NCBI GenBank assembly: GCA_037043015.1
Contig: CM073328.1
Location: forward strand, 17,891,495-17,955,494
DNA from: Bryum argenteum
Lineage: Eukaryota > Streptophyta > Bryopsida > Bryales > Bryaceae
Length of the DNA stretch: 64,000 bases
Direction of reading: 5' to 3'
Part shown: one piece after another, positions 1 to 64,000 of the stretch
How positions within the stretch are numbered: the stretch's first letter is position 1
Layout: each line of letters starts with the position of its first letter
Position numbers and translations under genes: made by a program
Notes under the pieces: generated by a model
Database searches by the model: none
What the model saw: only the letters and a program-made list of their open reading frames with translations
What the model was told of the DNA's origin: nothing

Positions 1-493
1 GAATCCGTCCTCACACACTGTACTCCCAACCTCCCCACCGTAAGTGTCTACCACGTGATTTCCCTCTCTCAGACGCCTAGACCAGTTCAAGACACAAGGC
101 ACTCAAGAATACGCCCAACCCGACTTCAATTCCACAGAAACGATCTAACAAAGAATCCGGATTCCTAACTCCCAACTCACACACACAAAGTAGATCCGGC
201 TTTCCAAGCACTCAACTGAAAAGGAGACAGGGAAATGATCACGCCGAATATGCGCGTAAGAAGGTTCGATTAACACTCGAGCAAGGAATGCTTTGGTGGA
301 CAAAACTCCCACCTATAAGTACTTCTAAGTCAACGACTTAGATCCCTAACTGGATTGCGGCGCCGGCCTACCAGGCCTACTCTTCAAAAAGCGGCACGCA
401 TTCCCAAAAAGAAAACACTATACTGGCCTAGGACGGATACCAATCCGACCTCCTAACTCTGGCCGTCCTTTGACTGCCGGCCTCTAAGACGTC

Positions 494-865
494 CTACCTC
501 TTTCTTCGCGAACTAACTCCGTGCTTCGGCCGCTTCAGTGGCGTCGCTGCGATACGTCCTGCCTTCACTCTCTTGCCCGTGTCGGTGATCACGTACTCGT
601 CCTCGCTGGAGTTAGTCTCGTCCCCGCTCTTCAACTCTTCCTCTTCGGAATGCTCGAGGCCGATGTCGTGAAGCTTCTGCGCCCCGGGAGACTTCTCGTA
701 TTCCTCGGCCGTGAGCTTCCTCTTCGCGGTGCGCGTGTTCTTCTCGAGGTCTTCCGTCAAGGACTTCTTCTCATTCTCCTCGATCGGAATACACGGCGAC
801 ACGAGCTTGATGGAAATCTTCAGCTCCTCTTGCTCCTGAGCGGAAGCGGACGCCGTTCCTGCCAT
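494..865 (-). other. Reading frame inside the LTR (123 codons)
   Basis: A 123-codon frame lies wholly inside the LTR, in the same orientation as the element. It starts about 165 bp downstream of the minus-strand TATA-like motif, so a transcript begun in the 5' LTR would carry it first. The product starts MAGTASASAQEQEELKISIK, has a Glu/Ser/Asp-rich middle and ends in a strongly basic Lys/Arg-rich tail that resembles a nuclear localisation signal. It looks whole here; the same frame is recognisable near 8410-8764 and 16300-16659 in the other LTRs, where it appears broken. I do not recognise the protein. It may be an accessory protein of the element, a captured host fragment, or chance coding in a GC-rich leader. 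Confidence 0.5.
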
Positions 866-1028
866 CGGAAAGAAGTGCGCAAGGAAATAGAGAGTCGCCG
901 GGCTGAGGTCGGCCAGTGGGCCGGATCGCAGCTAAGGACGGAAAGCAGAAAGACGGAGGGCAGGAGCGCAAGACGACAAGGGGCGCAGAAAACGAGGAGG
1001 CAAGTGACGACAAGGGCGGACGGGTTGC

Positions 1029-1036
1029 CTTATATC
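1029..1036 (-). promoter_or_regulatory. TATA-like element of the LTR promoter
   Basis: On the minus strand the LTR reads GATATAAGG here, and the same motif sits at the corresponding place in the other two LTRs (near 8930 and 16824). It is the only good TATA-like match seen upstream of the LTR frame. Promoter use is inferred. Confidence 0.45.
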
Positions 1037-1404
1037 GAGGGGGCCGGAGTTAAGTCCGACCATCATGACATGGTCCGCCGCCATAATTGTCCTCCCCGTA
1101 CGGAGTCGCCTTCTAGATTTCTCGCCATTATTAAATTCTTCGCCACTCCGTCCTTCACCTACCATCATAACTCCTAATCCGTCCTCTGACAGCACGTCCT
1201 AGCCGTACGGGGACAGAGTACGGATTGGCAAATCCGTCCTACTTAACATAAACTAGAGTTTAACTAATTCCTTTATTTGTAAAAACGTAATTGCCTTATA
1301 GTATACGGCTTAGCAAATACATAGGTCGGATTCCAGACACTATACTTATTCTTAATGCGCATTAGAACATAATGGCCAAAAATCGAAAAAAACGGGGTCC
1401 GACA

Positions 1405-1417
1405 TTACCCCCTTTTC
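1405..1417 (-). other. Polypurine tract next to 3' LTR, left unit
   Basis: On the minus strand GAAAAGGGGGTAA lies directly against the TGTCGGA start of the LTR, the place and composition expected of the plus-strand primer of an LTR element. Confidence 0.75.
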
Positions 1418-1442
1418 AATTGTGAAGCGTCCTCGCGAACAC

Positions 1443-4129
1443 TTAGTCGTATTCCGAACTTTCGTCCGAAAAACTTTCTGGGTTGTACTTCTTGACCCTC
1501 GATCCGTTCACCCTTGTGTCCAGCTGATTTCCGCTCAGGTCGGCTAACTGCAATGAGCCGTTTGCGTAGACGTCCTGCACTCGATAAGGACCCATCCACC
1601 TTGTGTGAAGCTTGCCCGGAAATTCTTTATGGCGGTTGTCATACAACAGTACGAGTCCTCCCGGTCGGATATTGTGGTCGTTTGGAATCCGGCCGTCATG
1701 ATCCGACTTGCGCTTCGTCTGTACTGCGTACGTTTGCTTTAATGCTTCCTTTCTTTGCCTCTTCCGGATCCTCAATGGCCGCGAGTCTTGTTTCCGGATT
1801 CTCAACCTGGAAGGCGGATCGGGTTGCGAGCACCACAGTATGTCTCCACCTCCATTTCTATGCCATGCAACACTTCTTGTCCAAACACGAGAAAATAGGG
1901 CGACTTACCAGTCGTCTTTTTCTCGACCGTGTTGTATGCGTGGACGGCCGAAGGGAGCTTCTGGTCCCAATCCATCTTGTGAGCGGAAACCATCTTGTTC
2001 AACATCTTGCCTACAATGCCGTTTGCACGCTCCGTGAGGCCGTTTGCTCGTGGGTTGTACGGAGTTGTTTTGCGATGCTTGATGTAGTACTTCTCCGTTA
2101 TGTTTTTGATGACATCGTTGAGGAAGTGAAGTCCACGATCACTCACCAGCTCCAGCGGTGTTCCAAAACGCATCATGATGTTTTCAAAGAGAAACTGTGC
2201 GGCCGTCCTAGCGTCATTCCGTCCTGTTGCCTTTGCCTCCACCCATTTGGTTGAGTAGTCCGTTGCCAGAATGATATACCTTCGTTGCCGAACGGTGACC
2301 GGACTAATGGGGCCGATGAAGTCAATGCCCCATTTCTCAAATGGCGCCAGCGGTATTATTGGTGTTAGCGGCCAGTGATTTTTGAATGAGGGTGCACCCG
2401 TACGCTGGCACTGGTCGCAGCAGGATACATATTTCTTAACGTCCCGTACTAGTCTGGGCCACCAGTATCCGGCCTGTCGGATCCGGCCAATGGTTGACAC
2501 TGCTGCCAAATGTCCCCCGGACGGTCTGAAATGCGACTCTCGGATCACCGTCCTCTGTCTTTGCTTTTCGCAGCCAGCCGGCGCCAAGACTCCTCATCTG
2601 CACCCATTTTGAACAACACCCCATCTATCATAGTGAAAGGTGCCATTTGATGCACGAACACGCTTCTTCTCTCTCTTGTCATCCCGGCCGGGTACTTACA
2701 TTGTGTGAGGAAATCAATTGTTTCCGGAATTCGGATCGGTGCTCGTCCTGCATCACTCGTGTGCGTTGACCAATCCGTCCTCCTGCAAGAACTCGTCTGG
2801 AAACTCGCCCGAGGTCGGAAATCGCTTCCTTGCCTCATTGCCTGGAGAGGAAGTCGGCGTTAACGTTGGCCTTGCCGGCTTTCACTTTGACCTCGTAGTC
2901 GAATTCCCGGAGGAGGAGAATCCACCTTGCAATCCGTCCCGACAAATCCGGCTTGTTGACCAAGTACTTCAATGAATCATGGTCGATTATGGAAGATCAC
3001 ATGGTACCCAAGCGGATAATGTCTCAAATTTCTTGCAAGCATATACTACGGCCAAAGCTTCACGCTCTGTAGTAGTATACTTACGCTCGGCCGACTCATC
3101 TGCGGCTTGCATAGTAGATCGGATACTCCTTTTTCTCGCCGCCTGGCCATAGGATTGCCCCTACACACCGGCCGGATGCATCCAGTGTGACATGGAATGG
3201 TTTGTCCTACCCGGAGTTGAGAGGACGGGTCTTTGAAGTGAGCTTGAGCTTGAGTTTTTCGGCGTCGTCTGCCGGACGTCCGTCCGGTGAACTCCGTCTC
3301 CTTTTTCAGCGCTCCGTGAGAGGTGTTGCCGCTTCTTGCTGTAGCTATGGATGAAACGCCCGTAGTACCCCACGCATCCTAGGAATCCACGTACTTCCTT
3401 CACGTTTGTAGGTGCCACCAGCCAAGTATTGCCCGACCTTGTCAATGTCCACTTGGATTCCGTCCTGGTGACCACATGTCCAAGCAACAGGCGGATAGCA
3501 TTCGAAGAAACACTTACCCGGATGGAGCTTCACCTGTTTCTTCGCATCTGAACGTCCTCCGCAGTGTGGCCGAGGTGATCCGTCCTTGAGTCAAGACGGC
3601 AAAGTCGTCTATGAACACCTCCCGGGAAGTGTCGAAGAAAGTCTCTCAAGATGTCCATCATGAGGCGCTAAACGTCCCTGGTGCATTTGCATAACCTAAA
3701 TGGCATGCGATTGAATGCAAACGTCCCCACTCCGTTGTGAGCGTTGTTTTCAACCGATCCTCCTTCCCGACATTACGACCTGGTTGTACCACGAGAATCC
3801 GTCCGGGAAAGGCGTAGTATTCCCGTCTGCTACATGATCTAAGATGATGTCCGTGAGCGGGATCGGAAGTGGTCCTTCTTAGTTCTTGCGTTTAACTTGC
3901 GGAAGTCCTGGCACACCCGGATTTTGACCTTCCCGTCCGCTCCGACCTTCTTTGGCACCACTACAATTGGTGACACCCACTCCGAGTTGTCCACCGGATA
4001 AATGAATCCGACCTCGAGGAGTTTATCAATTTCGTCCTTCACCATGAGTGAGTATTTCGGATTCAGCCGGTACTGCCTCTGCCTCACCGGAGTGGCTCCG
4101 TCCTCGAGGTCTATTCGATGCTCCCCCAA
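1443..4129 (-). mobile_element. pol region, left gypsy unit (fossil)
   Basis: Pieces of reverse transcriptase, RNase H and integrase are recognisable in order. Integrase has the zinc-binding CDQC part, the core with WGIDFIGP and SDRG motifs, and a C-terminal GPYRV-like segment without a chromodomain. It is more decayed than the right unit, with several breaks. Confidence 0.87.
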
Positions 4130-5573
4130 CCAGGCCGGAATGCCCCGAGGTCGGATGGCGTCCGAGCGAACACGTCTGGTATTCCCTCAATGTCTTTATG
4201 TACGCGATCCTCTCTCTCTTTCCATCATTGACTTGCCCAAAAAGAAGAATTTTCCCTCTATCACCTCCGTCTTCTCGTAATCATTGGGGTTTACAATGGA
4301 TTTTACCTTATCCATCTCGCCTCTTCGGATCTCGGAAGTAGGTTGGACCATTTCCGTCCTACTTTGCAAATGCTCAACCCAATCCGGTGGTAGAAGGCCG
4401 TCCGAGATTTCTTTGTCGAACCCATTTTGCGATTAATCGCACGCTTGCTTCTCCCAAATACCTATCCTCTGTTTGGTTGATACACGGCCTCGGCCGTGTT
4501 GGCTTCTTCCTCATTTACGACCGGGTGCGGAAACTTGGTCATCCTCTCGTCGGCACACAATTGGGGTGACAAAATAGCTTGAAACTTCATCGTCTTCCTC
4601 CTCCGCCCGACCGATCTGCTCGTGTACCCGTCCGAGCTAGCCGTCTCCCCATCTTAGAGATCGTCTCCCAAGGAATCCGTGCGGACGGCTTGCCGATGAC
4701 GAACTCTCTTGCTCCCAGAACAACCAGTGCTTTTGACAAATACAACCACGGCCTTCCCAAAGAAGATGGGGAACGGTTGCCCAATGCCGACCGATGATGA
4801 CGAAGTTGAGCAAGTGCGTGAACTTGCGATCCGGACGGGTGCAGTGATAACCGTCCCATCGGAATCACCCTCGTCGATCGGCCATTAAGTGCTTGGTCAT
4901 TCTCGAAGTTTGTGAAGCCGAGTTCGTGTGCGGTGTCTTCCAAAGATTATGTTGACACCGACCCCCGTCTCTCGGAACTTTCTTGATCATGCGACCCTCC
5001 ACTTCAACTTCAATTTACGGAGCTCCATGATCTTCCGTCCCCGTGTAGTTTACGGTCCGCCACGGCCGGAAGTTTGATCCGGCGTTGACGCTTCTTCGTC
5101 AAAGCGTCCTTGAAAGACTTTTGATAATTAATATTATCATGCGGCAAAGAATTGCCCAAATGTGACGTTCGCCATCTGATTCTTAATGTCCTGGACTATG
5201 TCGTATTCGTCCACCTTCAAACGAGGACTAATCACGATGGGGACGTCATTGAACTTCACTGTTCGGCCGGCTGATTCCGTCCTCGGGATACCGTCCTGCT
5301 CCTCTTCATCGGCTATGTCACCTAACGAGTCCCTGATTTCTGCACTAATATCTACGTCTAATGCACTTGCTTCCACCCCCTTTTCAAAGGTGGCCGTACT
5401 GTCAACTACTGGGACGGGTGGATTATCTGAATCCGTCCCGGTGTCTTTTTCTTCTCGGATCTCCTCTTGCTTCTCCTATTTTTCCTACGACTATGGCGTG
5501 ACTCTTTCTGCGTGGAGCTGCGGGTGGCCACTCTGAATACGTCCTCTCCGTCCGCCTGCTCCACAGCCAAACA

Positions 5574-7055
5574 TCATTTATCCGGCCTTTCCGTCCCGGC
5601 CGTATGCGCGTAGTTGAGGCCGGTCTGCTCTCTCGGTAAGATCTGGACGTGTTTGACCGGTGCTTTCTGAACTTCCGGCTCCGGGCAATCCTTTGCTACG
5701 TGTCCCCACTTTCCGCAATTTTGACACGGTAGTGGTAGCGGAGCTCCTCCTCCCACTTCCTTCTTCCATAGGCAATTATTTGCATAATGTTCCCCACTGC
5801 CACAGAGGAAGCAGAATCCGACTGCGTGTGTGGCCCGGTGACGTGCTTGGAGTCGCTTGCCCGGTAGTCCGAGGTGATGCGTGGCCGGCCTCGCCTGAGG
5901 TTTACCTCTGCCAGTGATTGTTGAATCGAAAAACCAGCTCGTCCATCTCTCGCTGATTCTTCATCTTGCCATACGTCCTCCTCCGTGACGTCTCGGGACG
6001 TTCTTGACACGTTTTGGGCATTCTCAGCAGCAAAATGCCCCGCCCCACCGCACAAGACGCGAACACATTTGCCCCGAGACCGGAATCATCTTCCTTGGTT
6101 TCCGCTCTTCGCGAGATTAACTCGATGGCTTCAAGAGTCTCCTGGATGCCTTTTAACGTCTTCTTTGATTCGTCATCTTCCTTCTTTACCTTTGATGCAA
6201 AGCGTGCACTACGATCCCGCTCCAATCTCAGGTCTTTGCACTTGTGCGGTCGTCTTGACGATTCCGGCCTCCTCTCTGGAGAAGAGGATTCCGGCTCTGA
6301 GTCGTATTCAGATCCGGCCTCGCTGTCACTTCCCGGCTCTGATTCATCCGAACTCCTATGCCGTCTTCCTCTGCGTCGTGCTGCCTCCTTCTCTTTCTCT
6401 TTCTTCTTCTCAGCCTTGAGGACGGATGTTCGCAGATTTGCAGAATTTTCATAATTCTGAGCGGACTCCATAGCTTCGCGTAGTGTGGCCGGCCTAGTTT
6501 GGCGGATCTGGAATCCCATCTCTTCCGGCAATCCGGCCACATACCAAGCAATCTGAATCTTTGGGGCGACATTGTCCGTCAACTTCGGATCGATCTGCCT
6601 TCACTCGGCGGCGTACTTCCGGATCGTCTCATCCGACCTGAGGTAGATCTTGCTGAGTTGCCCCAACGCACGGTCTTCTCCTCCGGCCTCTCTAAAAGTT
6701 CGCAAGAACAATGGAATGAGCGTATTCCAATTTGTTCTTTCTGCTACCTCCAAATCTTGATACCACCTCAGTGCTTCTCCTTCAACAATCCTTGAAAAAT
6801 CCGATGTTTTAGAATCCGAGTCTCTTCGTTAGCATTCGCCGCGTGCCTCAAATTCGCCATACCAATCATCCACGCCGTCTTCCCAGTTCCTCTGAACTGT
6901 TTGTATTTTAGCCGGTTGTGGGGTGCCATCTCAACCTCTTCTTGTTCCGGCTCCCTCCTTCCCGCCTGTTCGGGATCCGGAACCAAGAAGGTTACTTCCG
7001 GCGTTGATTCTTCTATTCTTGTGTTCACCGTCCTCCCGTCCAAGGACACGTACAC
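5574..7055 (-). mobile_element. gag region, left gypsy unit (fossil)
   Basis: This stretch shows a retrotransposon gag-type segment (alpha-helical, with a conserved PEEMGFQIRQTRP-like stretch), then a Ser/Glu/Arg-rich linker, then a CCHC zinc knuckle of the form C-x2-C-x4-H-x4-C (CQNCGKWGHVAKDC). It is broken. It matches the right unit at 13480-15006. Confidence 0.85.
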
Positions 7056-7362
7056 AATACCTCCTTCCTCTCGTGAACTGGATGCCGCGTTAAATGCGTG
7101 GGGCGGTTTGTTGGAGTACTCACACCTTCCGACCTTCTAGCACCAATCCGGACAGACCTCCTTACGTCCTGCACCTCTTGTGCCTTCTGACTCATAAAGA
7201 AGTAACTAGGTAACTCTCTAGTACTTCATTTACAACAATAGAAACCGACTGCACTTGCACGACGTATCTACGCGCGAACTATCCTCACAAGTAGGCCGGA
7301 TAAAGAATACGTCCTATCCGAATCCGTCCTCACGTACTAACACTACCACTCGGTCACCGTTA

Positions 7363-7380
7363 GAATCCCGGCGTGCGCCA
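7363..7380 (-). other. Primer-binding-site-like tract, left unit
   Basis: On the minus strand TGGCGCACGCCGGGATTC follows the LTR end after a 13-base spacer. Starting with TGG and containing a T-arm-like GGGATTC, it looks complementary to a tRNA 3' end. It is not the common initiator-Met primer site. The primer tRNA was not identified. The corresponding place in the right unit, near 15265-15277, is similar but not identical. Confidence 0.5.
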
Positions 7381-7393
7381 AAAAATTTTTACA

Positions 7394-9301
7394 TGTCGGA
7401 TGCCATGTATTCACTTTATCTTCCCTTACACGTTTATTGGTGTAAAACCCGTGTTCAGGTGACTCGTGTATCGTTCCAGGGATTCTGTGAAGTGACCAAG
7501 GCAAGTAGTGCTAAAACAACCAAACCCACAAACGTTCCTAGTCCCAACTTATGTTTTAGCCTTGCGAGGCAAGGTATCCTTTCGCAAGAGGGGATGCACA
7601 AAGACTATTTCCTTATGTTTATCGTGGCGGAAACTTCCACACTTAGACTCTACACACACACACACACACATACTAAGGCACACATTACGTCCTCACAACT
7701 AATCCGTCCCTATCCGTCCGAACTAGCGGTCGTCACGCAGCCGTCACCTGTTACCCTATCACCCTTACTACAATGACGGACTCCAAGAGCTCGAATCCGG
7801 CTAGAAGACGTCTACACGTATTCTGTCACGTATTGCGCTTAATCCGTCCTCTTCGAGACTACGAGAGGAACCCAAGTCACAGTGGCGTGGGAGGCGGATT
7901 GGAATCCGTCCTCACACACTGCATCTCCCCCGAACCTCCCGCACCGTAAGTGTCTACCACGTGATTTCCCTCTCTCGGACGCCTGGACTGATTCAAGACA
8001 CAAGGCACTCAAGAATACGCCCAACCCGACTTCAATTCCACGAAACGATCTAACAAAGAATCCGGATTCCTAACTCCCAACTCACACACACAAAGTAGAT
8101 CCGGCTTTCCAAGCACTCAACCGAAAGGAGACAGGGAAATGATCACGCCGAATATGCGCGTAAGAAGGTTCGATTAACACTCGAGCAAGGAATGCTTTGG
8201 TGGACAAAACTCCCACCTATAAGTACTTCTAAGTCAACGACTTAGATCCCTAATCGGATTGCGGCGCCGGCCTACCAGGCCTACTCTTCAAAAAGCGGCA
8301 CGCATTCCCAAAAAGAAAACACTATATCGGCCTAGGACGGATACCAATCCGACCTCCTAACTCTGGCCGTCCTTTGACTGCCGGCCTCTAAGACGTCCTA
8401 CCTCTTTCTTCGCGAACTAACTCCGTGCTTGGCCGCTTGATGGCGTCGGCTGCGATACGTCCCGCCTTCACTCTCTTGCCCGTGTCGGTGATCACGTCTT
8501 CGTCCTCGGCTGAGTTAGTCTCGTCCCGCTCTTCAACTCTTCCTCTTCGAATGCTCGAGGCCGATGTCGTGAAGCTTCTGCGCCCCGGGAGACTTCTCGT
8601 ATTCCTCGGCCGTGAGCTTCCTCTTCGCGGTGCGCGTGTTCTTCTCGAGGTCTTCCGTCAAGGACTTCTTCTCATTCTCCTCGATCGGAATACACGGCGA
8701 CACGAGCTTGATGGAAATCTTCAGCTCCTCTTGCTCCTGAGCGGAAGCGACGCCCGCTCCCGCCATCGGAAAGAAGTGCGCAAGGAAATAGAGAGTCGCC
8801 GGCCGAGGTCGGCCGGTGGGCGGATCGCGACTAAGGACGGAAAGCGAAAGACGGAGGCGGGAGCGCAAGACGACAAGGGGCGCAGAAAACGAGGAGGCAA
8901 GTGACGACAAGGGCGGACGGGTTGCCTTATATCGAGGGGGCCGGAGTTAAGTCCGACCATCATGACATGGTCCGCCGCCATAATTGTCCTCCCCGTACGG
9001 AGTCGCCTTCTAGATTTCTCGCCATTATTAAATTCTTCGCCACTCCGTCCTTCACCTACCATCATAACTCCTAATCCGTCCTCGACAAAGACGTCCTAGC
9101 CGTGCGGGGGACCAGTGCGGATTGGCAAATCCGTCCTACTTAACATAAACTAGAGTTTAACTAATTCCTTTATTTGTAAAAACGTAATTGCCTTATAGTA
9201 TACGGCTTAGCAAATACATAGGTCGGATTCCAGACACTATACTTATTCTTAATGCGCATTAGAACATAATGGCCAAAAATCGAAAAAAACGGGGTCCGAC
9301 A
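7394..9301 (-). repeat. LTR 2 (shared by the two tandem units)
   Basis: This complete LTR of 1,908 bp begins TGTCGGA and ends TCCGACA on the minus strand, giving a perfect 7 bp terminal inverted repeat with the usual TG...CA ends. It serves as 5' LTR of the left unit and 3' LTR of the right unit. A short (CA)n tract lies near 7653-7672. A TATA-like motif lies near 8927-8934 on the minus strand. Confidence 0.93.
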
Positions 9302-9314
9302 TTACCCCCTTTTC
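9302..9314 (-). other. Polypurine tract next to LTR 2, right unit
   Basis: The same purine tract abuts the start of LTR 2 on the minus strand, confirming that the right unit uses LTR 2 as its 3' LTR. Confidence 0.75.
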
Positions 9315-9339
9315 AATTGTGAAGCGTCCTCGCGAACAC

Positions 9340-10731
9340 TTAGTCGTATTCCGAACTTTCGTCCGAAAAACTTTCTGGGTTGTACTTCTTGACCCTCGAT
9401 CCGTTCACCCTTGTGTCCAGCTGATTTCCGCTCAGGTCGGCTAACTGCAATGAGCCGTTTGCGTAGACGTCCTGCACTCGATAAGGACCCATCCACCTTG
9501 TGTGAAGCTTGCCCGGAAATTCTTTATGGCGGTTGTCATACAACAGTACGAGTCCTCCCGGTCGGATATTGTGGTCGTTTGGAATCCGGCCGTCATGATC
9601 CGACTTGCGCTTCGTCTGTACTGCGTACGTTTGCTTTAATGCTTCCCTTCTTGCCTCTTCCAGATCCTCAATGGCCAGGAGTCTTGTTTCCGGATTCTCA
9701 ACCTGAAGGCCGGATCGGGTTGCGAGCACCCTGTATGTCTCCACCTCCATTTCTATGCCATGCAACACTTCTTGTCCAAACACGAGAAAATAGGGCGACT
9801 TACCAGTCGTCTTTTTCTCGACCGTGTTGTATGCGTGGACGGCCGAAGGGAGCTTCTGGTCCCAATCCATCTTGTGAGCGGAAACCATCTTGTTCAACAT
9901 CTTGCCTACAATGCCGTTTGCACGCTCCGTGAGGCCGTTTGCTCGTGGGTTGTACGGAGTTGTTTTGCGATGCTTGATGTAGTACTTCTCCGTTATGTTT
10001 TTGATGACATCGTTGAGGAAGTGAAGTCCACGATCACTCACCAGCTCCAGCGGTGTTCCAAAACGCATCATGATGTTTTCAAAGAGAAACTGTGCGGCCG
10101 TCCTAGCGTCATTCCGTCCTGTTGCCTTTGCCTCCACCCATTTGGTTGAGTAGTCCGTTGCCAGAATGATATACCTTCGTTGCCGAACGGTGACCGGACT
10201 AATGGGGCCGATGAAGTCAATGCCCCATTTCTCAAATGGCGCCAGCGGTATTATTATTGGTGTTAGCGGCGGTGATTTTGAATGAGGAGTGCACCCGTCT
10301 GTACGCACTCGGTCGCAGCAGGATACATATTTCTTAACGTCCCGTACTAGTCTGGGCCACCAGTATCCGGCCTGTCGGATCCGGCCAATGGTTGACACTG
10401 CTGCCAAATGTCCCCCGGACGGTCCTGAATGCAGCTCTCGGATCACCGTCCTCCTGTCTTTGCTTCGACCAAGGCCACAAAAAGACTCATCATCGCACCC
10501 ATTTTGAACAACACCCCATCTATCATAGTGAAAGGTGCCATTTGATGCACGAACACGCTCTTCTCCTCTCTTGTCATCCCGGCCGGGTATACATTGTGTG
10601 AGGAAATCAATTGTTTGCTGGAATTCGGACTGGTGCTCGTCCTGTACTCTGTGTACGTTGACCAATCCGTCCTCCTGCAAGAACTCGTCTGGAAACTGCC
10701 GGGAGGTCGGAAATCGCTTCCTTGCTTGCAT
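9340..10731 (-). mobile_element. Integrase region, right gypsy unit (fossil)
   Basis: A long open stretch of 463 codons covers integrase. It has the zinc-binding N-terminal part (YVSCCD), the catalytic core with WGIDFIGP, ATDYSTKWVEAKA, SDRGLHF and the PYNPRANGLTERAN segment, and a C-terminal domain with RWMGPYRVQDVY. No chromodomain follows. This is the best preserved coding part of either unit. Confidence 0.92.
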
Positions 10732-11062
10732 TTGCGGAGAGGAAGTCGGCGTTAACGTTGGCCTTGCCGGCTTTCACTTTGACCTCGTAGTCGAATTCCT
10801 GGAGGAGGAGAATCCACCTTGCAATCCGTCCTGACAAATCCGGCTTGTTGACCAAGTACTTCAATGAATCATGGTCAGTATGGAAGATCACATGGTACCC
10901 AAGCAGATAATGTCTGAATTTCTTGCAAGCATATACTACGGCCAAAGCTTCACGCTCTGTAGTAGTATACTTACGCTCGGCCGGACTCATCTGCCGGCTT
11001 GCATAGTAGATCGGATACTCCTTTTTCGTCGTCGCCTGCGCCATAGGATTGCCCCTACACAC
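10607..11062 (-). mobile_element. RNase H region, right gypsy unit (fossil)
   Basis: The frame shows YPIYYASRQMSPAERKYTTT, TEREALAVVYACKKFRHYLLG and a TDHDSLKYL segment, the standard gypsy RNase H motifs that follow RT. Confidence 0.9.
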
Positions 11063-11239
11063 CAGCCGGATGCATCCAGTGTGACATGGAATGGTTTGTC
11101 CCAGTCCGGAGTTGAGAGGACGGGTGCTGAAGTGAGCTTGAGCTTGAGTTTTTCGAAGGCGTCCTGCCGGACGTCCGTCCAGGTGAACTCCGTCTCCTTT
11201 TTCAGCAGCTCCGTGAGAGGTGTTGCGATTCTTGCGTAG

Positions 11240-12094
11240 CTATGGATGAAACGCCCCGTAGTACCCCACGCATCCTAGGAATCCACGTACTTCCTTCACG
11301 TTTGTAGGTGCCACCAGTATAAGTATTGCCACGACCTTGTCAATGTCCACTTGGATTCCGTCCTGGCTGACCACATGTCCAAGCAACAGGCCGGATAGCA
11401 TTCCGAAGAAACACTTACCCGGATGGAGCTTCAGCCCTGTTTCTCTGCATCTCTGGAACGTCCTCCGCAGGTAGCTGAGGTGATCCGTCCTTGAGCTGAA
11501 GACGGCAAAGTCGTCTATGAACACCTCTGGGAAGTGTCGAAGAAAGTCTCTGAAGATGTCCATCATGAGGCGCTGAAACGTCCCTGGTGCATTGCATAAC
11601 CCAAATGGCATGCGATTGAATGCAAACGTCCCCCACTCCGTTGTGAACGTTGTTTTCAGCTGATCCTCCTTCCTGATTACGACCTGGTTGTACCCTGAGA
11701 ATCCGTCCAGGAAGCTGTAGTATTCCCGTCCTGCTACATGATCTAAGATGATGTCCGTGAACGGGATCGGGAAGTGGTCCTTCTTAGTTGCTGCGTTTAA
11801 CTTGCGGAAGTCCTGGCACACCCGGATTTTGACCTTCCCGTCCGCTCCGACCTTCTTTGGCACCACTACAATTGGTGACACCCACTCCGAGTTGTCCACC
11901 GGATAAATGAATCCGACCTCGAGGAGTTTATCAATTTCGTCCTTCACCATGAGTGAGTATTTCGGATTCACCCAGTCTCTTTCCGCCTCACCGGAGTGGC
12001 TCCGTCCTCGAGGTCTATTCGATGCTCCCCAACCAGGCCGGAATGCCCCCGAGGTCGGATGGCGTCCGGCGAACACGTCCCGGTATTCCCTCAA
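11240..12094 (-). mobile_element. Reverse transcriptase region, right gypsy unit (fossil)
   Basis: About 280 codons read as a gypsy RT: VKIRVCQDFRKLN, then FPIPF, YSFLDGFSGYNQV, FAFNRMPFGLCNAPGTFQR, the catalytic VFIDDFAVFS and LHPGKCFF. The motif order and spacing are those of Ty3/gypsy RT. The element as a whole is broken. Confidence 0.93.
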
Positions 12095-12276
12095 TGTCTT
12101 TATGTACGCAGATCCTCTCCTCTTCCATCATTGACTTGCCCAAAAAGAAGAATTTTCCTCTATCACCTCCGTCTTCTCGTAATCATTGGGGTTTACAATG
12201 GATTTTACCTTATCCACTGCTGCCTCTTCTGGATCTGGAAGTAGGTTGGACCATTTCCGTCCTACTTTGCAAATGC

Positions 12277-13308
12277 TCAACCCAATCGGTGGTAGAAGGC
12301 CGTCCGAGATTTCTTTGTCGAACCCATTTTGCGCTTAATCGACGCTTGCTTCTCCCGACCTATCCTCTGCTTTGGTTGATACACGGCCTCGGCCGTGTTG
12401 GCTTCTTCCTCATTTACGACCGGTACGGAAACTTGAGTCATCCTCACGTCGACTGTCAATTGGGGTGACAAAATAGCTTGAAACTTCATCGTCTTCCTCC
12501 TCCGGCCCGACGACCGATCATGCCGTGTACCCGTCCGAGCTAGCCGTCTCCCCATCTTAGAGATCGTCTCCCAAGGAATCCGTGCGGACGGCTTGCCGAT
12601 GACGAACTCTCTTGCTCCCGATCAGCAACTACTTTTGACAAATACAACCACGGCCTTCCCAAAGTATGGGAACGGTTGCCCAATGCCGACCACGATGATG
12701 ACGAAGTTGAGCAAAGTACGTGAACTTGCTGATCCGGGCCAGTGCAGTGATAACCGTCCTCTGGAATCACCCTCGTCGATCGGCCATTACGAGTACTTGC
12801 TTGGTCGGCTCGAAGTTTGTGAAGCCGAGTTCGTGTGCGGTGTCTTCCAAAGATTATGTTGACACCGGACCCCGTCTCATGGAACTTTCTTGATCATGCG
12901 ACCCTCCACTTCAACTTCAATTTCGGAGCTCCATGATCTTCCGTCCCCCGTGTAGTTTACGGTCGCCACGGCCGGAAGTTTGATCCGGCGTTGACGCTTC
13001 TTCGTCCAAGCGTCCTTGAAGCGACTTTTGATAATTAATATTATCATGCGGCAATTGCCCAAATGTGACGTTAAGCCATCGATTCTTAATGTCCGGACTA
13101 TGTCGTATTCGTCCACCTTCAAACGAGGACTAATCACGATGGGGACGTCATTGAACTTCACTTTGTTCGCCGGTGATTCCGTCCTCGGGATACCGTCCTG
13201 CTCCTCTTCATCGGCTATGTCACCTAACGAGTCCCTGATTTCTGCACTAATATCTACGTCTAATGCACTTGCTTCCACCCCCTTTTCAAAGGTGGCCGTC
13301 TTTGTCAA
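12277..13308 (-). mobile_element. gag-pol linker and protease region, right gypsy unit (fossil)
   Basis: An acidic segment (DVDISAEIRDSLGDIADEEE) leads into a region carrying a TGSGVNII-like stretch near 12860, where the aspartic protease of gypsy elements is expected. It is broken. The protease call rests mainly on position and the short motif. Confidence 0.6.
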
Positions 13309-13479
13309 CTCTTTGGGACGGGTGGATTATCCTCAATCCGTCCCGGTGTCTCGCTTCTCTTTGGATCTCCTCTTGCTTCTCCTATTTTTCCTACGACTAT
13401 GGCGTGACTCTTTCTGCGTGGAGCTGCGGGTGGCCACTCTGAATACGTCCTCTCCGTCCGCCTGCTCCACAGCCAAACA

Positions 13480-15006
13480 TCATTTATCCGGCCTTTCCGT
13501 CCCGGCCGTATGCGCGTAGTTGAGGCCGGTCTGCTCTCTCGGTAAGATCTGGACGTGTTTGACCGGTGCTTTCTGAACTTCCGGCTCCGGGCAATCCTTT
13601 GCTACGTGTCCCCACTTTCCGCAATTTTGACACGGTAGTGGTAGCGGAGCTCCTCCTCCCACTTCCTTCTTCCATAGGCAATTATTTGCATAATGTTCCC
13701 ATTGCCGCGAGAAGCGAATCCGACTGCGTGCGTGGCCAAATGTACGTGCTTGGAGTCGCTTGCCCGGTAGTCCAGTCCGAGGTGTGGCCGCCCTCGCCCG
13801 GTTTACCTCTTCCGTGCGATTGTTGAATCTGAAAAACCGGCTCGTCCATCTCTGCGATTCTTCATCTTGCCATACGTCCTCCTCCGTGACGTCACGGACG
13901 TTCTTGACACGTTTTGGGCGTTCAGCAGCAAAATGCCCGCGCCCACCGCACAAGACGCAGAACACATTTGCCCGGAGACCGGAATCATCTTCCTTGGTTT
14001 CCGCTCTTACGCGAGATTAACTCGATGGCTTCAAGAGTCTCCGGATGCCTTTTAACGTCTTCTTTGATTCGTCATCTTCCTTCTTTACCTTTGATGCAAA
14101 GCGTGCACTACGATCCCGCTCCAATCTCGGTGTCTTTGCACTTGTGCGGTCGTCTTGACGATTCCGGCCTCCTCTGCGGGAAGAGGATTCCGGCTCACGA
14201 GTCGTATTCGAGATCCGGCCTCATTGTCACTTCCCGGCTCTGATTCATCCGAACTCCTATGCCGTCTTCCTCTGCGTCGTGCTGCCTCCTTTTCTTTCTC
14301 TTTCTTCTTCTCAGCCTTGAGGACGGATGTTCGCAGATTTGCAGAATTTTCATAATTCTGAGCGGACTCCATAGCTTCGCGTAGTGTGGCCGGCCTAGTT
14401 TGGCGGATCTGGAATCCCATCTCTTCCGGCAATCCGGCCACATACCAAGCAATCTGAATCTTTGGGGCGACATTGTCCGTCAACTTCTGGATCAGTGCCT
14501 TTACTCGCTGGCCGTACTTCCGGACTGTCTCATCCGACCTGAGGTAGATCTTGTTGAGTTGCCCCAACGCACGGTCTTCTCCTCCGGCCTCTCTAAAAGT
14601 TCGCAAGAACAATGGAATGAGCGTATTCAATTTGTTCTTTCCGCTACCTCAAATCTTGATACCACCTCGGTGCTTCTCCCTTCAACAATCCTTGAAAAAT
14701 CCGATGTTTAGAATCCGAGTCTCTTCGTTAGCATTCGCCGGCCTCAAATTCGCCATACCAATCATCCACGTCCGTCTTCCCGATTCCTCTCAATCGTTTG
14801 TATTTTAGCCGGTTGTGGGGTGCCATCTCAACCTCTTCTTGTTCCGGCTCCTCCTTCCCGCTTTGTTCGGGATCCGGAACCAAGAAGGTTACTTCCGCGT
14901 TGATTCTTCTATTCTTGTGTTCACTGTCCTCCCGTCCAAGGACACGTACACAATACCTCCTTCCTCTCGTGAATCTGGATGCCGCGTTAGACGTGGGGCG
15001 GGCCAT
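13480..15006 (-). mobile_element. gag region, right gypsy unit (fossil)
   Basis: This is the homologue of the left gag. It has a gag core around 14190-14630, an acidic and Ser-rich linker, a CVLCGGRGHF knuckle-like motif and a full CCHC knuckle near 13600-13630. It is broken. Confidence 0.87.
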
Positions 15007-15289
15007 TGAGAGTACTCACACCTTCCGACCTTCTAGCACCAATCCGGACGGACCTCCTTACGTCCCCGCACCTCTTGTGCCTTCGACTCATAAAGAAGTA
15101 ACTAGGTAACTCTCTAGTACTTCATTTACAACAATAGAAACCGACCGCACTTCAGCCTTATCTCACGCGAACTATCTCACAAGTAGGCCGGATAAAGAAT
15201 ACGTCCTATCCGAATCCGTCCTCACGTACTAACACTACCACTCGGTCACCGTTAGAATCCCGCAGCGTGGCGGCGCAAAAATTTTTACA

Positions 15290-17201
15290 TGTCGGATGCC
15301 ATGTATTCACTTTATCTTCCCTTACACGTTTATTGGTGTAAAACCCGTGTTCGGGTGACTCGTGTATCGTTCCGGGGATTACGTGAAGTGACCAAGGCAA
15401 GTAGTGCTAAAACAACCAAACCCACAAACGTTCCTAGTCCCAACTTATGTTTTAGCCTTGCGAGCAGGTATCCCTTCGCAAGAGGATGCGCACAAAGACT
15501 ATTTCCCTTATGTTTATCGTGGCGGAAACTTCCACACTTAGACTCTACACACACACACACACATACTAAGGCACACATTACGTCCTCACAACTAATCCGT
15601 CCTATCCGTCCGAACTAGCGGTCACGCAGCCGTCCTGGTTACCCTATCACCCTTACTACAATGACGGACTCCAAGAGCTCCGAATCCGGCTAGAAGACGC
15701 GTCTGGCGTATTCTCGTCACGTGTTGCGCTTAAATCCGTCCTTCCGAGACTACGAGAGGAACCCAAGTCACAGGCGTGGGAGGCCGGATTGGAATCCGTC
15801 CTCACACACTCGTACTCCCAGAACCTCCTGCACCGTAAGTGTCTACTACAACATGCTAGCTTTCCTCTCTCGGACGCCTGGACCGCTTCAAGACACAAGG
15901 CACTCAAGAATACGCCCAACCCGACTTCAATTCCACAAAACGATCTAACAAAGAATCCGGATTCCTAACTCCCAACTCACACACACAAAGTAGATCCGGC
16001 TTTCCAAGCACTCAACCGAAAGGAGACAGGAAATGATCACGCCCGATATGCGCGTAAGAAGGTTCGATTAACACTCGAGCAAGGAATGCTTTGGTGGACA
16101 AAACTCCCACCTATAAGTACTTCTAAGTCAACGACTTAGATCCCTAACTCGGATTGCGGCGCCGCCCTACTGCGCCTACTCTTCAAAAAGCGGCACGCAT
16201 TCCCAAAAAGAAAACACTATATCGGCCTAGGACGGATACCAATCCGACCTCCCTAACTCCGCCGTCCTTTGATCGCGGCCTCTAAGACGTCCTACCTCTT
16301 TCTTCGCGAACTAACTCCGTGCTTGGCCGCTTGATGGCGTCGGCTGCGATACGTCCCGCCTTCACTCTTTGCCGTGTCGGTGATCACGTACTCGTCCTCG
16401 GAGAGTTAGTCTCGTCCCCGCTCTTCAACTCTTCCTCTTCGGAATGCTCGAGGCCGATGTCGTGAAGCTTCTGCGCCCCGGGAGACTTCTCGTATTCCTC
16501 GGCCGTGAGCTTCCTCTTCGCGGTGCGCGTGTTCTTCTCGAGGTCTTCCGTCAAGGACTTCTTCTCATTCTCCTCGATCGGAATACACGGCGACACGAGC
16601 TTGATGGAAATCTTCAGCTCCTCTTGCTCCTGAGCGGAAGCGGACGCCGTTCCTGCCATCGGAAAGAAGTGCGCAAGGAAATAGAGAGTCGCCGGCCGAG
16701 GTCGGCCAGGTGGGCGGATCGCGACTAAGGAGGACGGAAAGACGAAGGCGGAGGCGCGCGCAAGACGACAAGGGCGCGAAAACGAGGAGGAGCAAGTGAC
16801 GACAAGGGCGGACGGGTTGCCTTATATCGAGGGGGCGGAGTTAAGTCCGACCATCATGACATGGTCCGCCGCCATAATTGTCCTCCCCTGTGCGGAGTCG
16901 CCTCTTCTAGATTTCTCGCCATTATTAAATTCTTCGCCACTCCGTCCTTCACCTACCATCATAACTCCTAATCCGTCCTTCGACAAAGACGCGTCCTAGC
17001 CGTGCGGGGGGCGAAGACGGATTGGCAAATCCGTCCTACTTAACATAAACTAGAGTTTAACTAATTCCTTTATTTGTAAAAACGTAATTGCCTTATAGTA
17101 TACGGCTTAGCAAATACATAGGTCGGATTCCAGACACTATACTTATTCTTAATGCGCATTAGAACATAATGGCCAAAAATCGAAAAAAACGGGGTCCGAC
17201 A
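15290..17201 (-). repeat. LTR 3 (5' LTR of right unit)
   Basis: This complete LTR of 1,912 bp has the same TGTCGGA...TCCGACA ends. It joins non-element DNA at 17202 (tttatattta on the plus strand). The matching target-site duplication would lie outside the window, left of position 1. A (CA)n tract lies near 15546-15563 and a TATA-like motif near 16821-16828 on the minus strand. Confidence 0.93.
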
Positions 17202-17632
17202 TTTATATTTAGATCTATTCATATGTGGAAACTACAAGATGTTCTTAAAAGCAAGTACTAATAGCATTGTGGGGAATGCCGTTGCTTCGTCAAATATATA
17301 TCATGTCATATGTTTGTATTTAAATCTATTCCTACGTCGAAACTACAATATGTTTCCATCTTTACACAAACAGAACCACAAGACTTTGATCAAAATTTAC
17401 CACTAATCCTGGTCTTGATTGTACAATGTTGTGAATACCCAAAATAAGCAATGTTTTCAATAAATAATGAAATAACAAATTGTCGGTTGCCTTGTGACGC
17501 TTAGGACGTATCATGTGCAACCCCAAAACTTTAGATGGTTTTTGTGGGCAATGCATTAGAGTATTCTATTAAATCAAATTGCATTGGGCGTAATTTTGAC
17601 TATAAAAAGGGTTCGATTTCGAATTCCTATCG

Positions 17633-17635
<3 letters not shown>

Positions 17636-17676
<41 letters not shown>
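17636..17676. repeat. Poly(T) run
   Basis: There are 41 consecutive T residues. Just upstream is TATAAAAAGGGTTCGATTTC, which vaguely resembles a pol III B box, so a SINE tail is possible but unproven. Confidence 0.85.
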
Positions 17677-18172
17677 CTAAACCGTAAGATCCTAAACCCA
17701 AAATCGTACACGCATCACTCAAGTCAAGGTACCTAGATCGCTTTCAAAATAAGGTCTTTTAAATAACAATCCTCTTCAGATAGGCTCTCAAATCGAACCC
17801 TGAACCCTAAAGCCTACAGGCTTTATCCCATATATTTGGAAACACCTAAATCCTAAAACCCTTCTAAACAGAATCCAATTAATGTTAGGTTATTTTTTGT
17901 TGAACCCCAAGACCTAAATCCTAAAACCGTGGCACTAAAATTTTTAACATATTCTATGCACTTTGTAAAAAAACCCTACATGATCCCATTTATTCCCATA
18001 TTGCTCATATATATTTGGATACACTCTACACTCACTTCAAGTGATGCCAATTCGTCGTTATAAGGTTTTTATGGTTTTTTCCCATTTTGATGGACTACTT
18101 CTTTCAAGATAACAAACAGTCATAAAAGGAGGTGATGTGGGAGAGGGACGGGGGAACAGAATAATGGAAATG

Positions 18173-18178
<6 letters not shown>

Positions 18179-18212
<34 letters not shown>

Positions 18213-18229
18213 CACACACACACACACAC
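18179..18229. repeat. Poly(A) run followed by (CA)n microsatellite
   Basis: About 31 consecutive A residues, one T, then nine or so CA dinucleotides. Confidence 0.85.
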
Positions 18230-18780
18230 GAGGACGGGATCGTGTTTGGTTTCAAGGACCACTCAACCTTCTGACTAGAGAACGGAGGGCAAGCTACGTT
18301 GCTACAGTATCTCTACGAATTTTGGAGTTTCTAAGTGTGTAGAGTAAATAAAATTTATGTTCGAGTTTTAGATTGATAATATAGTTTATTTAAAGCCTCA
18401 ATGTAAAATTTGAGTGCCCATCAAGTAGATTTTTTTATTCCAAGATAGAGTTGAAAGATAGTTGGTAGCAAATGTAGAGGCCCTCGTTGGTTGCTTCTTC
18501 CTCGTCGCTCTTCTTTGTTTCCTGCAACTTCTTCTCCAAGTCTGCCACGTGCTGTCGGATCGGTTTTCTGCACTTGGAGGACGAACTCACAGCTAACGGG
18601 TAAGCGCATTCCCTCTTTTTCGTTTGTCTCATTTCATTTGTTGAGATCTCATTTCATTGCATTTCAGTTCCAACGTCGTGATTGTTTCAGGAGAAGCACT
18701 TTTGCACTCTCAGGAAGCAGGTCGCACCCATCGGGCCGTTGCCGGAAAGAAGACTGCGCTCGCCAGTTCCTTGGGGTGAA

Positions 18781-18826
18781 GACGGAAATTGCCAATATTG
18801 CCAGACGGAAATTGCCAATATTGCCA
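18781..18826 (+). repeat. Perfect 23 bp tandem duplication
   Basis: Two exact head-to-tail copies of a 23-base unit beginning gacggaaattgccaat lie side by side. The surrounding 18430-19010 has short open frames on both strands but none is convincing. Confidence 0.85.
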
Positions 18827-19114
18827 GAGGAAATCGCTGAAAATCAGGCGAAAAGCATTCCATGATTCAAAGCTCCCGTCAGCTCTCGCATGTTCGATCT
18901 TCCACCTTCGAGAGTCCCGAGACTTCATTGCAAAGGTGGAAACTTCGTTGATAAAGTATGTGCTGGCCTGAACATTATCCTCCTTTCTGAAAACGCTTAT
19001 CTTCACGTGATACAACCATATTAGATTCTTTAATCCTGCTATTTTGAAAAGCCTCCTACATTCTCACAATATTACCATAAATATTATTCACAAATATGGT
19101 TTCGTTTTTTGCAG

Positions 19115-19676
19115 GAACAATAAGAATTACTTGCAAGGTTTGTAAGAAGCTTGTGCAAAATACTGAACTCCAGAAAGAAACTCATATTAATGGAGATAGA
19201 CACAAAAGACTTTCGAGAAAATTCAATGGTTCTGAAGTATTTGAAATTCTTAATCGATTTGGAAAATTCTATGAAAACAAGAAAGCAGAAGAGAAGCGAA
19301 AGTATGACTTATCTTATAAAAGACGACCTGCTCTTCCTAAAGGTGCGTATCTTAGATAATTTGATTAAAAATAAATAAATTATGGTCTACATAGTATACG
19401 TGCACAAATTAATGTGGTATTTTTCTTCTTTTAAAAGGACATGCTGAACTTGTGAAAAATTTCAGCAACTCTTTATCAAATTATTTGCTGAATGGAGAGG
19501 TATGGAAAGACAAAGGTCTGTTTGACCCTAAAATCCGTGAAGATATTACTTCATCTACAGTTTTTGTAAATAAAGGCACGTTTGGTGTCTTGGGAATACT
19601 GTTATTTGATTCCATAGAGAACGAGCGATTGGAGAGTTTAAAATCAAAAGCAAATTTGTTGGAGAACAAAGGCTAG
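19115..19676 (+). CDS. U1/matrin-type C2H2 zinc-finger gene fragment (two exons)
   Basis: Two exons can be joined with correct borders: 19115-19342 (preceded by a T-rich tract and TTTGCAG, followed by GTGCGT) and 19438-19676 (preceded by TTTTAAAAG, ending at a stop). Both borders split a codon after its first base, so the frame is kept. The product begins with TCKVCKKLV...THINGDRHKR, that is C-x2-C-x13-H-x5-H, the U1/matrin-type zinc finger found in splicing and RNA-binding proteins. It continues with a basic helix and an unfamiliar domain of about 80 residues. An upstream exon with the start codon must exist but was not found. It could be an intact host gene or an orphaned piece. I do not recognise the exact family. 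Confidence 0.55.
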
Positions 19677-19679
19677 AAA

Positions 19680-20350
19680 ATTTATTCAAGGAATGACAAT
19701 GTTTCGCCGCCCGAACAGTCGACCTCGGGCACTTAGACTAGGATCGACTCAATGCCGCCACACGACATGGAGAAAAACACTGGAACCGAGCCCAATGGGA
19801 TGTGAATCGCCGAAACGGTTCACGCTTGTTCGAAATACTATCTTCAAGCGCTAGTCCAATATTTTTACGTTCAAAATCCCCAATTGGGGCATTTAGGCTA
19901 ATTCCTTCGATTTCCGGAATTTCTATGATAATTGGACATGTCTACTTAGATGGCCCGGTGGTTGTTATTCTATTCTATATTAGTAATATTTAATTGCGTC
20001 AAAGTTTCATGACAGGTTTAGTTATGTTTTACTGCTTTATCATCATTCATAAATTGCTCAAGTTTCCCCCTAGTTAATAAGCTAAGAAATTGGTAAAATC
20101 CTGCGAATGAACTGCCGGATGAACAAAGTTTCATCCGTGCGAAATGTATGAAACTTGCACCATCCAAGTCTCCAACTAGGGAGAGAGGGTGGGAATTAGG
20201 GTGAGAAGTTTTTGGGGAAGAGAAGTGTGTGGTGGTGTTGTTTGAAGGAAATTTTTTCTGTGTTGAGTTTGTGGGAGTATTCATTTGTGAGTAGGAGTGA
20301 TCTTGGTTGTGTATGAAATCTGGGTTCTTCTTCCTCCTGGATCAGGTTTT
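19680..20350. other. No gene seen
   Basis: This is mixed-composition DNA with short frames on both strands that show no recognisable domain. A GC-richer patch at 19700-19830 has no identifiable origin. Confidence 0.5.
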
Positions 20351-23178
20351 GTTGAGTAAGAATCGTTTCCGTGTGATTGTATTTTCCGGTGAACGAAAGC
20401 GGAGACGGTAGTGCGGACGGTGTGGTTCTGAGAGGCCGACCTCTACAAGGGCTGGACGGCGAACAGCGTAGGAACAAAGCGACCTGGGAACCCACCGACG
20501 CTAACGGATCGTGAAGCAGCGGTCGGCACAGGTTTGCACGGCGGGGGGCTATCAGCAGATCGACAACCCCGAAGGTAGCACGGTGATTACAAGGAGGAAA
20601 ACGACCTTGTTATAGGCGGGGATAGGTGGACAGTCCGCGACGAAGATTCGGCCACGAACGGCTGTCAGGACGATCCGGGTGGAACGACACCTCTCAGGAC
20701 CAGCGATAGCCAGAGAACAACACAACAGTAATTAGGTTGAAGAAGCTTGCTTTGAATTTTTGATTAAGTTTTGGACTTAGTCCACTTTAGTGAATGCAAT
20801 TTTCGTTGATTTGAATGTGATAAGTACGCACTTATGGTTCTAATCTTCTTGTCAAGTCTTGTGTGGTGTGAAGGAAGAGGACTTGGAGCTTGAGGAGTTA
20901 CACAAGGGGGCCTTGTTTGATGTAGGTGCACTCTTTGAGAAGGGAAGAGCAGATCACTATATATAGTAATATGTAGTCTTGGTTACTTCAACGACAAAAC
21001 AACGGCTTTCTTTTAAACCGAGTCTCATTTATCTTACTTCTTGCATGTATGCATGTGGATTATATGCAAGTGACCGTGGTTTGTTTGTGTAGCCAAGACC
21101 AGACGAGGTTTTTGTAATTTTATGTTGTTGAATTTTGTGGAGGGTGGGTAACTTAGTGAACCGGCTGATCCGGACACGAAGTGGGGTTGTTGCCATTTGG
21201 CCTAACCCACTTGTGTTGTAAATAGTGGGTGTTTTTGAAATTTTTGTATCAAGGAAGTTTTTTGGGTTGGCTTGTATTACCGCTCAAATATTGAGCGTCA
21301 AGGGGGGTCTCCCCCTTGCCTATTGTAGTCTTGGAAGATTGAAGGCAGATTACTATTTATAATAATCTGCCTTCTCTCACAAGGCGTCCGGTGAGTGTTT
21401 TTACCACTTCGTGCCCAACCCTAGTAGGAAGGGACACCGGCGTAGCCCCCTCGGGCGCGGAAGTGAATTGTTCTGATTATTCGGGTGAGGATTCACTTTT
21501 GTTTAGGTCGGCAATTTTTCAACCGAAAGTAGAAGTTCACCGTTGTTGGGTGACTTCTATTCGTGCAAAATAACTATTTCTTTCCTATAGACTTTTGTAT
21601 ATGGTGAGGTCGGGTTAATCACCGGCGTGGCCATTTTTTTCGTTTGAAATCGAGATCGTTGGCAGTGATGCCCCAACGGTCTGGAGAGGTTGTGTTTTCA
21701 GGTTGAACACGCAGGTTGCCCATAATCTCGTCCATCAAGACTTTTGTGGTCCAACCTTAATTTCCAATTAATCATTTGTTTAAACCATTTGTAAACCTCT
21801 CGTGGGTCGGGAAGTCCAATTGGGAAATTGGAAAGTGGGTCGGGTGAAGCCGCCCATCGAAGAACGGGCACGGGGTTCTTGAGTGGTTACCACTCGCAAG
21901 ACGTGCACCATCACGGTAAGGGGCGGAGGGCCATTTGTGTTCATTTGGGTTTAAAAAACTTGTGTTAAAAAATTAACTCACGAAGCCTAATTGAAGGTTT
22001 TTTTATGCTGCCCGGTTTTTTCATTGGTCATTTTAGGGTCCCTAGAGGTTCCGGTTGCTTGATTTAGGTTGAAATCTAGCTTAGTAACTTCTTGATGTTT
22101 TTAGGCTTCGTAATTCATACCGGTTAATCAAAGGGCAAAGGAATTTAGGGACTTGGTAAATGTTTAACCGGTAAAAGTATTTGTGACCTTGTATGGTAAA
22201 AACCACATTGATCCGGGACCAATACTTCTTGCCCATGGGAGAAGTATGAGTGGGGGATATGATAGTGCCGAGGCGTACTCGATATTGGGAGCACAACCCG
22301 ATATCTTGATCATTATATCTCTCCGTGCTTATCAACCACTAAGGGACCGTGGACTAAAGGCTCCAGCCCTCTCCCGCTAAATGCAGTACGTGCACGGTGA
22401 TTAGGAGGAATTCGGTAAAAGGCTGGGTAGGGGTGCAAGGCTACTGTTTTCCCTCATTAGTGTTTGGGTACTCTTGGAGGAGCGTTTCTGCGGGCTCCGC
22501 TGATGATTGAGGTTTTTACCATGCAAATCACTAGTTAACTTCACCGTGTGATTATATATGCTCAAGCGGGATGGGAGTTCACACTTAGAGGTTGTCTTCG
22601 CGGTCTATTAGGGGGACCCATCGGTTAGCTTAGTCCAAAAAGGGTCGGGTTTTCCACCTACTAGTTAGTACTGTGGTTTGTTTCTCCAAGCTTCCCATTT
22701 ACCTTGGTTGAAATTCCCATTGATGGGGTAACATTGGCATTAATTTCTTCGGCAGTCAAAATTCAATGACGACCAAATGAGCAATTACCAATGGTAACAC
22801 TCCGATCGGGAAGATCGTACCGTCACTTATCACCACACAGGGGTACCCGAAGTAGATTTAGTCAATTAGTAGGAGTCCAACCCAAGGATTTGGAAGGTGA
22901 GACTTCAGAGTTAAAAAACTCCTCGATTCCGGTGGTCCCAGTTGGTCCTATTCTCAAGGCGCATCCATTCAACCCGGGCGCCCCGGTACCCCCGGTTGGT
23001 CCTGACCTGACGGATGCAATGATAACCCCATGAGGGCTTTCAATAGTGATGCCCGTGGGGTTAGCGCCACGGGGCATGCACATGCACCTTCCGAAGTTCT
23101 TCGGGATAGCTCACGACGACCCCTCCAATCATATTGAGAGGTATATTGAAACCCTCGAGACCAATGTCATTCCCTAAG
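20350..23178 (+). mobile_element. Second LTR-retroelement remnant: leader plus gag N-terminus (fossil)
   Basis: A stretch of about 2.4 kb without coding signal leads into a gag start at 22791. The gag begins MVTLRSGRSYR, a start typical of plant gypsy gag proteins, and further on a HDDPSNHIERYIETLE stretch matches the beginning of the retrotransposon gag domain. The remnant stops there. It is broken and lacks pol. LTR borders could not be fixed. An internal hairpin lies at 21340-21374. Confidence 0.6.
21340..21374. repeat. Hairpin (12 bp perfect arms)
   Basis: GAAGGCAGATTA and its reverse complement are separated by about ten A/T-rich bases. It lies in the leader or LTR part of the second retroelement, where a transcript hairpin is plausible. 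Confidence 0.7.
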
Positions 23179-23439
23179 AAGACTATTGATTACAACTGTT
23201 TTACTGTGTTATTGAAGGAAGTCCTAGATTCAAGAATCAATTTTCGATTAAAAAAAGCACTAAGTGACTGGTATGGGGCAACAAAGATAAAAACCATAGG
23301 GAACATTATGAAACTAATAAAAAATGATTCATGTCAAATCGCTCTGCTCTGCCTTGCAACCGAAACTGCTCTAGGTGGTGGTGTTAGAGAGCTTGCAATG
23401 TTGAACCCAACCTCCAAAAGAAGGCTCGAAAACCACTAG

Positions 23440-24430
23440 GCACTCACAGCTTTATACTTTCTATCCTCAAATTTTAACGTTCTGATACTGAATAATTAAC
23501 AAGTTAGTGAATTGAGTCAAGTCATATAATAACATTACGTCTTAAATTTTATACATTAACCATATTCATGTTTGTTGAAGTTTATCAAAGACTGAATGAG
23601 TGGGTGACCCCAACACTCATTTAGTCTTTCTGAGCATGATAAGCACACCCAGACTGTAATGAGAATACAAGATCTAAGGCACTACATAGAATATGAGGAT
23701 TGTAGATATTGGCTAGCATATGGAGAAGTGAAGTCATAATAGCAGATGTTACTCAAGCTTTATCCTACAATTGAATCCATCGCCATCAAAATGCTACTCC
23801 TGTAATGCTATTGTCTAAAGTATAGTTTTTTTTTAACTTATCCAATCAATCTCATTTGTTGTTTTAAAAGCCCAGATCCTCCATACACACTTGGCGAAAA
23901 GCTTCAACCACAAAAAAATATGTTGTTTGTAAGAAGGCACAGAGGTGTGTAATCCACATTACCGATCCCTAAGGGGATGAATTAAAACCCTATCTTCTTG
24001 ACAGACTAATCATTCAAAGACAAATTTCTGCATTATACAACAGAAAACCGTACATATTTCGCATAGAAATCAAAGCATGTATGCTGCAATAACAACATAA
24101 ACTTGCTACAAGTTTGTGAAATTTTGTTCCATGGCAAGTGAGCTGCCCACAAAGCTTGCAAGCATTTAACTATAAAAACTGTGGTAACGTATGGTAATGC
24201 AAAACTACGCATTTCTGTAGTCGGTGTGGCACGCAGCGTAGGCTAGCTTTGTTGCCATGGACTCGTCAGAATCATATGCTGGAATGGTCATGCTTTCGAA
24301 GCATGTCGATGCCTCCGGTAGCCGATTCTTGTCCCACTCCGAGTTCAAAGCCACTCTGATTTGTTCAAACAAGAATTAATCTGAGTCAGTCACAAATTTG
24401 TAAAGTTTATAGCGTGCTGCATGGGTCATG
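23440..24430. other. No gene seen
   Basis: AT-rich DNA with frequent stops in all frames. The open frame just upstream (23134-23439) ends here and shows no domain I recognise. Confidence 0.5.
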
Positions 24431-24432
24431 CC

Positions 24433-25323
24433 TCAGACCACTCGCCTGAATCGCTCTTCTAAGGTTGATGGCAAAGTTCCTAGTGCGCACACATTCAGGA
24501 AATCTTCAGCGTCAACACCAGTCTCAGCTCCAAACACAGGGGCTATCAACTCTGGAGTGAGCGTTGTGAGTGTTGCCAAAATCGAATGCGTAGCTGACTT
24601 CGGTGTAAGGCGTGATCCTACACACAACATCATTGCATACTTGAATCCTGCATGCATACACTCTCCAGCAAGGTGAGGCCCATCAAACAGAGTCCTTCGG
24701 ATCTGTTGTCGTAATATCTCCCTTGCACAAGCATCAAAGGCCCCTTTTACACCTCCATCAGCAGCTTCAATGCCCAGTCTTGACACTGTGCAAAATAACT
24801 CTGAATAGTCATAGTTACCCAATATAGCAGATTTTACAGCAGCTTGCTCTTTCACGCTCTTTGTACGGATGAGTGTAGTAAGTACCATAAACAAGTGTGG
24901 CTTCATAACTTGATAATCCCCTTCATACTTATCAACACACGTTGTGTTCTCCTCATCTGGGCGCCACCTACAAACCAAAGCAAGGGTCGACATACTCATG
25001 GGGCGATCCACCTGTTGCCCATACATGGGCAGCAAAAAACACAAGAGCCCAAACACCTCCAAATTGTCTGTACGCAGCTTGTTGAGCTGGCGCCACTGCT
25101 ACGCCACCAGTTCGTTTGTGTGAGCAGGGATGCGAGTGTGATCTACGGAAGCAACCCGATAGCGGAAGAAAGAGTTCGAACGTTTTGTGCTGACAAACTG
25201 AAAATCAGATCGGATGGCTGGCTCACGAGCGACGAGAATGACATCCCTGTCAGTGGCGATGTTCGCAACTTGTGGGTTGGTGTGTCTACGCTCTAGTCGC
25301 TCTTCATCGCCGAACATACTCAC
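24433..25323 (-). pseudogene. Unrecognised protein-coding fossil, ~297 codons
   Basis: One reading frame stays open over about 890 bp apart from roughly one break. The product is rich in predicted helix, with several Cys and conserved-looking stretches (MKPHLFMVLTTLIRTKSVKE, GPHLAGECMHAGFKYAMM, GTLPSTLEERFRRVV). The base composition (near 50% GC) is higher than the flanks. I do not recognise the family. Its compact all-helical look, single-exon form and position among repeats would fit either a decayed host retrocopy or a captured non-retroviral virus nucleoprotein. Neither is shown. Confidence 0.45.
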
Positions 25324-25399
25324 ACAAGCATTTCATCAACTTGACAAGTATATTAATAATTCAATAACAATTAGAAATGCTTTACACAATTAAGTGTTG

Positions 25400-25506
25400 A
25401 AATCGCCAATTGAAGTCTCTTGCTTCAATTGCTCTTCTTTGTTGAAATCCGCTTCCGGCACAATTGAAGCCTCTTGCTTCAATTGCTCTTTATTGGAGTC
25501 CGCTTC
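25400..25506 (+). repeat. Two diverged copies of a ~52 bp tandem unit
   Basis: The words CTCTTGCTTCAATTGCTCTT and TCCGCTTCCGG occur twice in the same order, about 55 bases apart, with minor differences. Confidence 0.7.
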
Positions 25507-25519
25507 CGGTACTCGCCTT

Positions 25520-25542
25520 CTTATTACTCCCGGAGTAATAAG
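25520..25542. repeat. Perfect palindrome (11 bp arms, 1 base centre)
   Basis: CTTATTACTCC is followed after one base by its exact reverse complement. Its role is unknown; it may mark the end of a mobile element. Confidence 0.8.
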
Positions 25543-26044
25543 ATTACTCATATACTCATACAATCAAACTACAAACAATCTTAAAGCATAAAATATAATT
25601 TGTATTAATATATTAAAACTGTTTGAAGTCCAATACACGGAGAGAAAGGTGTAGACAAGAATAGCTTCTCTTCCCACGCCTTTAATCTCTCTTAAAACGA
25701 AAAGGTACCTATGTAGGTCTTTTGAGATCTACCTTTCTATTTCCTTAAGCTGTTTCATCCTATTATTTCTTATCCTATCTATTTGTCTATTCTAATTTAA
25801 ACCTTTTTACATTCTATTGGACAATCGGACCTAATTAAGGCTCTTTTCTCATCACACTCCCACCTGTCAGGTTCCTAGCGCCTCAATGGGTTTGCCGCCC
25901 ACAGGCTCGCATACATGTTAGACTCCTTGGTCCGTGTTTTAAGAGGGGTCGGATGAAGAGTTCAATACGTCGGCGTCCCGAGCGCGCAGTTGGCCTAAAC
26001 CGCGCCTTTTAACAGCGCACGCTTTGTTCCTCGGCCGCCGCAAC

Positions 26045-27320
26045 GGCATTTTTTTATTTCTAAAACTTATAGGTGAAATAAAAGAAAAACAAAAACAAAA
26101 ATTGAATATGACATAAGAACACAAACCCGACGTAATTACCAGGAAACACTTTGGTAACAGATCTCACTAAAATAAATAAGCCATCTTGGTTCGTCAAGCT
26201 TTGGAAGTGACAAGGCCTTGCATTACAAACCTTGTGGCCTTTGCATTTTAAATTTCAAAAACTTATACGTGTAAATAATACAGAAACAAAAACAAAATTT
26301 GGATATGTCATTGGAACACAAATCCCGCGTGATCACATGGAACCTCATTGGTAAGTGTTGTCATCAAAATATATAAGGCACCTTGTTTCGTCGTGCTTTG
26401 AATTTGACAAGGCCTTGGTCTACAAAGCTTGTGGCCATTGCATTTTAGATTGAAAAACTTATAGGTGTAAATAAAACAAAAAACAAAAACAAAATTTGGA
26501 TATGTCATTGGAACACAAACCCCGCGTGAATACATGGAAACACCTTGGTAACAGATCTCACCCAAATAAATAAGCTATCTTGGTTCGTCAAGCTTTGAAA
26601 GTGACAAGGCCTTGCACTACAAAGCTTGTGGCCATTGCACTTTAGATTTCAAAAACTCATAGGTGTAAATAAAACAGAAACAAAAAATAAAAATTGCATA
26701 TGTCATAGCATCACAAACCCCGCGTGATGACATGGAACCTCATTGGTAAGTGTTGTCATCAAAATATATAAGGCACCTTGTTTCGTCGTGCTTCGAATTT
26801 GACAAGGCCTTGCCCTACAAAGCTTGTGGCCATTGCATTTTAAATTTCAGAAACTTATCGCTGTAAATTAAAGAAAAACAAAAACAAAATTTGGATATGT
26901 CATTGGAACACAAATTCCGCGTGATTACATGGAAAGACGTTGGTAACAGATCTCACTAAAATAAATAAGCCATCTTGGTTCGTCAAGCTTTGAAATTGAC
27001 AAGGCCTTGCACTACAAAGCTTGTGACCATTGCACTTTAGATTTCAAAAACTCATAGGTGTAAATCAATGAGAAACAAAAAATAAATAAATTGCTTATGT
27101 CATAGCATCACAAACCCCGCGTGATGACATGGAACCTCATTGGTAAGTGTTGTCATCAAAATATATAAGGCACTTTGTTTCGTCGTGCTTTGTATTTGAC
27201 AAGGCCTTGACCTACAGAGCTTGTGGCGATTGCATTTTAGATTTGAAAAACTCATAGGTATAAAAAGAAGAGAAAAAAAAACAAAATTTGGATATGTCAT
27301 TGGAACACAAACCCCGCGTG
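26045..27320 (+). repeat. ~197 bp satellite, about 6.5 monomers, two alternating types
   Basis: The word ACAAGGCCTTG recurs near 26211, 26408, 26603, 26802, 27000 and 27199, a period of 195-199 bp. Each monomer also carries CTTGTGGCCATTGCA, a polyA-rich AAACAAAAACAAAAT tract and a CCGCGTGA word. Two types alternate strictly. Type A has ACAGATCTCACTAAAATAAA and TTGGTTCGTCAAGC; type B has GTGTTGTCATCAAAATATA and TTGTTTCGTCGTGC. The higher-order period is therefore about 395 bp. No coding function is seen; frames within it are by-products of the repeat. Confidence 0.9.
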
Positions 27321-27502
27321 AATTTCCTCTTGCACCATTTCTTCTTCGCCCCTGAACCCGGTGATAGCGCGGTCGATTGCGCTCCGGTGCGGATCGATGT
27401 CTGCGCTGGCTCCTCGACTGGCTCCGTGGACCCCTCGATCCTGAACCCTTGCATGTTCTCTGGCTCTGCGTGCGACTCCGCTGTCTGCTCTGTCCCCTCG
27501 TT

Positions 27503-27563
27503 AATATCATTAATGATATATTATTATGGCCAAACAGCCATAATAATATCGCCTGTTTGGCCA
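27503..27563. repeat. Cluster of overlapping inverted repeats
   Basis: Three palindromes overlap. One is an A/T palindrome around ATATCATTAATGATAT (27503-27518). The second has ATATTATTATGGC with its complement (27518-27549). The third has TGGCCAAACAG with its complement (27527-27563). The cluster lies just right of the satellite, next to a GC-richer segment (27330-27510) that encodes a Gln/Arg/Ser-rich stretch on the minus strand of unclear origin. Confidence 0.7.
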
Positions 27564-27639
27564 GGGTCTCATCACATTGAGGGCTTGTTTCAGGTCGTAA
27601 ACTATCATGTTTTAAACATTCAATTTCAAAATTGAGACC

Positions 27640-28330
27640 AATAGCCCCAAATAACCTTAACCCAAAATGTAAAATCTAAAAATTCAGCCCCAAAACTCAA
27701 CCCCAAAATTACTAAAAACTCCCAATTGAATGTAATATGGCTAGCTAGCTCGTCACAAAGGGAGGGTAAAGGTTGCTCCTATTTGTAAATGTTTAGGTTT
27801 CAAATTGTTAAGAAGCGACTCCAAAAATCTTCAATCAAGCCTTGTAGATTACAAGATTCTGATGATGTGTAGACTCTAATTATTTTTTATCAATTTTCAT
27901 TCAAAGTCGAAATGCTACCAACAAATCAATTGTACATGAAGAAATCATCACCTAGAGATTTATTCACCTTTATATTAATAACACTCTTGAACCATACAGA
28001 AATAACTAGAAGGATAATTGGGCTCAAATAATAACACCTTGCATTGGAGAAAATTGCCTCAAAAGTACAAAGGAAAAATAGTTCAAAATTGAACCGTTTG
28101 CACTAAAATGCATGCCATGTCTTCAAGACATCTTAGAATGGGCTAAGCTTTCTATTACAAATATTGACTTGTATCACAATTCATTTCCAAAAATAAAGCT
28201 CAAATTTAACAATGGACAAAGGAGAATCAACTCCTTAGTGACCATGCATTTTTTTACTTTTTTCAGAAAAATTTAAAAAAAAAATCATTGAGAATATAAT
28301 ACCAAATTATTCAAATCAATAAAAGCTGAT
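27640..28330. other. No gene seen
   Basis: AT-rich DNA. The first 90 bases hold a degenerate CCCCAAAA/ACCCCAAAAT-like run. No frame or structural RNA is supported. Confidence 0.5.
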
Positions 28331-28333
28331 GGA

Positions 28334-29240
28334 CTTAGTTACCGAATCGCAGCAGAGAACAGGAAAGTGTACAAGAGCCTTCAATGGCAGCCTGAATGGG
28401 GTATATTGTTTCGCACAGAATCTAGTTGGTCATTGGTGGTGGAAGACAAATTTGCAGAAGGTGCACACGCTGAGATCTTCAATGTCTTTATTCGACGGCC
28501 TAATATGACATTAGTTGAAAGGCAAACAAAGTGGGTGGTAAAATGTTCAAAAAAGAGACCTTGTTACAGGATCTACAAAAACAATGGCCTCATGGATACT
28601 TGCAAAGCAGGGCATGGTCCATTAAACAAGGATCCCATTTGGCTCATTTGTTAGTCGTGTAGTAGAGGGAGTGTTATTGCCAAGTGGTCAACATGGTTTC
28701 CTTTTGAGAAAAGCAGATGAAGATTTAAGGAAACTGATTGTCCGCTCGAGACCTCATTGTGGCTATACTAGTGATCCATTTGAGAAGGAGATATTGGAAT
28801 GGTTTTTCTACGAGAGTGCATGTGGAATGGAGTGGTTGCACAAACATGAAATTGTTCATAGAGACCTCAAGGCATCCAATGTACTTGTTTCAAATGACAT
28901 TTGCTATGTAGCAGACTTTAAGTGCTCGATTGGTGTAATTGAAAACTAGATTTTGGAGGGATCCCCAAATTTTGCAAGCTTGTAGAGATAGAAGTGTAAG
29001 CGAGAGACCGGAGTTGTTTACAAGAGCAGCGGACGTTTATAGTTATGCAATGACATGCTACGAGATATTGACGGGGAAACTCCCTTTTGAAGGAGAAATT
29101 GTGACAATAGATCTTGTTATTGAGGGGCAACGACCGAAGGTGCCGGAGTGTGTTGATGATTGGATCACAGATCTCATATGCAAGTGTTGGGAAACCAATC
29201 ATGATGCAAGACCAACACTTGAATATCAACACACCAAGCA
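28334..29240 (+). pseudogene. Protein kinase pseudogene (bryophyte/lycophyte-type Ser/Thr kinase)
   Basis: Three consecutive frames carry the parts of one kinase. 28334-28650 holds a leader (SLQWQPEWGILFRTESSW), a decayed glycine loop (EGAHAEIFNV) and a VVKCSKK segment. 28655-28940 holds a WLHKHEIVHRDLKASNVLV catalytic loop and VADFK, where the DFG motif has lost its Gly. 28945-29240 holds FWRDPQILQACRDR in place of the APE segment, then FTRAADVYSYAMTCYEILTG and a C-lobe end. Two frameshifts (about 28650 and 28940), the DFG change and the altered APE show it is dead. The HRDLKASNVLV and ADVYSYxMTCYEILTGKLPF pattern is that of a large plant kinase group common in mosses and lycophytes. Confidence 0.85.
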
Positions 29241-29491
29241 CAACACTCTTAACAACACTACCAGTCTAGGATGGGCACTGAGGTTTGATAAATTCCACGT
29301 TTCTTGTTCCACTTACAATCAAATAGCTCTGTTTAACACTACATGCACCTGATATCTAAACTGATGATTTCACTTCAATCAAATTGATTGCATTACAAGA
29401 ATCCTAAAGCAATGCCCGATTTCACAGTTACAGCTCTGCAGATGTACTTACAAAATCTCATATAAAATTTTATCAAACGTAATGTACATCA

Positions 29492-29717
29492 CTACACTAA
29501 ATTTGATAAGTAGTGTTAGATACACTAATTTACATAAACATGTTATAAGTTTTTACTGTTGTTCAATAATTTTACCCACTATATTGGCCAAGATGGGGGT
29601 CCTTATACAGTATCAGAATCAATGCTCTTGGTAAATTTTTTAAAAAAACAAAAGTAAATACTTATAACAATTTCAAACCTTATAATAATCTAACACTAAT
29701 TATCAAATTTAGTGTAG
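29492..29717. mobile_element. Small TIR element (MITE), ~226 bp
   Basis: The left end CTACACTAAATTTGATAAG and following TAGTGTTAG are matched in reverse complement at the right end, giving terminal inverted repeats of about 28 bp with one or two mismatches. The centre is A/T-rich and non-coding. TA dinucleotides sit symmetrically in the ends. A related pair of ends is found at 36603-37466. The superfamily is uncertain. Confidence 0.75.
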
Positions 29718-31004
29718 CTCACCGTGCAGGCCTCAAAACACCAAAAATCTGACTATCATACTCTGTAGAAAATTGGAAACCTAAAAGTTTGAGCTTTTAT
29801 ATATAACCCATTCCTGCTAGCAGGGCTTGTGACATGCTCTGAAATGTACAACGACTAAACAATTCCGACAGTGTCGCAACCATGTCAGGGCCTTTCCCGA
29901 CGGTAAAGGGTCAATAGGACTATAGGAGAAGCGAGCCTTGGATCCAGAATTTTCAGCATTCGGAAGTGGGCTCCTTGTACTTATGGTAGGAGTACCAAAA
30001 ATGGTGCAGTGCCGAAAATGGAGCCCTAGTAATCTTGAGTCAGAGGTACATAATAGATTCCCCACGCAATAGTATCATGTACTCACTGCAGACATTATAG
30101 GGTATCTTTTTAGGGCACCATTCTAGGAACACCTATACTTTCAACTTCAAAAATTCATAACTCATTGTAGAAGAGTCTAAAAATGATGATTCCACTTGCT
30201 CTATTCTTCTACTAGTTTTCCCCATGCACGAAAATTGCTTGCACTGGTGACATCCCTGTAGATTTCTCGTTCTGAAAATTGAGCCATTACAGAGCACCAT
30301 ACCATACATATCCAAAACTGCTAAAGAGGTTCTTTTTCGTGTACGTTGGTACGATTTGAAATCCAAGAGCAGAGTGACTACGACATAGAGAGAACCAAGC
30401 AAGAAAAGCATGGTAATGGAAGTGGACAAAGTCCAATGGCATTGTACAGTACAGTACAAACATGGCCCTAAAATCCCCCTGTTTGTATGAAAAGTGAAAG
30501 CAGTAGGAGCGTTTTAGGCAGTTGAGCAGATGAGGAGGCGCCCCCATGCAATTCAAGTGGGTCCTGCATTTGCTCCTCCCAATTCTTTCCAAGTGTACAC
30601 AATGGTCATCGCTTGACACGCCTCCATTGCGGTGCACTCCACCAAGGCCATCCACGCCCTTCCTCACTTTTTTATTCTGTAGCAATGATTCTCATTTTTA
30701 CTGTAAGCTTAGTTTGCATGCATATTTGTGTTGCTTGGTCTGAAGTACTCCCTGAGTTACTCCATTTCAGTAGCCTGGTACCCAAATTATGCATGAGATG
30801 CTGGAAAAGTGCTGCTTTACTTGCAGACTCGAGGCCGTTTGAGACCCCAAGAATTCTGGGCAATGGTTCGTGGCAGCACTCTAGAATCTGTGGAGATTCC
30901 CAAAGCCATTTTTGATGATTTTGAATTCTGAAATGGGGTCTGCGGTCCAAAATTACTCTCAAAGCATATTCCTTGGCAATTTAACCCCTAGCTCTCCTTG
31001 AAGT

Positions 31005-32120
31005 CCGAAATGGGTTTCTGCAATTCCGGGCAGCCTAGATGAAGGGGTTAGAAGTAATATTTTTGCCTAAGATTTTTTATTGGGTCCTCCTTATACTGCA
31101 AAGTGTCTGCAGTAAAATTTTCAAAGTCAAATTCCAATTTTTGAGTCTTCTAGGACAATCCTTGGGTTGCGAGCCAAGATGGGGCAGCTTAAAAAAATAG
31201 CTTTTTAAAAAAAATAAAATTGAAACATGTTCATTACTAAATCACTACTCAAATTTCAAAGTGACTCAAGTCGAAAAGTTTACCAATTTTACAAGGGTAG
31301 CCTCCAAAAATTTCAAAACCAATCTTCGCAATGCCCAAAAAAACTTGGGAGACAAACCTAGGATGTTATGATCTCTCAAATGGTAAACATCAAACGGTCA
31401 TTTTTTTGAACAGTAATCAAGCATATTCTAAGGTACGGTTGGAAGTTTTAAAAAAGGAAAAAAAATTGGTTCACAACCCCACGAGTGCTTAAAGGTAGAG
31501 AATTGCAGTTTTGAGGTTTCAAGCTCCTAAAAAACACCAAGGAGATTTAGGGGTTAAACTACTACATTAAAAACTAGGGGGCTCCTTTATCCCTCCCCCA
31601 TCCTCCTTGGTAGCTGCTATGAACGCTTACCCAAGAATTCTGGAATGCTTCATTTTAACCCTATTAGTAAAGAAATTCAATGAAAGCCTGAGTTTCCACT
31701 CGCTTCTCATTATGAAGTTGAAATAGTGATAGATTGTAGAGTTTTCTCATATCCAATGATAAAGACTATTCATGCTTTACAAGTTATTTACTCCTGAATC
31801 TCAAAAGTGCAAGAAAGTCCACCCAAAACTACATCATATTCTGGTCTACTCTTAAATTCTACTTGATAACAGGAAAAAAACTACACATACTTTTGACCCT
31901 TAAAAATCCAAGAAAGTTGAATGGCATATTGCTATTTCGAGCAACCTAGATGACGGGGTTGAGAGTGTTATTTTTTCCTGAAATTTTTATTAGGTGCTTC
32001 CAAAACTACAAGGTGTATGTGGTAAAACTTGCAAAGCCAAATTCCAATATTTGAACCTTCATCTAATACTTTAGTTTTTGAGTCCAAAATGGGCATTTTT
32101 AAGGTTAGTTTTTTAAGAAA
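31005..32120 (+). repeat. Diverged direct repeat pair inside the long-TIR element
   Basis: About 200 bp at 31010-31200 recurs at 31930-32110: GCAGCCTAGATGAAGGGGTT against GCAACCTAGATGACGGGGTT, then CAAAGTCAAATTCCAATTTTTGA against CAAAGCCAAATTCCAATATTTGA. A third, shorter trace (GGGCAGCCTAGATGAAGGG) lies near 45387-45410 in a distant intron. Confidence 0.7.
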
Positions 32121-32832
32121 TTCTTTTTGATAACATGTTCATTACCAAATGACTACTCAGATTCCCAAGTAAACACTCAAATTGAAACCATAATTACCAA
32201 TTTTACAAATAACATTAGTAGAAAATTGCAGTTTTTGGTTTCGGAGATCCACAAAATGCTTGGATTTTATGGGGTTCAAAGCTAACCATGAACTGAGGTT
32301 AAACTTCTATTCTTTTAATTGCACATATAAAGAGGTACCAGGGCATGTTTTTACAATTTGTACCTTTGATTCAAAAAATATCTTGATTTCTTTTTTTATC
32401 TTCATAAACATGTATTTGGATCCCAATACACCCCATGGAGAAATTCAAGCTTCTCTTCGACTTTTTAAAAATAACCTTTGTGACCCCATAATATAACTTC
32501 CCCATTCAACAACAATTGGAAATAAAAGATTAATTAAACTTTAAAACATTTGATTCTCCTTGACTTTTTCTTTATAATTGCGGTACTCATTTGAGGTATT
32601 AGTTTCTAATATGATAATCATACAATGTTGAACTCATTGCTTTTAGAACATTTGACCTACATGGAGCCTTCAAGAGCATCATGCATCATAGTGAGATAAC
32701 CAATTCCACACACAAAGACTATTGAGATAGAAACTAAGTGCCATGTGCCAGAATATATCTTAACATATATATTCTTACTTGCAACTTGATAAGACTTGAA
32801 CGTTTAATCTTCCCATTGGATAATAAACTGGA

Positions 32833-33478
32833 GTTTAACCCCTAGAGGTCCTTGATACAAAATTGTTTAAATTATCAAAAAGAACCTTCTTTTACTTCAG
32901 GTGCAAAGAAACTCAATCTAAGCATTGATTAGAAGATTTAACCGTAGGATCTTGAAGTTAAGTTGACCCTTTTCTGGAATATCAAATTTGAACCGTTAAT
33001 TTTTCTCCAATTTTGAGATTATAATGATCAAAGTTGGCTGAATTTTCTCCCTGCGGAAATTCCTAAAAGCGATTTCCGCTTTCTTGGACCTTTATGGGTT
33101 AAGGATAACCTACTGATATTTCCTGCAGCACTGCTTTATAAACATGTATACCTATTGCATCTACCGTACCTATGAAAGCATTCGAAAATCACGACACCAT
33201 CCGCTTTTTAACCCCTAACTTTCCTTAAAACCCGAAACGGGTTTTTGAGGTTCCCGCAGGAGAAAAACTCAACCAACTTTGACCATTATAATCTCACAAA
33301 CGATGAAGAATGAACAGTTCAAATTTGGTATGTGAGAAGAATGTCAAAGTGAACTTTGAGATCTTACGGTTGAATCTTTTAAAGAATGCTTAGATTGAGA
33401 TTTATTAAGCTTAATCTTATGAAAGGTCAGATTTTGTGACTTAGATCATTTTGCAACAAGGAAATTTAGGGGTTTAGG
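32833..33478. mobile_element. Inverted-repeat unit with ~230 bp arms (nested foldback)
   Basis: 32833-33057 is matched in reverse complement by 33250-33478. Shared words include TTTAACCCCTA, CTCAATCTAAGCATT, GAGATTATAATG, TCAAAGTTGG and CTGCGG/CTGCGGG. The loop is about 190 bp. It lies wholly inside the long-TIR element and may be a later insertion or an internal part of it. Confidence 0.7.
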
Positions 33479-34012
33479 TAGAGGCACTTGAAAGTGATCA
33501 TTCAAGAGTTTTAGTATGTACTTGAAGGAATTGGAGAGGAGGATAAATTTTGACATGTAAAGAGATAGGAGCCACATGTATTGGGAATAATCTCAAAACT
33601 TCATGGATAATATTATATTCATGATAAGGTGCTCAATAATAGCTCGAGAAATCAAATAGCAAGTGAGTAGAAAGATAGAGCAAGTGGAATCATCACTTTT
33701 AGACTCTTTTATAGTGAGTTATAAGTTTTTGTAGTTGAAAAAATAGGTGTTTCTAAAATGCTATCCTAAAGTGACACCCTATAATGTTTGTACTAAGTAC
33801 ATCGTAGTGTTCTATGGTAGAGCTAGTATGTATGTCTAAGTGAAGATTACTAAAGCTTTATTATAGGACTTCTTTCATTTGAGACCATCAACTATATACT
33901 CAAGAACAATAAACATACAGATTGCAAACTTTTATTTACATATAACTCCAAATGGCCTCTTCAAAACATCCTCAACATATGAAAAAGAAACTCCTCTCCA
34001 AAACATCACACC

Positions 34013-34032
34013 TCTCTCTCTCTCTCTCTCTG
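34013..34032 (+). repeat. (CT)n microsatellite
   Basis: About ten CT dinucleotides in a row. Confidence 0.85.
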
Positions 34033-34986
34033 TGAGGATCCATCTTCAAACCCTTGTGGCCCTATCGTCGCCTTTGAAAAGGAAAAAAAAGGAAAGGTAC
34101 CTCTTTTTATATCCTCCAAAACCACCACTTTACATTCATAAAGATTACCACTTCACTCTTTTTTATTCGCCTCTTTGAAACCATAATTCCTTCCTCTCTT
34201 TAAACATGGATAACCGAGAGTAGGAACATTGCATATTGATTGCATATCCCATAATTTCAACATCACCAAAAACCTCCAACTTCATATTTTTTTCTATAAC
34301 TAAGTCAAGATTTTTTTACACATTTTATAAATTTCATTATGACCTTTTTGATGTTTGTGTCTGGAGGACACGATTAAGTACTTGTAGAGATTACATATGA
34401 GTTGAAAGGTTAAAATCATTGTAAGTAGGTTCAAAATCATTCCTATATTAAATTGAGTTGTTGGCATAAAGTGATTGAAAAATTATGGATGAAAACTTCA
34501 GGGCTAACTCTAGTGAATGAGTTGAATTACATTTGTAGTGAAAAATAAATAAATTACAAAAACATTGGACATTTTGTTTTTATTGAACAACGAGACCTCT
34601 ATAATTTGCATTGACATGATAATCAAACAATTTTATTTCGTCCATAAAATCATTATCATAATTCCTCCGTTTTTTTATGCCCTATTTCTAATGCAATTCC
34701 CCTTATGTACACTTCCAAGTACAAAGTGCTTTCATTTTCCCCAAAAGAATATGAACAAAATTTGATAATTTTTTAAATGGATAGTGATTCTAGGTGATTG
34801 TCCAAGTAAAGAGATCTTCCAAGGCCAAGCAAAAGCAAGCCAGAAAATTTCATTCATCCATCGATGAGGATTTCATCGACATCAACCACGGATAATGGTG
34901 GTGTCCTTCACTGTGGTGAGAGCTCAACCGCCTTGACAGACAGAGGAAGGTTGAGGGAGGGGGTTTTAGAGAAGGAAACGAGCGCC

Positions 34987-35574
34987 ATGGCGACGTTGCG
35001 GCATGCGCCGTCCATTTCAACGTTACTCAATCCATCGCCCGTCGCAACAATCCACCCTTCCAATTCCAGGCTTCGATTACCTTTCATTCCCCGTGCGAAT
35101 CAAGCCAAGCTCACAACTCAAGCTCCCGCAAACCTCCCCGCCCTTCCCTCAAACCCTCCAACCCTTCCCTCAAATGTTTCCTCAACCAATTCCACCCCGG
35201 AGTCCGAGCAATCGCTTAGCGCGTCCCTAAATGGCGCTCTACTGAATTTTGTATCCGAGCATGCGCGCGAATTGGCTATCGGAAGCGCGGTGTTCGCGCT
35301 CGTGTGCCTGCCGGACGAGCACGCGCTGGCCCTGGGCCCCGGCGGCCCCTTGATGGAGGAGTTTTGGGATAATGTTCGCCGCTATGGATTCTACTTCTTC
35401 ACGGTGGTGTCGGGAGGATTGTACAGCTTGGCGAAGCCGTTGGTGGAGCTCATGAAGGATCCGTCGACGCAGATCTTGGTCATCATAGCTGTGGTTGGTA
35501 CTTTCTATCTTATGTATTTGACGGTCAGTACCATGCTTGGTCTGAATGACTTTGTGTATGAATATTCTCAATAA
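34987..35574 (+). CDS. Nuclear-encoded plastid Ycf33-like (DUF751) protein
   Basis: A single-exon frame encodes 195 residues from the Met at 34987. This start has a strong context (GCGCCATGGCG) and begins a typical plastid transit peptide rich in Ser, Pro, Thr and Arg with no acidic residues (MATLRHAPSISTLLNPSPVA). The frame is open upstream to a Met at 34864, but that leader looks like 5' UTR. Residues from about 120 match the Ycf33/DUF751 pattern: FWDNVRRYGFYFFTVVSGG, a short loop, then a second membrane helix ILVIIAVVGTFYLMYLTVST and the ending MLGLNDFVYEY. Two transmembrane helices suggest a thylakoid or envelope protein. Ycf33 is plastid-encoded in many algae, and nuclear copies are known in plants. 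The function is unknown; links to photosystem I cyclic electron flow have been proposed for the cyanobacterial homologue. The gene is GC-rich and looks intact. Confidence 0.85.
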   Translation: MATLRHAPSISTLLNPSPVATIHPSNSRLRLPFIPRANQAKLTTQAPANLPALPSNPPTLPSNVSSTNSTPESEQSLSASLNGALLNFVSEHARELAIGSAVFALVCLPDEHALALGPGGPLMEEFWDNVRRYGFYFFTVVSGGLYSLAKPLVELMKDPSTQILVIIAVVGTFYLMYLTVSTMLGLNDFVYEYSQ

Positions 35575-36170
35575 ATTCAGTTAGGGTCTTACAATTTTGT
35601 CAATCCGCTCTCGATTTTTGCGCAACTGTGAGCTCTGAGCTTCTGCTATTCTTTAGAAGCTGCAGCTAGGAATTTGTGTATCTGGTTTCGATGCTGCATC
35701 GAACAGTAGAAATCAATGGAGGAGAAGGATTTATGATGCAATTGAAGTGGTAGTGTTACTTGGTGGACACTGTAGTGATTCTGCACTTTCGATATCAATC
35801 CATTGACTGTTTGATTGAGTTTATTTCTCAAGGTGCACATCAAGGAACTCAAATCAGAATGTGATTAATCTCTGCTCTTCATTTCTCGGTTCCTCCGAAA
35901 GTAGTTTTGCTCTCAACCTTGTGAGTTGAGGTTGAGATATTAGTATGTCATTTAAATTCTCTTACAACAATTTCTGAGAGACTTCAGCTGCATTTGAAGC
36001 CATTGTTCTGGTTGTATACTCGTTAGGAATGAGATGATTTATGTTTTCGAAAGTGGTCCGTCCGCAGTCTTTGTGATGACTGTTACCTGAACCCTGCATA
36101 AACCCTGTGTCCATACCTTCGAGTATTTTGACAATTTCAGCTTTGGCAATTTCACCTCGAAGATGAATAT
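35575..36170. other. 3' flank of the Ycf33-like gene; no gene seen
   Basis: Mixed composition and no supported frame. It probably includes the 3' UTR and terminator region of the upstream gene; no clear polyadenylation motif stands out. Confidence 0.4.
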
Positions 36171-36174
36171 TCCA

Positions 36175-36390
36175 TTAAGTATGGAGAATGGGAGCAAAAA
36201 AGGAGACAATGAACGAGAGATCAAGGGAACACCGGAGGGAAACTAGGAATCGGGAACAAAGGTTAGGAAGTGGAAACCAAAAATGGAAACCAGGAATAAA
36301 TAATGAGAACTAGAAACGATTGATGGGATTGATGGGAACCGGGAGAACTAGAAACGATTGATGGGATTGATGGGAGCCGGGAACAAATCA
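36175..36390 (+). repeat. Degenerate purine-rich (GGGAAC/AACTAGGAAC) minisatellite
   Basis: Words such as GGGAAC, GGAAAC, AACTAGGAA and GATTGATGGGA recur at irregular spacing on the plus strand. The same vocabulary fills 43735-44510. Confidence 0.7.
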
Positions 36391-36602
36391 AATCTGACCC
36401 TACAAAGAATACGTGATGTTGCATGTGTGTACCATCTGATGCAAAACTGCTTCATGCTTAGTGTGCAAATTAAAATAAAAAAAGAATCTCTCATGAAGTT
36501 AACATGAATAAAGTGTTTGCACAATGTGTTCTTAGAGGTTTGTGCAACATCAATAGTAGGATTGATAGTAGGATTATTGATCCTGTAAGAGTGAACACCA
36601 TG

Positions 36603-37466
36603 CTACACTAAATAGGGAGATTAGTACTAGATGAAGATTAGTGTCAGATGCAAAAGTTACTCATAAAACTGATTGTTAACTGAAGTTACAAATAGTGTTA
36701 GGGTTTTGTATGAGGGTAAGCGCAACTTCTAATAGCTTGGTCTCTTCCTTCTTGCTTGGTCTCCCTTGGTGCTCAAGCTCGTTCATTTATGATCCAATCC
36801 TTTGCTATTGCAGAGGTACCCCTAATGACATACTACAAAGATCAATTGTTCACAATGGTACCCCTAATGACATACTACAAAGATCAATTGTTCGCAATGA
36901 TGGACGGCAAGGTTTGCAAGCTTGAGTTGCCTCAAAATGCTCTTATTTTGAAACTCCTATGTTTGTTTCCGAAGCCCTTCTTGCCCATAAATCCTAGGTT
37001 CTTCATTGCATCTCATTGCTCATTCGTTATTTTGTGCTCAATCGCATTGCTCATACGTTATTTTTGTTATTTTGTTGTATCCGTTGTACTTGAGTTGTTG
37101 GTTTGTGTCATGGTGTTGTTGCTTTACTGCGCACTTGAATTGTTGGTTTGTGTCACTGGTGTTGTTGCTTCACCGCGAAGTAAGATCAATTTCTTGAAGG
37201 TTCAAGATACCAAAATTTTAGCAAATTATGTTAGCACATTACCTTATGAGGTTTTCCAAATTTTCTTCCTTCAATTCCTCATTCCAAAATTTACCAAAAA
37301 AAATACACCTAACACCAAATGCAATTATGTAAACATTCATAATTACAAATAGGTATAAATAGTGTTAGAGTTGACATTCAGTATTCTATCATTATGGAGA
37401 CAATTGACAATTGGTGTTTCCATAGGCAATCACTCTTTCCAACACTAATTTACCTATTTAGTGTAG
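36603..37466. mobile_element. TIR element related to the 29492-29717 MITE, ~864 bp
   Basis: The left end CTACACTAAATAGGGAGATTAGT and the right end, read in reverse complement as CTACACTAAATAGGTAAATTAGT, are nearly the same. The first 11 bases equal the ends of the smaller element at 29492. The interior has a perfect-looking 42 bp tandem duplication (36815-36898) and no transposase frame. An open frame of about 198 codons inside it (36756-37352) shows no domain and is probably chance. Confidence 0.7.
36815..36898 (+). repeat. 42 bp tandem duplication
   Basis: Two copies of a 42-base unit beginning GGTACCCCTAATGACATAC follow each other with a single difference. Confidence 0.85.
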
Positions 37467-37469
37467 TTC

Positions 37470-39050
37470 CTAAGTAGCTATCAATACTTGCGAGAAAAAG
37501 GGACACGTCATGCTCTCAATCAAAAGGACCCTCAATCTATACAACACACTTTGACCAGAACATAACCGACGGCTAGTTCATTATCAGCTGATGGATTTAG
37601 CACATTGGCCGGTCCATCCGATTGGGGGTGGGAAATGCCGGTTATCAGCCACTATAACTCAAAAACTTCCCGAACACTGGAGGACTCTGTGTTGGAGCAA
37701 CCGAGAATTCCAACCAGGGTTAACCCTTAAACGGCCCTGTCAGCCCCTCGGGCTGTTTTCCTGCAGAATCTTCTCTGTAGCTCATTTGATTCTTCACTTT
37801 TTGCTTATATTTTTATATCATTGTGGTCACCTTCTTATGATGCATCCACATAGTAAAATTTCACAATCCAAATCACAATTTGTATGAGAGATATGTGATT
37901 TGAAAGGATTGTGGTAGGTAGGTTGGGGTTGCACAAAACCTTGTAGGAGGTTGCAAGCTCATCATTGATTGGTTCATTCATGATGCCCAAGTTCAAAAAG
38001 TGCACTATTCATGATGCCCAAGTCCAAAAATGCTGAGATCCAATTTCGGGCTGCCCATTGGGGAGTGGAAGGCCATTTAAGGGTTAACACATCAATTCAA
38101 TAACCCACCCTCATGAGTCAAGCAGATTTTTAGGGCTATTGTGTCGGTTCAGGATCACATTCCTTAACCCATCCATTGATCGAATGGCACGTAATTAGTG
38201 AGACTTCAGTTGGCATTCCGTAACTGCTGCCCCTCATTCTTTTCCTTCTTCTTCCACATTCCACTTCCTCATGATTTACATTCTAATTGTAGGCTGGACC
38301 CTGCAGGAATTACAACAACAATGCGTGTTCTGATAATTCCACGAAACCGTCTCGTTTTGTCCGTCGTTGTCTTCGTGGTCATAACCATCGCACACTTCGC
38401 TTTCCTCTAGAGTTGTCGCATGCCAGTAGTTTGATCTGATTATCATTCAAATTGGAGATTTGACACCCCTTTTAGACGTGTCAATTCCCAATAATCTTTC
38501 AGAGTCTCGCGCTGGACCATAGTAGATCGCATGTAACCATATCGCCACTCGATTGAACGAAGGCGATTGGGTAGTTGTTGAAAGAGATCGTAATGTTTCA
38601 TGACCTAATTAGGGAATATCAATAAAGTGAAATGACAACATTCCAATTCAATAGTCTACCAATTTGTGTGTGGTCTTGAATGAATGAAAGACGAGAAGTC
38701 TTTGAATGTCTTTGAATGTCATGTATGATGGCGTATCTGCCTTATTGTTTTGAAGTTGAATTTGTGCACGATATTAAGATTGAGGTTGTGCCTATATTGT
38801 CGCATGGAAAAGAATGTTATGTGACGAGAGGGCTTGTGATTTGAGTGCACGACTCCGAAGTCTCAGAAGTGAGGATAACGCTGGAGTTGCAGGAGCTTGT
38901 TGATTTGCAGCGTTGGATGCTGCAGAAGATCCAGAGTAGATGTGGAGTTGTTACCCAGGCTCGCAGAAGATTCTGCCGGTGATAAAAATTGGAGCCATGT
39001 TGCTCACAATTTGAGCAAGTGGTAGCTGCTATTGTGACTCTCAACTGGCG
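37470..39050. other. Intergenic region upstream of the giant gene
   Basis: No complete gene is supported. A short near-duplicate (ATTCATGATGCCCAAGT) occurs twice near 37976 and 38008. The last few hundred bases presumably hold the promoter and 5' UTR of the gene starting at 39051. No distinct TATA box could be chosen. Confidence 0.4.
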
Positions 39051-42000
39051 ATGGCTGCCAAAATGGTAGCCATGGTGCTGCTCAGCTTGGGATTCATGGC
39101 AGGCTTAGTTGCGGCGGAAGGTGAGCACGGTCATCCTTGCCAGGTTCGATCAGATTCCGTAGCCAGCGGTGCTCATAGTGTGGCTGTGCAGGTTGGGTGC
39201 CATCGTTTGAGCCGATATTGGGCACAAGGAAGGGCGGCACGCGCATCCGAGTGCAGTCCAGTGCAGCAGGCAGCACGTATCCTTGGTCCGTGTCCAACCA
39301 TTTCCTGCATCTGGGCTTGGATGGCGCAACTCTGGCTGCGGATCACATCGGGCCCATCAGTGACTCCGTGGTGGAGTCTCTCTTCACAATGCCCTCTGCC
39401 TCTGCCACCCAGAGCGTCGTGGATCTTTCCTTCTCCCGCAGTGGCGACCCTTCCGTTGACCTCGGCACTTTCACTTTCTACGGTACTCTCATCCCCATCT
39501 GTTTGAGCCCAATGCATCTCCGACAGAACACACAACCGCACTGAATTATGACCGTGCAAATAGGAGGCTCATATCACAAGGTACAGTATCACCTGTCTAA
39601 TGTTGATTGATAGACGGTCTTGATTCAGGGTGCCCCAACCATTCCAGATTGGCAATTAGCACTGGAGTAGGCCAATATTGACTTACACAATTTTTTCTTT
39701 TTGGTACCCCATGGAAGTGCCTCAGATTGTGGTTGAACTATGCCATATTCAAAGGAATCTGGACTGATTCACGAAATTTGGACTGAAACTGGTTTTGGAT
39801 TGGACATTTCGGTTTGTGAAATGGTTACAATGCCGATCGAAGATTTATGTCGCTAGATCTTAGCATCCGAGAAATCCCCAAACTGATGAGCTGATATCTT
39901 CTTCACAGAGCCATCGGAGGAGCCCTGAAGTAGTTAAATGTAGCATGAAGCTTGTAGTATCTCATCTCTTGTATATACCACTTGAAAAATGTGCATGGAT
40001 AGATATAAGAGCTTTTCTTTCCATCTTGACTCGGAACCCTAAAGTCCGCAAACAGAGGATCACCTTTTGTTTGCAAATTGCAAGTCAAGCTAGATGGTGG
40101 TAAGGAATTGTTAGGACTTGGAGAGGATCGTTGAGTTGAGGATTGAGTTCGTGATGCAGATGGTGATCGACTGGTACCTGAGGCGGTGTCAGGCTACGGC
40201 GAGGATATGTTGTTGGCGTTGAATCCTGCAGTCTTCCCACAGTCATTGGACTGGGAGCAGATCACACCCTCGTGTGGATTCAGAAATGGCACTGTTGGCC
40301 CTGCACACTTCGCTGTTCCGCAGACTAGCAGAAATTTCACAGCTAAAGAGCTTCTCATCCAGTGTGATGAAGGAGCTTCTTCTATATCCTTGAATGACCA
40401 AGAGTACTTCCCCATCTCTCCAGGTAATTCCACATAATTGCCTGCTCAACCGAATCATTTACGAATCATATAGAGCACTGGTTCCCAAGCTTCCAGAATG
40501 TAGCTGCCCTTGTCTAAGTTGATACTTACTTGCATTCGACACAGGATTCAACGTCGATCTTCACAGCGTACATCAAAGCTCTATACTTTATTTTCTTTGG
40601 AGACTAATGTCAACCTTTATAATCCCAGCGCTATTCGCCCTTTTGAAGGATGGAGTCCTGGGTTGGGTTCAGGAGTTTTCTCAATAATAGGGGGGAATGT
40701 TCTTCATTCAAACTGATGATATCTGAGAAATCTACACGGAACTAGAGTTTCCGTGAGTAATCTGAGTTAGAAAGTTAGGAAGTGGAGAGGTTTCAACTGA
40801 TGACGTACTCTCTTCCAAGCAGGGCAGAAACATGCTCGGATGGCTGTGGAGTTAATGCCACCACCACACTATTCACCACCACACTATTCACCACCACTTG
40901 GGCCTGCGTACGAGGAGAATGAGGTCTCCTCAACCTTCTCTAATTGCACACTCTGTAGTTGCATACCTTGAATGAGTAGCAATATTCACTTTTGTCAAAC
41001 ATGTCAAGCTGTGGGCTGGCGCCCATCATCTCCACCAGCTAGAGAATATTGAGTGAACTTTCTTCAGTGACCTAGTAGTGACCTAGTAGTGACCCCCTCT
41101 GTAGATATAGATATCAATGCACTCACTCGATTTTAGAGTACATCTTCAGCTTGTGTTTAGAATGTACATGTAAGAATCCAAAAAGCACCAGATCCGATCA
41201 TGTATGGGAGGCTTGAATAATGTTTGACATTCTTATGCAGTTTCTGAGGGCATGATTTGCTGAACACTGAAAGGGCTTGGTTGATGTTAGGAAGAGATAC
41301 CGAGGAGGAGGTTGAGTGCAGGCCCTGTGTGCACATGCACCGACACGGGGATTGGGTTAGCAATCACGGTGACGTATCTGTGGCCCTCGGATGATTTGGT
41401 GAACGCCACTGTAAACAATGGAGTGACATACTTTGGTTATGGAGGACCGACATCGTTTCTCATTCGCATTACTATCACCACGCCTGGCCAGTATACTCTC
41501 ACGTCCATGTACCCTACTTGTGCTGGTATGTCCTCATCCTTCCTCGCCACTCAATCTGTCAATATGATTGTACTGGGAGTTTTCTGTAGATGCTTTAGAC
41601 GCATTGCAGCTTCATCTTTGACTCTTTCATGCCGACCACTTTATGCTTTGTCATATGTAGTCAACCAAAAGGTTTGAGTATGGAAATCCTTTGACCGCCT
41701 ACATGCTTGAAAGGCCAGGGATGACCAGAATATGGTTGCTTGGTAGATAAACCTAATGAGCAAGCCACTGGTTAAGAGTAGTCATTAAGAGTAGTCATGT
41801 TAGATGAACTTGTTGTTGACTAACATTGACAGGTTACAAAATGTTTTTTGACCTAATTTTCTAACTTTTTTGACTAAATGGTTGGAGCTTCCTAGTAGAT
41901 AAACCTAATGAGCAAGCCACTGGTTAAGAGTAGTCATGTTAGATGAGCTTGCTGTTGACTAACATTAATGAGAGGAATAAAGAGATGAGAAATATTGTTT

Positions 42001-42925
42001 TGACCTAATTTCCAAAATAAATGGTTGGAGCTTCCTATTATCGTTCCATGAATGTATTGTACCATACAAGTTCTGTGGTAAGCTTGGTAATAGTAAAATT
42101 ACATAACATGCTATTGGCTCAATTAGAGACGTTGTCTTTGGAAGGTGCTTGATATAGGGTATGTCTATCTTAGAAATGTGATTTGAACTCACCTAGTTGT
42201 ATATTTGAATAATTGGAAATGGTCATGTTTTTTGATAGTTTGAACTCACCTAGTTGTATATTTGAATAATCGGAAGTGGTCATGTTTTTTGATAGGCTTT
42301 AAAAGATATAGTTGAGCATGCTTGATTTTCCACTGTCAATGCTTCACTAAATGTGACAATTTGGACATGTGCGGCAAATGTGGCATGTGGCATGTGGCAT
42401 GTGCTATTTTTAAGTGTTGTGATGGTCAATTTGAAGCATGATGTATGAGAAGGCCTTTGAATGTCAAACTTTTAAGTGAATAATGGTTGAGGTATTAAGG
42501 ATATAGAAGGTGTAAAATTTTAGGTAGAAGATGTGGTCAGGTTTTTAGTGGTGTGCAATTGTGAGACGTTTTATTGGGAATCTATTGTAAATAAATGTAA
42601 TTTTGATGTCTATAAAGCTTAGGTGGAAGTGTAGTTGGAAGCTTCAATGTATCATCATCACCATCACCTCTATATAGCTACGTGAGTACAACATTTGCAC
42701 CTAGTGGCTATACACCTGGACTGCCAGTGCCCTTTATCATCCAAAGTTCAGATCAAGCTGGAATTGTGCCCTCTGCACAAATAATAGGGCCTTGCCCATT
42801 CAGCGTGACCTTGCAACAAGTTGATCCTTCGAGCATCTCATATCCTGTTCCTTTTACTATTAGCTCCCAATTAGGAGGCACTTGGAAGGTCACTGCTATT
42901 CCTATTCGCTTCTTACCTGTTACTG
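39051..42925 (+). CDS. Giant gene, exons 1-6: signal peptide, IPT-like and first filamin-like segments
   Basis: Exon 1 ends ...LVAAE plus one base. Exon 2 continues GWVPSFEPILGTRKGGTRIR, an IPT/TIG-type start with its GGT turn. Exons 1-3, 5 and 6 all begin and end after the first base of a codon (symmetric 1-1), the class that can be shuffled without frame loss. Exon 4 (from 40545) starts in phase but then seems to need a one-base shift near 40590-40600 to reach NVNLYNPSAIRPFEGWSPG, a second IPT-like start, and no clean donor was found for it. It could hold a sequencing error or a real lesion, or I have misjudged it. Exon 6 (YTPGLPVPFIIQSSDQAGI) is a good Ig-like start. These exons are clearly richer in GC than exons 7-18. 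Confidence 0.6.
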
Positions 42926-45900
42926 GTACTTTCTCTTAACTTTGTACTATTTTATTTCACTATATTGATTTTTGTTTAAGATACTAGTATCTTACCAATT
43001 TTTATGTAAGGTAAGTGAAACTAAGTTCACACTTTGCTTTAACTTACTTGCAACCTGTGTAGGGAATAATGTTCAAAGTGTGAATTTTGAGTTTGAATTT
43101 TGTATTACAGAGTGAACCATCTTATTGCTTTAGCTAGTATTAACTATAATGCGTATAGATGTTGCTTGGGAGGTGACTCCACAGGGGATTTGGTATATTA
43201 CGTGCAACAAATGGGTATTATTGTAAGGGGTATTTTGATGACCAAGATGAATTGAAGGATCTCTATCTTTTCGTAATTTTCCAATTTATGGTATTCTTTG
43301 CCCGTACAAATAATTACAATCCTAAAAGGAGAGAAATCTTTTAAACCCTTACTTTGTTATAAGAAAAAACTTGGGATTAAGAAGGGCCATAATGGTCAAC
43401 CATTACACGCAATTTTTTATCCATCCAAGCAGGTCAACAGTGCAATAATTGACTCTAAAACATTTTCTAGTTTTATTTTTATTTTTTAGGGTATCCTAGA
43501 CAATAAAAGTATGGTTATGACATTATTCACCTACATATCTCTATATATAAAAGAACACAATTAGGGTTTTGTCTCTCCTTCCTTGGTGATCCACCATACA
43601 TGCATGGTCATGGTCATGATCATGGCCATCATCATTTGGTTATGTATATATGATCTGAAGAGTTTTAAAGATTTTGAAAAGTTTCTGTCAGTAGTATTTG
43701 ATCATTATTAAGAGTTTATTAGGTTCCAGCAATAGAACAAGGGGTCGAAGGGACAAGGAATGTGGAACATGTAAAATGGGAGCAAACTAAGGAGTAAACA
43801 GGAAATCAAGGGATTATGTGAGGAGAACTAGGAACCGAGAAGAAAATAGAGGAACTAGAAAGAGAGGATGAGAACAATGAACAAATAATGAGATTCACAA
43901 ACAAATGATGAGAACTAGGAACAAACGATGGAAAACTAGGAACAAATGATGGGAACTAAGAAGGGAAGTTGGGGAGTGGGGAATCGGGAAAGAATGATGG
44001 AAACTAAGGGGGGATGGAGAACCGAGAGCCAAAGATTGGCAAGTGGGAACAAGTGACAGCAACTAGGAACGGGAGTTTGGAGATAGGGAACCATTAACAA
44101 AAAATTAGAGAATGGAACATGCTATAAATCTTGAAAAGCACGAGGAATCGAGAAGAAGTGAACACAAGACATTCTAAGGGACAAGGAATGTGGAACATGT
44201 ACAATGGGAGCATACTAAGGAGTGAAGAGAAGATTGAGGGAACATGGGACAAGAACTAGGAACTAGGAACATAGGATAGGAACGTAGAACAAATAATGAG
44301 AACCATGAACGAACGATAGGTACTAGGAACAAACAGGAGTTTAGAGATAGGGATCCATTAATAAAGATCACAATTATATAACAAGGAGTGAAAGTGATAA
44401 GGATTATAGAACATGAAAATGAGAGCAAAGAAGGAGTGAACAAGAGATCAAGGGAAAATCAAAGGAGAACTAGGAACTAGGAACTAGAAACCAAACATAA
44501 GAGAACGAAGGACATGCTACCCACATCTCGATTTATTACATGTTTTTTAGGATTTCAATTTGACCTTTCTGATGTCAGTGTCCGGAGGACACGAGTAAGG
44601 ACTTGTCCTACTTATAATTGGATGTTCAATAATTTGTACACCCTATCATCTCAAAGTTATTTTTAATTTTTAGACACCATGATACTATACCCTCCTACAT
44701 TATACCGCACATTGCTTGGTAAAAAATTTCTAAGCAACCCCCCTAAGAGATGTTGGCCTAAACTAATATAGAGAGTTCAAGGTTAATATTAGATTCATCA
44801 AAAGTGCCATTATTAGTAAACAAGGTTGAAAATGACATTCATTATAGATGTTTAGAATTAATTTTGTACTCAACACCCTCCTATGTATATATTGTACATA
44901 TAAAAACCTAGAGCCTACAGAAGGTATATGAAGCATATTACTTCCAAACATGTGTTTTAAAACAGAGCACTTATTCAAGTAATTTGTTGTAACCACATAG
45001 ATTATGCCCTTAGTACATATTAGAGCTCTTGTAGGTCCAATCGGGTAGTGGAGGTCCAAGACAATCTCAGAATAATATTTCTTGTGCGTGGAAGTTCCTA
45101 TAACTTTAAATTATGAGATCTCGTTCAAGTCCATTACAACAATTTACTCACCAACTTTTAGAAAATTTAACCGTACAAATCTTTAGATATGTTAATTCAA
45201 AGTTTAACATCCTATTAGAGCACCACTTGGACATGATGCCATTGATGGCTCCTATTTCAAATTTTCATCAAATATAGTTGGTCTTTGTTGACAAAACAAG
45301 AATATGAGTAGTTGAGTCCAAGATTTTAAATTTTTACAAACTCTAACCCTTGAAACACCTTGAGACCTAAAAAGGTTTTTCTATTCTGGGCAGCCTAGAT
45401 GAAGGGTGTAGAATTTAGAATTTTGATTTATATTTATTTATCATACATATTTTTTATTCTTTATGTTACTTTTTACTTTTTACTTTTTTTTTTTTTTTTT
45501 TTTTTTCTTCTTTTCGGTACTGTAGGTTGATAGCAAGTTCAAGTTACTAGCTAGCTAACTCATCAATTCAAATGAGCCACTCTAACACTTACTAAATACA
45601 AAATCAATTAGATATTATTAAAATAATTTTAATAATACTATGATATTCTTTGTGCTAAAACTTTGTCTCAATTTAACATATTGTGTACAATGTAATATAC
45701 AGGAACAATAATGTTGGAAAATAATATAATCACCAATGGCAATATCAGTTTTAATTTAAACGCTTTAACTACATCTCAAGCATCATCTATTTTTATCATA
45801 AAACCTGACTTAAACACCCAAATATCAGTTGGACCCACGGTTTTTAGTGTTGATTCCCAAGATAATCTTCCAAAGTATAATCTTATACATATAATATCGT

Positions 45901-48900
45901 TAAAGGTACAAATTAGAAATGACTTCAAATAAGTTGTATATTTAGGTACATATTTATTTCTTTTTTCTATGTGTATAAATCATTATTTACAAATTTGAAT
46001 TTAGATTGTGTAAAATGAATTCAATGTACTAAATAAATCTTTCAGCTTAGCATTGTATTCCTATAATATGTAATTATACAAATTTCCTTTGCTAGATAGT
46101 TGATCCAAGTGGCTCAACCATTCTTCAAGTTACATGTAACTTCGAAAGAACAAGTGTTGGATGTTATTTTCCTTTGGTTCTTACACTAGCCGGTTCGTAT
46201 ATAATTCGCGCATCTGTTGATGGTGGAACATTACTCGCCGATAACGTCGTTTTGAATGTATTGCCCGGAATGATTTCAGGACCAAATAGTAACTTTTCAT
46301 TGATAGGGATGTCTTCAACAAACATCACTAGGAAAGTTGCTGGCGATACAATAACAGCCCAACTTACACTACAAGATATATATGGCAATCAAGGAAATAC
46401 AAGTTTCAATTTAAATGGTTGGAATACATCAATTACTATAGTACTCAGAAATAAAAAAGGAGGGGTTGCCTATATGAATGTCAATGCTGGGTTGGGAACT
46501 GCTACAGCAAGCACTATAATAACAAAGGCAGGATTATATGTGGCAACTGCATATATTGGTTCTACAGGAAATATCTTACTTGGATCTAATATGTATTGGT
46601 TTTATATTCACCCGTTTACAACAAGTAGCATAGGTAATATTTTGTACATACAACGTGATTATTTGTGTCTTTTAATAAAATCTCACCAACGACTATAATT
46701 GAATTAAAAAGTTGTTCATTTTCATCTTAACCCCTAAGCGTCCTTGGGTCCAAAAACTGGACCCAAAAGATGCATGGTCTTTGAGGAGCTGTATCTCCTA
46801 TGACCACTGTTGGATTTCAATTTTATTTTCTGGGTTGGAATCCAACTCAAGTCTAGTTTTTGTTGTAGAAGTTTTAATGTCATCTAATATGTTTTGATGG
46901 ATTTTAGTGCAAGAGGTTCATATTTGGACCAATCTTCATTTGTAGACTATGAGGCAATTTTCAACATTGCAAGGCTATGGTTTGGATGGGGACGTCTAGG
47001 GATTTTAATGACACCCTTGAACCAAAAAAATACTTCAATTTTATATATATTTTTATTTTTTATTTTTTATTTTTTATTTTATTTTTTATTTTTTATTTTA
47101 TTTTTTATTTTTTTTATTTATTTTTTATTTTTTATTTTATTTTTTATTTTTAAAATTTTTTTTACTTAGACAGTAGCCTTGCAATAGTGAAATATGTTAG
47201 AATTTTTACAAGGAAATCTAGTCTGGAACTTTAACAAAGGAAAACTTGTCGGGAACTTTTACAAAGGAAAACTAATCCTTAACTACACCCCTCGCACTCA
47301 AATCCCTACAAGTCTTATTGGGTGAAGATTTCTACCACTAGAACTAAACTTGTTTGGACTTCATCCAAAAAAATAAAGTTGAAATCCAATGGTAGATAAA
47401 TGAGATACAACTTTGCAAAGACCATTTTTTTTTTTTTTTTAAATTCATCAAAGTACTATTAATGCAAATCCAATACCAAAATTATTTCAACTAGAATCAA
47501 GAATTTCTTACTCGGAAGTTGTTAGATTTCAAAATTGACAATATTAATGATTATCAAAGTCAAGGGATGAGCATGATTATAGTCCTACACTTACTTATTT
47601 GGACAAATGTTCAAAGTTTTGACAATAACTTCAATTAGTTATAACCAAATGTAAATTAATGACCTCGTCAACTTTGAATAATAATACAAAAAATCATTAC
47701 CCTCTCAATAAGTAAATATCAATAACAAAAAATATATGTTTTATATTTAGAATGTGTGTACTTTGACCTTCTAGATGATAGTTTATAATGGACAATATTT
47801 CAGGTTTCACTGGGAATTTGATGGTTGGAAGGATGATAGCTGGACAATCTACTCCAATATGGGTAGTGATATTGGATACTTATGGAAATACAATTGATGG
47901 ATCCAAACTCTCAAAAACAATCCCTCTTGTTATACATTGGAATAATCAAACATATAACACAAGCAATAATGGTCGCATTTTTGAGCTTTTGCCTGGCATA
48001 AATCAAACTATTGCCACCACAAATATAACTATTTCAGCTTCTTATAATGCTACACAAATTGCAACCTATAGTGCTACTTGTTTACCAGGTGGAATTTACT
48101 TATAATCTATACATCCTAAGTAATAATTACACGTCTTGTAAAAGTTACATTAATTTAGGATTTGAATTTTACATTTGAATTTTTTTATTATATATTTGAT
48201 GAATAGGTAATAGAATTTTGATGGTGTATTTTATTGGTATATAAGGCTATAAGTAAATGAACTTTGCTATTACACTATACATCAGAAGTTTGACAATTAA
48301 AATCTCATACCAATTATAGGACCACCCGATGTTGTACATTACAACATAACATTCTCCAGAACAAAATTTAGTGTTGGAGATAATGGAACCCTTCTCCTTT
48401 CTCTTATGGATAGTTGGGGGAATCTTATTGATCCATTAATGAGTGATTTGCCTTTCTTTGGAACTCGCCTACTTCGTGTCCAAGATATAAATGGCGCTTT
48501 GTATTCAGGGGGATGTAATTTGTACTACATACGACCAAATGGTACTATCACAAATCCATATTTATTTTCATTTACCTTACCTACTATAGCGGCTGATTAT
48601 TTTGCACTAATACCTCTTGTTGGCAAAACTATTGAAAGTATGCCTATAATTCATGTTGATGCAAGTAGTCCAATAGCACGAATGTGTACAATTAGTGGTG
48701 TGACTGGTATTGAGCCTATTCCAAATTCAATGTATTCAATCTATGTTACACCAAGGGACATTTATGGAAATATATGGTTTGGCAATGTTTCATCGATACC
48801 TATTTTGATAAGTGATCCTACTAACAACTTGATACCCCAATCAAGTTTAAGTATCACACCCCATCCTATTATGGCATCAATTGTAACTTTCAAGACTCCA

Positions 48901-51900
48901 AATACTACCGGGTTGTGTAGCATTTCTATCCTAGGCATTGATCCTGATTCAACTTCTACTAAAATATTTTTTCGAGTGATTGCGGGAGATTTTGCTAAAC
49001 TCCAAGTAGAAGAAGTTTCTCAAGGTGTAGTCGAAGAGTTTTCTTCATTTTCTTTGATTGCGCAAGATGCTCATGGATTTGCTAGAGATCAATCAAGTAT
49101 TCCAAGTGACCGATTTGACTTTAAGTTGTGTAACCAAGCTTCAAGTGTAATTACATGTGGACAAGCTACAATTGAAGACCAACATCTTTCAGGAGGTCGT
49201 TATTTAGTAACTTGGAGTGCACCTTTACCTGGTGAATACACTGTAAACCTCAAAACTCCAAATGGGTATCCTTCTCCAATAGATAAGCTTGTTGTAATTG
49301 CAACTCCACAAAAAAACCAAATAGTTTATTATCCAAGATGTGATAGTGTTCCACCATCTATTGCTACATGCCGACAGTTTTTTGAAGTTATTGCCGGTGA
49401 AAGAGCATCATTTAAACTTGCAGCCTTTAATGAACCTTTGGGTGGACCTCGTACAACGATAACAACAGGTGGGAATCTACCAGCAGTATTTATGACTGGT
49501 GGAAATATCATCAACCTTATTGATGAAAACAATGGCTTTTATTCACTTTCATATATGGCAACGACAGCAACAATAGCAACTATTACAGTTACAAATGGAA
49601 TTCCAAATAATATCTCAATCAATGTCATCCCGGGAAGGTCAAGTCCGCTAAAGTCATATTTTCAACTTAGTTATAATCTTCAAACAACATATGTTGCGGG
49701 AAGTATCATATCAGGAGGTTTTTATGCCCTTGATAGTTTTGGTAATCAACAGGATTACAACTACTATAATAGCAAAAAAGACTATTTTCAAATAGTGGCT
49801 CTCAATACGTATGGTGAGAAAATTAGGGGAACAATAACATTCCATAACAATTCCAAAGGAATGTATGGAGCCGTTATGTTTTTGAATCGAATAGGTTCAT
49901 ATACACTTATGGCAACACTACATGATTATGCTATACCTATTTATGGAAGTGATAATCACACTTTAACAATAGTAAAGTTTGGTGTTACTTGTGGTGGACC
50001 TGATTTAGCTGCTATATCGTATGTGCCAAAAACAATGCGCTATCATGCACTTCCAGGGATGAATGGAACTATCTCCATGTATGCAATTAATGATAGGTTC
50101 GGGAATTCCATTCCTCGCAATACATTAAATTGCTCATCTTCAATACTTGACAAATGGGGCACCCCTTGGCAAGTAGGATCATGTACGATTTTTGATGATC
50201 ACATTATATTCAAATGGTATAATGTTTTTCATTCCGATGATATTCAATTCCAAGTTTTCACAAGACTAGGGAGTGACAGTATTTCTGTAACAAATAGTTT
50301 GCAAATTGCAACACTTGCACCTTGGCCACCATTGTGTTCAATTATTACACCTAATTTATATACATCAGTTATAGGAACAAAGACCACAATAGACTTTATT
50401 TGTAGGGATAAATATAATAATTTATGTTATGGTGACCGATCAGGACTCTTTAGTGTTGTGATTGCCCACTTAGGAGGTTCTCCATATGACACACCTATGT
50501 ATGCAAGTATGGGAAAGGCAACAAATGTTTCTGTAAACGATGGACACTACGTAGCATTTTTTGTTTTGAATTTAATAGGAAAGTTTACAGCAGTCCTTAA
50601 ATATGGTGATATTCGAGGTGTATTAATTGGCCAACCAATAATTATCTCATCTTTACCTGCTAATACATCCGTAGCATTGTCATTTTTATCTTTTGTCGAT
50701 CCAGCTAAAAAAATCCTAACCAATAATGCTCCAGCTCAAATTACTGCCGGTGCAATGAATTTTATGAAGATTGTAGCTGTAGACATAAAAGGAAATTTAC
50801 AAGACATCTCAATGTGCAACAATAGCACTATTCCAATTATAACAATTTCAACAGATGATATGGGTTTTGATGGAAGTGGAGATGGCGTTAGTCCTTTTAT
50901 AACAAATCCTTTGGCTTCGCTTGATACTTCAAATTCAAACTGTGTATATTTATTTGATTTTACACTTACAGCGGTTGCTAAAATCTCAAGTATTTCATCA
51001 GTACCTGCAACCTATTCAATACATGTCTCATGGACATCCAACTCGAATTCCACATATAGCGATATTTCAGGAAGTCCATTCGTATTTCAAGTTCATCCAG
51101 CTTTATTAGATGTTCAAAGTTGTGTACTTTCTACATCAAGTCGTAGTAGTGGTTTCAAAGGTTTATCATCAAGTTTTCTTCTTCATACTAAGGATTTGTA
51201 TGGAAATAAACCAGCTTATTCACAATCTTTACTTGTCTCAGCAATAGTAGCACCGGCTGGAACATATCCACCTCATTTACGTCGTCTTTTAAATTACAAT
51301 AGTATACAGAAATCAGGGGACAGATCTTATGGCAACAATAAATTAAACAATGAATTAACAATGATAAAGGATCTGAATAAACAACTATTACTTATGTCAC
51401 CAATTGTTACAAGCAATGGAGATACAACCTACAGTATATCATTTACAGTAATAAAATCAGGAGCATATGATTTATATGTGTATTTAAACAATGAACTCTT
51501 GGTACCACCTGATGAATCAATAGCATCTCTTTCAAATTGCTATGTGGGCCCTGGAATACCAGACATAACTCAAATAAGACCAATTGGAGTTGGTATCGGA
51601 GATGGTATTAACCTTGTAATTGGAAAGCCTATGACCCTGAAGATTTTCCTTTGTGATATTTTTGGAAACCCAGTTAGTTTAGCAAATGCACCAAACTTAC
51701 TAAGTAAATATATGAATGGAATATCAAATGCATCAAGGATAACAATGTATAGAAGAAACATCCGAAAACTCACTCCTACAATAGTTCCTTCAAATCTAGG
51801 AGGAGTGTCGTTCTCTATTTCGGGAGGCAATATCATATTTTCATGTACACCTACAATGGCAGGCATAATGAGTTTAGACTTAGCTTACATTGATACAAGT

Positions 51901-54900
51901 ATTACCAACTCTATTACTTCTATCCTTGGACCTTTTCATATATCTGTTATAGCAAATGGGACTGCTTCACCGTCGACATTCCGAGTTTTTGGACCCGGAG
52001 TTGTAGCAGCTGCTGCATGTGAAGAAGATTTGTGTCCCATGAATACTATGTATATTAAAATTAGTGATGCATACAATAATTTGCTTAATCTAGATATCAC
52101 ATTGTGTCAAAATTTCTCTATTATAGGTTGGAATCCAAGTCTTATGATTGGATTTACAGGCAAACCAATTTATGACCATTTTTGTTCTATCTCATGGAAA
52201 CTACTTCCCAGCAATCCACCGCCATCGGTTTCATTTAATGTTAGCTTCACACATCTTGACGGCAACATTTATCCCATTCTTGCAGACTCCCATATTACTA
52301 CAGTTGATGGAAGTGGATATAAGTTCACGGTCCCCATTTTACAAGAAATACTTGATCCTGATCCAGACAAATGCATAGCATTTGGTGATCTTGGGGGTTT
52401 GATGATGGCTGGAACTTCTGGACACATTGTAGTTCAACTAATTGATTCAGGAGGTATAGCTTTGCAGAATAGCCCATCAACAACAAGTGATTTTGTACGA
52501 CTTAGTATCATTTCAACAAATCATGTGGAAAATCCACCTTTACCACCAATAGTTAATTCTATTGATAATGGTGATGGAACCTTTAGCCTTCAATACGATA
52601 CAATAAAAACTGGAACGTTCACCATTCTAATTCTTGTTGGATATTTGAGCAGACCACTTGGTGGAAGAAGCATAGGATATCCATTGAAAGTAAGTCATGA
52701 TTATACTACTTTACTTCATATTTAGTACTACAAGAAAATAGGAGTAGATAGTTGTTTATTGGTTTATTTCTAATAATTATTTTATCAAAATGAATTCTAT
52801 CCTAAATGTATAGGTGGTTGCCGCTCCTTCTATGATTGAAAGTACCATAGTGGTGATGGTTAGTAACGGTACAACCTATCGTGCAGGAAAAGATCATGTC
52901 CAAGTTCATGTACAAGCTGTTGACAACTATCTCAATTTACAAGATCATATTCAAAGCCAAGTGGATGGATTTCAAGCAAGGATTCTTCACCCTGACAATT
53001 CAATAGCAATTGTGCCATTGGATCGATATCAACAAAATTCAACAGAGACTGGCAATCCATATGTATATTGGCTGCTCAATTTCTTACCATTACAAGCAAG
53101 TGGAAGAAGTACATATTCATTTCATATTGTGTGGAAAAATGACGCAAATGAGATATTCATTCCAAGCGCAGGGCTAATAATTCCAACAATCTCTGGATCA
53201 TTGTATCCACCAAATACAAAAGTATGTATAACATAACCTCTTAAACAATGTCACAGTATAAAATGTGAAATTTATCGATAAGAAATTCTTGATAAGAACT
53301 TAGAAGGTGATCAAACTAATTTTTAAAACCCTTTGGAATTTTTTAAGGTAGTGAATTTTAGTGTGTGGTTAGCAATTCGAGTTGGAGTTACAATATAAAG
53401 TTCTTATAACGAAGCCTCCAAAATACTTGATATGCAAAGATATGATACCAAATTATACCAAGTCTGTTTTTGAGAGAGAAATACATGCATATTATAAAAA
53501 ATAGAATGAAATAGAGTATCCTATAAATGGCTATTTTATACTGTTAATAAATGATCAATATTAAAAAATAGGTTGTAGGTGCTGGATCAACTATTTCAAT
53601 TGTTGGTCAAATATCATCCTTCACTATTTTGTTTTTTGATATTTATAACAATGCTATAAGCAATATTCAAGATTTAGCGCTAGCAGAAGTATCAGCAATG
53701 TTGTTTTTAGGAGGAAATCTTACAACAATTCAAGCAAATTGTTCAATTTCATTAGACCCTGCATCAAGTTTGTGTCAGTATGTGGCAAGTACACCGGGGC
53801 ACTATGTGCTCAATATATATTCATGTATGAATATACTTATCTAATATCTTTTTCCATAAATAAATTGTGCAAGATACAAAATTTATGAAAGTCAATTTTT
53901 TCTCACTTCTATATGATAAAGGAAGATTTGATGAGACCATAACATCGCAAATATAAAATTACAATTTCTCTAAGTGAAAAAATTAAAAAATTAGAAATAT
54001 TACTTTATTAATAAGTAAATCTTCAAAAAAAAAAAATGTCTTTATTGAATTATTGTACAAGCCAATAAGCACAATAAGAGTCAGTATAATCATAGACAAT
54101 TCATTGTGCTTGCTTTGAAGTTGTACTATTACAAAATGACCTTACTTTTTCATTCACAAACTAATATATGGGACTTTCATGATGCAGCTTCAACAAAGAT
54201 TACTACATCAAATGTTCTTGTGAAACCAGGTTTAATCAATGGACCCAATTGCCTTGCTTTTGGTGATGGAATAGGAACAAGTAATGTACTATTGTATCCC
54301 GGAGAAACAACCTCATTTGGCATTCTAGCTTATGATCTTGCAAACAATTCTATTTCGGATAAAAAAACATATTTTGAAGTAAAAGGTGAAAATATCAATC
54401 AATCCGGAGTGATCGTACCTCAAGATGGATTTCCCAAGTACATATCCGAAAATTCTTTCCAAATTCAGTATACACCACTCAAAGCTGGCCTTTATGATAT
54501 TTTCATTCAAAGAGCAAATGTAGATATTATGGGTTCTCCTTTTCAAATTGCAGTTCAAAATGGTCCAATAGCTCCAAATTGCATCTTAGATGAAGAAAGT
54601 CTCCGACCTTGTGTAGTAATGAGTACAAAAAACATCACATTATGGTCGCGTGATGCATACGGGAATATTCGAATAAATGAGCAAGATGTTTTTCAAATAT
54701 TCACAGTTGTTGATGGATTTCCTCATCTTGGACTAGTAGATACTATGACTCGCTTAGGATCGGGGGCATATGGATTTAGTTTTCCATGTATGAATGACAC
54801 TTTTATCCAGATTATAAATGATGCAACTTTAGTGTACTCCGGAAAGATACATACATTAGTAGGGCCAGCTGATCCTAAACAAACAATGTTATCACTTGAT

Positions 54901-57900
54901 GATGTTTTTATTCCAGCCGGTAAATATGGACATGGACTTGTTATTACAAGAGACTTTGCCGGTCATCAATTAAGAACCGGACAACAATCTCTTTTCATTG
55001 AATATGGAGGCAATAATGGTCAAGACAATGATACAATGATGGTTATTGATCGAGGTGATGGTACATACGACTTAACTTACATGGTGTTAGTTGCAGGCAT
55101 TTACCAACTACAAGGCACACTAAATGAATATTGGCCATTTTATGATGGAATTTTATTAGTCATTCCAAGTGCACCTTCTACAGCTTCTATCTATTTCGAT
55201 CCAAATGGATATGTAGTAGGCATGGCTGGAACCTTTCAAATACAATATTTTGATGAACATCAAAATAATATAACTGATAGTTCCGTATTAGACACTAGTA
55301 GTTTAAGTTTATTTTGCATGAGTTGGGACGTTCCTTCTCGAAGTGCATTGTATTCATCTGCAAATCTAGGCATACAGTTCAATTCAACCACTGGATTTTT
55401 TACAGTTACATTTCAACCAACAATGGCTGGAAATATATTTGTTAATTTAAAAGTTGGTGGTGTTGATATTCTTGATGAAGGATACCCATTTTCCACCAAT
55501 GTTGACTATTTACCACCGGTAGCTTCCAATTTCGATATATGGGGGGCTGGAATTGAATTTGGAGCTGTGAAAGGAGAAAATACTTATTTTTATGTTCGTA
55601 CACGAGATGCATTAGGTACCATAATACCTGGCGAACCTACCGATATCTTTGATATTCACTTTCTACCAGATTCAACTACTCAATATGGAACATCATCTGC
55701 ATTTTTGAGTAATGGGGTTACAATGTTCACTTACAGTCCTATATATGACTTATACACAATAAGTCTTAGTTATGGTGGTAAACAAATAATTCCCCCCGTG
55801 ACTTTACTTGGAAAAGATGTAACACTTTTAACAAGTATAAGAGATTCTGTAGTACTTGGTCCAGATACTACTGAAGTAAGTACCTCTGTTCCATTAATGC
55901 ATGTCGTTGGACCTTCAAATACAAGTTTACAATTTTCAATACAACCTCGTGATCAAGATGGAATAATTATTACAACACCAAATCCAAATTGGTTCGTTCC
56001 AAATTTTACTGTATCAACTTCAAACGGACCATCTTTTAACGTTGTTAACCAGGTTGATGGTTGGTGGTATCAATTTTCTATTCCTATACAAGAACAAGTA
56101 GGAGATATATATGTAGAGGTTTCTGGCTATGACACTGGTGTTCTTACATATGTAAAAAATAGTGGGTTTACTATAAGTTTCATTCCTGATATTTCAAATG
56201 CATCGAACACACAACTTGTCCGAAGCTCATTAGATCCGAATGGAATTTCAAGAATAAGAGCAGGTGAAGTCATTGAAATCACCGTGCAACCATATGATTC
56301 ATATAAAAATAAGCAAATTTATAATCTTTATCTTCCCGATGTTTTTTCAGCAGCATTATATTCTATTCCGCTCAACGAAGTTGTTGGAAAGAGATCCATT
56401 GGACTTCATAATGGTGACTTTACGTATACCATGAGATTGAAACCAACTACAATTGGACTACACAATGTGATTGTGAGCTTAAATAAAAATGGAAATGGAT
56501 CTGAGAAATGCTTTACTTATCAAGTAGCAATAAGTGCTTCTAGTGTATGGTTGCCAAATATACTCATTGTAGATTCTGTTTATCCTATGCATGTTGATTC
56601 AACGACAAGTTTGCTTATCTCTGTGAGTGATAAGTATGATAATCCTATTACAGATGCAAGTGATATCTATTGTGTTTTCCAAAACAATGTCACATATGCA
56701 AAATACAATACTATAGTTGTAGCTTCAAATGATACAGAAGGACAATTTTGGATAACTCATACTCCTGTAAAAGTTGGTCACTACCACATAGTTTTAGGTG
56801 ATGGGCTTAGTCGGAACGGTGGTCCTACCATAACTTTGATGGAGGTCAGTGTATTTCCAGGACCGATAGCGCTAGACAATACTAAAACTTCTGTTCCTAC
56901 AGAAGTTTTTGAAGTTGGTCAATTGGAAACATTTACAATTATTGCTCTAGATGCCAAAAGTAATCCAAATTACACAATCCCAAGTGTAAAAATCTACTAT
57001 GATGGTGGTTTCATTGATGCCTTGGTAGTGTCACCATGTACTGTAAATGCTACTATAGAAAGTCCTCGGCATGAACCGTGGTGGTGTATGCCAATAGCTC
57101 CTTTGTATACATCACACATTAGTTTTACACCAATAACATATGGAACCGTGAATATCACAATTATTTGGGATGCTAACACTAATATTACATATAATTCAGT
57201 TCTAATTCAGTCAAGTACAAGACCTATAGCTTTAAGTGCAAAATTCTCCCAAGATCTAGGAAGCATTATTGTAAAATTTGATATTCCTACGGATGCTGGA
57301 TACTTAAGTTTCAATGGTCTTTCAAGTACATATGCTTCAGGATGGCAACGATGTAATAATACTCTTGATTTTGCATTCATGGAAAAAATAGGTGTTAATC
57401 CAAATTGTATTTTTCAAGATGCAACAACTATGATCATTCAACTTGGTTATTATCCTAATTTGAAGTCTTTAGACTCTAGTGGAGGTGATAATGTTTCAAT
57501 CTCTACTGGCATATATGCTAAAGGAGATACATCAACTGCAATCACTGGATGGATCCCTCTTGGTATTATTGACATGTTTCTACTTCCTATTGCAAAATTA
57601 AATGGCCCGTGTATTACAAGTGTATGTGATCCTGTAATTCTTGATGCATCTAGTTCAACGGGGGCCATCGGTCAATCGTTTTATTATCAATATAGCGTAA
57701 AGGGTACGGCCAACCTTATCAACCTTGCAAATTTGGGAGCATTCTTAGAAAACTTGCCTTCGCAAATGATCATTACAATAGATGCTGGAATATTAGATCC
57801 TGATCAAACATATATTTTTAGTGTTACTATCACCAATTACCTTGGAATTTCTAACACAGCTAAACATGTTGTTCGAACAACTAGTGCATCTATTCCTCAG

Positions 57901-60900
57901 GTATACTACTCCTCTTTACATGCTGTAATTTAAGAATTTAGTTTAATATAGTGTTCTTTTTGTTTGTATTCACTCATAAGTAGTTGATAGAGTAATATAA
58001 TTATCTTATTCTAAAATTTCATAAGAATCAAACATCTTTTTGAGCCATTTTTTACACCGTATTTAAAAATTTGAAGAGACTTTGTATCAACTTTATTTCA
58101 TGTCAAGTACTCAAGTTATTCAAGAGATTTAATTTTACTCTAATAACTTTCATTTGATTCAAATTTGGAATTTTAACTAGAAAGTTGTTACCTTTATCTC
58201 AAAAGAAACGTGGTCTAAAGAAAGGTACTAACAAAAATTCTTTGCTCAAATACTAGTCTTATGATTTAAAATCTACTTTAAATGCTATGAAGAATAAGAA
58301 GATAAAATGTAAACCCCTTGCACAAGTTGCATGATTTTTTTCTGTAACATCTTCGATTGAGATAAGATTTCTATCACAACAACTAAATGTAAATTGGCTT
58401 TTCACTCAACATAAAGCACTGAAATCAACTCCTAAATGTGCCAAACGTTGAATGTGATTAGTTTGATGGCAATTCAACAATTTGAAGAGCCAAATTTTTT
58501 TCATCTGAACTCCATTTTTGAGGAAATTTGTTGAGTGGAATATCATATGAAGTCTACTAGTGGTGAAAGCATTATCCCAATTGAAGATGTTATAAATTTA
58601 TGGCATAAGTTCTTGTGGCAATTCCATTTGTTTCTCCTTTTTGAAACATGTGGCATGTTTCACTATTCAAATCCTTTTTAGATTAAGAGATTCTTCTTCA
58701 TGAACTAGTTGTTTTGCCATGAATTTGTTCTTACAAAAGTGTGGTCTTAAGTTGATTTCCACAACTTCCTAGTTGGAACTTGGAAGTTATTTGATTCAAA
58801 TACTCTCCATTGGCAATGCAATTTGATGTGTCCATAATGAAAAAAGTGAATAAGTGGATGATATTTGAGGAGTTGTATCTCCTTCCTCCATTGCCGAATT
58901 TCAACTTTATTTTCTAGGATGGATTCCAATTAGAGTCTAGTTTTAATAATAGGAACTAATGAATTCTTATAGTCTTCTTGACAACAAATTTTTAATGACC
59001 TTCTAAGTATTATGTAGCTGCGTGATTCCAAATTTGATCTAGTTAATTGAACATAGACAACCAAAACTAAACAAATATCACTCTTGCCTGAAGTGATACC
59101 ATACTATTCTATTGCAACATAACCTTGCATTTTATATTCCTCAAAGAATTGCAAACTCCACTTTTGATTTCATCTAAATAAGAAGTATCATAGAATCAAA
59201 CTAAATTCTATAGCAATATAAGGAGATAAGTGTAAAAATGCATGAGATTATCTACAGGTATCAATCCGAGATCGTAAAACCTTATTAAATGTTATGAGAT
59301 GGGATACGATTGAGGTTGAAGCAGATGCTCATTTAGCCAATTTCAACACATACCAACTTGATGGAACATGCGGATCCAATGATAAAGTGAAAAGCATAAA
59401 TTTGAAACCTTTGATCCAAGCAGCGTTGATGTATGAGTGGTCATCAACAGGTCCATCAATTCTGAATGCGAATGAAATCGGATGGAACGCTCGAAGTTTG
59501 AATTTGCCCGGAAATATGCTCCGTGCAAATACACCCTACACCTTCCAAGTGAAGGTTTGGCCACAAGGATCACCGCAACTTTTAGCCACAACATCAATCA
59601 CCGTTCAATCTACTTCATCCCCACTAGCAGTTGTGATCGTTGGCGGTAATAGATTAGTCAACATAAGTGAAGATTTATATCTTGAAGCGGCAGTTTTCGA
59701 CCCTGACGATTCAATCTCCGAATCAGGATTCGATCAACCTTATCCTTTTGAAATATCATGGAGTTGTGACAATATCATTCTAAGTGATCACTTTGATTCT
59801 ACATTGTATCTTGATGTACCCGGTTCGATCAAAAGAGTGCTTGTTATAAAATCATCGTGGTGGACTCTAGGAACAAATTATACATTCACTGTTACGGTAC
59901 GTTCCTACATCTTTGACAAAGACAATATCCTTAATACAATGGTTGATACTTTAGAATATTGAGAAAGTACTATATATATATGTATTTTTTACAGTATCAA
60001 GATACAACATCTTGTAGTACTTGTCCATTACAACACTTTTGACTCTGTTATTTGTGATTGAGTCATAGATGAGTTGTTCAGGACGGTCTTAATTGTAATC
60101 AACAAGTTGTAAAGAAAACTGTTTTCTAGAAGTGTTGACCATAGTACACCAAGTATAGTAGGAGGATAATAATGGATATGTAGGTAGTGAATCTTTTAGT
60201 TTTTCATGAAATATTAAGAGCATGGACTTCCTCACAAAACAATTAATAATTGTTGAAGGTTTATAAGTATGAGAAACCAAATGGATGAACTATCTTTCAT
60301 AAACATGTCACCAATTGATAGTTTATTCTCAATTTCGATTGTATCTCAAAAAAGATAATGTAGTACTTTAAAAACTATTGTATGTTGATAGTTCAGTTGA
60401 ATTATGGAGTGAGGATGAGATACCAAGCTTAATATGATAAAATGTTGTATATGTTATCAAGTATTTCATGTTTTTTTTATTTTTATAATAGGTAGCTCGA
60501 GCTCCATATACAGATCCATCACGAAGTGCTGCAAAAGCATCTGTGCTAATTATTCCTACAACTAATGTAATGAATGTGATAACTAGCATAAATAATGAAG
60601 CAGAGGTACGAACCTATGGTATTCCATCAGCACGCATGCTCAAACTTGTGTGTAGTCCTGGATTCGGTTTATATGATTGGTCCGTAACTTCCGATAGCGA
60701 TCCTCGTTCAAGCAAGGATATGCAGGTAAACAGAAATGTTATATCTACCAAGCCATTGTAATGTGTCATGTTATTTGTATAAAAGATTTGATCCTAAACA
60801 ATGAAAAACAAGGCTCTCATTTATATGTTGTTGTGGTTTGTAGTTGATGAAACTTGAAGACAATGTACTACACATTAGTCCATTAACACTTATAGGAGGA

Positions 60901-63062
60901 GCTACATATAATTTTACTTGCACTGCAACAAGTCCAATTGCAAGTGGTAGTGGCTCAATAATCTTTTCAGTTTTACAAGAGCCTTCAGGTTTTGCATTCT
61001 TACACTCAGTTGTTTAATATATTTGAGTAAAAAATAAAAAATAAAAATGAAAGCTAAAGGATGAAAGTATTAGTACAAAAACACAAGATTTAAGATTATT
61101 GTAAGTAGAATACTTTTGAATGATCATTAACCCATTATTACTTATTGTGAATATTTAGGTGGAACGGTGGACCTAGAAGCATATCCTCTAAACACAAATG
61201 TTGCTGAAAATACTTCATATTCACTACGAGCTTATGGATGGACTCCCGGAGGCAATTTACAAGGAGAATTGAGATATGAGTTTCGTTATCTAGTGATAGA
61301 TTCAAGAGGGAAAGTTGTAAAAGAGTTTATCATTCAACCGGCTTCCACAAAGAACTTTGTAAACCAAGTTTATGTATTGCCTGGCACAATTGTATTTCGA
61401 GCTTACATAATCAATCCTGGACCATTCCGGTTTATGCCTAATGATGCACCACATGGAACATTGTTTGAATTTTCACCAATCAATATACAAGAGAACAATC
61501 AAAAAAGAAGACTACTTTCATTACCTCCATTAATCACAAACTACTATGATTACGCTAAAAAAGGAATGTATTATCGTGCACTTATTAGCATTGACTCTTA
61601 TGCTTTCACAACATTTCCAAATCTAGCAGGTGCTTTATACATAATTTTATTAATATATACAATATATCATATAAAAACAACATTATTTAAAAAATATTCT
61701 TATTTCTAGGATACGTATTTATACATAAAAGTAGAAACTAGTTATATAAATCTTTTGACTACATTATCATAAATTGAAAACACTAAATATTTTTAGAAAC
61801 TTCAAATAATATAATGCATGTGAAAGTCATGACCTTAAATTTTTTTTACGAAACCAATGATGATGAATAAAAATCTTAAATGACCTTTGTGATACATAAT
61901 AGGTGGTTGTGGTGGAGGAGGAAACAAAAAGGTCATCAAAGATATGATGAAGCTTATAGAAATCAATGATCCCCAATATCCTATAGCTAGTTATGGAAAC
62001 ATTGTTCAATCCGGATCAGGCCCTTATATTGCTTATTTAGTTGCAAATATTTACTCAAGAATTGTGGAAAGACCCGGTAATTTAAATTTAGACGAATTTA
62101 GGATGGCTTTACACATATTTCTTAAAAAACTTGAAAAAGTGGCAGCCTTTGGATTAAAAGTTCCAACCACATACACAAATCCCATTGAAGTATTTTTGAA
62201 TGCCGGAGATGCATTTGTAAAAACCGTAAAGTTGAAATGTTTCAAAACTAGTACTCAAGCACAAGCTATGATGGATAGAGCTTCTACTATTCCAATTATG
62301 CTCGCACAAATGATATATCGAGATGTTGGTTTTATTTCACTAGCTAGTTACGATCGTCCAACATTTACCATAAATGCACTAAGTCTCAAATTACCTGAGC
62401 ATCCATACAATCCACTTGGGGGCCCCCTTTATTTAACTGGACAGATGAGAAACTTGTATGTAACTATTGCAGTTGCCAAAGGTGGTGGACAAGAGTTTGG
62501 TATTACATTGGCATCTTTCAACAAGTTTAGCCCTCTATCTACATCTGGAATAGCATCACTGAACCATGATAAAAACTTCTTACAACTTGTGGTTGTATTT
62601 GACGTTTTGGTTCTTGAGTTGACACCAAATGATTTCGAATCACTTACAATCACATGTACTTGGACAAATCTCCTTCCAATCACTAAAGGCTTTGCTTACA
62701 GGGCTATTCAAATTGATAAAACGGGTATAGCCAATAATTCCACACTACGAAACATCATTTCTATGGTTTCAGGTGTTTCATTTGACCTTGTGGGCTCTTA
62801 TTCTCGAATAGCCATTATAAAAGTGAAAGCTGACAAAAGTTTCACACCAATAGGATGGTATGGAATCCATGAAAAATTCAAACCACCTTTAGATCCAATA
62901 AAAACAAACAGGACGACGCGAGCAGGGTTTAGATATAGGAAGAATGTAGAACAATCTTTGTTAGTTCGTAGTACAGGTGTTTCTCGATTTAAGGGAAGGG
63001 CATTGTGGTTCCTCTTTCAAAGGATGTTTTTGGTGGCAATTTTGAGCATATTGAACATATAA
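39051..63062 (+). CDS. Giant surface protein: IPT-like, >20 filamin-type repeats, REJ-like region (~4,500 aa)
   Basis: About 18 exons can be chained: 39051-39120, 39192-39482, 40160-40423, 40545-~40715, 41322-41525, 42623-42925, 45703-45905, 46096-46633, 47804-48088, 48320-52689, 52814-53221, 53572-53824, 54188-57900, 59258-59896, 60492-60725, 60844-60988, 61159-61629 and 61903-63062. All introns used have GT...AG ends, and codon phase fits at each junction except around exon 4. The product starts with a signal peptide (MAAKMVAMVLLSLGFMAGLV) and an IPT/TIG-like part. Many filamin-type Ig repeats follow, marked by D-x-YGN and IxGSPF motifs, then a REJ-like region and a unique C-terminal domain. 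Filamin-type repeats occur in the plant gamete adhesion protein GEX2, and REJ domains in polycystin-1 proteins. A role in sperm-egg or ciliary surface recognition is inference. Exon skipping or a two-gene split cannot be excluded. Confidence 0.75.
41740..41975 (+). repeat. Direct duplication in intron 5, ~90 bp units
   Basis: GATAAACCTAATGAGCAAGC, the following GTTAAGAGTAGTCATGTTAG and TTGACTAACATT occur twice, at about 41745 and 41896, with small differences. A further pair of ~58 bp units (TTGAACTCACCTAGTTGTAT) lies at 42184-42296. Confidence 0.8.
43735..44510 (+). repeat. Purine-rich GGAAC/AACTAGGAAC minisatellite in intron 6
   Basis: Irregular repeats of AACTAGGAAC, AATGATGAGAAC, GGGAAC and similar words fill about 780 bp. 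A longer unit (GGGACAAGGAATGTGGAACA) occurs at about 43760 and 44178, with a decayed third copy near 44390. The same vocabulary is seen at 36175-36390. Confidence 0.8.
44550..44620 (+). repeat. Dispersed repeat shared with 34340-34410
   Basis: TGACCTTTCTGATGTCAGTG and the following GTCCGGAGGACACGAGTAAGG resemble the segment at 34340-34410 (TTTGATGTTTGTGTCTGGAG, then GACACGATTAAGTAC). The core GTGTCCGGAGGACAC is itself palindromic. Confidence 0.6.
45485..45507. repeat. Poly(T) run in intron 6
   Basis: More than 20 consecutive T residues within a pyrimidine-rich tract. Confidence 0.8.
45703..48088 (+). CDS. Giant gene, exons 7-9: filamin-type repeats
   Basis: Exon 7 (45703-45905) and exon 8 (46096-46633) are joined by a phase 0 intron inside one repeat; exon 8 and exon 9 (47804-48088) are joined in phase 1. 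Filamin signatures are visible: AGSYIIRASVDGGTLLADN, LQDIYGNQGN, AGLYVATAYIG, and LDTYGNTIDG in exon 9. Each repeat is about 95-120 residues, slightly longer than the animal filamin repeat. Many N-glycosylation sequons (NIT, NTS, NQT) fit an extracellular location. Confidence 0.75.
46772..47427. mobile_element. Inverted-repeat element in intron 8, ~105 bp arms
   Basis: 46772-46877 is matched in reverse complement by 47321-47427. Shared words are ATGGTCTTTG, TGTATCTC, TTGGATTTCAA, TTTATTTT, GTCTAGTTTT/GTTTAGTTCT and GTAGAA. The interior includes a long TTTTATTTT tract (47041-47156). A related arm lies at about 58855-58950 in intron 13, so this is a family of intronic foldback elements. No coding content is seen. 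Confidence 0.72.
47041..47156 (+). repeat. TTTTATTTT low-complexity tract
   Basis: Over 110 bases are composed only of T and A in TTTTTATTTT-like units. It lies inside the intron 8 element. Confidence 0.9.
48320..52689 (+). CDS. Giant gene, exon 10: ~1,456 codons with about 11 filamin-type repeats
   Basis: This exon of 4,370 bp is open throughout, with acceptor AATTATAG before 48320 and donor GTAAGT after 52689 (phase 0). D-x-(Y/F/W)-GN-like centres recur at roughly 48409, 48756, 49063, 49731, 50091, 50406, 50779, 51190, 51655, 52066 and 52441, a spacing of about 100-155 codons. Repeat ends read like DISGSPFVFQV (near 51065). Cys pairs occur in several repeats, which fits disulfide-bonded extracellular Ig folds rather than cytosolic filamin. 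A basic insert at about 51270-51310 (LRRLLNYNSIQKSGDR) interrupts one repeat. Confidence 0.88.
52814..53824 (+). CDS. Giant gene, exons 11-12: filamin-type repeat
   Basis: Exon 11 (52814-53221) follows TGTATAG and ends before GTATGT in phase 0. Exon 12 (53572-53824) follows AAAATAG and ends after the first base of a codon. Motifs include YRAGKDHVQVHVQAVDNYLN, LFFDIYNNAISN and TPGHYVLNIYS. The junction with exon 13 rebuilds a Ser codon, so the frame is kept. Confidence 0.75.
54188..57900 (+). CDS. Giant gene, exon 13: ~1,237 codons, about nine filamin-type repeats and start of REJ region
   Basis: Acceptor ATGATGCAG precedes 54188. The open frame continues upstream of it only by chance. Repeat centres include SRDAYGNIRIN (about 54648), TRDFAGHQ (54948), TRDALGT (55602), PYDSYKN (56295) and VSDKYDNPITD (56629). 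The ending AGLYDIFIQRANVDIMGSPF (about 54484-54540) is a textbook filamin repeat end. From about 57220 the sequence changes to a REJ-like pattern: FSQDLGSIIVKFDIPTDAG, GPCITSVCDPVILDASSSTG, and DPDQTYIFSVTITNYLGISN. The exon ends at TCCTCAG before GTATAC, phase 0. Confidence 0.87.
58350..58950. mobile_element. Decayed relative of the intron 8 element, in intron 13
   Basis: 58855-58950 (GAGGAGTTGTATCTCCTTCC, then TTTCAACTTTATTTTCTAGG) is close to 46785-46880. A weak reverse-complement partner (GATTTCTATCACAACAACTA) lies near 58365-58430, suggesting the same foldback form in a more worn state. Confidence 0.5.
59258..60988 (+). CDS. Giant gene, exons 14-16: REJ-like region
   Basis: Exons 59258-59896, 60492-60725 and 60844-60988 join in phase 0 and end in phase 1. 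The product carries LRANTPYTFQVKVWP, LYLEAAVFDPDDSISESGF, ISWSCDNI, LGTNYTFTVTV and GGATYNFTCTATS. These alternating Y-x-F-T-V/C strands and the early D-P-D/S-W patterns are those of the REJ module of polycystin-1 and sea urchin egg-jelly receptors. The match is by eye and remote. Confidence 0.7.
61159..63062 (+). CDS. Giant gene, exons 17-18: end of REJ-like region and unique C-terminal domain
   Basis: Exon 17 (61159-61629) has GGTVDLEAYPLNTNVAENTS and LRAYGW, then LRYEFRY, matching the G-G...P...T...GW...L-Y-F pattern near the end of REJ regions. Exon 18 (61903-63062) encodes a Gly-rich joint (GGCGGGGNKK) and about 370 residues of unrecognised domain. It ends in a basic patch and a short hydrophobic tail (WFLFQRMFLVAILSILNI) that might anchor in a membrane. 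No PLAT domain, ion-channel segment or polycystin transmembrane bundle follows. An alternative donor at 62976 (CAG before GTGTTT) with an acceptor near 63102 (TTTACAG) would swap the tail for about 20 other residues. Confidence 0.72.
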
Positions 63063-63087
63063 GCATATCAATACAATTTATTTATTT

Positions 63088-63340
63088 TTGTGTTTACAGT
63101 TTTGTTTGATGATTATCTTGATGTTAGGACGCGGATTAGAATTAAAATGTCACTTTTATAAATTATGTATGAGCTTGTATATTAAAAAATACATAATTAT
63201 GAGCCTTACAAGTCCATATAGTTATATAAATATGAGAAATTATACATATCACAAATTGTTGATTATCATCTTAGCTTCTTGTAAAATTTTCTTAAGTAGT
63301 CCAGAAGTACAATATACATAAGTTAGTATACCTATATATA
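63088..63340. other. 3' flank of the giant gene; no gene seen
   Basis: A/T-rich with frequent stops. It probably contains the 3' UTR. AATAAA-like words are common by composition and none can be singled out. Confidence 0.4.
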
Positions 63341-63343
63341 TTA

Positions 63344-63445
63344 CTCCCTTTGTCCCATTATGATTTTCCGGTAGGTTCTCTCAAATCTACCTCCAGAGGT
63401 AGATTTGAGAGAACCTACCAGAAAATCATAATGGGACAGAGGGAG
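63344..63445. mobile_element. Stowaway-like (Tc1/mariner) MITE, near-perfect 102 bp hairpin
   Basis: The element begins CTCCCTTTGTCCCATTATG and ends with its reverse complement, and almost its whole length folds back on itself. TA dinucleotides flank both ends (63342-63343 and 63446-63447). The CTCCCTxxGTCCC terminus and TA target site are the marks of Stowaway MITEs. The few arm mismatches suggest recent insertion. Confidence 0.9.
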
Positions 63446-63459
63446 TATTATTTTTGTGG

Positions 63460-63690
63460 TCTGTATGTGCCTAGAATGCATTTTGAGCCACATAGAAAAA
63501 TTATTGATTCCTATGAACATTTAGTATACACAATAATCATGTCATCTACATATACCATCTTTGTCAAAGCTTCTAATAAAAAATCATAAATACAATTGAT
63601 AAGAAGTGAAAAAACATTTCCTTGATGATTACAAGAAGGATTTGTGATGCTTACTGTCATTTTGTGTTTGTTGTACCAATCATATCACCT
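63460..63690 (-). mobile_element. Decayed Ty1/copia reverse-transcriptase fragment (fossil)
   Basis: On the minus strand a WYNKHKM-like start and, about 45 codons later, YVDDMIIV can be read. This is the order and spacing of the copia RT block before and at its YVDD active site. Only this short piece is recognisable and it is broken. The Stowaway-like MITE lies immediately next to it. Confidence 0.55.
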
Positions 63691-63699
63691 ACTTTACTC

Positions 63700-64000
63700 T
63701 CACATGAAAATGATCGATTGGAATTAAACAAATCAAATATTCATGAGGTAATCGTCAATTTTGAGTTAAATTAAAAGCCAAATTAAACTTTTTTTGAAAG
63801 GGAATACAATCATTGTTTTGGATTAAGTTTAGAGAGTAAAATTATTTGGTTTCTTGTACCATAATTGTGAATTCTTTCTATGAAAAGTTCATTGAGTTTA
63901 CAAAGAACTTTTGTTTTTTAATTCAAGCTTTGATGGCATTATGTAGTATAGATTATTATTGATTTATTATTATTTGATTTTGAGATGAATTATCCGCAAT
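63700..64000. other. No gene seen
   Basis: A/T-rich sequence to the window end with no supported frame. It may be more of the decayed copia element. Confidence 0.4.

Follow-up and report, generated by a model that had tools for sequence, protein, structure and literature searches.

A giant moss gene combining filamin-type repeats with a REJ domain and a predicted GAIN-like domain

The SpREJ/polycystin-1 (PKD1) family is defined by a REJ domain of about 600 residues, usually found with a GPS, a PLAT domain and 1-11 transmembrane segments (TM). SpREJ1 and SpREJ2, which lack the 11-TM part, cross the membrane once or twice, and stepwise unfolding under force is described for PKD repeats as well as for REJ (PMC1934368, partial text). 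In Ectocarpus, expression of five REJ-like proteins is confined to male gametes (PMC3879662, partial text). Some GAIN domains are non-cleavable (PMC12488864, partial text). On the plant side, GEX2 and FUS1 have a seven-Ig ectodomain and a role in gamete adhesion in common (PMC12069490 and PMC8784728, partial texts), and a survey of 23 plant species sorts filamin proteins into an FLMN and a GEX2 subfamily, whose members have 1-2 filamin domains (PMC9777546, partial text).

The gene described here lies in a 64,000-nt stretch of the Bryum argenteum genome (GCA_037043015.1, contig CM073328.1, positions 17,891,495 to 17,955,494 of the forward strand), called the window below and numbered from its first letter. 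It appears to bring together two sets of modules that are mostly treated separately: filamin-type repeats as in the gamete adhesins of plants, and a REJ-GAIN base as in the sperm receptors of animals and in polycystins. For REJ domain, filamin and moss (or Physcomitri-), no joint description was found in the openly licensed PubMed Central literature; description elsewhere is possible.

Gene model and paralogs

Seventeen exons on the + strand (39051-63062), chained by hand, join in frame from the ATG at 39051 to the TAA ending at 63062, and GT/AG borders are present in 16 of 16 introns. The coding sequence of 13,551 nt gives a 4,516-residue protein with one terminal stop. The first-pass annotation had proposed a single giant chain of about 4,500 residues from about 18 exons; the chain holds, and the exon count is 17. 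The exons are listed below with 5' junctions by residue and phase, A being the paralog.

39051..39120, + strand, exon 1: residues 1-23; signal-peptide-like start
39192..39482, + strand, exon 2: residues 24-120; IPT-like by motif only, without Pfam support
40160..40423, + strand, exon 3: N-terminal region; junction 121, phase 1, common to A
41322..41525, + strand, exon 4: N-terminal region; junction 209, phase 1 (A model: 204, phase 0)
42623..42925, + strand, exon 5: N-terminal region; junction 277, phase 1, common to A
45703..45905, + strand, exon 6: N-terminal region; junction 378, phase 1, common to A; preceding intron 2,777 bp
46096..46633, + strand, exon 7: first clear filamin-type repeat from residue 509 (~46285); junction 446, phase 0, common to A
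47804..48088, + strand, exon 8: filamin-type repeat; junction phase 1, 625 here and 624 in the A alignment
48320..52689, + strand, exon 9: residues 720-2176; filamin-type repeats; Pfam Filamin 5.9e-17, Ig_GEX2_N 1e-6
52814..53221, + strand, exon 10: filamin-type repeat
53572..53824, + strand, exon 11: filamin-type repeat
54188..57900, + strand, exon 12: residues 2397-3634; filamin-type repeats to ~57183; Pfam Filamin 1.3e-25, Ig_GEX2_N 1.1e-16; REJ region from ~57211 (start set by eye; the second Pfam REJ stretch was not placed)
59258..59896, + strand, exon 13: REJ domain; best Pfam REJ stretch begins ~59432
60492..60725, + strand, exon 14: REJ domain
60844..60988, + strand, exon 15: REJ domain
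61159..61629, + strand, exon 16: end of REJ region; best Pfam REJ stretch stops ~61352
61903..63062, + strand, exon 17: predicted GAIN-like domain ~61905-62834, low-confidence linker, hydrophobic C-terminal helix ~62991-63056, stop 63060-63062

Hydropathy over 19 residues exceeded 1.6 at residues 1-26, 3513-3532 and 4496-4516. The protein starts with a hydrophobic, signal-peptide-like segment, in agreement with the signal peptide named in the earlier reading.

A full-length paralog, A, was found in the same genome (258.8 Mb, 25 contigs) on the minus strand of contig C5 at about 14850250-14871777, colinear in tblastn with residues 33-4464 of the window protein. It was modelled using a spliced-alignment script given the window protein only, without exon borders; both ends were finished by hand, including the choice of the first exon (hydrophobic, phase-1 donor). 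The model has 4,529 residues and one terminal stop, and is 46% identical to the window protein over 4,434 aligned codons. Ten of the 16 window introns have an exact counterpart in A, identical in residue and in phase (121, 277, 378, 446, 720, 2177, 2313, 3848, 3926 and 3974). The intron at 625 lies one residue away in A (624) with the same phase, that at 209 (phase 1) corresponds to 204 (phase 0) in the A model, and the first (residue 24) is of equal phase in A, where exon 1 was hand-picked. A has no intron at 2397, 3635 or 4131, and has three that the window gene lacks, at 2859, 3483 and 3732. Identity between the two proteins increases toward the base, from 40% in the N-terminal region through 45% in the repeats and 50% in REJ to 57% in GAIN, as expected for a receptor with a variable tip, and is 34% in the linker and tail; judged from this alignment, the N-terminal region appears to evolve faster. 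A truncated copy with stops, B (L015, C5 ~13286700-13290100, ~13.29 Mb), duplicates the last part of A and is by eye far nearer to A than to the window gene.

Two readings would deny that this is one working gene. Two or three adjacent genes may have been joined by eye, and the largest intron of the window gene (2,777 bp) is long enough to raise this suspicion, but its counterpart in A is 107 bp, and at every one of the 13 junctions with a counterpart in A one of the two introns is at most 565 bp; joining the exons also improves the REJ score. Such an artefact is thus highly improbable, and transcription as one unit is strongly supported as a prediction from the paralog. The gene might instead be a decaying relic, in keeping with the stop-containing duplicate of its paralog on C5; this deserves hardly any credence given two open frames of about 4,500 codons each, splice sites shared with the paralog, 43 of 55 cysteines common to window protein and A, and one relative 78% identical across exon 12. 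The window gene, with its repeats and REJ domain, is almost certainly real.

Domains of the predicted protein

The motif D-x-[YFW]-[GN]-N occurs 12 times in the window protein, compared with a mean of 0.22 and a maximum of 3 in 500 shuffles. An iterated, self-trained profile seeded from this motif found 23 tandem repeats at i-E<1e-3 and 2 weaker ones in residues 509-3395, one further weak match upstream (residues 300-386), and 23 + 2 repeats in the corresponding stretch of A. Since the profile was self-trained, Pfam serves as the independent check; in the two largest exon-holding open frames, it gave Filamin at 5.9e-17 and 1.3e-25 and Ig_GEX2_N at 1e-6 and 1.1e-16. The more than 20 filamin-type repeats reported earlier are thereby confirmed, at about 25. 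For 25 of 25 repeats compared (ends of weak repeats extended by hand), the best match in A was the positional counterpart, so the array was complete before the duplication. Among solved structures, a sequence search with exon 12 returned Filamin-B (E 0.0079), and its alignment matched 8 rows (E<=0.1; best 0.00023), filamin domains accounting for several of these.

The IPT-like module of the first-pass annotation did not survive: no Pfam IPT/TIG match at E<=10 was obtained at the N-terminus of either paralog, in a scan where HMMER filters drop most matches above 0.1, and the GGT-type resemblance was seen by eye only. Pfam rows under the curated cut-offs were dropped (Invasin_D3, DUF3244, CBM_4_9, K319L-like_PKD, SH2 and DUF1081, and Chlam_OMP6 in P0007).

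The REJ-like C-terminal region was upheld by Pfam REJ, which rose from 4.2e-10 on the exon 13 frame to 4.4e-25, in two stretches, on the spliced C-terminal 1,124 residues (3393-4516). Significant profile matches were thus found for both filamin (1.3e-25) and REJ. The best REJ stretch, residues 3693-4038, runs across exons 13-16 and covers profile positions 16-372 of 452. Seven cysteines of the REJ region, not mapped onto the six conserved REJ cysteines of the PKD1/SpREJ family, are common to both paralogs. Across the genome, all 3 candidates scored with the profile were matches, namely the window gene, A and B.

The 310 residues after REJ are invisible to Pfam and model, at medium confidence, as a GAIN fold, with a helical subdomain A and a beta-sandwich subdomain B. 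On this model, the window protein very probably carries a GAIN fold after REJ, and this region is what is new here. The GPS, which in the PKD1/SpREJ family precedes the first TM, is part of the GAIN domain. Pfam GPS gave no match at E<=10 in exon 17 or its paralog counterpart, and 15 of 15 sequences that extend to the last strand show no autoproteolysis triad HL-S/T at its position there. Folded as a single sequence, exon 17 gave a pLDDT of 35.5; sequence searches of solved structures with exon 17 and its alignment gave weak unrelated rows only, and a viral fold library gave five rows at E<=0.001 with TM-scores of 0.06-0.22, none convincing. Matches to the exon 17 protein in the genome were the window gene, A and B only (3 of 3).

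A C-terminal stretch with mean hydropathy >=1.6 over 16 residues and 0-9 residues after it is present in both paralogs and in 11 of 14 exon-17 relatives; in the other three, the stretch is weaker (P0017, 1.09) or the sequence stops sooner (P0022 and P0023). By its sequence, it may equally be a tail-less TM helix or the signal of a GPI-anchored protein, a class marked by an omega site, a hydrophobic C-terminal end and the absence of a cytoplasmic tail. The earlier domain set was right in a secreted-type giant with filamin-type repeats and REJ, and had overlooked the GAIN-like domain, the hydrophobic C-terminus, the full-length paralog and the relatives in other assemblies.

Relatives and genome setting

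Relatives in other assemblies emerged only from exon-sized queries. Exon 12 retrieved 9 proteins, 44-78% identical, from the 7,973 best candidates, and exon 17 retrieved 14 relatives from the 7,990 best; residues 2050-4516 as query gave none at E<=0.001 among the 1,347 best candidates scored in the protein database. Contigs sized 107,406, 21,046, 11,303 and 23,493 are in both lists, which suggests, short of proof, that exons 12 and 17 share a contig in four other assemblies. A tree of 11 rows separated the window group (7 rows) from the A group (4 rows) with support 100/100.

Matches to the HAP2 profile (C2, best 4.6e-15) and to radial-spoke profiles (C9, best 1.6e-34) point to gamete fusogen and flagellar genes in this genome, and make a gamete role plausible. 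Filamin matches elsewhere were two C10 loci 31 kb apart, at 4665097 (L025) and 4696288 (L026) (4 matches of 11 candidates scored); L025 has by eye a filamin repeat with CCCH- and RRM-like stretches and appears intracellular. A genome search with the Ig_GEX2_N profile for a separate GEX2 matched the window gene only; the profile also missed paralog A, so the absence of a second GEX2 gene does not follow. PKD_channel gave one match, on C6 (23.5 bits, cut-off 22.4, E 0.0042), which by eye looks like a two-pore channel.

Elsewhere in the window, positions 1-16000 contain retroelement pieces on the - strand (reverse transcriptase 11243-12127, integrase 9343-10773), a similar integrase-like frame was seen by eye at ~1802-2593, and GC is higher there (0.52). 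A + strand gene at 34810-35574 encodes a DUF751 domain (5.2e-19; Ycf33-like) behind an extended N-terminus, and its product may be directed to the plastid. A 56-bp hairpin, 95% complementary, is located at 63338-63451, ~275 bp past the stop of the window gene; its ends are presumably Stowaway-like.

Proposed function and comparison with known systems

The window gene would encode a secreted protein held on the outer plasma-membrane face by its C-terminal hydrophobic segment, as a GPI signal or a near tail-less TM helix. Its approximately 25 filamin-type Ig repeats may form a long rod carrying the variable N-terminal tip away from the membrane, with REJ and then the GAIN-fold domain at the base. 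Since the self-cleavage triad is missing and no channel follows, the protein would stay one covalent chain and could bear tension without being a channel; any signal would go via a partner. A long tether or adhesin is a probable reading of this architecture, and its most likely use would be contact between swimming sperm and egg. This gamete role is tentative, though it fits the HAP2-like and radial-spoke sequences and the published gamete roles of GEX2 and some REJ proteins. Taken as a whole, a membrane-held, non-cleaving REJ-GAIN tether or adhesin for gamete contact is the best explanation, held with less than even confidence.

The same molecule could instead work in gametophyte or sporophyte tissue, unconnected with gametes, as a general adhesin of the cell surface or as a wall or mechanical sensor, a reading that is about as likely, again short of an even chance. 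In sea urchins, expression of REJ genes extends to embryos and adult tissues (PMC1934368, partial text), and the two clades found here might act in different tissues. On the other hand, the membrane-anchored plant filamin proteins of the survey are the gamete-tied GEX2 subfamily (PMC9777546, partial text), and the other filamin matches returned in the genome are the two C10 loci only, of which L025 looks intracellular. A true polycystin-1-like receptor whose channel or transmembrane exons were missed further downstream is very improbable: REJ followed by GAIN is the polycystin-1 order, and the C6 PKD_channel match is barely above the cut-off, but that match is on a different contig, PLAT was not matched in the stretches scanned, and the paralog and 11 of 14 exon-17 relatives end <=9 residues past the hydrophobic stretch. 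The gamete-contact tether remains the preferred reading, making the gene, with its two paralogs, a concrete candidate for sperm-egg contact in swimming-sperm plants.

The window protein shares filamin-type Ig repeats, an Ig_GEX2_N match and a C-terminal hydrophobic segment with GEX2 of flowering plants and FUS1 of Chlamydomonas. GEX2 is roughly 1,000 amino acids long; filamin-type and Ig_GEX2_N domains in a secreted-type protein are found here as well, but the seven-domain, short form is not (~25 repeats, 4,516 aa). For GEX2 and FUS1, seven Ig-like domains are described and REJ or GAIN is not mentioned in the partial text of PMC12069490, in contrast to ~25 repeats with REJ and a predicted GAIN here. 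Plant FLMN likewise has a filamin repeat, but is of an intracellular type with RRM and resembles L025 instead. Set against the survey descriptions, the window protein fits neither the FLMN nor the GEX2 subfamily.

Ectocarpus Esi0130_0068 (PKD/REJ-like) is also a non-animal REJ protein, higher in male gametes, but is a 1,427-aa protein for which a GPS domain, 6-7 TM and a match to the polycystin channel are described, with filamin repeats not mentioned (PMC4700764 and PMC3879662, partial texts). Compared with the GAIN domains of adhesion GPCRs (BAI3, BAI2, CELSR1, latrophilins), identity is 7-12% and the best-match TM-score is <0.5; unlike these receptors, the window protein has no 7TM, nor the HL-S/T triad at the expected place.

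Polycystin-1 and the sea-urchin egg-jelly receptors likewise have REJ and then GAIN closest to the membrane, along with Ig-fold tandem repeats further out (theirs PKD) and a very large secreted ectodomain. The window protein differs in its filamin-type repeats, its lack of the GPS triad and its plant host. No PLAT match was obtained in the stretches scanned (exons 6 and 11 not scanned singly) and no channel was found; the one terminal hydrophobic segment could be a single TM (PKD1/SpREJ members: 1-11 TM), and the 11-TM part is missing from SpREJ1 and SpREJ2 too (PMC1934368, partial text). In working, the window protein is closest to the polycystin-1 or SpREJ ectodomain, but it lacks the GPS of that family. 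It thereby provides an example from nature in which to ask whether REJ-GAIN functions when neither cleavage nor a channel is present. It might, as an unlikely but attractive reading, be the green-lineage counterpart of that ectodomain, giant, channel-free and non-cleaving, with GEX2-type filamin repeats replacing PKD repeats, and tether swimming sperm to the egg or archegonium. In that case, the use of REJ-GAIN in gamete recognition would either predate its union with a cation channel or be independent of it.
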